In this document: positions 1 through 64,000 of the stretch, one piece after another | Position numbering within the stretch: position 1 is the first letter of the stretch | How the letters are laid out: every line of letters begins with the position of its first letter | The notes under the pieces: generated by a model | Told to the model about the DNA's origin: nothing | The model's input: the letters and a program-made list of their open reading frames with translations, nothing else | Database searches by the model: none | From: Sipunculus nudus | Lineage: Eukaryota > Annelida > Sipuncula > Golfingiida > Sipunculidae | NCBI GenBank assembly: GCA_026874595.1 | Contig: CM049313.1 | Coordinates: forward strand, 33,290,008-33,354,007 | Direction: 5' to 3' | Length of the DNA stretch: 64,000 nt | Position numbers and translations under genes: made by a program

Positions 1-361
1 CAGTACATATCAATTTATTTGTTCCATATTGCTGTTCATATAATTCCTATGTACACACTTATATCATTACATGTGCTCTACACCCTGTTTGACATGCCAT
101 TAATAATAAGTTAAATGTACACAAGGACTAATAAAAAGGGCCATTGTGGTATACAATTGCTTTGGTCTTATCTCAGTACAAATAATAAATTACATGTTTC
201 ATCCAGGAAAACATTTATTATGAGGATTTCTTTCTTAATTTTTTTAATTTTTACTAATTACGTTATGTTAACCCTTTTTCAGTTTTGTTAATTATGTTAA
301 ACAGATTTATTTTATTTTTTTTTGTGATTTATATGTAAAGAATTAATTTAAATGTGTTCAT

Positions 362-609
362 ACAAAGGAAATTTTGTAAAACATTTAATTTAAATAAGTC
401 ACTAAATTACATATTAATTGTATACATCGTCTTGCCATCTGTGATCACACAAATGAAATTTTGTAAAACATTAAATTCAAATAAGTCATGAAATTACATA
501 TTAATTGTATGCATCTTCTAGCCATCTTCACACAAAGGAAATTTTGTAAAACATTAAATAAGTCACGAAATTACATTTTAATAATTGTATGCATCTTCTT
601 GCCATCTTG
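362..609. repeat. Short tandem repeat, about 3 copies of ~84 bp
   Basis: The motif acaaaggaaattttgtaaaa followed by cattaaat..aagtca..aaattacat..attgtatgcatcttcttgccatct occurs three times, starting near 362, 447 and 531, with small indels. No coding potential is visible. Confidence 0.8.
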
Positions 610-1554
610 AAGCTTTTCGCATTAGAAGCTTTTTGATATATAAATATATTTGATCCTGCCGTATATGTTTAAGGCATTTGACTTCTTGGTTTTAGTTTGA
701 CTCTTTTTTTTGGTTTTCAGAGTACCTTAGTACTTCTGGATTATAAATTATCTATTTACTTCTTTAATTTAGGATATTTATTTAAAAATATTGATTTTGG
801 GTTATCTGTTACATATGGATGTTAGGATATCTTTATCTGTATATATTATACTGGTAGGAAATAATTGTGAAAATACTGAAATAATGCTTGATGATTGAGA
901 GAAAAAAAATGACCAATGATGGATTATTGTTCAGTTATATGATATACCTTCTAAATTACTGTGAAATATATTGTATAAAATCCTATGAAAATTATTGACA
1001 CAGAGTAAAATCAGTTTTTACCTTTACATCACACCTAAAAAAAAGGTCAAGGCAGAGTTGTTGACACATTTTGGATTACTCGTTATCTATATTATTTTAT
1101 ACATCAGGATTTTAGGTTCTCAGGGCTTACATGCACTCCCTTTATTTCCTATATTTTTCTATGAAAAACTTGTCCCCTTTATTTTCCTGTATTTTACATC
1201 ATTTAGACCTTTATCTTCTAATTATTTTTTATTGTACAATCATGCATTCCATATAACTGTTATTTTTGGATAATTGTTGTTATTTAAACATTTTTTTATT
1301 GAAATCATCAAGCCCTATTTTAGATCTGCCCATGTACAGTGGTACAGTAAAACAATACAGACATCTAAACCAATTAAACCGTCCTCTTGAAGCTTCTTCG
1401 AAAATGAGATAGTCATGTTAATTTATTGTGTTAACCACAATTGTGCAGTGAAAACTCCTATATTATCCTAAATTATTTGCTGAAGATTCATAAAAACTAA
1501 ATATTTGTCTCAAGTTCTCATTTCTATATTACTTAAGGAGGCTGATGGGAGCCA

Positions 1555-2845
1555 GGTTATCTGTATAAATGTTTGAGAATAGTTGTGAAGTCTAAGACTA
1601 ATGATTTAACAGAGCAAGTTCCTGAGGTTATCTGTATACATGTTAAAGAATAGTTGTGAAGTCTAAGACTAATGCTTAAACAGAGCAAATTCCTGAGGTT
1701 ATCTGTATAAATGTTTAAGAATAGTTGTGAAGTCTAAGACTAATGCTTAAACAGAGCAAATTCCTGAGGTCATCTGTATAAATGTTAAAGAATAGTTGTT
1801 AAGTCTAAGACTAATGCTTAAACAGAGCAAATTCCTGAGGTTATCTGTATAAATGTTTAAGAATAGTTATGAAGTCTAAGACTAATGCTTAAACAGAGCA
1901 AATTTCTGAGGTTATCTGTATAAATGTTCAAGAATAGTTGTGAAGTCTAAGACTAATGCTTAAACAGAGCAAATTCCTGAGGTTATCTGTATAAATGTTC
2001 AAGAATAGTTGTGAAGTCTAAGACTAATGCTTAAACAGAGCAAATTCCTGAGGTTATCTGTATAAATGTTTAAGAATAGTTGTGAAGTCAAAGACTAATG
2101 CTTAAACAGAGCAAATTCCTGAGGTTATCTGTATAAATGTTCAAGAATATAGTTGTGAAGTCTAAGACTAATGCTTTAACAGAGCAAGTTCCTGAGGTTA
2201 TCTGTATAAATATTCAAGAATATAGTTGTGAAGTCTAAGACTAATACTTTAACAGAGCATGTTCCTGAGATTTTCTGTATAAATGTTCAAGAATAGTTAT
2301 GAAGTCTAAGACTAATGCTTAAACAGAGCAAATTCCTGAGGTTATCTGTATATATGTTCAAGAATAGTTGTGAAGTCTAAGACTAATGCTTTAACAGAGC
2401 AAGTTCCTGAGATTTTCTGTATAAATGTTCAAGAATAGTTGTGAAGTCTAAGACTAATGCTTTAACAGAGCAAATTCCTGAGATTTTCTGTATAAATGTT
2501 CAAGAATAGTTGTGAAGTCTTAGACTAATGCTTAAACAGAGCAAATTCCTGAGATTTTCTGTATAAATGTTCAAGAATAGTTGTGAAGTCTAAGACTAAT
2601 GCTTAAACAGAGCAAATTCCTGAGGTTATCTGTATAAATGTTTAAGAATAGTTGTGAGGTCAAAGACTTATGCTTATACAGAGCAAATTCCTGAGGTTAT
2701 CTGTATAAATGTTAAAGAATAGTTGTGAAGTCTAAGACTAATGCTTAAACAGAGCAAATTCCTGAGGTTATCTGTATAAATGTTAAAGAATAGTTGTGAA
2801 GTCTAAAAATAATGGTTAAACATTAGAGCAACTTCCTGAGATTCA
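1555..2845. repeat. Minisatellite, ~71-bp unit, about 18 copies
   Basis: Units begin ggttatctgtataaatgtt, continue aagaatagttgtgaagtc, taagactaatgcttaaacag, agcaaattcctga, and recur at 1555, 1626, 1697, 1768 and onward. Variants include ggttatctg/gattttctg and tttaag/ttcaag/ttaaag; two or three units carry a 2-bp 'at' insertion. Copies are highly similar, so the expansion looks recent. It is intronic to ARNT, just upstream of the NLS exon. Confidence 0.97.
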
Positions 2846-3010
2846 ATTTAACGTAATCCGATCTCCGCTTTGTTGGATCCCACCATATTTAAACTATGAA
2901 TTAAACTCCAAGTCAACAAGTTTCTTTATATTTTGTATGGGTTATCTAAATTACATTAATACTTGTGTATTAGATGGCAAAACAAGTTCATATTTTTCTT
3001 TTTCTTTTAG

Positions 3011-3089
3011 CTCCTTCTGCGGGACCACCACCACCACCTGGTGGAGATAATGGTAAAAACAGGAAGAGAAAATTGGGGTCAGGCACAGG
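3011..3089 (+). CDS. ARNT: ARNT exon, N-terminal basic/NLS segment
   Basis: A strong polypyrimidine acceptor (tttttctttttcttttag) ends at 3010 and the donor is gtaagt at 3090. The first two bases complete a split codon. The peptide then reads [20 protein letters not shown] followed by LGSGT, and the last two bases begin a Gly codon. The poly-proline run followed by KNRKRK is a likely bipartite-type nuclear localisation signal ahead of the bHLH, as in ARNT and BMAL proteins. This is the first exon I can recognise in the window. The N-terminal exon that should precede it was not found between 1 and 3010. Confidence 0.85.
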
Positions 3090-6000
3090 GTAAGTGTCTT
3101 AAGCTGTGTTTCCGTGTGTGCGTATATGTGGGTATGTTTAAGCTGTATTTCTTTGTGCAGTGTATCTGGTAGGTCTCCTCCGCCAAAAACAGAGTCACAT
3201 CTTTATATGAACAATCCCTGTGTCCTAGATACACTTTGCATGAATATCACTCAAGTGGTGATTTTCACACATTAATACTGATTGAAATATAGGAACACCA
3301 CAGTTACATCAATATCTACAAGCATCAAATTTGATAAAATGTATTCAGATAGTTCATTGTCCATTTTACTCTGGTAAAATACTCTGGTATTTGTCACTTT
3401 TATGATAAAAATGAAAGGACTTTTATGCCTAATACAGTATTTAAATTCTAAATTGCTATATGTTGGCTCTCATTTCTTTATGCAGCTCTCTAGGAAATTA
3501 TTGAAAAATATTAACTTTAAAGAAAATTTATCATTCTGATATGTGCTGAGGTATAAACTTTCTTAATTTTGTTATGATCATTAGTTTTGCCATTTATAAA
3601 TCGAGCTGTAACTGCTTTTCTTCTGTGTATGGGAGCAAAACTCTTTCAATACTGATAATATTTACATCCAGAATTTGAAATTATACACCCCAGCATATGG
3701 TGTGGATGCATAAAAATCAGTTGTCAGATACAAAGTTCCAGGGACAGCAGGAACTGCTGATACTAAAAAAAGGCAGAGGCAGGTTAAATGTCCTGAATAC
3801 CAGGTGTACCTGGTGCTACAAGAAATAAATGAAAAAATAATTTGGATTTAGTTTATACATTTTTTGGAGGAGGACATAATTTCTTTCTTAAATATTTAAA
3901 CTGTCAAACAATATAATATTTTCATTTTCTGTGTGATAAATATGAGCATACATCACAGGAAGTAGCAACCTCAAAAGTCATTTAAATCAATATATGACTT
4001 ATTAGCGAACCTGTGAGCTTATGCGATGGTGTGGCGTCGTCCGTCGTCTGTACGTTAACCTATACTATCTCGAAAATAGCAAGAGTTAGCATCACAAAAT
4101 TTTATGCAAAAAATTAGTCATCTAAGAAACACTATCGGATTTTGCTTATTTTTTGGCTAATTGCATTTTCTTAGATTTTATAGGGAAAAAACTAAAAAAG
4201 CTTTAAAAATCTTCTTCTCCGAAACTGTTCAACCAAATTGTCCAATATTCCACAGAAATGGTTCCTGGAACAAGCTCTCTCAAGTTTGTTCTAATGGTAT
4301 AAGTTCGGTGATTTTTGGCCAAGTTACCGGAAGTTGAACTTAGTCATCTGTCCAAAAAAGCATACTAAAATTACAATCTCAGAAATGGTTGGAGCTATCA
4401 TCACCAAATTTTATGCCAATGTTGGTCACATGAGTCATATCTGAAATTGAGGTATTGGTGGCGCCACCTGCATTGACCTTTTTTGTACTGGGGTCATCAG
4501 TGCCCCTATCATAGTGACTGCTACAAAAAACTTCTTCTCTGAAACCATATAGCCAAATTGTTTAATATCGCATAGAAATGATCCTAGGGTAGTGCTTTCT
4601 GAAGTTTGTTCAAATGGTCTCAGTTCAGTGACTTTTGGCTGACTTATGGGAAGCTTAATTTAGTCATATGCCATAACAGCCCATTTTAGCTCCGTGGCTA
4701 CAAAGAATTTCTTTTCAAAAACCACTGGGCCAAATTCTTAAATCTCACACAAATTATCCTTAGATGTTGATAATTCAAGTTTGTTCAAATGGTTTTGGTT
4801 CACTAAACTTTGGCTGAGTTATGGGAAGCTTCACTTAGCCATTTCGCTGTATTTTCCCATATGAGTTATAAACCTGCAAAACGTTTTTTGACTGACGCCA
4901 CTGAGGCCAATTTGTTTAATATTTTACAGGAATAATTCTTATGATAATTGTCTTTTATGGTTCCAAAGAATGAATTTTGGCTGAATTATAAAGATCGAAT
5001 TGAGTCATTTTACCATATATGTTAGCTGTGTGAAGCAGATACATCTAGCCTGGCACAAGTTTATTAGCATCTGTTACATCATGCCTCTAGACATTTAGAT
5101 TTCAGGTTATCTAGTATTAATATTGACAAGAATGTTTTTTAAAAGCTTTTAAAAAATGTAGATTTATGATTTTAGATATTCCTCATGCCAGGCAATGTTT
5201 ACAATCACAGGTATACAGCTCTCTGTGGGTACATAAAGATGGCTGTACATGGATTATAAATAATTGGTATCCATACTCAACTCAATTCAAGATTTTGCCA
5301 TCAGTAAGATGTATCTGTATTATAATTTTGCATTCAATATGCATCTGTAGTAATTTTTTGCAAACCTGTGAGCTAATGCGATGGTTTTGTATTGTCTGTC
5401 GTAGTTGTTAACACATACTATTTCGAAAACAACTGGACCTAGTATCATGAAATTATAAAAAAAATTAGCCATCTGAAAATCTCTGCATTTTATTAGATTT
5501 TATAGGGAAAAAGCAAAAAATCTTTAAAAATCTTCTCCTCAGAAAAAGGCAAGCCAAATTGTTCAATATTTCACAGAAATAATCTTTTGTACCATCTTTC
5601 TCAAGTTTGTTCGAATGGTTCAAGTTCGGTGAATTTTGGCTGAGTTACAGGAAGTTAAACTTAGCTAACTGTCCAAAAAAAAATACTAATATGACAATCT
5701 CAGAAACGGCCGGAGCTATCATCACCAAATTTTATGCCAGTGTTGGTCATGAGTCACATATGAAATTCAGGTATTGGTGGCGCCACCTGCATTGACCTTT
5801 TTTTGTACGGGGGTCATTGGTTATCTGTACATTAACCCATAATTTCTCAGGAATAGCAGGAGCTACAATCCCTAGATCTAATGCAATAATCTGTCACATA
5901 TCAAATGTTATGGGATTCAGCTTATTTATTTGCTATCTGCATTTACTTAAGATTTTATAGGGAAAAAGCTGAAAAACTTTTAAAAGTCTTCTTATTGTAC

Positions 6001-9000
6001 AAAAATGATCCCAGAGGCAAGCCCTCTCAAGTTTGTTCAAATGGTTTGCATTTGATGAATTTAAGTGGTATTACACAAATTTGAACAGTCATTTTGCCAA
6101 TTAAGCATACTGACATAGTAATCTCAGAAATGACAGAAGCTAGCATTACCAAGTATGGTGCAAATGTTGGTCACATGACTTATATTTGAAGTTGCAGATT
6201 TTGTGGTGCCACCTACATTGACCTGTTTTTTATCGGCAAAATAACTCATAATTTTAGCCTCTTTCATCTTAAAATGTTTATGATGAAACTGTCAAGTTGA
6301 ATCGTTCAATTTTTCAAAAGAATTATCCTAGGACATGGTTCTTTCAGTCATATCAGAAAAGCTTAAGTTGGTCTTATGGTCATTATTATGTCTATTTCAA
6401 ACTGAGGACTGCAAAACTGTTCTCTACAAAATTATTGTTTCAATTATAACTTCTGTAATATTGCCCAAAAATTATTCTTAGGTGGCCTTTGTTCAAGTTT
6501 ACTTGAATGATTTTTGGCAGAATTATTGGACCTTTAACAATGAAAGAACTGCATCTTTTGTTATTTTAGATATTTTGATAAAAAGTTTATGAATATCTCA
6601 GCTTGAAAAAAAAGCATTTTAGCCAAAGTCTTTTAGTATGTGTAAACAGATTTACCAACAGACCAAGATTGTATCTTTAAATAGGTTGAGAAACTGCCAA
6701 CTGTTTCAGATTTGGCAACAGATCAAGAGTTCATTCAGTGCAGCCAGATATAGGACTAGAGTTCAGTCAGTGCAGCCAGGCACAAGGCATGTGATCACCT
6801 CATGGGTGACATGTGAACACCTCATGACCACCATGTGATCACCTCATGGGTGTCATGCCCCTCAGGGCTGCATGTGGACTACCAACTGTGTCAGATTATG
6901 TAACAGGTCAAGAGTTCACTCAGTGCAGCCAGGTACAGGTCAAAAGTTCACTCAGTCTAGCCAGGTGCAGGTCATGAGTTCACTTAGTGCAGTAGCCTGA
7001 GCCAGCTAGCAAATTTGTCACAGTTCACTCGGGGGCAACTGTCTATCTCACCTAAGCCTGGTCAGCCCTATGCATCAGACTCAAGGTAAGTTTGATGTAT
7101 TGGCCTGATATTTTGACCAGTCTATGTGTCTTTGATGGCTTTCTCGTTCACAAGACAGGTGTCGCCACCTACAATGACTTTTGCGCAGTGTATGTGCCTG
7201 CTTATTTCTACAGAGGAATTTGATATATCAGCCTGAAATTGGGCATATGTATATATCTCTGATAGCTTCGTTGTATACAAGACTGATGGTGCCAGCTACA
7301 ATCATTTTTGTGTTGTGTGCACCCATGCCAGAATTTCAGCAGTGATGTTTGTGTAATAGTTTCTTATTCAGTATGTTTAGTACTTGCATTGTTCATATAC
7401 ATGAGAAGTAATGGTCCAGCATTGAAGCATTATACCTGGTGTATTTCCCAATGCACAGGTTGGCACTCGGCCTGTAGGCCTTGTTATTAATTAAAACAAG
7501 GGAGTGAAAAAAATTTCCATTTTTTCAATTTAAAGAAATTTTAGATCATGTTCATAAATTAACAAATAAAAAAAATTATTCTTTTCACACTCTTCAGCTG
7601 CAACTAATCACTACCATACCTTCTCCTCAGAGTTTCTGGTGTGGTCTGCATACATTGTAATCAATGCTAGGTCATTCCTGTTAAGAAAAGTTTTTTCTAT
7701 GTCGGTGTGACGGATGTGTAAGCTTTGTTTTATGTCCTTGTTGATTTGGTTTTGATTTTTTGTTATAAACAAATGGATATAAACAAAACATGCAGCCTGT
7801 GTGCAGTGGGATATTCATTTTCTTGCATATTTTTTTTCTAAAAAGGTTAAAACATATGTTCAGTTAACAGACATCTGATATTGGAATAGGCCCCTTTAAG
7901 ATATTTATTGTGTGTTCAGTACTTGGACACAAATAAAGCAATGAAAAACATTTTATCAACTAAATGTCATGACTTCTGTCTTGAGGTTGCAGTATGACTG
8001 TGATGGGGGTTACATGTAATTTAATGATAACTGTTACTTGTAACCTACTTTAAGATTTTCTTCTCTACTTTAACATTACCAAGCAACATTGGTTATGTGA
8101 TAAACGAGTCCTTTGTATTTATGAATTACTTTGTTTTATTAGATTTAAATATTTTCTCCATGGAATCTTGTAACTTCAAGTTTTTACACAGTGCATTAAT
8201 AAAATAATCTTAATCTTCCTTTGGTCCTTAAGTTACTTGCATTAAACATTAATGACTAATATTATTTTTTTGGCATGTTTTATCTGACTTACATTTTTTT
8301 TCTTTAGATACATTAAAGGTAAATGTGAAATATTATGCGATTCATTTTTTTTCATTTTAAAATATGAGGAGATATTTTTTTTGCATTTTCCTCTTGAGTA
8401 AATATTATTTTACTGATTAGGTTATTGTGAAACTTACTATCATTTTAGAGCCTGCTGGAAAATGTTTAGGATTTCTCAGTTTTGATGAAATTACCTGATT
8501 AATGTTTAATGCCAAAGCAACCTTAGGAGCAGAGTTCAAACCCCTTGGCCAGCAAAATGATAAAACAGTAGTCCAAGAAAATGATAAGACTTGTTAACAC
8601 TGTACAGCAAAGTCAAGCGCATCAATCGCCCCCATTGCTCATGTTTCTGATACATACCTTACATACAACCTACTTAATACTGTGGTTGGCTTTATTTCCA
8701 CGAGGGTTTTAAATTTGTGATATTCACGAAAGGGAATTTATCACGAAAAATTAAGCCTTTGTGCCCATCTACACAGCGACACAGGTGACTTGTCCTTTAT
8801 ACAGTAGCCTCATTGACGTCTCATGTGTTCGATATCCATGCAGCCAGCATGGAAAATCAAAATTCATGAGGTGGATGATATACCTTTATAGGATAACTCA
8901 TCTTTCGTGTTTTCTGTAAATCACAGTTTGATATTACATTGAAACCTGTACAATGTTGGCACCCTTGGGACTGCACCAAATTACCCACTTTACAGAGTTG

Positions 9001-12000
9001 CCTACTGCATGGAGGTAATGTACGCAACTTCAATAATATTGAGTAGAAAAAAAAGGGCTTTTAAAAAAATTAGCCACTGTATACAGGTGGCCACTTTATG
9101 GAGGTGCCCACAAGGAGAGGCTCCCCTGTATATATGTAATGAATTTTTGTGCTGTCTTTGAATAATTACTGTCTCATAGTATACCCTATAAAGGTTTCTG
9201 CTATGTGAGTTCTTGAAAATGGAACCCTTGTGAAACACTGAAAAGTGAAAATAAACAAAATTTTACCCTTTGAATAGACAGTCACAGAATCATAAAAAAA
9301 TTATTTGTGTGTAACTTTAGCATTTACTTAAGTTTGTCCCTGAACCAATACTTAGGAAACAGCAAGACTGCTATCCATTCAACATTAGGTTAAAAATTAC
9401 ATTATGTATGTGCATGGTTGAACTATGTTATGAATTAAGAACCACACCAGATTAAAATTTTACTGTCCATGGGTTTATTGGTTTACGTCAGGAATTCAGT
9501 CACTATCAGACAAATGTTAAGGCTTAAAATATTTCAATTCACAGGAGAAAGTCATAGATGGACAAAGGAAATGGAGCAAAATTAGGACTCACTCTGCCTG
9601 TACTGGTTTATTGAAGGTTCTAATATACCTAACATATAACCATTAAAAACATCTATGGAAAATACCAGATTTGTGGATACTTTATAATTTCAATACCTGC
9701 TACAGTAGCTACAACTTCAACCCCTGCCTGTAGTTATAAATGGATTAAGGAAGAAATTTATTTTGAAAAAAAAAATAATGTACTAATTAGGAGTGTCCCA
9801 TGAGACTTTCATCTGAAAAAAGTGTCTAACCTTTGGATGCCTATGAATTTCAAACCCTACTTATAATTTTAATTGGTTTCAGAATGAAATGGATCTGAAA
9901 TAAATATAAGATAAATGATGAGTGGTGTGTGTTCAATCCTTTTACTTGTCAAAATGTGTGTCAAAATGATTTATGGAAGGTTTGATCAAAGGATGATATG
10001 CAGATTATAAATACCCAAGGGGACAGTTCCTCAGATAAATTACCTAAGTAACTCCTGAGGGATTGTTCATTGAATAAATTACAGAGTCCACTAAAGGATC
10101 CACCACACTTCATTGGAGTGAATACTGCATCGTTCTTCATGGCTGATTGTACTTTGAAACAAAAATAATTGCTATAACATCATCTGAAAATGAATATATT
10201 TGAAGATGATGGGTACCAGAGTTGTTGTGAAGTAATTGTATGCCTTTTACAACTAATATTGTAGAACAAAGAATATTTCATGTCTAATACACAGTGTACT
10301 AAAGAGTTATAGCCAGAGTTATGGTAGCAACAAGGTTAAATAACCAAAAACGTTAAATAACTTAGGACTGCTGTACAAGATCTCTGTGGATAATGATTCT
10401 GAATGTTCAAAATTTTTGGTTTGAAAATCCAGGAAACATCTTGACAGGGGTTGCATAAGGTGAGGGTATGCAAGGTACAGTCTGTATGATCTGTTTGTAC
10501 AGCACACAGATTTGCAGTGGTGTCATTCTGGCATTAAATAACACACTCTACGAGACTACATTGATATTTTGTGGCTATGCTGTAAACAAATAATCGGCTA
10601 TAGTGATTGACAGATTATATTTTAAATGATTAACTATAGTAAAAATTAATTTATATTTCAAATGTTGCTATCCTAATGAGTATTATACTCTGTTAGCACC
10701 CCTGTCCACCTGGCTTTTTCGCAATATTTCAAATTATTTGTTTGCTACTACAAATTGGCTTTTATCATTTTATCATTTATCAAATTGGAAGCAAAGTTGG
10801 TATTTATGATAATTCAAATAAGTCTGAAATAAATATATTTATAATGTGCTGCTGGGATGGTGTTGACCTGTCTAGAAAGAACTGCCAAAATGATGGCATT
10901 ATTTCAAGCGGCCATTATTTCAAGCATGTTTATCCATGTAATGCAGGAAGTACATATGCGTGACGTAACAAAGTGTGACGTACAAATACCATTGTGATGT
11001 CATCTCTTTGAATCCTCAAATGTATGTCCTTCAGGGCCATCAGCTCATGTTGTCACTGAAATGTTGCAAAACCGTACATTTGTTCAGTCATATTTCTTTA
11101 TGAATTAATCATAAGGAATTTAAGAGTATTATTTTGCTAAAAAAAAACTATTTATATTGGCTCCTGTCCTAGTAGATTCCATATAGGTTAGTAAAATTCT
11201 CAACTCAGGGACATTGTATATAGCTGTAGCTCTCAACCATAACACACGGTCATCATCAGCAGACTCATGTGCTTGACTGCGACTAGGGTGTTGTCACATG
11301 ACCACAGGGATCATGTGACAACAAATGGTTGTCCTTGAGATGTCCTTAAATGACTCAGAATGGTGGAAAATATCTTGGGGAAAACAGTCAAGATGGCAGA
11401 ATCATTGAATCTTTGACATCTGGTGCACCCATAGCAACAACACGCTGGAAAACATCAGGATCAAATCAATGGTCAGAGGACCCTTATATGCTGATCCAGA
11501 CAAATTGTGGCCAAAGTGGAAATTGAGAATCGCAGAAGGACTTTACTATCAGGAAACTTGAGGATGTGAGAGTTAAAGCTGAAGGGGAACTATTTCCAGA
11601 CAAACACCTGGGAACAGTACTATGTTTATATAAAAGTGTGTTTATTCAGGAGCTATTTCAACAATAATTAAGATAGCCCCAGCTTCGATTGAAATATGTC
11701 GATTTGTGTATATGAGTAGTAGGTGTATTTGCAGCTTAAGTACTGTGCCCATGTATTTATGGTGGTATTAAGATGATAAATACACTAAATATATCATCTT
11801 CTGCACTTTTTGGCTTCCTTGCTTTGCCCCAAATGTGCTGCATTGTTGAAAAGCATCATTTCCGCAGAACGTAAAGCATGGCACAACTGAACTTGATATG
11901 GGGGGGCTTTTTTTGGATGCAAAACTTCGTTACAAATAAATTTTGAGAGGGCCCAAGGCGCTCATTACATGGAATATGGTTATTGTGTATTACCTTCAGT

Positions 12001-15000
12001 TTTAGAAGATATTTTTACACTTGGACATTTATTGTTGCAGGAGTTCTGATGAGGATGACAATGTACAGGGAGGAGGCTTTTCTGAAGGTGCTGATGCAGT
12101 TGCTGACAAAGAACGCCTGGCCAGGTGAGTGCAGTCAGTTTATTAATGAAATCCTATAGCTGTCCAGGTAGAATACAGGTGTGGACAGGTAACCTCTAAG
12201 AAAGTCCAAAATACTATTCAGATACTTTCAATCGCACATATGTTCAGGTAGAATACAGGTGTGGACAGGTAACCTTCAACAAAGTCCAAAATACTATTCA
12301 GATACTTTCAATCGCACATATGTTCAGGTAGAATACAGGTGTGGACAGGTAACCTTCAACAAAGTCCAAAATACTATTCAGATACTTTCAATCGCACATA
12401 TGTTCAGGTAGAATACAGGTGTGGACAGGTAACCTTCAACAAAGTCCAAAATACTATTCAGATACTTTCAATCGCACATATGTTCAGGTAGAATACAGGT
12501 GTGGACAGGTAACCTTCAACAAAGTCCAAAATACTATACAGATACTTTCAATCACACATGTTCCGGTAGCATCCAGGTGTGGTCAGGTAGTCTACAAATG
12601 AGGCCATAGGCCATATAGCCAGGTAGCATATATGTAGTTTCAATTAACAGGTTTGTTCAGGAACTACCACACAGGTTTGTCCAGGCAGTGCAATGAATAT
12701 TAATTATACAGATATTTCCAAGCTAGATCAATTTAATAATGGCCAGCACACAGTTAGTACATAGATATGTCCAAATACAAAACTAGTGTGTCCAGGTAGA
12801 AAAGAAGCACATTCAGCTTATAGATGTACTTTTCAAGACACAGGTGTATTAAGGTATACAGAAACATCTGGATACCATGCAAATGTGTCCAGGTAACATG
12901 CTAGTATATTTAAAATATAGATAAATGTCATGGTAGCAGTATTAAACTTTAGTACACAGGTGTATCAAGATTGTATACAACTAAGATCTGGTATCACACA
13001 TATACCACACAGATACAAATATGTAGCTTTATTGAAATTCCATTATCAGGTGTTTCAAGCTTATATATTACAGTGTCCATGTAGCTAACAAGTGTCCAGG
13101 TAGTATATAAGTCAACATACAGATATATACAGGTGGCTTAAGTATATTTTGTACATGGGTGTGTCATTGTAGCATAAACATATGTCCAGGTAGCATGCAG
13201 TTAGTCCAGGGAAACACTGATGTGTTACAGTTATTTTATTTAAAGGGACCTGGTCTGCGACCAGGTATGTTAAGTATACATGAAATAAAGTGTATTCACC
13301 TTAGATATTATGGTATCTTTCAATGTTTCATTCCAAAAGAGTTCACTTACACCTGTACGGAAGTAGCAAAAAGCTTGCTCCAGATGTGATCAGTGGGACA
13401 AAACTTAAACGCTCGTGACCATACTGTGCAACTTCACAAATCAAGGAATTTCAAGATTCCAGTAGGTGTGTATTCCATGTTTCTTCTTTTTGTACGGACA
13501 TGGTTGAAGATACTATGCCTGTGTGGCAGAATGGTTTTGCTGGGAAACTTTTGTGGTAAGCCAAAAAAAAGAGATAATAATTAGGGATAATACATATATT
13601 AATAGCAAATAAATATGAGCCTTTTTATATTTGTCAAAATAAGTACTGATTCAACTTTAATGTGATTTCTTTGGAACTGTCACTTTAAGGGTAGTGATTC
13701 CTGTAAAAATCTTTAAGATTACATGCTCTAACATCGTGGCACAATCTTCCAACACAATGGCAAATTTTTCATAAAACTGCTCTGTCATGCTTAGTCGGCA
13801 ATAATACTAGGAATCTCATAATTTAGATAATTTTGAAAAATGAGCCATCATTATTGCAGTATGGTATTGTTTATAAGTAGGCAGACAGTTATTTTATCCA
13901 GGGAACATGGTTAATTGACTGTGTGTCAAATTTTCATGGCCATAGTCTGTACATTTGATGTAAAAACAGTGTAAATGGGTTATTATAGTCTTGTAAAGTG
14001 TCATTAACATTGTGTTGTAGGTATAATGTCTACAATAGTTATTTTATAACATGATTCAGATGACCAGGTTTATCTCAGGAAACATTTGAATCAGATGGTT
14101 AAAACAACAGTAATAAGTAACCAATTTAAAATTTTGATAATTTTTTTCAGAAGACATTGGTGAACTTACCAGTGAAATCTGTTCAGGATATTTAGTGTGT
14201 CAGTACAGGTCTCTTCCTTAATGTGAACATGCCATGGACAATGAAAGCCCCGTTTTACTGTTTACGTAGATAAGCAGATTAAGTAAGAGCTTAAACCATC
14301 TATAAACCTAGAAAAACATAGACATATAGTGTGTAGGGTAAGAGTAGAGTTTGACTTGGACTGAGCTGTTCTGCATGGATTGTTCATAGGAAAGATGTCC
14401 ATGTGATTACAAAGGTTCTTACTGTTTATTAACTGTTATCTTCAGGTAATTTTCAGGTCAAACATGTAGGTTATAATATTTTCTGTTCTCAAACTCCCCA
14501 GAAGATTTTCCAAACTTATTTCCAGATATGGATATGATCCTTCTTGTAGATCTATCACAGAAACATTTTATATTATAAAGTAAATGTGCCTGTTACATCA
14601 TGAATTCTGATACAGATGTTCTGATTTTATCCATAGACTTGCAAACAGGTGAGCTCACCTTGTCTACCTTCTGAATGTAGTTTTATTTTAACACCCCCGT
14701 CTGTTAAAATGAATAGAAAAGCTGCTTGTGTGAAGCTTACGGCAACTTGGGCTCAATATTCCAGGTTTTAATTCAGGAGATGCATAGTATATGATACACC
14801 CTTCTTGCTTAGATGATGTTTAGCACAGTTTTGCTTAACCATTGTTACAATGCGTCATGTGATTGTAAAAAAAAAATAAAATATCCAATACCAGTGCTAT
14901 TCCAGTTCCTCAAATGTTAATCTCAGGTTTCATTTTCTTCATTATCCTTTTCTATCCAAAGTCATCTTCAGTTTCGGATTTCCTTGTATATTCTTTACAT

Positions 15001-18000
15001 TTATTTGATAATTTTTTTCAAGCATGCTTCCTACAATCAGAGGAAATATGACAAATATAAGCAAAAGAAAGGACTTGTGAGCAGTTCCTTATCATTGGAC
15101 CTTATTAATGTGCCTCAATAACAAGCATCTTACACAATTTAATTTGATTTAAAGGTGCACGTTTTACCAAAAATGAATACATCTTCTCGTGACTGTAAAT
15201 ACTTGATTTTGATAATTTTCCTAACCAAAATACTGAGATATTACACATGTTCTTGGTTAAATCCATGGTCACAGCACTGCACTATATATTGCTATTTTTT
15301 AAAAACACAAAATATGTTGCAAATGGTGAGACAAAACCTGCTGAATTTCATGTGAACCCAACCATGCTGTCAGATCCTATTTCATGCCATGTAAATATAC
15401 AATTAATCAAAGGTAAGTTTTTTCAGTTTAATAAAATAACTGTACTTTATTACTTTCAGTTCTTGTTTCTTTTTATCTATTTTCATAATTTATTTTATTA
15501 AATTTTTCTTTTGAAAAGTATTTGTTTCCTATGAAAGACAAAGAAACTACTCAATCAAATTTTTTTTATTAATATTTCAGTTATGACGGCCATTTTTGCT
15601 TGGTTTTGAGTTTTTAGCACGTTATTTATTTTCATTTTACAATGTGTGGCAGTGCAAGATCTGTATTCCAGAGAGAGTCACTGTGAAATTGAGCGACGCA
15701 GGAGAAACAAAATGGCTGCCTACATAAACGAACTTTGTGACATGGTGCCCACATGCAGCACTTTGGCCCGCAAACCGGATAAGCTGACCATACTGCGAAT
15801 GGCGGTGTCCCACATGAAAAACGTTCGAGGTAATGGAAGCAGGCTGCATTCCAAAATTCATGTGCTTGCTGGCCATGCCAACTGCATACTAGCCCTACTG
15901 TTGCATCGCTGGGCAGTGTGTGGCGCCCTCTGTGTGTGGTTGCTTGTACCAGTGCTCCTGGCTTGTTTAACATGTTTCAGGCCCACCACTGTGATGACTG
16001 ATAGACTGTGCCTCATGTTTAGTGCATGTTGTCTGTTTGACCAGCCTTCCTGCCTGGCTCTTGTTCTTCTCCACCACAGCTCCCTGTCCTCCCAAATTTT
16101 GTGGCAACACAAAGCTTTATCCACCAAAACCTGCTGACATAAATGCAAAATAGGACCAAATTCTGAAATAATTCCCATGCTTGTAAATATAAATATTCAG
16201 CATGGTCTGTTTCCAGAGTTTTGTTTTCCTGTTTATTTAAGTCTTTAAAAGTCTTTTCAAAAGTCTGTTTGGTTGCATTATTATGCTAACATTTCAGATG
16301 TCATCAGAAATGGTGCATAGAAATCTTATTACTTCTTGAGCCCCCAAACTTTATATAAGAGAAAGGTTTACAGTATTTGATACACAGCAGGATAGATATC
16401 TGAGCCTTGTGTTGTACATTTTAACATGCTCAGTTCTTTGATGGTGTTACAGAGAAAGAAGTTCTAAAAAAGTCAGTCTCTGAATTGAAAAACTTAGCAC
16501 ACCCTACATCAGCTTTGTTCAATTCCTTTAAGTTGTATTTTTGATTGGTATTAGAACTTTCTGGTGATAACTTTATAATTTATCATTGGAGTTGCATAAA
16601 GCACTGTTTTTCAAGATTAAACTTTTACCTATTGATCAAGAATATGACCATCAACTAATATTACACTTAATTTTAAGTCAAATTATATCAGGTAATGGCA
16701 GATTTAAAGAATGTCCAACCATATTTTATATTCTGACCTGTTAAACCATATGTAGAAGAGCCAATTTTAGACAAACATCGTGTACACCAGTGGAAGGACT
16801 CAGTATGTCACAGATTTCAAGCATCAATGGACTGGTTGATCCTGCAGAATTGATGTCTTTTCCCTTTCCTCTTGGAGCCTGGTCAGGATGGATGTGGTTA
16901 TATACGAGGATAAGGATGCTGTCCTCAACCAGTTGTTCGTAGTGAGGTCATGAGTGTAGTATCCTTTCTTTTGTTCCTTACATGATGGTCATTGTTCTGT
17001 TTGTAGGGAGAGCCATTGCGAGATTGAGAGACGTAGGCGTAGTAAGATGGCTACATATGTGAATGAGCTTTGTGACATGGTGCCTGCATGTAGTACTTTG
17101 GCCCGCAAACCCGATAAACTGACTATCTTGCGCCTCGCTGTGGGTCATATGAAGGCGCTGCAAGGTAAACACAGAGAATGGCGTTCATCCCACTTCTGAC
17201 ACCGATTTTCCAATTTTGGTCTCACAGAAGAAATTCACAATCAGTACTCAAACTAGTGGTCCACATTACGCAGTAGCTGACCAGCACAATCAAATCTCAG
17301 CATGGGTTGTCCAAACTGCATGTTCTAAGTGTGCATGTTGTTACGTATGATCTGTAATTGCTCACGTTTCCAAGCTTTCTATATCACTGCATGCTTCCTG
17401 CTTGGTGTTGGATAACCAGATCATAGTATGATGTTTTAATTAACTTCATGTTTACCTAATGTTTGATATAGGTAGCATTAACAGCCTTATTTTGTGACCA
17501 ATGGTTTTGTAGAAATGTTGCATGTGTGCCATCCCTGTCATCCAAAAATGCAATTTTTCAGTCGGATTTCAATTTATTAATTGTATTTTAGCTTTTAACA
17601 TTTTCCAGTCAGTGCTTACAGAGTATACTAAATCTGAAGGAAACTTTAGTTATGAGATTATTCAAAGAGTGCTTATATCACACTGTAAAGGCAGTGTTAA
17701 TAGAGATATTTCCAGTTTAATCATTTTTTCATATTTTCACTGTTGCACCATGTATTTGTAAATGCTTCTTCCATCACTACTGTTTCTGACTCAAATACAG
17801 TAGCTTTATTCTTTTGCACATCATTCTTTTAAATATTAAGTAAAATGCAGGGCTTGACATTCAGAGCTGTCCAGTTGTCCAAGGGAAGTAAAACAGGCTC
17901 CTGCTGACTCTAATCTGTCTTTCATCGGAAATATACAGTTGTGATACATTATGTGGTAATATAGAACCAGTGTTCCAAGGTAGTGACATTTACCTACCAT

Positions 18001-21000
18001 ATGTTTTGTTATATCATTGGGTTTACATATACAATAAAACCTTTCAATTATGAACAGTGGCTGGACCTGGATTTTTTCAGATAAAAGAGAGGTATCTGTT
18101 TTAGAAAGGTTAACCTGTAATAATCCAAATCTATTGCTCAAGGGACTTGCAAGCAGTTGTTTGCAAGCAGTGGCTAAGTGATAAAAATCAAAAGATAGAA
18201 TGCAGTGAGAACACTGGGTAAGGAGTGTTGGACAGCTGGAACAGCACAGACAAGTAGGTAATATCTAGCCCTGTTTTGTTAGAGGCAATGATTTTGACCA
18301 CCATCCTTTTTTAGGTTTCTATGTAAACCTGCTAATTAGTCAGTTTGGGTTGCACATAAAAAGCTAGTGTTAAGGACATTATCTAGTCTAGTAGCTTGGA
18401 AATAATGAAAATCAATGTTTTGAATAATTTACAAAAATAAAGTAATTTTTCAAACAACTTTAAATGTAGATTTAAGGTCATAAGATCACCTGTTTATGGA
18501 ACCTATAGCCATAAATCTCAACATTTTGTTGATGTCCTGATCACAGTCAGTTGTATACACATATATATCAATAATTGATTATTATGTATGTCAGCTTTTG
18601 GTGGTGCCACCTACTTTGACCTATTTTTGGAAACCATGTTTCCCAAATTTACAAAAAGTCATATAAAATTCTTCATTTTGAATGCCTAATAATAAGGTTT
18701 ATAAAATATGCATTAATTGCAGGCTTTCTAAATTTGGATCTTTTTGGGACTGTCTTAAGAACTGTGAAATATTGTAAATTTTTGTAAAATAATTGATGAA
18801 TTCCTTTTAGGTATGTTTTCTGGAATATATCTAAACAAATGAAAAGGAATGTTTTCAAGTTTGTATCAAGGCTGTGATATTTTTTAAATAATAAAAATTG
18901 AGCACATTTGAAATATTACCATTGCACTCCTGTCAAGAGTCTTGAATTTGTTTTAATAAACCAATAAAGTCATATAAAGTAATATTGAGCTTTTGATGGT
19001 ATAGCAAAATTAAGACATAATCAGGTAATTATTATAGGGGGAAATAGTCCTACTCCTTGGCTATAGCATAAAAAAAATGTCATTGATATAATCCTATGGT
19101 TAATCAAGATTATAGGGGTATTCATTTCCATTTTACTTGGAGGTCACTCATTATATATGCAGACTTATCCAGAATTCATTGATTTTTGCATCACAAACTT
19201 GGATAATGCCTTTAAATAAAGTTTGCTCTCTGTTGGAAAAGTATTTTGCCTTTTCAGCAGGAACTGGTAATTCCGGCAGTGATGGCTCCTACAAGCCATC
19301 ATTTTTAACTGATCAGGAACTGAAACATCTAATTTTGGAGGTAAGTAATGTTTTGTTCATCTTTCTGTTATCAAGATTCGTATGAATTCCATTTTTTGTA
19401 TACCACAAAAATCTGTGTAACTAAATTCAATCCAAAGGTTATTTTAAATTCATATAGAACCCAGTAAAGTATACATTATTTTAAACTAGGTACGTAGATG
19501 AGTCTTGAGATATTGTTGTTAAGTTTATTATTTGTCCACTTAAATTTGTTTTGCAGTTACTGGATTCCTAAAATAGTGTACCTTTTCAAAATTTTAATTT
19601 TACAAAATGTTAAAATATCATGTGAAAGTGAATGGAAAGTTAAAAAATATGTATACCATCAGAGGGAACATTGTAAAAGCTTTAAAAATAATGTATACTT
19701 TATGGGGCCCATTATGAATTTAAAACAACTTTTGTATTGATTAAAAAAAGTTTTTTTTTGGCCATGCATGTTACCTTGCTGGTTAAAAAAGTGCTCAACC
19801 CTCTGATGCTGTCAGCTTGTCATATGCTACCACTTGATTTGTTCTACATTTTTTAGAAAAATATTTTCAAAGGATATGTCTTTGATAATTTGTGAAAGTA
19901 ACCATAGGTTAAGAATGTTTTATTGTTATTAGGTCTTCTTGATCTCAAGTTTTATATTCATTGGGCTCACAGTTATCCACAAATCATAACCTATCATGAT
20001 AACATTAGATTGAATTTTCTAAATTCTGTCAAGCTTTTACCATATGTCATTTAGGTACTGTTTGGGTTGGAGCTGGGGACCTCTAATAGTAAAGTCCAGT
20101 GAATTAACCATTAGGCTTTGTCCTACCCTAGAAGGAGTATTCTTTTTATTTATAACATTTTTAACACCCTTCATCCAGAGGGCCTGGAATTCTTGTCTCA
20201 ACTGTCAAACTTTAAAATGAAAATAAGTTACATTTCAAGGAAACATCTTCTGTTGACATTCCCCTTGTGCATACTAACAAAAATTGTTTTTTTTTTTCCA
20301 TAAAGTCCTTACCACAAAAGCACCCATGTTTATGTAATTTGCATGAAAACTATTCTTATCCAATACACTTAAAGGGACTACATTGTCCTCATCACTACAT
20401 TTATACCTACGCCGCTGGTGAATATAGGAGCCCCAGTGCATTGTGGGGGTCATATTTTAACTCCAACAATCCCTAAACAGCAGTGTCGTACTGTTGGGAG
20501 TCAGAGTTAGTGCAGTGTTCACATTTGGATCAAAGTTTCTATTAATCCTATTAATCTCAAATATAAATATCATGGTCTTGATTCTAGACCTGTGACTGAT
20601 TAATCTGGCACCTTGAAGGGACTTCCTGGTATGCTCAGCCAGTTTATCAGTCACTAGTTTTCTTTAAAACATGTTACACTGTCTCTTGCACTTGATTTCT
20701 TTTTTGTTTTACTCAATGTGATGAAGAGTCAAGCTTTTACATTTGTAAACATAATGTCATATTAAGTACCATATATCCCAGAAACAGCAGGAGCTGATAC
20801 CATAAATTTTGCAGACTTATTTTTCTGTGATAGCCACCTATTTTGGCATATCAGGAAATGGTATTTCTTGATTCAGTATTTGGTCTGCTTTTTTTCTCAC
20901 AATCATGCACAATATTTGAGTCAGTGTAAGACATGACCCTTCAATCTCTTGTTCCGTCTGTACACAGATACTCTACATCCCAATAAAAACCATCTCCTTG

Positions 21001-24000
21001 ATAAATAAAAAGCTAATCAAGCATTTTCATTTTAAATCAATTTTATATTTTGCATGTCTCTTGAATTTGAAGGGGGGTTCTATCTAATGTTTAGGGATAT
21101 TATTAAGACAACACTGACGCTACACATTTCCAGTTAAACTTGGACTATTTGAGCCTCCAGGCCCTTGTTGTCATTCAAACAGGTTACAGTGTGTTGCTTG
21201 CACTTGCTTTCTTCTCTTTTTTTCTCATTTTGATGGGATATCAAACTTGTAAAGTGTGCACCATATGTTACTCAGATACCTATTTTTGGTATGAAGATCC
21301 AAGATACTGCAATGGGAGGAAACAGGGTAATTTCTGTTTGATTTTTTTGCTGATCAATCAGCTTGTGTAACTTGTAGACCAGGTATCAGTTAATACAAAT
21401 AAACAGGCATGACCTAATCTCAGGGAGTGCTCAGGTTAAAGACAGAGTCAGATCTCAGTTCTTTTATCAGATGGCAGTGTGGATGAATTGAGAATAAAAT
21501 ACCATCAGCAGGTCAGCCTTGTATTAATAACAGAAGCAGGATGAAATGCTTGATTCATGTAGTTGGGTCTCATACAAATGCAACGGACATGATGGCTCCA
21601 TTAAGCTGAGCCCTCGTCACCAGCACACCCATTACCGTGCGATGTGACTCTCCAGCAAATGGAACCAAATGCTCGTTAGTCGCAAGCACAGATGATCAAA
21701 TGAAATTCACTCCGATGAGATCCGAGAAAAGTAACATGATGAATAAAGCATGGAAAATATGGGTTTCCCCTGGCCGATTTCTTTTTGATTAATCTCAGGA
21801 TGAAAGATTAAGATATATGCATCGTGATAAGAATGCAACTCCTGAGTTAACAGACATTGCCTTCACATAAAATAGATAGCTATCATTTTCCCCAACCTTT
21901 GTTCCTGAGTAGTGGTCTCTATAGTTTATCCATTTACTTGGGTTAATCACGAAAGTTGTGATTTATGTGTTCTTTTATTTCTGTCATACAGGAATAAAAC
22001 TTGAATGTATGATAATTAACAGCAAATGTTTGACTGTGCCTGTAATGTCTGATATCCTATGATGCTTAGGCTTTTTTCTATTTCACAAAAAATAATGACA
22101 CAAGCAATTTTAAGGCCAGATACGTGAAGATTTGGTTAGAACACCAACCTATCTCAAATTTCTTTCAAATGAAAAAAATACACTTCCTTAGTTTCAGTTG
22201 AGAATATGTCCATATGATGAGAAGTGACCAATCAGTAGGGTCCACTGCTATTTAGCTGAGGGTATACATGTCCGAAAAGTCATCAGCTAATAAATTTTGC
22301 ATTTTAGAACTTAAAATGTCAAAGCAATGGATATCACTGGTCTCTACAAGTTCGGAAATACTTGCATACACTGTACTTGGTGTGAATATCCTTGGCCCTG
22401 TGCCAGCTCCCTGGAGGGGATACACAGCAAATCCTGCTGTTTTAAACAATGGCTAAGTGTAATGAGTTATAGAACAAATGTAGCAGTAACAATACAGGAG
22501 TGTACTGTAATCATGTGCCAGACCTGCTAATGTCGTGTTGATGTAAACCCACGCCCCCATGTTCACAGGCACAGTGGTTAAAAGTCATGAAGCTTCATTG
22601 GTACTCAGGAAAAATGACAGGGCTAGTTATCTATCTGCATGTTATGTATCAGATATATAATACATTAGTTATATACCAGAGAACAATGGAAAGGGCAGGT
22701 AGGTCACATGATAGCTGGGTGTGGTCAGTTCATGCTGTGTTTGTTAAGAAAAGCGTGAGAAATTACTTGACCAAGGGGTCATATTGGCTTTGTCTGTGGG
22801 CTTTCTCATAACTGTCCTCATTATTTCCTTATAAGGGAAACAAATGTACCAACAAGATTATCACAGGATGAAATGGTCAGCTGTGTCCATCTGTCTCTGT
22901 TTTCCCATATTTGGGCAATCTTGCCGAAAATGTTGTCAAAATTACCATCAGTTATTTTCAGCACTTTGATAAATGTTTTTGTTGAATCAAATAATGAAAA
23001 GTGAAAAAGTTGTTTTGTTTATTATAAAGATGTCACATAAGATTGACAGAGCATGACCTGCCTCTTTGCACAAAGGTCTTGTACCCATCATGCTTGTAAC
23101 GTAGAAATAGGTCTGTGCAAATGAAATCACCACTTGCTCTTTGACAAACTTAAATTCTGAGTTCATTCAGCATGTGAAGTTTGCAGGTCGGTTAACTTGC
23201 TTGTTATGGAAACAGTTAACCTCATTACTAACCCAAAATGTCTTGCATTTCTGATTGCTGTCAGAGAATTCAGTAGAGTTTATCTGATTCTGAGGGGGCT
23301 GCACCTTGAATTTCTTCTCTATCCATCTGTCTGTCACAGTCCTGTATATTATCTCCGGGAAATTCAGGCATTTACTGGGAACCTTTTACTGAACATAGGT
23401 AACTATGAGAAGATGAGCACTGATGGTGTGAGTTGGTAGTTAAATCATGTACCATGATTGAAAAAAATATTTAACCAGTGAATGATGATTAGTTAGGGTT
23501 ATTGATTATTTATGTACCATCTATATTGCTGTAAAATCTGCCGTGCAAAATAGTACCTAGAATATTGACCAAGTAAATTAAGTCAAAAGTCAACATCATG
23601 CTTAAAGGTCAAGGTAAAGCTGAGGTTGTTGACACTTGTTCTCTGCAAAATGTTCAGTTTTAATTCTGTGTGCTACTTTTATCTTTCTTATATCTATGAC
23701 AGGGTTAGAATATTTCCTTTATGGGTCAAATGACTTCTTTGTATGTGCATACATAATCCTTTGTGATTGATTGTGCAAAAATGCAACCAGTTTGATCAAT
23801 TATGAAAAAAAATGACCAATCATCAATATAATTGATTAATTGGCACACCACTAACGTGCACTACCAGATATCAAATTGATCAGGATGGTTGTCAATGGAT
23901 AATAACTCATGACAGTAACATGACAGTACAGTTCTTTATAATCCTCTGGGTTAATTGGTTAATTATTTTTATGATGTCAGTAACTTATAAAATATATCCT

Positions 24001-27000
24001 TTCTCCTGTCCTCCTGTTTATTCCCTTATTTTCATATGATTCAGGCAACTTGGGAAATTGTCTGTTCCAAAGGCAAAAAGAGAAAACTGCAGTTCACTGA
24101 AATATTAAATTTGGGATATCAGAAAACAGATAATTTTTTCAGCTTTAGCTGATGCTGTCAGTACCCTCACCAAATGGATTTGAAAGAAATATTGCAAAAA
24201 AATTAGACTGGGGTGCTGGAACAAAATATGTATTGTCTCACTAGTATCAGTGTTAGTATTACCTGAGTACAGGTGTGAATCAACAGGTAAGTGATCAGTT
24301 ATGATTTGTGTTGTTTTTTTTTTCAGGCGGCTGATGGGTTCCTGTTTGTGGTACAGTGTGACACGGGGAGAGTTATCTATGTATCAGACTCCATCACACC
24401 AGTGCTGAACCAATCACAGGTAAGGATCTCTATTACCGCTTCTCAGCAACCACCTCAGACAGCTCCTTTCAGGGCTCGACATTCACTTTGAAAGTACTTG
24501 CCTTCTTGAACAAGTAACATCTAGCTTTTACTTGCCTTACGAATTTTTACTTGTCCTAAAAAATCAGGGATGGGAGCCACAAATACAAAACGAGTGTTCC
24601 ACATGATTATTTTGAAACAATAAACATGTTCTAATGTTTCTATTGTTAACATTATTTCTCTTTAGCATTTGTACAGATAAACATGCAGAAATTTAAGATA
24701 AAAATATTACAATATAATTTCATTTCTCCAAGAAAGAAAATGGCTTACTTAAGAAAAATTCAGGCTTTTGTGTAAAGATTTATTTTGGACCCACCTGCTC
24801 AGTTGAACATTAGGAGCCCACTTTTGGTTGCCCTACTACCATTTTCTGATACTTTTAATTGCCCTGGGCAAGCAGACAACTGTTAATGTCGAGTCCTCTC
24901 TCTGCATATTAGTCCTAGTACTGTGAACATACTCATATTGTTCATATCCATAGCTACTGCACTTTGATTGAACTGAAGGTACGTGGATATCTCAGACCTT
25001 GGTGATTATCTAGGACCACATTCCGTACAGTCTCAAACCACTATCTCTGAGTTTCACAAACCATGGACTTGTTATACCATTTATAAAAACACCAGTTGTT
25101 TTTGAATTTTTCCAAGTCTTTTTATATTTGTTTTTAAGATAATTATATTTATGCTTTGTGTGTTCATAATGACGTATTCTTAGTGGTGAAATCACTAACC
25201 TTACAAATTCTGTTGAAAATTTGGAGAGATTACTCAAAGGTAAAATGAGTTTAATGAAAACAGGGGATATAAGTTCTAATAACTATTCCAAACTCGGATT
25301 CATAAAAGTATAAGCAGGGAGAGAACTTTATTTGAAGGGGGTTTAGATCCTAATCCGAGATCAAAGTGGCTGGAACTGAGTCGTCCAAGATCATAGGTCT
25401 CTGAGATCGTAGTGGTCCAATCTGAAGGGGCCCGACTTTGTGTAGTCTGAGCTTGTAAAAGTTTGAGATCTCCAGAAAGCCTACTGATAGGGTCCACTGT
25501 TGGTGTGACGTAGGACATTAGCTAATGTGTTTTGTGGGGTTCTGCTTTTCCATGGGATAATAACACAAGTTGATGTGGTTTCTGATAGATTGTGCTGTGG
25601 TAGATCATTCAAGGGAAAAAATGTTGGATTCCTCCACATTTATTAGAGAATAAAGGAAATGTTCCCCCTAAGGACACATTTGGCATCTCCCTGATAGGTC
25701 AAGACCAAAAACAAGCATTTCCAAGCGGTGGCCATGTAAAAGATTTTTTACAGTGTTTGAGTGCCACCACCATCAGTTATAATGTAGATTAATATTAGTT
25801 ATCAGCTTAATTAACAGAAACCAACTCCTGAATCAGTGGATAAGATCATGCCTAGCATAGCTCACAATAGGAAGTGGTTGTACCTCTGTTGTGCTGGCTA
25901 GTGAAGTGTTTTCACACATTCAGCTTTGCCAGTGTATGCAATACCCAACAAGCTTAATGTTCATAATACTTTATTGAATGGCCACACTGTCATCTACACA
26001 ACCAACCATGTACAGCCACTCTATTTTTACAAAGTGCTCCAGTAAAACACTTGTATACATATGCCTGTACCATTTCACATTCAGAGACAACTTTGCTGTC
26101 AGTTTCATTCATGCTCGGTACCTCACAGAGCATAGTGGACATCACATGACCTGTGATGCTTGTTGATTTCATTCAGGGATGATGAGTCACCATGCACAGT
26201 GACTTCACACAAACCATGAAGCTTTTCAATTTCATTCTGGGGCGTTATGTCACTGAGTACCCTGAGGGCCAGGCTAATATGAGACCACTGTATTAAATAC
26301 ATGTATAAGCCATTTTTGCCCTCAGGCATTGATATGGTCTTTGAATGACGTTTTGTATGGCGAGGGCCTCTGTGTCTGTGTGATATTACTGATTACATGC
26401 ATAACTGGTTAATAATACAATGTTCTACCTTGTCATTTAACATAAATTGCAAATGTTTAGATAAGCTGAGCACCACAGTAAAAACTATGCAAGTTTCACT
26501 TATAGATGAAGAATATATGATTTAACAAAGGGATCACATGCCTTCTTTATTTATATTTTTGCTTCCTGCACACATGTGAAACTACTCTGTCAACACAGGT
26601 GTTATTTTATTGAGACCTCAACAGTACACACATTTAAGAGCAAGCAGTACTTAATGCCCCCACCAGACAACATGTGTTAACTTTAGAATAAACTGAAACT
26701 GCCTGCAGAGCCATTCTCTGTGGGGAAAGTCACTGGGTGTAAAGTGGTTAAACTGTTAAGCATTTTCAACAGTGCTTTAACAGTTTTTATGGACTGTGCT
26801 TTGCTAGTGGTTTGTAAATTATCATGAGGAGGGGAATATGGCAGAGAGAAAGAAACAGGGTGACCAGCCATTCTGGAAATCATGTTTGTTTGTTTTTTCA
26901 GTCAGAGAAAATTCAGGGAATGCGTGAAAACTGACTAAGATTATGTATTATTTTTGATAGCACAAAAGAAAAATTGTATTTTTTTTTTACATGTCTCATG

Positions 27001-30000
27001 CCACAGCCAGCAAAAAGAGTGGAACTTGAGGTGTCCAGTCATTATTTTGCAAATTAGTGAAATCCCTTGAAAAGGCCTTCAAACTGAAATTCAAAATTTT
27101 GTTAGAAGCCTGGTGTCGATGCTTTTAGAGCAAGTGATAACATATGTCATTGCTTGAAAGTTTAATTACACATATTAAAGTGTAGCTTAAACTACTTTTA
27201 TATATCCTAATTTTTAGGCTTAGCAGAATACTATAATGTTGCATTTGAAACTGATTAAAACATTTTACACTTATGGGTACTTGGACTCGAGCATTTCTGT
27301 AAGTACAAAAGTTGTGAACACAGCTTGTGACTTTATTATTTATGACTAATTTATTATTAGAATTCTGTGACCTGTACCTCAAAACTATTACCCACTCTGT
27401 TGAGAGACCCTGTTTCACATCATGAAACACTTACATGGCAGCATTTTGGGTGCATTTAGATTAGAATAAACTGTGCCAGGAGAAAAACAGGTTTATACTC
27501 ACATTTATGTATGTATAATAGTCATTTTGCTCTATCTCTGGTATATATAATCACCTAAGTATCGCTGATGACAACTTAGGCTACATATGAAACCAACATT
27601 TAATTAGCATATTTATAATACATGTCATTGCGTGCAAGTTTTAAATGATAATTACTCCCAGACCTGTTGATTGCAATATGAAGATCATTAAAGTAGAGCC
27701 CCGCGTACACATATTTTGTGATACAAATACTCCATGGCTGTCTGAACATGTCACGGTGAAAAAAAATGATAAAACACAAACACACTGGAGGTCATTTGTT
27801 ACATTTTGCTGTCAGCATTTAAACAGTAAACAAATAACTGAATCAAGTTTTTTCCCCAGCAAATGGTAGCCCATATCTTTTAAATCTTTGCCAGTTGATA
27901 CTGTGATATAATGCTGCATATTATAGTGGCCCAGCACATGATTAGGGTATTAATTGATGCAGCTTTTCACTGCTTTGTAATAAATGAATGCTGTTAGTTT
28001 GAAGAAAGTTAATGGCACAGCATCAGGGGGCAAATATTGACTTTTGAGGTTCTCGCTATTTGCCATATGGTCTGTGAGGGTTATGGGTGGTTGTTCATCA
28101 TTTGTACCTGATGCCCTGGGGGCAAATCAGATGCAGTGATGTGTCTGTGAACTGCTGATGTTTGTTTGATGAGGCTTAATGTTTCCAGCATAAAATGCAA
28201 AAAGCTGGCCATCAGTCAGTGTACTGTTTGTGAACCTAAGTGCATTATACTGTCTGTCAGGCTGAGTAGACAGACTGTCACAGCTACTGAATGACTGCTA
28301 ACAGCACTAGATCAGCCTTAGTCCTTTAATAGCAACTATATAAATGTTAAATTATGTATTTTTTTGTACATATAAGGTGTATTTATTGTAAACTTACAGA
28401 ATTGTAAAAATTTTTTCATATTTGGAATATAACAAGTATATACTTTATAAATTAAGTATGTCAGTTTATGATGAGGGGCCTTTGAATTGATTCAATTAAT
28501 TGATTCTCACCTTTGATTGGTTTCTCCATTATCACTTAAGTAGTAAATATAAACTACTCAGTTCAGAGGTTGAGAATTTATTATGATTTAAGTGAGGGAT
28601 TGCAGTTCAGTGCATTAGTTATTTGATACATTGTTGCACCCTTGCAATAAATTTATTTTTCTGAGAAAAAGAAAACTTGAAATCTGTGAAGTTTTACATG
28701 TGCTGTTACTGTTTTGGCAGAATGATATGCACAGTTGTGGCAGTGATTGAGTGTTAGATGTCAGTGTATGTTTGTTTGTCAATACATGTTAATGGTATTT
28801 TTTATACCACTGGACCAGATTATAAAATATGATGAATATTTATTTTATTAAGGACAGTTTACAAAAGTAATACCCTTTCTCATATGAATTATGTGACAGG
28901 TGTATTACATAAAATATTTGAAAAAGAAATCCACCATAATTTGTGCAGTATATGTGAATTGTTAGTGCTTTAATGTAACGTAATATTATTCCACTTGTAT
29001 TTCATACAAGAACATCTGTTATTTATTATTAAGTATTGAATAAAGTGTTAATGATGTCTTTACTGCTGTCATGGGTTTAGTTTTCTACTTTTTTGTGTAA
29101 TACATAAAAGGTGTACTAATTATACTACTATCGTGGTAATGGTCATTATCAGCTACAGTAATTCAGACAGGTGTATTGTATAAAGTGTTTTCACATGGAG
29201 AAAGAAAGTTTTATTCACCATTCTGTGCTGGTAATTATAACTGTGATTGGCTTCATATTGGCGAGGTTAAGTTTTCATGATTTTTACTTTTTATACGCCC
29301 ACATATGACGGGAGCATTATTGTATACCCACCATCTGTCTTAACCTTAAGTGTTGCTGCCATTATTTATAGGGGCTTTGATGGAGTTTCATGAAACTCAT
29401 CATTACTATTAACCAACAGATTATCTCACCCAAGTTTGATTTTGGGCAACATCCATGCATATTTAATAAGGTCACCGGTTGCTAGGCTACTTTGTGGTGT
29501 CGCCACAATAACTTACTGAGAATATGAAGTATTTTGATAAAACTCATCAGAAATGCACAAAATCTTCATAATTGACAAAGGATTCCAAAGCACACCTACC
29601 TAAAGGAAATTCCTGTCCATTATAGGCAGTTTTTTTAAACAATATCATATCATTGATAATATAAACCTTTACATGTGCACCACAAAAGGCATAGACAAGG
29701 TACGAGACACCAGCAAGGCCACGGCTTTTCATCATTGTATTTGGAGCATCTTATTCACAAAAATTTTACTTTCTTGATGATTTCCCTTGTGTGATTATTG
29801 TGAATTCAAAACCCTGATGAACAAAAAAAAAAACAACCCAAGTATTAGAGTGTCTAGCTTTTATCATAATAATAATGGAAGAAAGTTGATAATATTTCTT
29901 GCTAAGACAATGGATAAATAGAAGGAGGTTGTGATAAAAAAAAATTATACATTTTTAACAACCAGCAAGTTCACTCAGGTTATCATAATTTGTTTTGAAA

Positions 30001-31769
30001 AGATACATCATCAGTGCTTAAATTAAAAAAAAAGTTTACAATTCAGTAATGAATATAGAATTGAAAACATGGATTTAAACAGAAGGCCAATTGTACATTT
30101 TAATAAAGCTTTGTTCAGATTTTGAGTGTATGGACAATCTAAAAAAGGAAATCAATTACAAAAACAGAATTGGGAGTTTACCGTACCAGTAACAGTTTAA
30201 TAAGACAGAAATTCACAACCCTGCAAAACTCTCTGCATATTTTAATTTAATTTGTAACAGTGAAAGGTAAAGTTATTGTTGAAGACACCATTTCTTATGC
30301 TGCAGGCATTGGTAACGCAGTGTCTCAGAGTATTTTCTTGCAGTTTTCTTAAACTAATTGAATTTAAACCTCTTGTAGTTTATATTGTTGATGCTACAAC
30401 TTATTATTGTGTCTTTGGATTTTAATCAAGTTTTCCATTTGTGTGCATGCCTTTTTGGAATTTTATATTTTCATTAAACATTCAGTAAATTCATTTAAAA
30501 AGTGCTTCAGCATTGCCCTTATTATTTGAGTTTAAATGAATTTATCTTTTCATATGTTTAAAGATTGACTTGTCATCACTGATTTGATTCAGCTTGCCTG
30601 ATTATGAGAGGGAAAAAAATCCACAACAGTCAAGCTTACTAATTATTGTACTCTTCTGCTATGTTCCTTTTTATAAAAATATCTCTCTTTGAAATATCTT
30701 TTATTAGTAAAAAAAACAAGTTTTTATCCAATTTTTAGATCTTCACATTGTGTTTATCTCTTGAGGTTTCCTAATTCAAGCAAACTTTTCAATCTCATGG
30801 GTTTTCCTGAAAAAATTGCACAATTTTTCATGTTTTCTGTACTTTTATATGGAAAATATTCACAGGTAAGAACTTGGACCTTGCTTCCTTGTCTCTAAAT
30901 TCATTGTGTTGGACATACTATCATAATTTATCAAAATTATGGCTTCAATCCAGTGTTGTTCATGAAACTGTCAGTACAGTATGTATATGCCACAATGAAT
31001 TTAATTCAGCTGCCTCTCTAAGCCTGTGGGTCACAAGAAAATTCTATATTCAGTATGTTGCATTTGGGATTGAGATGTTACCATATTACTTGGCTCGTAA
31101 TGTCTTTGGTTGTGGCCTGGGAATAGCACAGCCTTGTAGATGAGAACTTCCTTGGTTTATTGAGGGTGCCTCTTTACACATATTATGTAAATACTATACA
31201 ACAGTCAGATGAAATTAATAGAAGTATCCCAGAAGTCCTCTGTGTTCTTTTCACCCTTGTTATTTGAATTACCGACACTGGGGGCATCAATTTCTTGCCT
31301 TTTTGTCTGTGACTTTATCTCCATTCACGTCATTCTACCTGTGTTGTGCTTGCAGTCAGACTGGTTTGGGAACAGTATCTTCGAGCTGATTCACCCAGAT
31401 GACATGGAGAAGGTGCGAGAACAGCTGTCTACTTCAGAATCGCAAAACACCGGCCGCATCCTTGATTTGAAAAGTGAGCATTTTATAACCTTCCAGGCCC
31501 AGGCAGGTGGAAACCAAATAAACTTTTGTCACAAGTGGTACTCCATGTGGCCTTGGGCGGCTAATCAATTGATGCTCCCAACAAAATGAGATCAGCAGCC
31601 TTATACTATTTTTCCTAGGGGTTAGAACCTGATATGATTTTATCTTATTTGAATAATCTTAAATTATACTTATTCAATTTCACCACAGATTAAATCAGTA
31701 CCTGATTTGCCTATTATAAGATTATAAACCTTTAATTGATTTACTTTTGCTGTCTGGATTTAAATTACT

Positions 31770-31844
<75 letters not shown>

Positions 31845-31959
31845 TCTTATTTATGTATTAAATTACTTTCATAACTTATATATATAGTTAGATTTTGCAA
31901 ATAGTTTTACATTAAGATTTTATTGCTGTTCGCTCAATAGTTTTCAAACTTATTTCTTG

Positions 31960-32018
<59 letters not shown>

Positions 32019-35000
32019 ATATTTCTTTAATTAACATTCAGTATTGATTATATTTCAGCGGGAACTGTCAAAAAAGAAGGCCACCAGTGTGAGTATTTAC
32101 TTTGTAAAGTACTTATATTACAATTACAGGGCTCAAACAATTACAAAATATATCATTACTAGTATTTCTATAAATCTCCTCTCTCTGACAAACAATTTCC
32201 GTATGCCATATTTTGATTACTTATATTTCTTCTAGGGTTCTTTGCAGGGCTCTGTCAAACAGTGTGCATTTTATTTCACTAGATAATCCTGTTGGTAATT
32301 TTTTTTTTATATATGTAAAAAAAATTGAAAAAAAATACCTGAATTTATGGTCCAGTTCCAGTCTCTAGAATAAAATGACTTCATTTACCATTTCTTTATC
32401 TCATTTTGGACTCTGATGAAGCATATGAATGTAACAAAGCCCACATGATTAATATCATCACTTTTATATTGCTAACTGGAAAAATATTTATACATTGTAA
32501 ATAAATAGTAATAATTAATTTATTTGTAGCATCTGTGCGTTAATGCTTTGTACGTTAATAGTAATAACTGATTTATAATTTGTAGCATCCATGCGTTTAT
32601 GCATGGGATCAAGAAGAGGATTCATCTGCCGGCTAAAGATTGGAAATGTACCAGTTGACCCCATGACCTCCAGCCACACAGTGCGTGTTCGGCAGCGTAA
32701 CACTCTGGGTCCATCCACAGACGGACACCAGTACGCTGTGGTCCATGTGACTGGTTACATCAAGAACTGGCCACCTTCTGGTAGGTCTGCCCAAGGTACT
32801 ACTCATTTATCAACAGAATTTTTATGTTTACAAAATTCTGTATGGCCATATGGGTACAGCAGTGTACATTGGTATAAACAGCTGCCGGGCCTTAGCACAT
32901 AGTCCATATACACCAATACCTGTCATGAGGGGACACCTGTGGGATATAGCCAAAGAGTCCCTGCATTGCTGGTGTCGCTTCATGAGAGGTAGGGACAGGT
33001 TTAGTCAGGGATAATTATTACTGTACAGCGATACATTCAACAGTTAAAGAGAATCACATACCAGTAGATATATAAAGCAAAATGTTTATATCTCAATAAT
33101 ATATGATAAAAGTATTGATATGAACATTTAATACAAGAAAGCAGATCCTTGACATCTTAATTAATGTCTTAATTGACGTCTCTTTGAAGAGCCTATTCAG
33201 TCAGAAATACAAAATCTTATTAACAATGCGTCATGTGAATAGAAAAAGTAACTAAAAATTTTTTTTAAAAAGTTCTTATAATATTTGTTATATTTCTTAA
33301 TTATATATAATTTCTTATTAAATATAAAAAATAACCCCCCCCCCAAGACCTTCACCAGTTTGGCCAAACTTAAATGGTAGGAGGAATTTTGGATAGTGTA
33401 GCATATAAAAAAATGTGCATTCATTTCAATTTTTAGCTAAGCTTACTCTAATTCATCTGAGCTATCATCATGGTCCTTTGTCAGTGGTCCATCCCTCTGT
33501 CGGTCTGGCTGTTAACAAGGCATGTTTATAAACCGTAAGACTTAAAAATCCCAAAATTTGACAAAGAGTAAGATGTCCCTAAGTTCTCCTATCACAGCAA
33601 AAATTAGGTCACTGTGACTTTGTTCCTTCAAGAAATTTGGAAAATCCAGAATTTTTCCTAAAAAATAGCTATTGTTACACTTCAAGACTGCTCACTATGA
33701 AAACCGCTGGTGTTTTGTTCAAATAGGGCATATATATTCCTCTTATATTTCCTATGCACTTGCCAGAAATAAGGTCAAAATTGTGTAAGTTTAAGAATTT
33801 ACGGACCTGAACAAAAAGTACATTGTCAAAACATCAGGAAATAATACTAACCCACTATACATGTTAACAGTTGAAACTAGAGAGTCTTTTTAGCGAACCT
33901 GTGAGCTTATGCGATGGTGCGGCGTCGTGCGGCGTCTGTTGTGCGTAGTGCGTTGTGCGTCGTCTGTACGTTAACCATAGCTATCTCAAAAACGGCAGGA
34001 GCTAGCATCACCAAATTTTTTGCAAATAATCAGTCATCCAAAAACTACATCGGATTTTGTTTATTTTTTTCCTAACAGCATTTTCTTAGATTTTATAGGG
34101 AAAAAGCTAAAAAAGCTTTAAAAATCTTCTTCTCCAAAACTGTCCAGCCAAATTGTCCAATATTTCACAGGAATGATCCCTGGAACAATCTTTCTCAAAT
34201 TTGTTCGAATGAATCCAGTTCAGAGATTTTTGGCCGAGATACAGGAGGTTGAACTTTGTTAACTGTGCAAAAAAGCATATTAAAATTTAAATCTCAGAAA
34301 CAGCTGTAGCTATCATCACCAAATTTCATGCCAATGTTGGTCACATAGGTCATATCTAAAATAGAGGTATTGGTGGCGCCACCTGCATCGGCCTTTTTTG
34401 TACAGGGTCATCAGTGCCTGTATCACACTGAAGGCTACAAAAAACTTCTTCTCTGAAACCATATGGCCAAAATGTTTAATATCGTACAAAAATGATCCTA
34501 GGGTAGTGCTTTTAGGGTAGTGTTCAAATGGTCTCTTTTCAGTGACTTTTAGCTAAGTTATGGGAAGCTGAATTTAGTCATATGCCATAACAGCCCATTT
34601 TAGCTCAGTGGCTACAAAGATCCTCTTCTCAAAAACCACTGGGCCAAATTCTTAAATCTCACACATTAATTACCCTCAGATGTTGATAATTCAAGTTTGT
34701 TCAAATGGTTTTGGTTCAGTGATTTTTGGCTGAGTTATGGGAAGCTTAACTCAGCCATTTTGCTGTATTTTCCCATATGAGTTATAAACCTGCGAAACAT
34801 TTTTCGACTGATGCCACTGAAGCCAGTTTGTTAAATATTTTACAAGAATTATTCCTACAATAATTCTTATAATTATTGTCATTAATGGTTCAACATGAAT
34901 GATTTTTTGGCTGAATTATGGAGATTGAATTGAGTCATTTACCATATATGTTAGCTGTGTGATGCTGTTACATCTAGCCTGGCACCAGTTTATCAGCATC

Positions 35001-38000
35001 TATTACATCATGCCACTAGACATTTAGATTTCAGGCTATCTTTGGTTAATATTGACAAGAAAGATTTTTAAAAGCTTTTAAAAAATTAGATTTATGATTT
35101 AAGTTATTCATCATACCAGGCAATGTTACAATCATGGATATTTAGCTCTCTGTGGCTATATAAAGACAACTGTACGTGGATTATAAATTATTGGTATCCC
35201 TACTTAACTTAATTCAAGAATTTGCCATCAATGAGATATATCTGTATTTTCATTTTGCATTCAGTATGCATCCTTAATAATTTTACATATATTCCTGATT
35301 TCTTATTTATAAAAAGTCAGCTGAAAAGCATTTTGTTTTGGGAAAATAAATTTCAAAGTTATTTCAAGTAGGGACCACTTTTGTGTTCAGATGGCAGCAC
35401 TTCGTTTCCATTGGCAGATTGTCAGTGCCTTGATGTTGGCCATTAGCCCTGGTATGCAGAGAGCTGGCCTGCCCAGCGTATTACACAACCCACTCCACTT
35501 TGCCGAGCTGTGTCTCAGATCCCCTCAGTTGCACATTTTTGCCTGTAAGCAGTGTTGATTTTATTTCATAGGATGCACATATAAAATATGTGCACATTAA
35601 AATACCCAGAGGATGGCATCTAGGGGGAAATGTATATGTGGAGAGAGAATGATTGCAAAGGGACATAACTCAGCTGACTTTTAAGTGGAATGACTTTTTT
35701 TGTGACCAAACCCCAGGTCCACAAATTAAAGTTGGATTAACCCCTTTGATCAATGTTATCAGTCTGTTGACCTGAAGACCCAGTCAACAGAGTTCAGATT
35801 ATATTTCATTCTCTGGACACCATCAAGGATTAACCTGTGGTTCTGCCAGTGGTCTTGGGCACTGCATTCTTTTACATTGAAATTGAGTTACTTCACTTAT
35901 GAATTACAAATTACATAAATTAAGTAAATTGAGCAATTGTAGGGTATACCACAACATCCATTCTAAATATTGCTAAAATAATGTATCTGATCCTGAAACA
36001 TATTTATATCCTTCTAAACCGTTTCTAAAATCTGATTCATAAATATAAAAATAAACATTTTTGCACATTCTTGCTTCATGATTTTATGTGATACAGGCAT
36101 TTCCAGACTTGTTGAAGAGGTAAGGGCAATGTGATCAATCTGGGATACTTGTTTTGGTCATTTCAACATGATGAGGCTGAAACCAAGTTGCGGAGGGGTA
36201 AATCAGGTCAAGCACACCTAGGTCTGTGACCCTCAGCTGAGGCCTGTCATTTTCCCTGATAGATCTTGCCCATGCCTGCAGGTTGACAGACCATCAAACA
36301 ACCACATTATCAATTCAGGGTCACTCTGCTTTCTTTAAGTGATTAAAGAGTTACTTGTACAGTATGTTTTATTATAATAACTAGAAATCTGCATTCGAAG
36401 GAATGCAAGCCTCTGCCATGTGAGGGTCCCCTATTGTGGGATGGTCCCCAACCCATGTTTGCATTCACTTATTCCGCCCATATTCCATGGTTCCTTCATT
36501 CATTAGTGACTTTACATTTGTGAACATTCCTTGAAGTCATTCCAAAACCCAGATCATGTGCCACACCAAATTCTCTATTGATTCTTCATTGGCCCATTCC
36601 TGAAATGCCTTGAAAATTTCATGAGATTCAGTTCATGACTGCATGAGTCATATTGTGAACAAACAGACACTCAAACACACATAAACAGGGATGAACACAA
36701 ACCTTCCTAGCAGAGGCAATGATGTATATACAACAAGGTCAATATCTGGGGGCACTGACCCAGTTTTCAGTTAACGGATGCAATATATGATAAACATATT
36801 TATCATCAAGTCCAAAACAGGTTGGTTCTTCAGTAACAGTATGCATCATTTTGGACTTGTGTCAAAACTTTTCATTTTGATTGTTTGTAGAAATTGACCA
36901 TATTTTAGCCATTGTCACATTTCTTGCAAGAAAAGAAATTAATAAAATTTAAATTAAATTTTCTCTCTTATGTTGTGCTTTTACCTGTTTAGACAATCAA
37001 TTCTGTTGTTATCTGGTTTTTATCAAATACCTGTAAAGACAAGATTAAATAATTACCCACCTGAACAGATATCTGAAAAAAAGGTGCCTGATTTAACAAC
37101 CTTTTTAGCCTAACAATGAAATTTAAGTTGATTTATGATGACAGACAATGAACGGCTTACAGTAGGAACAGACAATGGATATTATACGCAGAGAATGTCT
37201 ATTGACATCCCTTTATAACAGCTGTCTGATGTCACAGCCTCACAAATCAAGGTATAAAATGGAAAAAATAATTGATACAATCATAATAATAACACACTAT
37301 AAATATGTTAGCCTTGGGAAACCAATTTAGGTTGAAGACGTCAAAGATTAAATGGCAAGGCTATTTGATGTCACAGCTTGATTGTATTCCAGTTCTTGTC
37401 AGCCGATGTTATTATGCACAAGTTTCATAAGCTCTGGGTCACATGATCCTGCAGCATGTCATGTGTGTATATACTGCTGATTTGCGCAAATTGTCATGTT
37501 TGGTTTTGGTGGTTCACGTCATTAAATAGAAGGGCTTGTAATTTAATATCATCCAGCTTGTAAGATAATTGACATATGGAATCCTTTGTTGTGCTTATAC
37601 TTTTTATTTGCGCCATGTAAAGATGATTCAATTATGTATTAATATAAGATAAAGATCAAACCATGCTCATCAGTGAAATCAGAAGCAAACGAGTAAACGA
37701 GTGGGAGCTTAGATACTTAATTCTGACGGCAAGAAATGCTGGGGGGGGGGGGGGGGGGGGGGTTGTGAGGCAGTCAGCATCCAGTTCTGGACGAGGTCAA
37801 ATGAGGAGGGATAAGAAAGCCCTGCAAAACTACTCTTGAAAACCAAAAAGTACATTATTGTAAAGCCTTTATAAAATGTAATAATGAAGTAATAAATTAA
37901 AAAAAAAACATCCGATATGGGAAAGAAAACCCTGCGCTGAAAATAGTTTTCAAAGTTTGTGCCCTCGAATGTTAATTTAACCTTTGTTATTCCTGTGTGA

Positions 38001-41000
38001 GAAGTTTTTAGCTCAGCTGACTGTAAGTCATCTGAGCTATAGCAATCACTCTTTGTCCGTTGGCCGTCCGGCCATCCGTCCGTCTGTCCGTTAACAAGGC
38101 ACAAATCGTAACCACTGGACCTGGAATCTTCTAACTTTACATCCAGAGAGGTCCAGGAAAAATCTCCTTGGAAACCTGGAATTTGGTGTCTGTTACCCAT
38201 ATTCTTCAAGCTATGGGGGTCCAAAGTACCCCCCAGAATAATGAAAAATTTGATACAAAAGCTCAAATATCTGAACAACTAATGCATTGATCACCATGAT
38301 TCTTTGCATGGATATTGATCATGGAGTGTTTCTTCAGTTTCTGCAGACTGGTGGCACCACCTGTATTTTTTTATTTTTTATGATTTTTAGCTCAGCTGAC
38401 TATAAGTCATCTGAGCTATAGTCGTGATCCATTGTCCGTCGTCTGTCCGTCCGTCCGTAGATGAGGCACGTTTTGAAACCGTAAGACCTAGAAATCCAAA
38501 ATTTAGCATAATGTTAGATGTCCCAAGATCTCCTACCAAGCCGAAAACTGGATCTTTGCGACTTCGTTCCTTTGAGAAATTAAGGAAAAACCTCAAATTT
38601 TTATTAAAATCCTATTTTCACACTTCAGGACTGCCTTATATCAAAACCACCATTTTTCCTCATATTTACCATAAATATTCTTCTATATAGTTCCTATGTA
38701 CATGCCAGAAATTAAGTCTGTTTAGTATAAATTCTTAGAGTTATGGGCCCGAACATAATGGACTTTGTAAAAAATCAGGAAAAATATTTACTCACTTAAC
38801 ATGAAAAATTTTGAAACTAGAGTCTATTTTCCCAAGTATATTACTATGTTTAATTAAGATTCAATTGTTTACACAAAATTAGATCTGAAGTTATTAGGAT
38901 AAAAATAAAATCATGACCTTAAATTTTGCCTAACTTTAACCATGGCACTTTTTTTCCTGTATGTACATTTGATTTAATTTTCACAGCATGTAAACATAAA
39001 TATTTCATTTGTTTAAATCTGAAATTTGAAAATAAAAGCTTGAAAATAAAGCTAGTTATTGATATTTTTCTTGAGGCTGTATTGTAGTCATTTGCTTTGA
39101 TTACAGATTACAGATGCAGGGTCCCACCCCAGGTCACTGGAAGTCAGCTATGCCAGGGTTTCTGATTTGTTACAGTCACTGGGGGAGATCCCCTGCTGTG
39201 ACAGGTGTACAGTTATTCTCATATCACCACCCCAATCATCCCCCGCCCCCCCCCCCCCCTGCAAACCCAACCCACCAAGTGTTATGCAGTAATTGTTATT
39301 GTTTTCACTGTATCTCCTTAATTGCAATGCCGTTTCCACTCCGATATGCAAAAACTTTCCTTGAAAAAGTAATTCAAGGTGTAATCCAGAAGATGCAATG
39401 TTGTGTAATGTAGCATGTTTAAGGAAATCAATTTTATTTTAAATGATTTTAACAAATATAATTGAACCCATCAGTATGCTTAAATTTATAAACTATGAGG
39501 CACATTATGGATAAGTAAAGACACAATTAAACATTGTGAAATCTAAATCAAGTATTATTTTTAGATATTTGTTGTTATGCAGATTTAAAAGATATATTTT
39601 TGTGGTAAAAAATAAATAAACATTTGTATGCACAATGTGGTGGTATCTGACAAGATTGAGATTTATGATGATGCAATTGAGAATTATGAATCAACTTTTA
39701 TATTCAGATATATATGTTATATTGGAAATGTATAGAAATATAAACTTAAATTAAAAAAAAATTGATGTGATAAAAAAATGAGGATTTAATACAAACATTT
39801 GTTCATTATTTTCCTGCCTCAGCAGAATTTGAGATCAGGCTTGTTTGCCCTGTTTTATGTTGTTAATTAGTTATAATTCAGCTGTATAGATTTAATAAAA
39901 AAACATATATATTTAATAATATATATTATACAAAAAAATAAATTCAATTGTACAAATGTATAAACTACTGAAATGTCAACAGTTAATTAAAAAGCCAACT
40001 AATGATCATGGTAATAGTCCAGATCATTTGTTCACAAACTGCTCACATGCTTCAGTTTCAACATTAGGAAACACATGGTAAGGTCAAGAAAATATTATTT
40101 GCAACAATTTCTTGCTCAACAATACAAACCAATCATATAAACCAACCATGGCCTTTATTACCTCTTCCTCTTTCACTTTATCTCCATTTGATATTATATT
40201 AGATTTTTACCTTCAAGGTCAACTTCAGCTGAGCACAGTGACCCATGGGTCCCTTGTTTTTCTCTATTTTTGAGACCTAAAAAGATGCCGTTATTAGCGA
40301 ACATGTGAGCTTTTGCGATGGTGTGTCGGCGTCCTGCGTCTGTACGTTAAGCCATACTATCTTGAAAATGGCAAGAATTAGCATCACGAAATTTTATGCA
40401 TAAAATTAGTCATCAAAAAAACTCTATCGGATTTTGCTTATTTTTTGGCTAACTGCATTTTCTTAGATTTTATAGGGAAAAAGCTAAAAAAGCGTAAAAA
40501 ATCTTCTTCTCTGAAACTGTTTAGCCAAATTGTCCAATATTTTACAGAAATGATTCCTGGAACAATCTCTCTCAAGTTTGTTCGAATGGTTTAAGTTCGG
40601 TGATTTTTGGCCGAGGTACAGGAAGTTGAACTTAGTCATCTGTCCAAAAAAGCATACTAAAATTACAATCTCAGAATAGCTTGAGTTATCATCACCATAT
40701 TTTATGCCAATGTTGGTCACATGAGTCATATCTAAAATTGAGGTATTGGTGGCGCCACCTGCATCAGCCTTTTTTAGCTCAGCTGACTTTCAGTCATGCT
40801 GGGCTATAGCGATGGGTCTTTGTCCGTCGTCCTTCCGTCTGTCCGTCCGGCCGGCCGGCCGTCCGTTAGCAGGGCACAAATCGTAACTGTAGAGGCTAGG
40901 GCCATGAACCCTATGCAGTCTTAGAGGTTATAAAAAGATCTCCTTGCAAACCATAAATTAGATCACTGCGACCTATATTCTCGAAGTTATGGGGTGTGTT

Positions 41001-44000
41001 TGCACCCCCCAGAAATAACTCTTTGAGACAAAATTTTCATCCCAAACCTTCCATCTTTCACATACAGCTCACCTACCAACAGGGGAAGAACCATAATTTT
41101 TTTTAGGTCAAAAGGTCAAAGGTCAAGGTCACAGGAGCCTCTTCTTTGAAAAGCCTGTGGATGCATTTTAAGCCAACCCTTTCATCCCAATTCTTTGATT
41201 TTTCACATATAGCTCACCTACTAAGTTGGAGAAGAATCCTATAGATTTTGAGGTCACAAGGTCAAAGGTCAGGGTCACAGGATCCACTTCTTTGAAAAGG
41301 TTGTGGACACATTTCAAGCTAGACTTTTCATTCCAAACCTTCCAGCACTGATATCGCTTCTCTGCCAACAGGGGAAAAGACCTGTTGATTTTGAGGTCAA
41401 AGGTCAAGTTCACAGCACCCACTTCTTGCGTGGAGTCATTTTCAGGCAAACTTTTCAATCTGTACCTTCCATCTGTCATATACGGCTTACCTACCAATAA
41501 GGGAAGAAGCCTATTGATGTTGAGGTCAAAAGGTCAAAGGTCAAGGTCACAATATTTAATTGTTCTAAATGCTTGTGAGCATATTTCAAGTGTAACTGTT
41601 CAACCCAAACCTTCAGTCTTTCACATATGCCACATCTATGCATCACTCAGTTTGACTCAAACTTCATATTTATGGGTCTTTTTGCTTGAATAAATAACTT
41701 ATTGATTTTGGGGTCAGCTGGTCAGCAGGTTAAAGGTTGCAGGTCAAAGTTATTCACCCATTGGTTGCCAAGTAATTACACCAATTTAAGTGGTTAGTAG
41801 TTACCCATCATTTAGAAAGAATCCAGTTGATATATGGGCCAAAGGCCAAGGTCATAGGTCAGGGATGTTCACAATTACTTATTTTATAGACCATCTCTAT
41901 TTTTCTTGTATATATAACCATCCCACTCCAGCTGGTACATCTCCCTGTGTGGCTGTAATTGTGAGTGACAATGGTGACATATGACTCCCTTTTGTATCAG
42001 CCTATTAAGTGATAAGGCTCAGTGATAAGTACCTCCTTACTTCATAACAAAAACACTGTTGTCAGAATGCTTCAGCCAGGCATTAAGACTATGAGAGTAT
42101 AGTATTAAGGTTTAGCTACTGATTTATAAGATGATGGGAACATTTTGCAGTTTATTTTATGGAATCCTAGCAATAAACTTAGTTTCCTAGAAATCTGAAT
42201 ATTTTAATATATATCACCACATATAAAAGCAAGTGTTTGTTCTCATAATATGTGGATGTGTACCTTGATTTAGGACGGCTTTTTGTTTTGTTTCAAGACT
42301 CTTAGTCATGCTTTCTGCATTTCTTTTCTTTCAAATTTGGCAGTTTACCTACCCTGCTGACCCCATTGAAAAGCAGAGTGATAATAAAAAATATTGGACT
42401 TACACTTTTTACAATTGCATATCTATAAATCTGATATGAGGGCCTGGACATGCCTTTTGAATTATTTTGGGCATTCATTACTGGATAATTTGCCCCAAGT
42501 TTGGTCTCTTATTGGAGAATGTGGGATATCAAATGTCATACTTGTCAGAAATCCATTATGTCTGCCAGTTAGCCACCTTAGAAATTCTTTCTTCAGTGCA
42601 GTTTCAGTAATTTTTCTTTAATGTTTGGTCCGATTTAGAGAATGTTTGTTGTCTGATTTCAGACTTGTCAGAAGTCCAATATGGCCACCAGGCAACCATC
42701 TTTTAATTCCTTTTGATCATATTATCTCAAGAACAGTTAGAGTGAATGCAGTTGGATGTATATTTATGTAATCTTGTAAAGGATTGGGTCAAATATTTCT
42801 GAATAAATATTACCATCATTTATAAAAGTGCAGTACAGTTGGCTTGTATTGAATAAAAATTCATACAGAAGCACCTGTTTCTCAATAATTCTTGCATGTA
42901 TTTCCTTGATTTTTGCTATATATTTTGATCTTATATTTGCCCTTTGTGGTGTTCCTTTGAGACTGACAGGTTTCAAGCAAGCTGTTGGAATAGTTCCTGA
43001 TAGCTTAACAATCATGCATTTTCCTCAGACCATCAATTCACTGTGTTTTAACCAGACATAGGTGATATATATTTCTGTTGTCATAGAAAACTTTCAACAA
43101 ATTGGCAAATTGGTTCTTCAAAATTTGACTGGAAGTTGTGAATCTCAGTCCATGATGTCACAGGTCATGCTTGGCAGCTGAGCGTCATGACCCATGGGTC
43201 ACTTGTTTTCAGGGGTCATCAGTGTCCGTATCATACTGACAGCTACAGATAACTTCTTCTCTGAAACGAAATGGCCAAATTGTTTAATATCGAACAGAAA
43301 TGATCCTAGAGTAGTGCTTTCTGAAGTTTGTTCAAATGGTCTCAGTTCAGTGACTTTTGGCTAAGTTATGGGAAGCTGAATTCAGTCATATGCCATAACA
43401 GCCCATGTTAGCTAATTGGCTACAAAAATCTTCTTCTCAAAAACCACTGGGCCAAATTCTTAAATCTCACACATTTTTTCAAATGGTTTTGGTTCAATGA
43501 TTTTTGGCTGAGTTATGGGAAGCTGAACTCTGCCATTTTGCTGTATTTTCCCATAATAATTCCCTGAATCATTCTAATAATAATTGTCTTTTATGGTTCC
43601 AAAAAATGAATTTTGGCTGAATTATAAAGATTGAATTGAGTCATTTTACCATAAATGTTAGCTGTGTGAAGCAGATACATCTAGCCTAGCACCAGTTTAT
43701 CAGCATCCATTATATCATGCCTCTAGACATTTAGATTTCAGAATATCTATGGAAAATATTGACAAGAATGTTTTTTAAAAGCTTTTAAAAAATGTAGATT
43801 TATGATATAACATATCATCTGTACACAAACTCATAATTTCTCAGGAATAGCAGGAGCTACCATCCCCAAATTTTATGCAATTATCAGTCACATATCAAAT
43901 GTTAATGGATTTAGCTTATTTTTATGCCCCCGCCACAAAGTGGCCGGGGCATATAGTTTTACCCATGTCCGTCCTTCCGTCCTTCCGAAATCAAACAGTT

Positions 44001-47000
44001 GTACGGACTTTTTTTCGCAATGCCTGCAGATATTGGCCTGATTTTTGGTGTGTGGGCAGATATAGACCAGTTACAGATCGAGTTCGCGTTTCGTCCTGGT
44101 TGACCTACTTTTGACCGTTTTACAGCTCCTAAACTTAGAAAAAATTTCATGAAAATTGAAATATTCATGACAGATACACATGTACGGACTTTTTTTCGCA
44201 ATGCCTGCAGATATTGGCCTGATTTTTGGTGTGTGAGCAGATATAGACCAGTTACAGATTGAGTTCGTGTTTCTTCCTGGTTGACCTACTTTTGACCGTT
44301 TTACGGCTCCTGAACATAGAAAATTTCATGAAAAATATGAAATTTCATGACAAATACACATGTACAGACTTTTTTTCGCAGTGCCTGCAGATATTGGCCT
44401 GATTTTTGGTGTGTGGACAGATATAGACCAGTTACAGATCGAGTTCACGTTTCGTCCCAGTTGACCTAATTTTGACCGTTTTACGGCTCCTAAACTTGGA
44501 AATTTTCATGAAAAATAGAAATATTCATGACAGATACACATGTACGGACTTTTTTTCGCAATGCCTGCAGATATTGGCCTGATTTTTGGGGTGTGGGCAG
44601 ATATAGACCAGTTTCAGATTGAGTTCATGTTGTGTCCTGTTTGACCTACTTTTGACCGTTTTACGGCTCCTAAACTTAGAAAATTTCATGAAAAATAGAA
44701 ATACTCATGACAGATACACATGTACAGACCTATTCACAATGCCTGCAGATATTGGCCTAATTTTTGGTGTTTGGGCAGATATAGACCAGTTACAGATGGA
44801 GTTCGCGTTTTGTCCCAGTTGACCTATTTTTGACCGTTTGATGGTGCTCTAACATAGAAAATTTCATAAAAAGGTGCACATGTATGGACATTTTTTCGCA
44901 GTGCCTGCAGATACGGGCCTGATTTTTGGTGTGTAGGCAGATAATGGCCAGTTACAGTTCGAGTTCTTGTTTTGTCCCAGTTGACCTACTTTTGACCATT
45001 TGACTGCTCCTGAACATAGAAAGTTTCATGAAAAATTTAAATTTTCATAACAAATGCATATGTACTGACTTTATTTCCTCAATGCCTGCAGATACCACCC
45101 TGATTTTTTTTGTGTGGGCAGATAATGACAGTTACAGATCGAGTTTGCGTTTCATCCCGGTTGACCTACTTTTGATTGTTTTACGGCTCCTAAACATAGA
45201 AAATTTCATGAAAGACACAAATTTTTATGGAAAATGCACATGTATGGACTTTTTTTCACAATGCCTGCATATACTGGCATGATTTTTGGAGTGTTGCTTG
45301 ATAATGACCCGTTACAGATCGAGTTTGCATTTTGCCCTTGTTGACCTACTTTTAACCATACAAAAACACCTCCTGAACTTAAAAAATTTTCCAAATTTTA
45401 CAAATGTTTCTTATTTGCCCTAGGCGGGGGCATTCGTGTCGTTCCGACACATCTAGTTGCTATCTGCACTTACTTAGATTTTACAGGGGAAAAAGCTGAA
45501 AAAAAACTGTAAAAGTCTTCTTCTTGTAAACAGTCCAGCCAAATTGTTCAATATTTTACAGAAATGATCCCAGAGGCGAGCCTTCTCAAGTTTGTTCAAA
45601 TGGTTTGTGTTGGATAAATGTTAGCAGAGTTACATAACAGGCCAAGATTGTGTTTGTTTCTTGAATAGGTTGAGAAACTGCCAACTGTTTCAGATTTGGC
45701 AACAGATCAAGAGTTCATTCAGTGCAGCCAAATATAGGTCAACAGTTCAATCTGTGCAGCCAAGCACAAGGCATGTGATCACCTCATGGGCAGCATGTGA
45801 TCATCTCATGGGTAGCATGTGAACACCTCATGGGTAGCATGTGATCACCTCATGAGTATCATGTGATCACCTCATGGGTGTCATGCCCCTCAGGGCTGCA
45901 TATGGAGCCAATCTGTGAGCTTATGCAATTGTGTGGCTACTATTTTAGATTTGGCAATAGGCAAAAGGTCAGCCTGGATTTATTTATAGCTTTGGCAGAC
46001 TGCCAACTGTGTCAGATTATGCAACAGGTCAAGAGTTCACTCAGTGCAGCCAGGTACAGGTCAAAAGTTCACTCAGTCTAGCCAGGTGCAGGTCAAAAGT
46101 CCACTCAGTGCAGTAGCCTGAGCCAAGAATTTGTCACAGTACACTCGGGGCAACAGCCTTTCTCACCTAAGCCTGGTCAGCCCAGTTCATGTGCCTGCTT
46201 AATTCTGCAGAGGAATTTGATATATCAGCCTGAAATTATTATACATGTCAAATAGCTTTGTCGTATACAAGACTGGTGGTGCCACCTACAATAATTTTTG
46301 TGTTGTGTGCACCCATGCTAGAATTTCAGCAGTGATGTTGTGTATTGTTTCTTGTTCAAAATGTTTAGTACTTGCATTGTTCATATATATGAAAAGTAGT
46401 GGTTCAGCATTGAAGCGTTATACCTGGTGTATATCCATATGCACAGGTTCGCATTAGGCCTGTAGGCCTTGTCTGTAAATAGGGCACAAATCGTAACCGC
46501 TAGATCAAAGGAGGTCCATGAAAAGTCTTCTTGGAAACCTGGAATTAGGTCTCTGTTACCCATATTCTTCAAGCCATGGGGCTCCAAAGTACCCCCCCAG
46601 AATAATGAAAGATTTGATATAAAAGCTCAAATATCACAACTAATGCATTGATCACCATGATTCTTTGCATGGATATTGATCATGGGGTGTTACATCAGTT
46701 TTTACCAACTGGTGGTGCCACCTGTATTTTTTTATTTTTTACAATTTTTTCCTCTATTTTTGAGACCTTAAAAGATGCCGTCATCTGATAATAGGGCACA
46801 AATCGTAATGACTAGACCTAGAATCTTCTTTCTTGACATGCTTGGAGGACCATGAAAAGTCTCCTTGGAAACCTGAAATTAGGTCTCTGCCACCTATATT
46901 GTCATAGCTATGAGGCTCAGAAATACCCCCAGAATAATTGAACATTTGATACCAGAGTAGGACACAAATCATAACCATGAGGCCATGAATCTTCTAATTT

Positions 47001-50000
47001 GACATCCTGAGAGTTCCTCAAAAGTTCTCCCAAGAAACCTGAAATCGGGTCACAGGGCCCTATATTCTCAGAGTTTTGGGGTATGTTTGAGCACCCCAGA
47101 AATAATGCAAAATACACACAAATTGCCAGATTCCTCATGAAAGACTGGTTTGATTGTCATTAGATTTGTTGTGCTTATGGATCTTGATAAACTTAAGCTA
47201 ATATGCATGAACTATGATGCCACCTATCTTAACTGGTTGTCTGTGCCAGGACATATTATCAACATGTCAGTCGGATGAGCGTCATGACCCACAGGTCACT
47301 TGTTAATTGAAAAATGCCCTTGACATCATGGTAATGCTGCATCGCCCTCATGCTGAAAGATGATTTACTGACAGCTTTCAGGGAAACGGCAAGTACATTT
47401 GTGACGCCATGACTTGCATTCCAAAGATGGTCATATCATAACATGCTAAATCCCGGTGTAAAAAATATACTGTAAAAGCCCATAAAACACTCATCCCTGG
47501 GGTATTTACACTTGAATTCACACCAAAATTTAGCTTCTTAGTGATTTTCACAATTCCAACCTACATGATAAATTTCAGTAACATCTGTTATATGTTTCTT
47601 AAAATATATTGCAGACACACACGCACACAATCAAGTGAAAACAATAAGGGATGGCATTGTTCTCGCTTACAGTCATCACTTCTCGTGAACCAGTGGCTGT
47701 GCCAGCAACTGTCAAGGATGTGGTCAGGCTGTGGAGCTGCAGTGTGAACTGTTATGATGCACCCAAGATCCTGCCAACCACATATTTTGGATTAAGAAAA
47801 TTTAGTAGGCTTAAAGTTTCATGTTTTTTACTCCAAAAGCATGTGCTTTACGTAATTTCATGATTTCTATATTGGATGCCATTATGCATACCCTGCTGAA
47901 AATCAATCTATCATTTTGAGATGGTTTTAATGTACAAACAGTGAAAGAACATTGTATTTAATGAAGTTGAACTATGCTATAATTCTTAGTTAAAAAGGGA
48001 AGTTGTTATGTATTAATCTAATTTGAAAAACTTGAGAGGAACCTTATCATGTATAAAGCATCTTGAACTAACTAGAAAAATAGCTTCTTCTCTTTTAAAT
48101 AAAATGGTACCTTCCAAAATATTGCACAGAAACAGTTGGCTCACTGGATTGATAAAAAAAGTGGGCTGGGCACGTTCACTTGGGCCAACATAAACATATT
48201 GCAACAAAACACCTGCTTTGTCCCGTTTCTTTTCAGGCTTACAACCAGTGTTTCACAAACTATGCTAGTCGGGCCACAACACCTGTCAATTAGGAGATGT
48301 CCTGACTGATTTTGCTCCCAATATAAAACATGTTCCCACAGGCTGAACCCATTGTGTGTTACAGTGGCTTAGGGACAAGTGCTGAACGTGTCATTTCTGC
48401 TGAGGCCCCTGGACCCACTGTACACATCTGTGGCGATAGATTCTTACAATTAATTTACATTCAGTCCATGTTCCATAATATCCATCTAGCAGCAATTTAT
48501 CAGAGGACATGAAGGTCCATATATGGACTAGTGTGGACCACTCCTTGTTTGAGATCTGTCATGCATGTGCAAATTGTAGCTCCAGTCACACGGCCTTGTT
48601 TTGGTAAACAGAGACTGTGTTTACTCACACGCAGAACAATAACAAGCTGAAAGGGAGGTACTGAGACTGTGTGCTTGGGCGGTTTTGCTTGGAAATTTTT
48701 TTAAAAAGCAAATTTGAACTGATAGTGCGAAAGAATAGGTATAATGTTGCTCCTGATTATGTCCCTTTAAAATCTACACTTTTCTAATGAAAAGTATTGG
48801 GTTCCTAAATCAGTTAAAAATGATACTTTTAATTATATATGTTTGTTGGATTATTAAGTTGGTTATAATTCATGCTTTTGTCAATTAATTTGTTGGGTCC
48901 TTCAGTCTGTTAAACAATAACTAGCAAAATCTGCAATTTAAAGAAAAAATAAATCCTGAATGTACAGTAATGGAAATTGAGGACACTTAGATAGTGCAAC
49001 TCCCTAGGAGACCCCAGCAAGTTTTGGATTATTAACTTAATTTATTTGGAAACCACAATATTCAGTAAACTTTTCATCCTTGATAGTACCAAATTTCACT
49101 GTCAGGTGTCAGCAGATGTGGTTTCAAACTGTTCAAACTGTTATTTGCCTGTCAAAATTATATCAAGCTTTCTGAAACTGCCTTTTGGAACTCTCAAGAC
49201 AACATTTAAAATACCAATTCTGTGTGAATTCATCAGAAATTGAATTGCAGTGATAAAGTCAAAAGGCTAGAGATTGACACTGTGTTATGTCACCCGTCAA
49301 TCAAAGCTTGATCCTGTAAATGATATGACCTTTTATATTATCTACCAATAATAAACAGGAATTTCCATTCTTTTGATGTAATTTCCATTCTTTTGATGTT
49401 TTCTTTAGTCTTCACCAAAGTCTTAAGATTGTACACATGTATAAAATAACTGTATATAATTCTTGGTAGACCCTGTGTTTGGTTATCGTTTTGGTTAATT
49501 GTGAAAATGGAACCCTCTCAAAGTACTGGAAAATAACTTCACAAAATGTTAATCTGGCCAGTATGAACCCAACCACAGTATGTACTGGGTGGTGAAGATT
49601 GTAGTGGCCTTGTGCAAAATGTACCATCTTCATCAGACTGACAGCGCCGTCTGTCAGTTGCATGTTAAACTATTTAGTAGCTTACATTGGTTTGTCTGAA
49701 TGGTTTTTCTTCACCTCATTCAGTGTGAATCCTACTTGAATAAAGAACTGTTATTAAATCTGTTTAAATTTTGACAAATACATTGATGAAAGGGTCACAT
49801 GACACATGATATAGACAGCTCTGTGAATTGTCTCCAGAATTATTAAAAATAAAATTAAAAATAGGTTGCCAAGACAGACAAAAAGATCCATACTTCAGTG
49901 TGAGTAAACATGAATTAAAAAGGAAATATTTGGACTGTGATTATAAACATCCTGTTAGATACCTTAGCAAGTTCATAGTTGGGTATTTTAAAGCCAGCTA

Positions 50001-53000
50001 TTCAACTACCATTTCTGTTGAATTTATGTGATTAATGGCTTTCTCAGTGTACACAATGATGAATTGTAGGTAATACCTGTTAGGAAAGGTTGTTATAACA
50101 CATCTGTGATGGCTGTATGAGCTTGTTTATATACAAACTGTTAGTTAACATGGTACATGCTCCAATGTTGACCAACAGAAAACCTGTGTAGCAGTTGGTT
50201 GGTTGCATATGTGTGGAAATAAAAAGGTTACTTGTTTCAAGAAGCCCTTGCCAAGACATGTCTTTGTTGAATGTGTTTGGATTATTTTTATGGGTCCCCC
50301 ATATGTTATAAACACATAGATATAAACAAAGTGAACAGCCTGTGTATGGAAGGAGAGGTATTTTCTGGCCTATTTTTATAAAAGTTTTAAGGGATTATCT
50401 TTAGTTATATAACAGACTTCGAATATTGAATAGGCCCTTTTAAGCAATGAATCAGAGAAATTTTCACAAGCTCAGACACAAATGACATACAAAAGTTGTA
50501 CCTAATTAAATTGTTTGTTGAAACAACTGCAGTATCCTAGAGCTGGCAGGAAATCATCTCTGTTGTGGTCAGCCACTATATATAGGTTCATCCAAAATGG
50601 AATTGTCTACCTCAAATAGTGGCAGAGACTAATACTACATATTGAGCTATCTGTCCCCTCAGTGCAGTCAAACCCCGCTCATCAGCGTAATATCCTGTAA
50701 GGGAAGTTGCTGATTGACCCAGAAGACAAGAAATTATTATACCTCCATCAGGAAGCAAGGTGTTTCATTTCTCCCTTGGTTGGTTGGTTGGTTTGTCTGT
50801 AAGCGACTTTACACAGAAAGGTATGAACAGGTTTTTATGAAATTTTATTTAAGGTTAGATAACACCCACAGAACAAGCCATTAAAGTTTGTAGATTGTCT
50901 GGTTCACCATTATATGTTCCCAATTCCAAGGCTTTTTATAAGATTGTTACATAGGATATTTTTTATCCGTATTAAGGCCGATGTCATTCATGGCTATTAG
51001 AGGATGTTTTTGTTTTAGAGATAGCCTGTGCTGGAATTTTTAATCATGATTTACCATTTGTATGCAGCAAAGTTTGGTCTGCATCCTAGCTGATGTGTCC
51101 AGGTAGCCTCTAACAGCTCGTTAAACATATAATAACAGTTCCTGTGGTCTAAGGGTAGAGCACAGGGCTCAAAGTAGGGAGATTATGAATTAGAATTTCA
51201 GCAGAGGAGTGGTGTGATTTTCACGGTCAGCCCCACCCAGACTGAGTGCTCTGCAGACAAAATGAGGAGACTGTCCCCTATAAATGTGTTTCACTCACCA
51301 ACAAGTGCGCCTTTTGGGGTTCCTTGGACCCCAGAGCCTGGTTTGCACCAGGATTATCATGTGTCCACCCTGTCATGAAGTCTGAAAACAGAATGGAATT
51401 CTGCAGATGAACATAGTTCTAGTTAAGCCAGCATTATAAAAAAATGGAGGTGGTTACCTCCACAATAAAAAAAAAGAAGAAAAATCTGATTGACATGTGG
51501 ATGTTGATTTCAGGTGTGCAGCTAGAGAGAGCAGAGGAAGATGGACATTCCAGCAGCCATTGTTGTCTGGTGGCTATCGGTCGCCTCCAGGTGACCAGCA
51601 CTCCAAGCTGCGGTGACCTCATGGGACCGAACGCAGCGTCAGAGTTCATCTCCCGACACAGCATTGATGGAAAATTCACTTTTGTTGATCAGAGGTATGT
51701 TGATCCATCAGATTGATTGGTAAACAAAACAAATCTTGTTTACTGTCACATGCTAGTTAAAACCCTGATACAAGAAACTCACCTAGAACAGGTACCCACT
51801 GTTCCATCCAAGAACTACATAACATCCAAATTACAGTAAATCTCCTTTTGTTGAACTAAAGTAAGTCAAATACCCCTCTTGTATCAAAGCCAGTAATTAT
51901 AGGTCCATTACTTAGTAAAACCTGCTCCTTTCTGATCGTTAATGTGTTGTGTTGTGTTGTGTTAATGTGTTGTGTTGTGTCTTGTGTTGGTGTCTTCAAC
52001 ATTTATTAGGTTTTCATTTATTTCAAAGAGAGATTCTGTCTGATGCATAAGAAAAACAGTTGGACCTGTCTAAAAGGTGACCTGTCTAATAAGAGCTCCT
52101 TTCCATTAAGACCACCCTCGAGGGAACTGAACACATTCACATTGGTATAACAGACCTATCTGTCAGACCCCTTGTGATGAGGAGGACATTTTGCCAGAAC
52201 CACAGGTGGTCTTATTATCCTAGTTTTACAGTACATGAGTTGTTCAGCAGTCACATACCTAAAACTGAGGCCCTCAGCTTAATTAACCTGATAGGTGGGA
52301 TGCATGTGATATTTTAATTTTATAAAAAATATACATGTATTTTGTGATTTCAGAGTAACTGCTGTCCTTGGTTACCAGCCCCAGGAGTTACTAGGGAAGT
52401 CTGCATATGAGTTCTACCACCCAGAAGATCAAGGTCACATGAAGGACAGCTTTGAACAAGGTGGATTTTATCAGATTTTGTATCAACCAATGCACATTTT
52501 TGAGATTTCATTAATCTAAACAGAAATGTGCATTCTCAGGAATGCCGGCCTCTGCCATGTGGCTGGTCCTCAACATGGAATGCTCCCCAAAATCTGATTC
52601 TATTTCTTATTCAGCCCATACTTCTAGGTTCATTCGTGCAGAAGGTCCCCCCCCCCCCCCCCAACCTGTGTTTGCATTCACCTTTTCAGCCCATATTTCC
52701 ATGTTCATTCATGCACAAGTGACTAAATTTGTGAATATTTGTGGATGTCCTTCGTGGACACGAATCATGAAGTGGATCCACAGCATAATCTAATCAATTC
52801 TTCCTTTGCCCTGAATATTTCATGAGATTCCGTTCATGACTCCATGAGTTATGTTGTGAACACACACACACACAAACAGGAATGAGTGCATACCCACCTG
52901 GCGATTATAGAAAATGAACCAGCCTTTGACTGTCATCTTCTGGACTGAGTGTATGCAGATGTTGCCTGAAAAATAGTGAATGTCCAATTAAAATGTGCCC

Positions 53001-56000
53001 CTCAAACTTGTACTTTATAATGCCCTTAAAACTGTTAACCAGTCCTTGTTGGTGTGGAGGTTTTGTCTGTTCATGTCAACACTATGTGCAGACTTTGTCT
53101 GTTACTGCTTATCACTAGTCTGACCTCATCCTCATGCTATATGTTGGATAAATTTTGATAAGTTATTCCATCCCGTTTGAGTACTATCTGTCCATCCTAG
53201 AGGATGTGCATTCACTGGAAAATCTTTTCTAACCAGCCTTATGTAACAGCTATGCATGCCTCTCACTCCAACTACTGTCAGATAACAGAGGTCAGTCAGT
53301 CTGAAGAAGTCGGTCACCATGGTCAGTCAAAAATGTCAAATTAAATGTGAATTCAATCATAAGACTGCGGTACCAGCATTATGAAAGGCATAATAAGTAT
53401 TGTGGGAATTAATGACCTTAATTAAGCTTGGTTTGGATAAAGCCTGGTAAGTCAAGCACTCTTCAGAAGACATAAATTCAATCTTTTGCTTTCTTGCTTA
53501 AATGACTGGTGACTGATGGATTAACACCCTTTCCCATTTACACTTATTTTAGATTACAGACAAATTTGGACATTCTTTACATTTACATTACGGGAAACAT
53601 TTTACTCATCTTTTATTGTATCTTTACCAAATTTTCAACATTTCCTACAGGGTGGGTTTGCTTAAGGTTAAAGGGAATTTTTAGATCTGAATATGAATTT
53701 TCAATATGTTTAACCTTGAGAATATAACCCTGTGATGGGGCTCTAGATGCCATTTTTTGAGTGCACTTTAGTGACCCTGCACAGGGTAAATTAAATCAAC
53801 ACTAGTTCATACAGAAACTGAAATTGAGAAAGCTTTAAAAAAAAAATAAGTATAATCCCTCCCTGTATGGCAACTGGCCATGGGCTAAATTTAAAAACTC
53901 TGAACAAAATGTTTAATATGAAGTAGCATGATATCAGTCAAATGTTGCCCTACAGAAAGAGGGAAGTATGATGCTTGTAAGTTTGATTGGCATAATGATT
54001 TGTACTGGACGTTTTTATTTTTTATATCACAGTGCTACAGAGGAAAGGTCAGGTCATATCGGTGCTTTATCGTTTCCGTGCAAAAAGTCGTGAGTGGATT
54101 TGGTTGAGAACTAGCAGCTTCAGCTTCCAGAACCCATACACAGATGAGACAGAATATATTGTCTGTACAAACAGCTCTGCCAAGTGAGTCATTCTTGTAG
54201 TAATCAATTGCTGTTTAAGTTTGACTTGCAATAACACATAATAACACTCAAGCATGAGATGATACTTTCCATGATGACCAGTGTCTTTGCAACATATATA
54301 CAAGACGACACTTGAGTTTGGGTTAAACTTAGTGAGTTCCATGTTACAAAAAGCTTTCATATATAGCTACTCTGTTGGTCATTCAGGATTTAATCTGTCA
54401 AATAACATGTGATTTCTATGTATATCATAGATGTATCATTCAAACAATATTATTAGTCATTAGCATTAAACCTGTAAGGCAGGGGCGGATCCAGGATTTA
54501 GGAAAAGGGGGGGGTCCAACCCAGGAGGACTAATGAAAATCCTAAAAAAAAAGGTCATCACGTCTGGAAAAGGGGGGGTCCAGGCCGCAAAATTACGTCT
54601 AAACCCCCTTAAAAAAGGTTGCCTTGGGTGAAAAAGGGGGGGTCCGGACCCCCTGGACCCCCCCCCCTGGATCCGCTTCTGTAAGGCACCAGGTAATTTT
54701 GTTTGTATTACAAACAAGTTAGTGTTATATGCAACATTTTACTGTCAAATGTGGATGTTGGTATTAAATGCAAGTTAGGATTATATGCAAAGGTTTACTG
54801 TATTCATGTTACCAGGCAGCAGAGCAGCAGTGGGGCTATACAGAGCACTCCTGAAGCGGCAGGCCAGGAAGCTAATGTCACACCAGGCAGTTACATACAG
54901 GATAACATTGCCAGCAGTCGCCAGCCATACAGCATGTACCCTGACATGAGGAACCCCCTGACAAGTGAGTACACACACACACAATCCACAGGCATTCTCC
55001 AGTCATACAGTTTGAACCTTGACATGAATAGCCTCCCTGATGAGTACACACACGCACACACATACACTCACACATACAACAGGGAGCAAAATAAAATTAA
55101 TAATTAGGGCTATAACATTCAAAGTTTACCTTCAAACAGTTCAAAATAAAAATTCTTGCCAAATTAGAATTAGGTAGTAGAATCCTGTATCATGTGTGTT
55201 AATTTAACAAAAACCTAATATTTAGAGAGAGTTTGATGTTAAATGGCCCTTTAACCCCATCCTAGATGGCAAATTAATAGAGGATTTTTTGCCTTTTGCC
55301 ATGTCATGTCAGTATTTAATTGTATTCCCACAAAAAGTAGGGATACTATGGTTTAGGTATGGTTGTGCTGCCACCGCCGAGATTTCTTTCAGGCGGGATA
55401 ACTCGAAAAATATTTTACAGATGTTTACCAAACTTGACATGTGCATGGATATGGGTGGGAGGACAAACCCTGTATAAATGGGGTAATGACCCTAAATAAG
55501 AGAGTGACCTTGACCTTGAATAGGTCCATTTTGTGAGAAAATCACAAAAAGTCTTAAATATCTCAAGAATCTTGCATGGATTGATCCAAAAATCAAGTTG
55601 ACCAAAGATCTTGGATAGTGTTGTCATGTACCAGAAGTTGGTGATGCCACCTATTATCATTTTCTTGTTTTCATGCCATTGAATACCCCCATCATTGCCA
55701 CTTGACAGTACTGTGAGCATTATAAGTCAAAAACTAATGGACAGATTTCTTTCATATTATGCACATACAAAGATATGGGCTATGGGATGATGTATATTTA
55801 AATTGGGATCATGGCCTTTCCTATGAGAGTGGCCTTGACCTTGAATATTGCCATATATGATGAAAATCATCAATATTTCAATAAGGGATGCATGTATTGG
55901 TCCAAAATTCATATTTGACCAATGATCTTGGATAGCTTTGTCTTCTGCAAAAACAAGTGGTGCCACCTTCTGTCTTTTTTTGTTTTCGTACCATTTAAAA

Positions 56001-56552
56001 CCCCATCATTGCCACTTGACAGTACTGTGAGCATTATAAGTAAAAAAGTAATGGACAGATTTTCTCTCATATTATGCATATTCATAGATATGGATTATGG
56101 AATGAAGTATATTAAAATTGGGATCATTACCTGTCCTTTGAGAGTGGCCTTGAAAATTCCCATAGTTGGTGAAAAATTTTGTTTTTCAAGTCGATAGATG
56201 GAAGAAACCATGCTTGTTTGCCTAGTGTCAATAAATGCTGCTGAAGAAGATGGGGGCCTATTCTTAAAGGAGGGGATTAATTGTCTGGAGATATTATGTC
56301 ACCTGCAGTGCCAACAAATTCTAGTTATTTTCTGTTTGCTTGTCAGATCCAGAGGGTATGTACCCCTATCCAGCTGGGACCTCAGCCATCAAATACACAC
56401 CAACGCCAGGGTCAGCTGGTGCCATGGGTACACAGCTCCCCCTGGCGAGGAGAGGAAGCCCTACGCCAGGGTCATGGTCATCATCAACCTATAGAGCAGG
56501 AACACAGGTAGGGAAGGTTAAAGGGAAGAGAAAGGGAGAGAAATTACAAGGA

Positions 56553-56595
<43 letters not shown>

Positions 56596-58228
56596 TCAAT
56601 TTTGCATACTCCTGTCAAATCTGGTATAGCTGCCAGGCAAATATTTTAAAATCAATTCACAATAACCTTTTATAAAATGCTGTGATTTTTCTAAAAAATT
56701 TTCTTTCCAGATTATTTGTGATAATCAATTTCTGACCAATCTAACATCCAATATGAAACTGGCAATCACAGGGCCCTAATTGAGGACCTATACAGTCCCA
56801 AACCACTAGTTATTTTTGTGTTGGAGTAAAAAGAAAGAGAGAGAAAGAGAATGGGTTATGTGCCTAATTTAGCCTATAAAGCATTAACCTTATGTGTATT
56901 AGATAATTAAAAGAACGAGAGAGGTAGTTGTTATGTTGTCACTTTACATCAGATGGATGACTGTGTTTGACATTTTGTTGACAAAGGTTTCAAATTCATG
57001 ATATTTGTAGAAAAGAAAGTATTATGAAAATATAACCTTTGTGATAACTACCATCAGAGAAGGCAAGTCAAAAGGTGAAACAAGTATATTATAAATAGTT
57101 CTAGATATTGAATGTTACCAATAAGTCAAAAGATGCTATTACACATGATATCAGATCTTTGAAATTGTCTGCTTGTAGCAAACAATTATTTCACTCATTC
57201 ATTTTGTTCCTTTGGGTCCCCTTTCAGTTGTTAAGATTATTGGCACATATTTGATATAATTAATCAAATAATGGGTATCTGCATACTGTGTATGTTATTG
57301 CATGGTGAAATTGTTAAACACCAAAACGTGAAAAATCATTAAATTTTAGCCCGGGGAAAATGAAGCCAATTTTACTATATTTCACCATAAAATATCTTAC
57401 TTATATCATATCATGATCTCTTTTAACATTAATTAGACTAAGAGATTAGTCCTATATATATAGTTAATTTAACATTTTCACTGTTACAAGAACTCTCTGT
57501 TATTAAGGACTGTATTTTCTCATTGTAGAGTGGGTCAGAATACAGCGGCAGCCAACCCACATCTTATAGTCAGGTCAGCCCACAAGGTTGGTAAATACAA
57601 TTAAGAATGATTTATATATTTGTTAATATTCAGACTTTTTAACAGATTATAATACAGTTACTTGCTCAGAAAAAAAGGCAAGTTAACTATTACTTAGATG
57701 GTATTTCAGGCTAAGAAGAGAGTTTGTAAAAGTTCCAGCAGTAGGCAAATGTTTGATCATGAAATAATGGACACGCTTCCACTACTACTACTAATATCAG
57801 TGATAATGGTAATTATAAAACTTGTATTTATTATGATATCCAATGTAAGAAACAGAATTTATGCTAAACTGAGTAAAATTATTCATATTTTTATTTTTCT
57901 TGAAACAGGTGCTGCCACCTACACACAGTTGAACACAAACAGGCAACAGGCCAGCGGGTCAGGTCAGCCAGGCGGCTACTCATCATCGCCGGTGTGGCCA
58001 CAATGGCAGCAGAGCACAAACTCCCCTCAGCCACAGCAGGCCACACAGGGCCAGCCACAAGCCACACAGCAAGCCACATCAGGCACAGGTTCACAGCAGC
58101 AACCCCAGCAGCCTCCGCAGCAAGGCCAGCAAGGTGACGGATTCTCCGACATGCTCGTCATGCTTGATAACACCAACCCTGAGTTCAGTGACTTGAGTGG
58201 CATGTTCAATACATTCACTGGGGAGTGA
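3011..58228 (+). CDS. ARNT: ARNT/Tango bHLH-PAS transcription factor, multi-exon gene (5' end missing)
   Basis: Coding join: 3011-3089, 12041-12124, 15672-15829 or 17007-17164, 19261-19340, 24327-24419, 31356-31473, 32059-32088, 32586-32780, 51514-51694, 52354-52460, 54033-54183, 54816-54964, 56347-56507, 57529-57586, 57909-58228. The join gives 653 residues and a TGA stop. Residue ranges below count from the first whole codon seen: basic stretch KNRKRK (15-20), bHLH (54-107), PAS-A (about 117-280), PAS-B/PAC (about 318-420), Ser/Pro/Gln-rich tail (426-625), acidic-hydrophobic C-terminus. ARNT is the nuclear partner of AhR, HIF-alpha and SIM/Trachealess proteins, binding E-box half sites. ARNT rather than BMAL/Cycle is indicated by [18 protein letters not shown], and by [17 protein letters not shown] and [12 protein letters not shown]. 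The start codon was not found; the first exon seen opens mid-codon, so at least one coding exon is upstream. Exon choice at the bHLH is discussed separately. Confidence 0.96.
4002..7486 (+). mobile_element. Dispersed element R1, long copy
   Basis: Starts tagcgaacctgtgagcttat and ends with the small hairpin ggcctgtaggcc followed by ttgt (7469-7484 area). It shares long segments with 33893-35290 and with the interrupted copy 40294-46473, including ggtattggtggcgccacctg and the recurring 'aaaaatcttcttctc' and 'ttttggctgagttatgggaa' sub-blocks. The 5' block is repeated internally from about 5359. No transposase ORF is seen, so it is a non-autonomous element or a relic; the class is not certain. 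Confidence 0.75.
7740..7905. repeat. Dispersed repeat pair member (with 50290-50445)
   Basis: Shares tgttataaaca, atataaacaaa, cagcctgtgt and attgaataggcccctttta-like segments in the same order as 50290-50445. The 3' end cctttaag is a common end of small non-autonomous elements in molluscs. Exact ends are not resolved. Confidence 0.55.
11290..11322. promoter_or_regulatory. Perfect 12-bp inverted repeat with paired E-box-like sites
   Basis: gttgtcacatga (11290-11301) and tcatgtgacaac (11311-11322) are exact reverse complements with a 9-bp spacer. Each arm holds the E-box CACATG/CATGTG in a TCATGTGA context, the kind of sequence bound by MITF/TFE-class bHLH-Zip proteins. It could equally be a short hairpin of no regulatory role. 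Confidence 0.4.
12041..12124 (+). CDS. ARNT: ARNT exon, acidic linker to bHLH (ADKERLAR)
   Basis: The acceptor attgttgcag ends at 12040 and the donor gtgagt starts at 12125. The exon encodes [20 protein letters not shown] and then ADKERLA, ending with two bases of an Arg codon. The ADKERLAR motif directly before the basic region matches vertebrate ARNT. The third base of the split Arg codon comes from whichever bHLH exon follows (AGA with the first copy, AGG with the second). An 80-bp tandem array starts about 40 bp after the donor. Confidence 0.92.
12125..15671 (+). other. ARNT intron between acidic-linker exon and bHLH copy 1
   Basis: 3.5 kb. The first part is an 80-bp tandem array (12162-12580), then about 650 bp of degenerate sequence rich in 'ccaggtag' and 'aggtgt' words (to about 13220), then a small perfect hairpin acctggtc-tgc-gaccaggt (13248-13266). 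The remainder to 15671 is AT-rich with no recognised feature. Confidence 0.85.
12162..12580. repeat. 80-bp tandem repeat, 5 copies plus degenerate copy
   Basis: The word gaatacaggtgtggacaggt recurs at 12171, 12251, 12331, 12411 and 12491, exactly 80 bp apart. Copies 2 to 5 are almost identical. Each unit holds caggtagaat and caggtaacc, both resembling 5' splice sites. The array begins some 40 bp after a real exon donor. A sixth, decayed unit follows near 12560. Confidence 0.97.
15672..15829 (+). CDS. ARNT: ARNT bHLH exon, copy 1 (canonical-like)
   Basis: 158 nt, starting 1 base into a codon and ending 1 base into the next. With the upstream exon it encodes [15 protein letters not shown], then helix 1 [12 protein letters not shown], the loop, and helix 2 [18 protein letters not shown], ending NVR. 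The class B bHLH base-contact residues His, Glu and Arg (H-x3-E-x3-R) are present. NKM, PTC and MAVSHMK match vertebrate and fly ARNT, so this copy is nearer the ancestral form. The acceptor is weak: two other AGs (15651-15652 and 15657-15658) lie just upstream and the pyrimidine tract is poor, but only the AG at 15670-15671 keeps frame. The donor is gtaatg. It appears to be mutually exclusive with the copy at 17007. Confidence 0.95.
15830..17006 (+). other. Intron between the two alternative bHLH exons
   Basis: 1,177 bp, long enough that steric limits alone would not prevent splicing between the copies. The frame of exon copy 1 stays open through its donor for about 103 codons to a TGA at 16135-16137, with a Leu/Cys/Val-rich stretch. 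No other feature is recognised. Confidence 0.85.
17007..17164 (+). CDS. ARNT: ARNT bHLH exon, copy 2 (alternative, mutually exclusive)
   Basis: Also 158 nt, with the same entry and exit phases as the copy at 15672. The acceptor is preceded by a longer pyrimidine-rich stretch (cctttcttttgttcc, later ctgtttgtag); the donor is gtaaac. It encodes [15 protein letters not shown], helix 1 [12 protein letters not shown], loop ACSTL, helix 2 [18 protein letters not shown], ending ALQ. The His, Glu and Arg base contacts are kept. Against copy 1, 43 of 52 residues are identical: changes are N>S, A>T, I>V, T>A, M>L, S>G, N>A, V>L and R>Q. Silent differences (23 codons) far outnumber replacements (9). No stop or broken site is visible, so a dead pseudo-exon is unlikely. 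Expression is unproven from sequence alone. Confidence 0.9.
17165..19260 (+). other. ARNT intron after bHLH copy 2
   Basis: 2.1 kb, AT-rich. No third bHLH copy was found here. The segment from about 17845 (cagggcttgacattcag) weakly resembles the end of the TIR element at 24471. Nothing else is recognised. Confidence 0.8.
19261..19340 (+). CDS. ARNT: ARNT exon, linker into PAS-A
   Basis: The acceptor is cttttcagcag; the exon starts at 19261, or at 19258 if the first AG is used. The donor gtaagt starts at 19341. It encodes [20 protein letters not shown] then KHLILE, ending at a codon boundary. The segment [19 protein letters not shown] is nearly identical to vertebrate ARNT at the start of PAS-A. 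Two in-frame acceptors 3 nt apart would add or remove one Ala. Confidence 0.95.
19341..24326 (+). other. ARNT intron (5.0 kb)
   Basis: Contains a possible tRNA-derived SINE relic on the minus strand (20055-20140). An unusually complex, low-repeat stretch lies at 21540-21860 and could be a conserved non-coding element. The rest is AT-rich sequence without recognised genes. Confidence 0.75.
20055..20140 (-). repeat. Possible tRNA-derived SINE head (relic)
   Basis: Read on the minus strand, the segment contains taatggttaattcactgga (A-box-like) and later agaggtccccagctcc (B-box-like) with roughly tRNA spacing. The match is degenerate and no tRNA fold was verified. Confidence 0.35.
24327..24419 (+). 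CDS. ARNT: ARNT exon, PAS-A core
   Basis: 93 nt and 31 whole codons (phase 0 on both sides). The acceptor is a long T-tract ending ttttcag, the donor is gtaagg. It encodes [16 protein letters not shown], then [15 protein letters not shown], the first beta strands of the PAS-A fold and the conserved YVSDS motif. Skipping would keep frame but would destroy PAS-A. Confidence 0.96.
24420..31355 (+). other. ARNT intron (6.9 kb)
   Basis: Starts 51 bp before a short TIR element (24471-24897). A diverged dispersed-repeat fragment (tttatacgcccacatatgac) lies at 29290-29530. The stretches 25000-29280 and 29540-31350 are AT-rich, contain no ORF I can support and no recognised gene. Confidence 0.75.
24471..24897. 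mobile_element. Short element with terminal inverted repeats
   Basis: The left end agggctcgacatt (24471-24483) is inverted at the right end as aatgtcgagtcct (24885-24897), one mismatch in 13. The interior has no ORF and is AT-rich, consistent with a MITE. A target duplication could not be fixed. It sits just after the donor of the PAS-A core exon. Confidence 0.6.
31356..31473 (+). CDS. ARNT: ARNT exon, PAS-A (HPDD motif)
   Basis: The acceptor gtgcttgcag ends at 31355; the donor gtgagc starts at 31474. It encodes [33 protein letters not shown] and RILDLK, plus one base. HPDD is the PAS hallmark, and [16 protein letters not shown] is diagnostic for ARNT. If the donor were not used, the frame stays open for about 38 more codons to a stop at 31587-31589. 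Confidence 0.96.
31773..31841. repeat. (AT)n microsatellite, ~69 bp
   Basis: Uninterrupted alternating A and T. Self-complementary, so it can form a hairpin in the pre-mRNA. Confidence 0.99.
31960..32016. repeat. (AT)n microsatellite, ~57 bp with one GT interruption
   Basis: Alternating A/T broken by 'atgtat' near 31976. Ends about 42 bp before the microexon acceptor. Confidence 0.98.
32059..32088 (+). CDS. ARNT: ARNT 30-nt microexon ([10 protein letters not shown])
   Basis: A 30-nt exon between tatatttcag (ends 32058) and gtgagt (starts 32089). It completes a Thr codon and encodes GTVKKEGHQ, plus one base of a Ser codon, matching TGTVKKEGQQ of vertebrate ARNT. It is a multiple of three with equal phases on both sides, so skipping would delete ten residues of a PAS-A loop without a frameshift. 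It lies about 40 bp after an (AT)n tract. Confidence 0.92.
32089..32585 (+). other. Short ARNT intron with duplicated acceptor region
   Basis: 497 bp. Contains a tandem duplication of the segment that precedes and includes the next exon's start (first copy about 32504-32555, second 32560-32610, offset 56 nt). Confidence 0.85.
32586..32780 (+). CDS. ARNT: ARNT exon, end of PAS-A
   Basis: The acceptor ataatttgtag ends at 32585; the donor gtaggt starts at 32781. It encodes [19 protein letters not shown], then [17 protein letters not shown], and ends [12 protein letters not shown] plus one base. MCMGSRRxFICR and VHxTGYIKxWPP are ARNT landmarks at the close of PAS-A. A second in-frame donor (aag|gtact, exon end 32795) would add five residues. 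A degenerate duplicate of the acceptor region lies 56 nt upstream. Confidence 0.95.
33434..33890 (+). mobile_element. Dispersed element R2, diverged copy
   Basis: Opens ttagctaagc..ctgagctat and continues with 'ccatccctctgtcggtctgg' and 'gttaacaaggcatg', the same order as the R2 copies at 38009, 38388 and 40775. Directly followed by an R1 copy. Confidence 0.55.
33893..35290 (+). mobile_element. Dispersed element R1, second copy
   Basis: Starts tagcgaacctgtgagcttat and follows R1 copy 4002-5358 block by block (ggcgccacctgcat, gggtcatcagtgcc, tacatctagcctggcac, gcattcagtatgcatc). It is uninterrupted across the two sites where the 40294-46473 copy carries insertions, so it serves as an empty-site reference for the first of them. 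Confidence 0.75.
36382..36720. repeat. Dispersed repeat, paired with 52518-52915
   Basis: Shares gcattc..ggaatgc..gcctctgccatgtg, 'tgtttgcattcac', 'cccatattcc', a 'catgagattc..gttcatgactgcatgag' block and a short CA-rich tail with 52518-52915. No coding potential. Confidence 0.65.
37741..37762. repeat. G22 homopolymer
   Basis: 22 consecutive G. An ORF across its complement gains a poly-proline run only because of this tract. Confidence 0.95.
38009..38387 (+). mobile_element. Dispersed element R2, 5' partial copy
   Basis: Begins tagctcagctgac..gtcatctgagcta, with an 8-bp inverted repeat TAGCTCAG/CTGAGCTA, then runs of 'gtccg/gtctg' and 'aacaaggcacaaatcgtaac'. Interrupted by, or joined to, the next R2 copy at 38388. 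Confidence 0.65.
38388..40257 (+). mobile_element. Dispersed element R2, probable full copy
   Basis: Starts with the TAGCTCAG..CTGAGCTA hairpin (38388-38417) and ends with the palindrome gacccatgggtc plus ccttgt (40240-40257), as in other R2 ends. The interior has a C-rich run near 39240-39259 and no convincing ORF. Whether all of the middle belongs to the element is not certain. Confidence 0.5.
40775..43206 (+). mobile_element. Dispersed element R2 inserted into R1
   Basis: Starts tagctcagctgac and ends gacccatgggtcacttgt (palindrome 43189-43200). Flanks join to give the R1 sequence seen uninterrupted at 4480-4500 and 34395-34410. Four diverged internal units of ~130-150 bp (41040-41690) each carry strings of AGGTCA. 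No transposase seen. Confidence 0.7.
43922..45456 (+). mobile_element. Tandem-core element with terminal hairpins (pearl/Helentron-like)
   Basis: The 5' end is a near-perfect hairpin atgcccccgccac-aaa-gtggccggggcat (43924-43952). Its outer arm recurs inverted at the 3' end (ggcgggggcat, 45423-45433). A second hairpin gtgtcg-ttc-cgacac (45436-45450) lies 6 nt before the terminal ctag at 45456. The core is about eight ~180-bp repeats. This layout (tandem core, 5' inverted repeat, 3' hairpin, insertion in a T-run) is known for the bivalve 'pearl' elements and non-autonomous Helentrons. The class is inferred from structure; no protein is encoded. Confidence 0.75.
44000..45410. repeat. Core tandem repeats, ~180-bp unit, about 8 copies
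   Basis: Units begin tgtacggactttttttcgca at about 44000, 44181, 44361, 44541, 44721, 44881, 45061 and 45241. One unit is shorter (160 bp). Shared words are atgcctgcagatattggcct, gatttttggtgtgtgggcag and gttgacctacttttgaccgt. The later units are more diverged. Confidence 0.95.
46474..47304 (+). mobile_element. R2-type fragments downstream of the nest
   Basis: Contains repeated 'agggcacaaatcgtaa' blocks (46488, 46794, 46960 area) and ends gtcatgacccacaggtcact plus tgtt near 47304, an R2-like 3' end. The block 46743-46800 preserves the sequence that flanks the R1 copy at 40294/46473 without the insertion. Confidence 0.6.
50290..50445. repeat. Dispersed repeat pair member (with 7740-7905)
   Basis: Same word order as 7740-7905 (tgttataaacaca, atataaacaaa, cagcctgtgt, aataggccc, ttttaag). 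No coding content. Confidence 0.55.
51130..51400 (+). repeat. Possible tRNA-derived SINE
   Basis: gtggtctaagggtagagcac resembles a tRNA D-arm/A-box and gaattagaatttc is a degenerate B-box about 45 nt further on. An unrelated-looking body follows, with the self-complementary segment ggggttccttggacccc. The fold was not verified. Confidence 0.4.
51514..51694 (+). CDS. ARNT: ARNT exon, PAS-A/PAS-B linker and PAS-B start
   Basis: The acceptor is gttgatttcag, the donor is gtatgt. It encodes [15 protein letters not shown], then [29 protein letters not shown], and [15 protein letters not shown] plus two bases. [13 protein letters not shown] and EFISRHxIxGxFTFVDxR are the conserved entry to ARNT PAS-B, the domain that binds HIF-alpha PAS-B and coactivators. 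It follows the largest intron of the gene (18.7 kb). Confidence 0.96.
51695..52353 (+). other. ARNT intron (659 bp)
   Basis: Holds a TGTGT/TGTTG-type microsatellite at about 51940-51985 and a repeat-like stretch at 52060-52240 (ttggacctgtctaaaaggtg). Otherwise nothing recognised. Confidence 0.85.
52354..52460 (+). CDS. ARNT: ARNT exon, PAS-B ([11 protein letters not shown])
   Basis: The acceptor tgtgatttcag ends at 52353. The donor is the weak gtggat at 52461. It completes an Arg codon and encodes [20 protein letters not shown], then [15 protein letters not shown] plus one base. [10 protein letters not shown] and HPEDQ are characteristic of ARNT PAS-B. Confidence 0.95.
52461..54032 (+). other. 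ARNT intron (1.6 kb)
   Basis: The first ~450 bp is the dispersed repeat 52518-52915, which includes a C-run near 52648-52662 and a short (CA)n. The remainder shows no recognised feature. Confidence 0.85.
52518..52915. repeat. Dispersed repeat, paired with 36382-36720
   Basis: Shares gcattctcaggaatgc, gcctctgccatgtgg, tttgcattcacc, cccatatttccatgttcatt and the catgagattccgttcatgac block with the other copy. Both end in CA-rich sequence. Confidence 0.65.
54033..54183 (+). CDS. ARNT: ARNT exon, PAS-B/PAC end
   Basis: The acceptor is tttatatcacag, the donor is gtgagt. It encodes [20 protein letters not shown], then WIWLRTS and [19 protein letters not shown], ending NSSA plus two bases. The PAC segment (YRFRxKxxEWxWLRTSSF..FQNPY) matches ARNT closely. 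It closes the structured part of the protein. Confidence 0.96.
54184..54815 (+). other. ARNT intron (632 bp) carrying a MITE
   Basis: Holds the TIR element 54480-54681. The rest is AT-rich without recognised features. Confidence 0.9.
54480..54681. mobile_element. hAT-like MITE, ~200 bp
   Basis: The left end caggggcggatccagg is matched by the inverted right end cctggatccgcttctg, 14 of 16. Flanks share ctgtaagg at 54472-54479 and 54679-54686; depending on where the right end is drawn, the target duplication is 5 bp (taagg) or 8 bp. The interior is G/C-run rich and non-coding. CAGGGGCGGATCC ends are common for hAT-type MITEs. Confidence 0.8.
54816..54964 (+). CDS. ARNT: ARNT exon, Gln/Ser-rich region after PAS-B
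   Basis: The acceptor catgttaccag ends at 54815; the donor gtgagt starts at 54965. It completes a Lys codon and encodes [34 protein letters not shown] and [15 protein letters not shown] plus one base. The sequence is low-complexity and not well conserved; the assignment rests on phase, splice sites and position. A decayed copy of its last ~50 nt lies directly downstream, in the same frame. Confidence 0.85.
54965..56346 (+). other. ARNT intron (1.4 kb) with exon-end duplicate and repeat pair
   Basis: Begins with a decayed copy of the upstream exon end (about 54986-55050) and CA-rich sequence. Then comes a dispersed repeat (55330-56190) with an internal ~315-bp duplication. Confidence 0.85.
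55330..56190. repeat. Dispersed repeat with ~315-bp internal duplication
   Basis: ccatcattgccacttgacag, tactgtgagcattataagt and atggacagattt..catattatgca occur at about 55688-55765 and 55999-56080. Upstream blocks with cttggatag..ttgtc..ggtgatgccacct repeat at the same offset. Similar 'gagtgaccttgaccttgaa' words recur. Confidence 0.7.
56347..56507 (+). CDS. ARNT: ARNT exon, Pro/Ser-rich region
   Basis: The acceptor tgcttgtcag ends at 56346; the donor gtaggg starts at 56508. It completes an Asn codon and encodes [36 protein letters not shown] and [17 protein letters not shown], ending at a codon boundary. The [21 protein letters not shown] portion resembles the ARNT region holding TPTWTPTTRSG. 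A (GA)n tract follows the donor by about 50 bp. Confidence 0.85.
56508..57528 (+). other. ARNT intron (1.0 kb)
   Basis: Has a (GA)n tract at 56556-56592 and a shorter GA-rich stretch near 56832-56850. Otherwise AT-rich with nothing recognised. Confidence 0.85.
56556..56592. repeat. (GA)n microsatellite
   Basis: An agagag run of about 37 bp, located ~50 bp after an exon donor. Purine-rich tracts can act as splicing enhancers. Confidence 0.97.
57529..57586 (+). CDS. ARNT: ARNT exon, short Ser/Gln segment
   Basis: The acceptor tctcattgtag ends at 57528. The donor is gttggt at 57587, which is weak. It encodes [19 protein letters not shown] plus one base. A nearby gtaaat donor at 57591 would break the frame into the last exon, so 57586 is preferred. 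The junction reads SPQ-GAATY, matching the vertebrate ARNT SPGAAAYP segment. Confidence 0.8.
57587..57908 (+). other. ARNT last intron (322 bp)
   Basis: AT-rich. The frame of the last exon happens to remain open upstream from 57698, but no splice evidence supports a longer exon. Confidence 0.85.
57909..58228 (+). CDS. ARNT: ARNT last coding exon, Gln-rich activation region and stop
   Basis: The acceptor tttcttgaaacag ends at 57908. It encodes [15 protein letters not shown], then [12 protein letters not shown], a Gln/Pro/Thr-rich stretch of about 45 residues, and the C-terminus [26 protein letters not shown] with TGA at 58226-58228. VWPQWQ and the final Met-Leu-x-Met-Leu..Glu-Phe-x-Asp-Leu pattern match the vertebrate ARNT C-terminal activation domain, which supports transactivation and coactivator binding. 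Confidence 0.95.
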
Positions 58229-58401
58229 CCCAGATGTTCCATGCTTCACATATATTTATACATAGATATTTTCACCATGTTCCCCTGTAGGAAAATCTCA
58301 ATATTATTTGTGGGTGAGCAGTGTCTGAAATGTATGGTGGTGCATTGTCAGGGGATTGGTGGAGCCTGACCTGATGAATATGTAAAAGGGTCACAACCAT
58401 G

Positions 58402-58530
58402 AATAAATAGCATTGTCAGAGTCCAGTCCCAAAGGATGAGCACATCAGGTCATAAATGTGTTAATTCTGATTGTGCCACCATATTTTCCTCATGGTTCAA
58501 TAGGTGCTAAACTTCATTGCTTAAAATAAA
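58402..58530 (+). promoter_or_regulatory. Candidate proximal poly(A) signals
   Basis: AATAAA at 58402-58407 and 58525-58530, 174 and 297 bp after the stop codon. Such hexamers are frequent in AT-rich DNA, so use is unproven. Confidence 0.35.
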
Positions 58531-61154
58531 TTGATGAAGATGTTATTATTCAGTCATGTCACTGTCCATGATAGTTTTGCTAGAAAACCTGCCATGATGG
58601 TCATACTGAATCTGTTTCAGCAAATCAGTCGCTGATGTCTCTAGGTTAAGTACATCACTTTCAGATCTCACAGACTTTGCAGAGAGTTATGAGTATGAGC
58701 AGATGAGGGGACTTATTGTAGAGACACTTCTTGCTGTAACATCTTCTGTCATAACCAAATCTTATGAATCAGCTAAGTTTGGTAGGTAATCATAAATGTG
58801 CAGTTATAGCTGAAATCCTACCTGCTAGTGTTGCAGTTGATGCATTAATTTATAAAACTCTAGTCCAAAGATATTCAAATCACACCTGTGAAAAGGAGGG
58901 TCATGACCTTGACCTATAAAACAAAGAAGTGTAATTACACCTTTGTCAGAGAATTATTGACGCTTTTGATTGTTATTCAAAATCTGTTATAAAACTTAAA
59001 GAAATATCCCACTGAAACCTAAAAAAGAAAATAGAGGTGCAGATAGTAAAAATGTATATTGGAATAGTCTCTGAAAGAGATGTAATGTACTTACTCTCCA
59101 CCAGAGGTCACCCTGTAATGTAACTTTCAAGTGATTGTTACGCATTCCAGAAGAAGTGAAAATGTGGGAAGACGTTCATTTTCAAAATCCCTTATTCATT
59201 TATTATACATTTTGTGATGTTGTTACATGTATAATTGTGTGGTAGTGTCATAAAACTAATGGTCATGTATTTGATTTTGGTCTTGGGGAAACAGAACACG
59301 ATAGCAAAGAGAAGACCTCAAGGAATTTCATATTGTAATGAAACTGATTAACATCTAAAGTTGTTGCATTGCAATGATATCTTAATACGTTCATATGGTT
59401 ATTCCATGTGTCTGCTTACTTGTATGCATTGGAGAACTTGAAAAATTCCAGATGCACTGTTGTAAAATTCCTGTCGGAAGACACAACGTTAGATAAGACA
59501 CTGAATTCCTAGTAAATGGAGCTTCTAGTTATCATGATAGTGAGATCATGCTGCTTGGTGATGTGAATTACAGGAGCTGAGTGGAATCCAGTTTTCAGCA
59601 TTCAAGCCTGTGGTTTTAAGATTTATTATAAATTGATATAGTGTGTGTTAAGTAAATTTTTTTTGTCAGCATTTCTCCTTTGATGAGGTAATGAACTAAA
59701 TCGGATATTTTTAATATTTTAAATTATAAATCATTCATGATAAATTCATTTAAGAAGTTATAAAGATAAAAATCATGCATTAATGATGAAAGTGTCAAGA
59801 ACAAAGTGACAGTATTTTACCAGTGAGTTCTCCCTCTGCATGCAGTGACCTCTGGTGTTTGGTTCTGGTACCATTTCAGATCTGTTCTACCACATTGACA
59901 CTGCCCATGTATCTGTTAATACAGAATCATACATGACCCTTGAAATCCCAGCCTTTCCATCAGGAAACAGATATTCCTTATTTATTTTGATGATTGTTCC
60001 TTTAAATTTGATTTTCACAATGAGAAAATGTATGTAAATAAGTCATCTTTTATTTTTTATTCAAGGTATATTATTTATAAATATGAAATGATTTGTATAT
60101 GTTGATTTCAAGCCTTTATCATCATTTTAGATTCAGTCATTTGTCACTGGTGTATGATAGGATTTATGCCTAGGCTTTCATGATGGTGGATGTATTTTTT
60201 AAGTGCTAATGCTTGTATGTAGGCTTTTACTTGATACACGTTATATGTGTATATTTAAACAACACCAGTTGAAATTATTTATGTTTTGTAACTTAATGGT
60301 TTACTTTATAGATAGTTGTAAGTGTTTCATAAAGGCAGAATACTTAGGCTGGACAAAAACTACTATCTTCATATATATAACATGGCAAAATGTTTCCTTC
60401 AGACATTCACCCATCTTTGTTCAGTACATTAACCTGGGTCATCTAGGAATGTTATTCAGAGGTTATCCTCTTAAATACACTCACATATGTGTATACACAT
60501 ATGTAGATATGTGTTAAAGTCAGCTAAAAGCTCATGTGCATTAAGAAGTGGGAAACTTATGATGAAACAGGAAAGAAACTGGGAAGAAATGTGTGATGGT
60601 GTAACCCTGGCCAAGGTACTCAACACAAAGATAGGCTCTCTTCAGCCAGGATTAAATGGACATTGGTCATTGTTTATGGGAAGTTGGAAAGTATAAACCT
60701 CCTGATTCTTGTCTTTGACTGCTTCAGTTACAAGGTAACCAGTGAGCTGGGAAAAATATGCCACAATAATGAACAGGCCAAAATTAGAAACCAGCAAGGA
60801 AGAAACCATTTATACTATATATAATATGGTATTTCCAAGTTTCACTGGTCCCTGTTGTTGCAGTTTTCTCTGATAAACTCTTTACAAGCACATGAGTTTT
60901 AACTGTTTTAATTGGCTTTGTAACTTGAATATTTGTAGGGTTCTTAATGATATTGTACTTGCTTGAATCTCCTTGTATGTTAGTCTAATATAAATATTGT
61001 TACCATTGGTTGAATGATGAACATGATCTGTGGTGAATGTTGTAGTTATTGGTGTAGTGTCAGTTATGAACCTGGATGCGGAGGGGGGACTATTTTACCT
61101 TTGCTTCTTTGCTACAATTACTCATTCATTTTAATGTCCACTCTAAAGCCTTGT

Positions 61155-61197
61155 AATAAATTATTCCTTGTAATGAAAGAATAGATTTCAAAATAAA
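61155..61197 (+). promoter_or_regulatory. Candidate distal poly(A) signals
   Basis: AATAAA at 61155-61160 and 61192-61197. If used they would give a 3' UTR of about 2.9 kb, within the range of long ARNT 3' UTRs. Confidence 0.3.
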
Positions 61198-62074
61198 AGT
61201 AAATTTAAGTGGTATGGTTCAGTAATTATCATCTTACTTATATTTTATTATAAGATGAACTTAAGCAACATACAGGTGTTTAGCCAGCTGTTTTATTAGT
61301 AAAGTATGAAATGATGGAGGAATGGAGTAGGTAATTGAAGAGTCCTGCTTTGTTTCAGATGACAATTAAATTTTCATGAATTTGTTCAATTTTATTTTGT
61401 TCAAATAAGTTAAGATTTCCTTCATACATGAATGTTATATTACCATCAGAGCGAGGTCAGTTTTTCAGACTATACTTTTGAAGGTACTCTGGGGACATTC
61501 CATCAGTCATTTCTCTGTGTTTACATATCTTTCTTATCAAAATCATGTTTTATTCACCCATATTATCCCCCATGTCACAGTTTAATCCCCTTGTCCCTGC
61601 AAAATGGAATTTCTTTAACCACTTCTATGTCAGGTAGAAAGGGATGACTTAAGTCTTGAATTTAATCAATTCCATGGTATTTGCTGTCAGGAGGAGTCCC
61701 AGCTTCTCTTTGAACATAAGCAAATGGCACAAGTGGTGGGTGAGTAGTTCTGAAAGATGGACGCAGCATATATCATCCGCATCAAGTACAGGTTCAGCAA
61801 GTATAGCACAATTTTAGTTGAACAATAGGTGTTGATAAGATGGCAAGGAGATACCATGACCTCCGTGAAGTGTAATATTTGTATGGTTAAAGTGAGTTTA
61901 AGTCCCTTATGATGGCCGTGCATATTAAGACTTACATGTTGCTGTATCTGTTTGGAGGCTGGGTGTGACATGTCTTTGTATATGTTTATAGTGCTGTTGT
62001 TTTGTCATATATATACTAAAAAATATATAGTGTGTCTTATAACAGGAGGCTATCTTTATTATTACTTGCTTGGT

Positions 62075-64000
62075 GAATGTGAGTGAATTGTTAGCCCCGA
62101 CCGATCACCTGAACATTATGTAGAATGTGAGTGAATTGTATAGCCCCGACCGATCACCAGAACATTATGTAGTATGTGAGTGAAATGTATAGCCCCGACC
62201 GCTCACCTGAACATTTCGTAGAATGTGAGTGAATTTTATGGCCCCGACCGATCACCTGATCATTATGTAGAATATGAGTGAATTGTATAGCCCCGACCAA
62301 TCACCTGAACATTACGTAGAATGTGAGTGAATTGTATAGCCCCGACCAACCACCTGAACATTACGTAGAATGTGAGTGAATTGTATAGCCCTGACCGATC
62401 ACCTAAACATTACGTAGAATGTGAGTGAATTTTATGGCCCCGACCGATCACCTGATCATTATGTAGAATGTGAGTGAATTGTATAGCCCCGACCAATCAC
62501 CTGATCATTGTGTAGAACGTGAGTGAATTGACAGCCCCGACCGATCACCTGATCATTGTGTAGAACGTGAGTGAATTGACAGCCCCGACCGATCACCTGA
62601 TCATTATGTAGAATGTGAGTGAATTGTATAGCCCCGACCAACCACCTGAACATTACGTAGAATGTGAGTGAATTGTATAGCCCCGACCGATTACCTGATC
62701 ATTGTGTAGAATGTGAGTGAATTGACAGCCCCGACCGATCACCTGATCATTATGTAGAATGTGAGTGAATTGTATAGCCCCGACCAACCACCTGAACATT
62801 ACGTAGAATGTGAGTGAATTGTATAGCCCCGACCGATCACCTGAACATTATGTAGAATGTGAGTGAATTGTATAGCCCCGACCGATCACCTGAACACTGT
62901 GTACAATGTGAGTGAATTGACAGCCCCGACCGATCACCTGAACACTGTGTAGAACGTGAGTGAATTGACAGCCCCGACCGTTCACCCGAACATTCTGTAG
63001 AATGTGAGTGAATTGTATAGCCCCGACCGATCACCTGATCATTGTGTAGAACGTGAGTGAATTGACAGCCCCGACCGTTCACCCGAACATTCTGTAGAAT
63101 GTGAGTGAATTGTATAGCCCCGACCGATCACCTGATCATTGTGTAGAATGTGAGTGAATTGACAGCCCCGACCGATCACCTGATCATTGTGTAGAACGTG
63201 AGTGAATTGACAGCCCCGACCGTTCACCCGAACATTCTGTAGAATGTGAGTGAATTGTATAGCCCCGACCGATCACCTGATCATTGTGTCGAAAGTGAGT
63301 GAATTGACAGCCCCGACCGTTCACCCGAACATTCTGTAGAATGTGAGTGAATTGTATAGCCCCGACCGATCACCTGATCATTGTATAGAACGTGAGTGAA
63401 TTGACAGCCCCGACCGTTCACCCGAACATTCTGTAGAATGTGAGTGAATTGTATAGCCCCGACCAACCACCTGAACATTACGTAGAATGTGAGTGAATTG
63501 TATAGCCCCGACCGATCACCTAACATTACGTAGAATGTGAGTGAATTGTATGGCCCTGACCGATCACCTGAACATTACGTAGAGTGTAAGTGAATTGTAT
63601 AGCCCCGACCGATCACCTGAACATTACGTAGAATGTGAGTGAATTGTATAGCCCCGACCGATCACCTGAACATTACGTAAAATGTGAGTGAATTGTATAG
63701 CCCCGACCGATCACCTGAACATTACGTAGAATGTGAGTGAATTGTACAGCCCCGACCGCACACCTGAACATTGTGTAGAATGTGAGTGAATTGTAAAGCC
63801 CTGACCGATCACCTGATCTTTGGATCATTGTGTAGAATGTGGGTGAATTGTACAGCCCCGACCGATCGCTCACCTGAACATTATGTAGAATGTGAGTGAA
63901 TTGTATAGCCCCGACGGATCACCTGAACATTACGTAGAATGTGAGTGAATTGCACAGCCCCGACCGATCACCTGAACATTACGTAGAATGTGAGTGAATT
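62075..64000. repeat. Satellite array, ~49-bp unit, about 39 copies, continues past window
   Basis: The unit is gaatgtgagtgaattgtata, gccccgaccgatcacctga, acattacgta, with 48- to 50-bp spacing. Two main variants: 49 bp with 'ttgtata' and 48 bp with 'ttgacag' plus 'ccgttcacccgaacattctg'. Between about 62950 and 63470 they alternate, giving a ~97-bp dimeric higher-order repeat. The minus strand shows open frames only because of the repeat period. The array is cut by the window end. Confidence 0.98.

Follow-up and report, generated by a model that had tools for sequence, protein, structure and literature searches.

A probable pair of mutually exclusive bHLH exons in the ARNT gene of Sipunculus nudus

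ARNT, the partner protein common to the pathways that sense oxygen and pollutants, tends to be regarded as invariant and general in its pairing, specificity being assigned to HIF-alpha, AhR, SIM and the like. The closest described arrangement to the one reported here is that of TCF3 (E2A), where exons 18A and 18B are mutually exclusive and give E12 and E47, respectively, in a choice that depends on PTBP1 and responds to hypoxia (PMC12585103). As we read the ARNT pair, a shared dimer partner is in both cases encoded with alternative bHLH exons, of which each mRNA takes one; TCF3, unlike ARNT, belongs to another branch and has no PAS domain. In COE/EBF, an exon for the HLH motif is tandemly duplicated, the duplication is vertebrate-specific, and the duplicate is under ‘mandatory inclusion’ (PMC2394523); the same duplication is cited in a part of PMC7693978. 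This too is a tandem duplicate of an HLH dimerisation exon in a transcription factor, but it is included by default, whereas the ARNT pair would be used one or the other.

More generally, a survey of human exon clusters describes homologous tandem exons inside folded domains, as in the ARNT pair, and reports lengths not divisible by three for 377 of 629 clusters; ARNT is named 0 times in the main text, the part of the survey to which this count applies (PMC5740500). Among invertebrates, an oyster study describes one CgARNT with a conserved bHLH, unlike the paired exons found here, and a CgHIF-alpha-like gene with four isoforms that differ N-terminally, one of them without the bHLH; within its main text, ‘mutually exclusive’ and ‘alternative splicing’ have 0 uses (PMC5096685). 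Our search for literature on ARNT exon pairs or ARNT splicing in molluscs and other invertebrates, with most subscription papers outside its reach, found no description. The sequence-only reading of this DNA, which our analysis follows up, likewise knew of none; for ARNT the literature search agrees, but the arrangement itself is known, both in TCF3 (PMC12585103) and in the E-protein gene of this same genome.

The ARNT locus and its two bHLH exons

The window, that is, the whole 64-kb stretch of DNA analysed, is matched by human ARNT in tblastn from 15640 to 58219 on the + strand, with the bHLH and the parts that we take to be PAS-A, PAS-B and the C-terminal region following one another in order. 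The C-terminal match is weak taken alone (E 0.24), and a stray match at 40088–40153 (E 1.7) is out of order. Judged by these similarities, the gene is ARNT, a class II bHLH-PAS gene. Its placed features are:

12041–12124, + strand: shared upstream exon, encoding an acidic stretch and ADKERLA(R); donor CAG/gtgagt
15672–15829, + strand: exon A, a complete bHLH of the canonical ARNT type; ag/AGAGAG ... CGAG/gtaatg
15830–17006, + strand: intron separating exons A and B, 1177 nt, GT-AG
17007–17164, + strand: exon B, a second complete bHLH; ag/GGAGAG ... CAAG/gtaaac
19261–19340, + strand: shared downstream exon, start of the PAS-A part
24327–24419, + strand: exon, single match in the window
31356–31473, + strand: exon, single match in the window
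32059–32088, + strand: micro-exon of 30 nt, single match in the window
32586–32780, + strand: exon, single match in the window
51514–51694, + strand: exon, single match in the window
52354–52460, + strand: exon, single match in the window
54033–54183, + strand: exon, single match in the window
57908–58228, + strand: C-terminal coding stretch, with a match at 57908–58219 and a frame that stays open until a stop at 58228

All 11 placed exons have AG before and GT after. The micro-exon falls in the PAS-A part and encodes GTVKKEGHQ; with its AG/GT borders and a length that is a multiple of three, it could be a cassette exon. A minisatellite (12161–12589, fading to about 13300; 80-bp unit, 5.4 copies, 96% match) starts 37 nt past the donor of the upstream exon, and its units bear three donor-like CAGGT[AG] words. 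The segment 12125–13300 holds 27 of the 64 such words found across the 64-kb window, and 240 bases of the minisatellite, searched against the genome with simple repeats skipped, returned a single location.

Exons A and B are each 158 nt long, with intact AG/GT borders. They share their starting phase, each completing a split Arg codon (AG/A in A, AG/G in B), and their end phase, each finishing one base into a Gly codon (G/GA). Either exon alone between the shared exons keeps the reading frame, and the product of exon B joined downstream is that of exon A with nine replacements. Splicing A and B together brings in a TGA 17 codons past the junction codon, and skipping both gives ...LARNW-stop. 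Because either exon keeps the frame and both or neither yields a stop, mutually exclusive use, one exon per mRNA, is the best reading and, on the strength of the reading frames, a probable one. The frame rule is nonetheless a filter on products, a common safeguard and not proof of exclusive splicing, since reads joining both exons occur in 83 of the 377 human clusters whose lengths are not divisible by three (PMC5740500).

Chance likeness to a bHLH can be dismissed, because the two exons score 50.5 and 47.3 bits with the HLH model of Pfam, well over its cut-off of 20.7, and ARNT structures rank first for each of them in a PDB search. A fresh reading of the sequence found the coordinates and counts of the sequence-only reading for both exons to be correct. 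Its description of two 158-nt exons with identical phases, intact GT/AG sites and a whole bHLH each was re-derived; a recount agrees that 32 of the 52 whole codons differ, 23 silently and nine with a replacement; and the stops that it had predicted with both exons (TGA) and with neither (AGG-AAC-TGG-TAA) were obtained when the splice joins were translated.

Residue differences, selection and alternative readings

For comparison with human ARNT, we used a query that is the same as the PDB chains over the bHLH stretch. Exon A has the human residue at 46 of 54 positions and exon B at 40, while A and B are identical to each other at 45 of the 54. The replaced sites are, in human numbering, 103, 107, 109, 118, 134, 137, 141, 142 and 143. 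As the human residue is kept at seven of these nine by A, at one by B and at one by neither, exon B appears, with one outgroup, to be the mostly derived copy. His94, Glu98 and Arg102 are unchanged in A, B and human ARNT; by alignment with Max, these are the base-contacting residues of ARNT, and Leu142 is given as a possible member of a hydrophobic interface (PMC2568859). Five of the nine replacements fall within the final 11 of the 53 residues, which make up helix 2 and its exit (hypergeometric P 0.013, for a stretch picked after the positions were seen). Given identical base-reading residues and this concentration of replacements, a difference between A and B is more to be expected in dimerisation or bHLH-PAS coupling than in DNA preference. 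The sequence-only reading had proposed two ARNT proteins with distinct modules for both DNA binding and dimerisation; the two modules stand, as two selected exons used one or the other by virtue of their length, but a change in DNA preference is less likely than one in dimerisation or bHLH-PAS coupling, since the residues that read the bases are the same.

A less specific function, which we consider unlikely, is that A and B are used singly and encode equivalent proteins, the second copy serving to buffer splicing or to set dose through poison-exon control. The nine replacements are mostly mild and the base-reading residues are kept, and mRNAs with both exons in or both out stop early, all of which suits such a role; on the other side, the replacements look clustered by the post hoc count just given, and a redundant copy that stayed unspecialised for this long would be unusual.

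How long that has been can be gauged from the exons themselves. They differ at 43 of 158 nt, and the 42 differences in whole codons are distributed 10, 4 and 28 over the three codon positions. By the NG86 method, dN between A and B is 0.119 and the synonymous distance is past saturation. When both copies were simulated as neutral, 0 of 5000 runs had nine or fewer replacements, and 81% of runs contained a stop; when A was restricted to silent changes and B left neutral, the number of replacements over 1500 runs ranged from 15 to 30 with a median of 23, compared with the nine observed. The simulations thus indicate that exon B has been under constraint for most of its life. In blastn, the match between A and B (E 5e-26) runs from 11–12 nt upstream of the exons to a point 11 nt short of their 3′ ends; on the same strand, nothing better than E 0.44 was found between their flanks beyond the exon match. 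The absence of flank homology beyond these 11–12 nt, taken with the constraint, argues for an old and selected exon duplication, as opposed to alleles or a segmental copy of recent date. The age estimate leans on a small exon, as just 6 of 14 fourfold sites differ between A and B, and the evidence for selection is drawn from one genome; a little gene conversion between the copies is possible, runs of identical codons leaving room for it. The earlier claim that both copies are long-lived and selected is borne out by the simulations, by the unrelated flanks and by the dN/dS comparison that had been proposed along with it, in which dN, rounded, is 0.12 and dS is saturated (NG86).

These results weigh heavily on the idea that exon B is a relic, formerly used and silent now, with A making all of the protein. 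That A is nearer to human ARNT (46 versus 40 of 54 residues) and that B carries most of the replacements would fit such a history, but exon B is free of stops and has kept its splice sites after synonymous saturation, and a cluster of GCATG motifs, described below, lies directly downstream of it. Neutrality of B is rejected across its whole history, so that a very recent loss alone could slip past, and we regard this reading as improbable.

It is more doubtful still that different promoters are at work, exon B being supplied by a first exon located between it and A, in which case the choice would be transcriptional and not one of splicing. The intron of 1177 nt opens with 308 nt (15830–16137) that are GC-rich (51% G+C versus 36% for the window) and carry an open frame of about 102 codons continuing from exon A beyond its donor, which could be taken as a sign of such an exon; however, the acceptor of exon B has the same phase as that of A for the shared upstream exon. 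Retention of 15830–16137 would truncate ARNT after the bHLH. A second copy of this segment was sought in the genome, and the sole match was the segment itself; a transposon origin was considered for it and for the GCATG region, and was rejected for both, each having one genomic match, itself. Finally, an assembly artefact, in which allelic copies or another, collapsed ARNT locus had been set in tandem, has a negligible chance of being correct, given the 43 differing nucleotides and unrelated flanks, the single ARNT locus found, in an 80.9-Mb contig, and the single match in the window of each of the other placed ARNT exons.

The reading that we prefer remains an old tandem duplicate within one gene. 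Searched against the 1.43-Gb genome, the exon B peptide gave three matches, namely B, A and an exon on contig C14 that is presumably BMAL-like. Accordingly, the search with the bHLH peptide found neither a retrocopy nor a second ARNT, masked stretches being invisible to it. A HIF1A bHLH query, used to look for doubled exons of the HIF/SIM type, gave 7 matches in the genome with E no higher than 1, none of them lying near another. Relatives of exon B were also sought in prokaryote genome contigs and in viral contigs, and none was found, as expected.

As a separate observation on the assembly, a COX1-family search gave 11 matches. These fall on the small contigs C60, C61, C62, C66, C72, C74, C75, C89 and C123 and, weakly (E 2e-8, with one TGA inside), on C5. 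The oxidases on C60 and C123, read directly, are bacterial, the matches on C61 to C89 are near-equal to that on C60, two of them being on C89. In the scan, the C60 oxidase came closest to that of an Oligoflexia MAG (59%). No intact mitochondrial COX1 was recognised among the 11 matches, of which those on C60 and C123 were read. The small-contig oxidases suggest a poorly known associated bacterium present in several strains.

Exon choice and a parallel pair in an E-protein gene

Sequence features near the exons offer some indication of how the choice between them might be made. One stands out downstream of exon B:

17300–17524, + strand: five clustered GCATG motifs (TGCATG in four cases), about 135–360 nt past the exon B donor

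Rbfox proteins recognise GCATG, and sites located downstream of an exon favour its inclusion. The cluster is the densest run of GCATG in the 64-kb window, and no second copy of it was found in the genome. Only 1 of 5000 dinucleotide shuffles reaches five GCATG; in 20 control regions of 4.8 kb the maximum per 400 nt is five in one and four or fewer in the other 19, and 98 of 88,000 control windows reach five. This test was made after the cluster had been noticed by reading. An exon resembling an Rbfox RRM is present in the genome, the best of 8 matches being 78% identical and covering residues 33–73 of the 80-residue query.

The donors of the pair are also unusual within the gene. G is found at donor position +5 in eight of the nine other placed ARNT donors and in neither exon A (GTAATG) nor exon B (GTAAAC). 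The acceptor tracts do not single out the pair, since their 11 and 13 pyrimidines of 22 fall within the 11–17 of the nine other ARNT acceptors. No strong complementarity that might support competing RNA pairing was seen between the introns, the best inverse match by sequence comparison having E 0.12. Steric exclusion and a U2/U12 mismatch were considered for A and B and rejected from intron length and border type, the intron between them being 1177 nt long and both exons GT-AG. In the human survey, steric exclusion, defined by a donor to branch point distance of <50 nt, and U2/U12 mismatch apply to 9% and 0.79% of clusters, respectively, and so are not obligatory (PMC5740500).

A comparable pair exists elsewhere in the genome. 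Among 54 HLH matches listed, a lower bound, only two same-strand pairs have their members within 5 kb of each other, that in ARNT and one in an E-protein gene region on contig C4 (7187569–7191017):

C4:7188209–7188354: E-protein bHLH exon, 146 nt, AG/GT borders
C4:7189832–7189977: E-protein bHLH exon, 146 nt, AG/GT borders

The two exons have equal phase, differ at 49 nt and at 16 of 48 residues, and are flanked by an exon ending in ...QANNARER and an exon holding ERNLNPKAACLKRREEEK. TCF3 or TCF4 chains come first for both in a PDB search. As with ARNT exons A and B, an Arg codon is split at the border and the length is not a multiple of three; the E-protein pair differs in starting after the ...ANNARER of the basic region, whereas the ARNT exon includes the whole basic region. 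By sequence and layout, this is the E12/E47 arrangement in an E-protein gene. The shared partners of the E-box class and of the PAS class would thus each have a doubled bHLH exon in the same genome.

GCATG is frequent here as well. The 4.8-kb E-protein segment has 16 copies in the sense direction versus 2 of the reverse complement, CATGC, while the 20 control regions have 0–9 (mean 4.5). Shuffles of the segment average 7.3 copies, with 16 attained in 4 of 2000. The flanks of the segment, each 5 kb long, contain 7 and 6 copies, and the counts for six further HLH loci of 3.0–4.0 kb run from 1 to 5. The excess is spread and not clustered, as the densest 400 nt of the segment holds four copies. 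It is at most suggestive, because it was tested after sighting and one of the 16 copies falls inside a 34-nt tandem repeat; the same holds for the wider pattern, tested only after it was sighted, that both pairs are set in GCATG-rich introns.

Two probable forms of a common partner

Taken as a whole, the locus has a real, old and selected exon pair, most likely mutually exclusive, in an E12/E47-type layout within a gene usually seen as constant, and two kinds of ARNT are its probable products. The pair would have arisen long ago, when the bHLH exon of a single ARNT gene was duplicated in tandem, and each mRNA would then take exon A (canonical) or exon B (derived), to yield two ARNT proteins identical outside the bHLH, while mis-spliced mRNAs with both exons or neither would be lost by nonsense-mediated decay. 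The want of G at +5 in both donors, together with the GCATG cluster after exon B, leads us to infer that the choice between A and B is set by trans-acting factors, and a putative Rbfox protein could use the cluster as an enhancer of exon B inclusion. Going further, a single splicing programme of the Rbfox type, for example in nerve or muscle, might reset the E-protein and ARNT networks by acting on the hub of each and leaving the specific partners unaltered, an idea that we put forward as speculation with the odds against it.

Both forms of ARNT would be expected to read the same E-box half-site; their differences would lie in helix 2 and where it joins PAS-A. Most probably, dimers would change in strength or geometry, self-pairing being affected relative to pairing with partners such as HIF-alpha, AhR or those of the SIM type. 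A difference of this sort in dimer behaviour is attributed to E12 and E47. Exons A and B would moreover constitute a natural swap experiment, in which nine residues are changed and the rest is fixed. If the second bHLH is real in use, the common partner itself becomes a switch, and the parallel E-protein case suggests exon duplication as a way of diversifying dimer networks at the hub.
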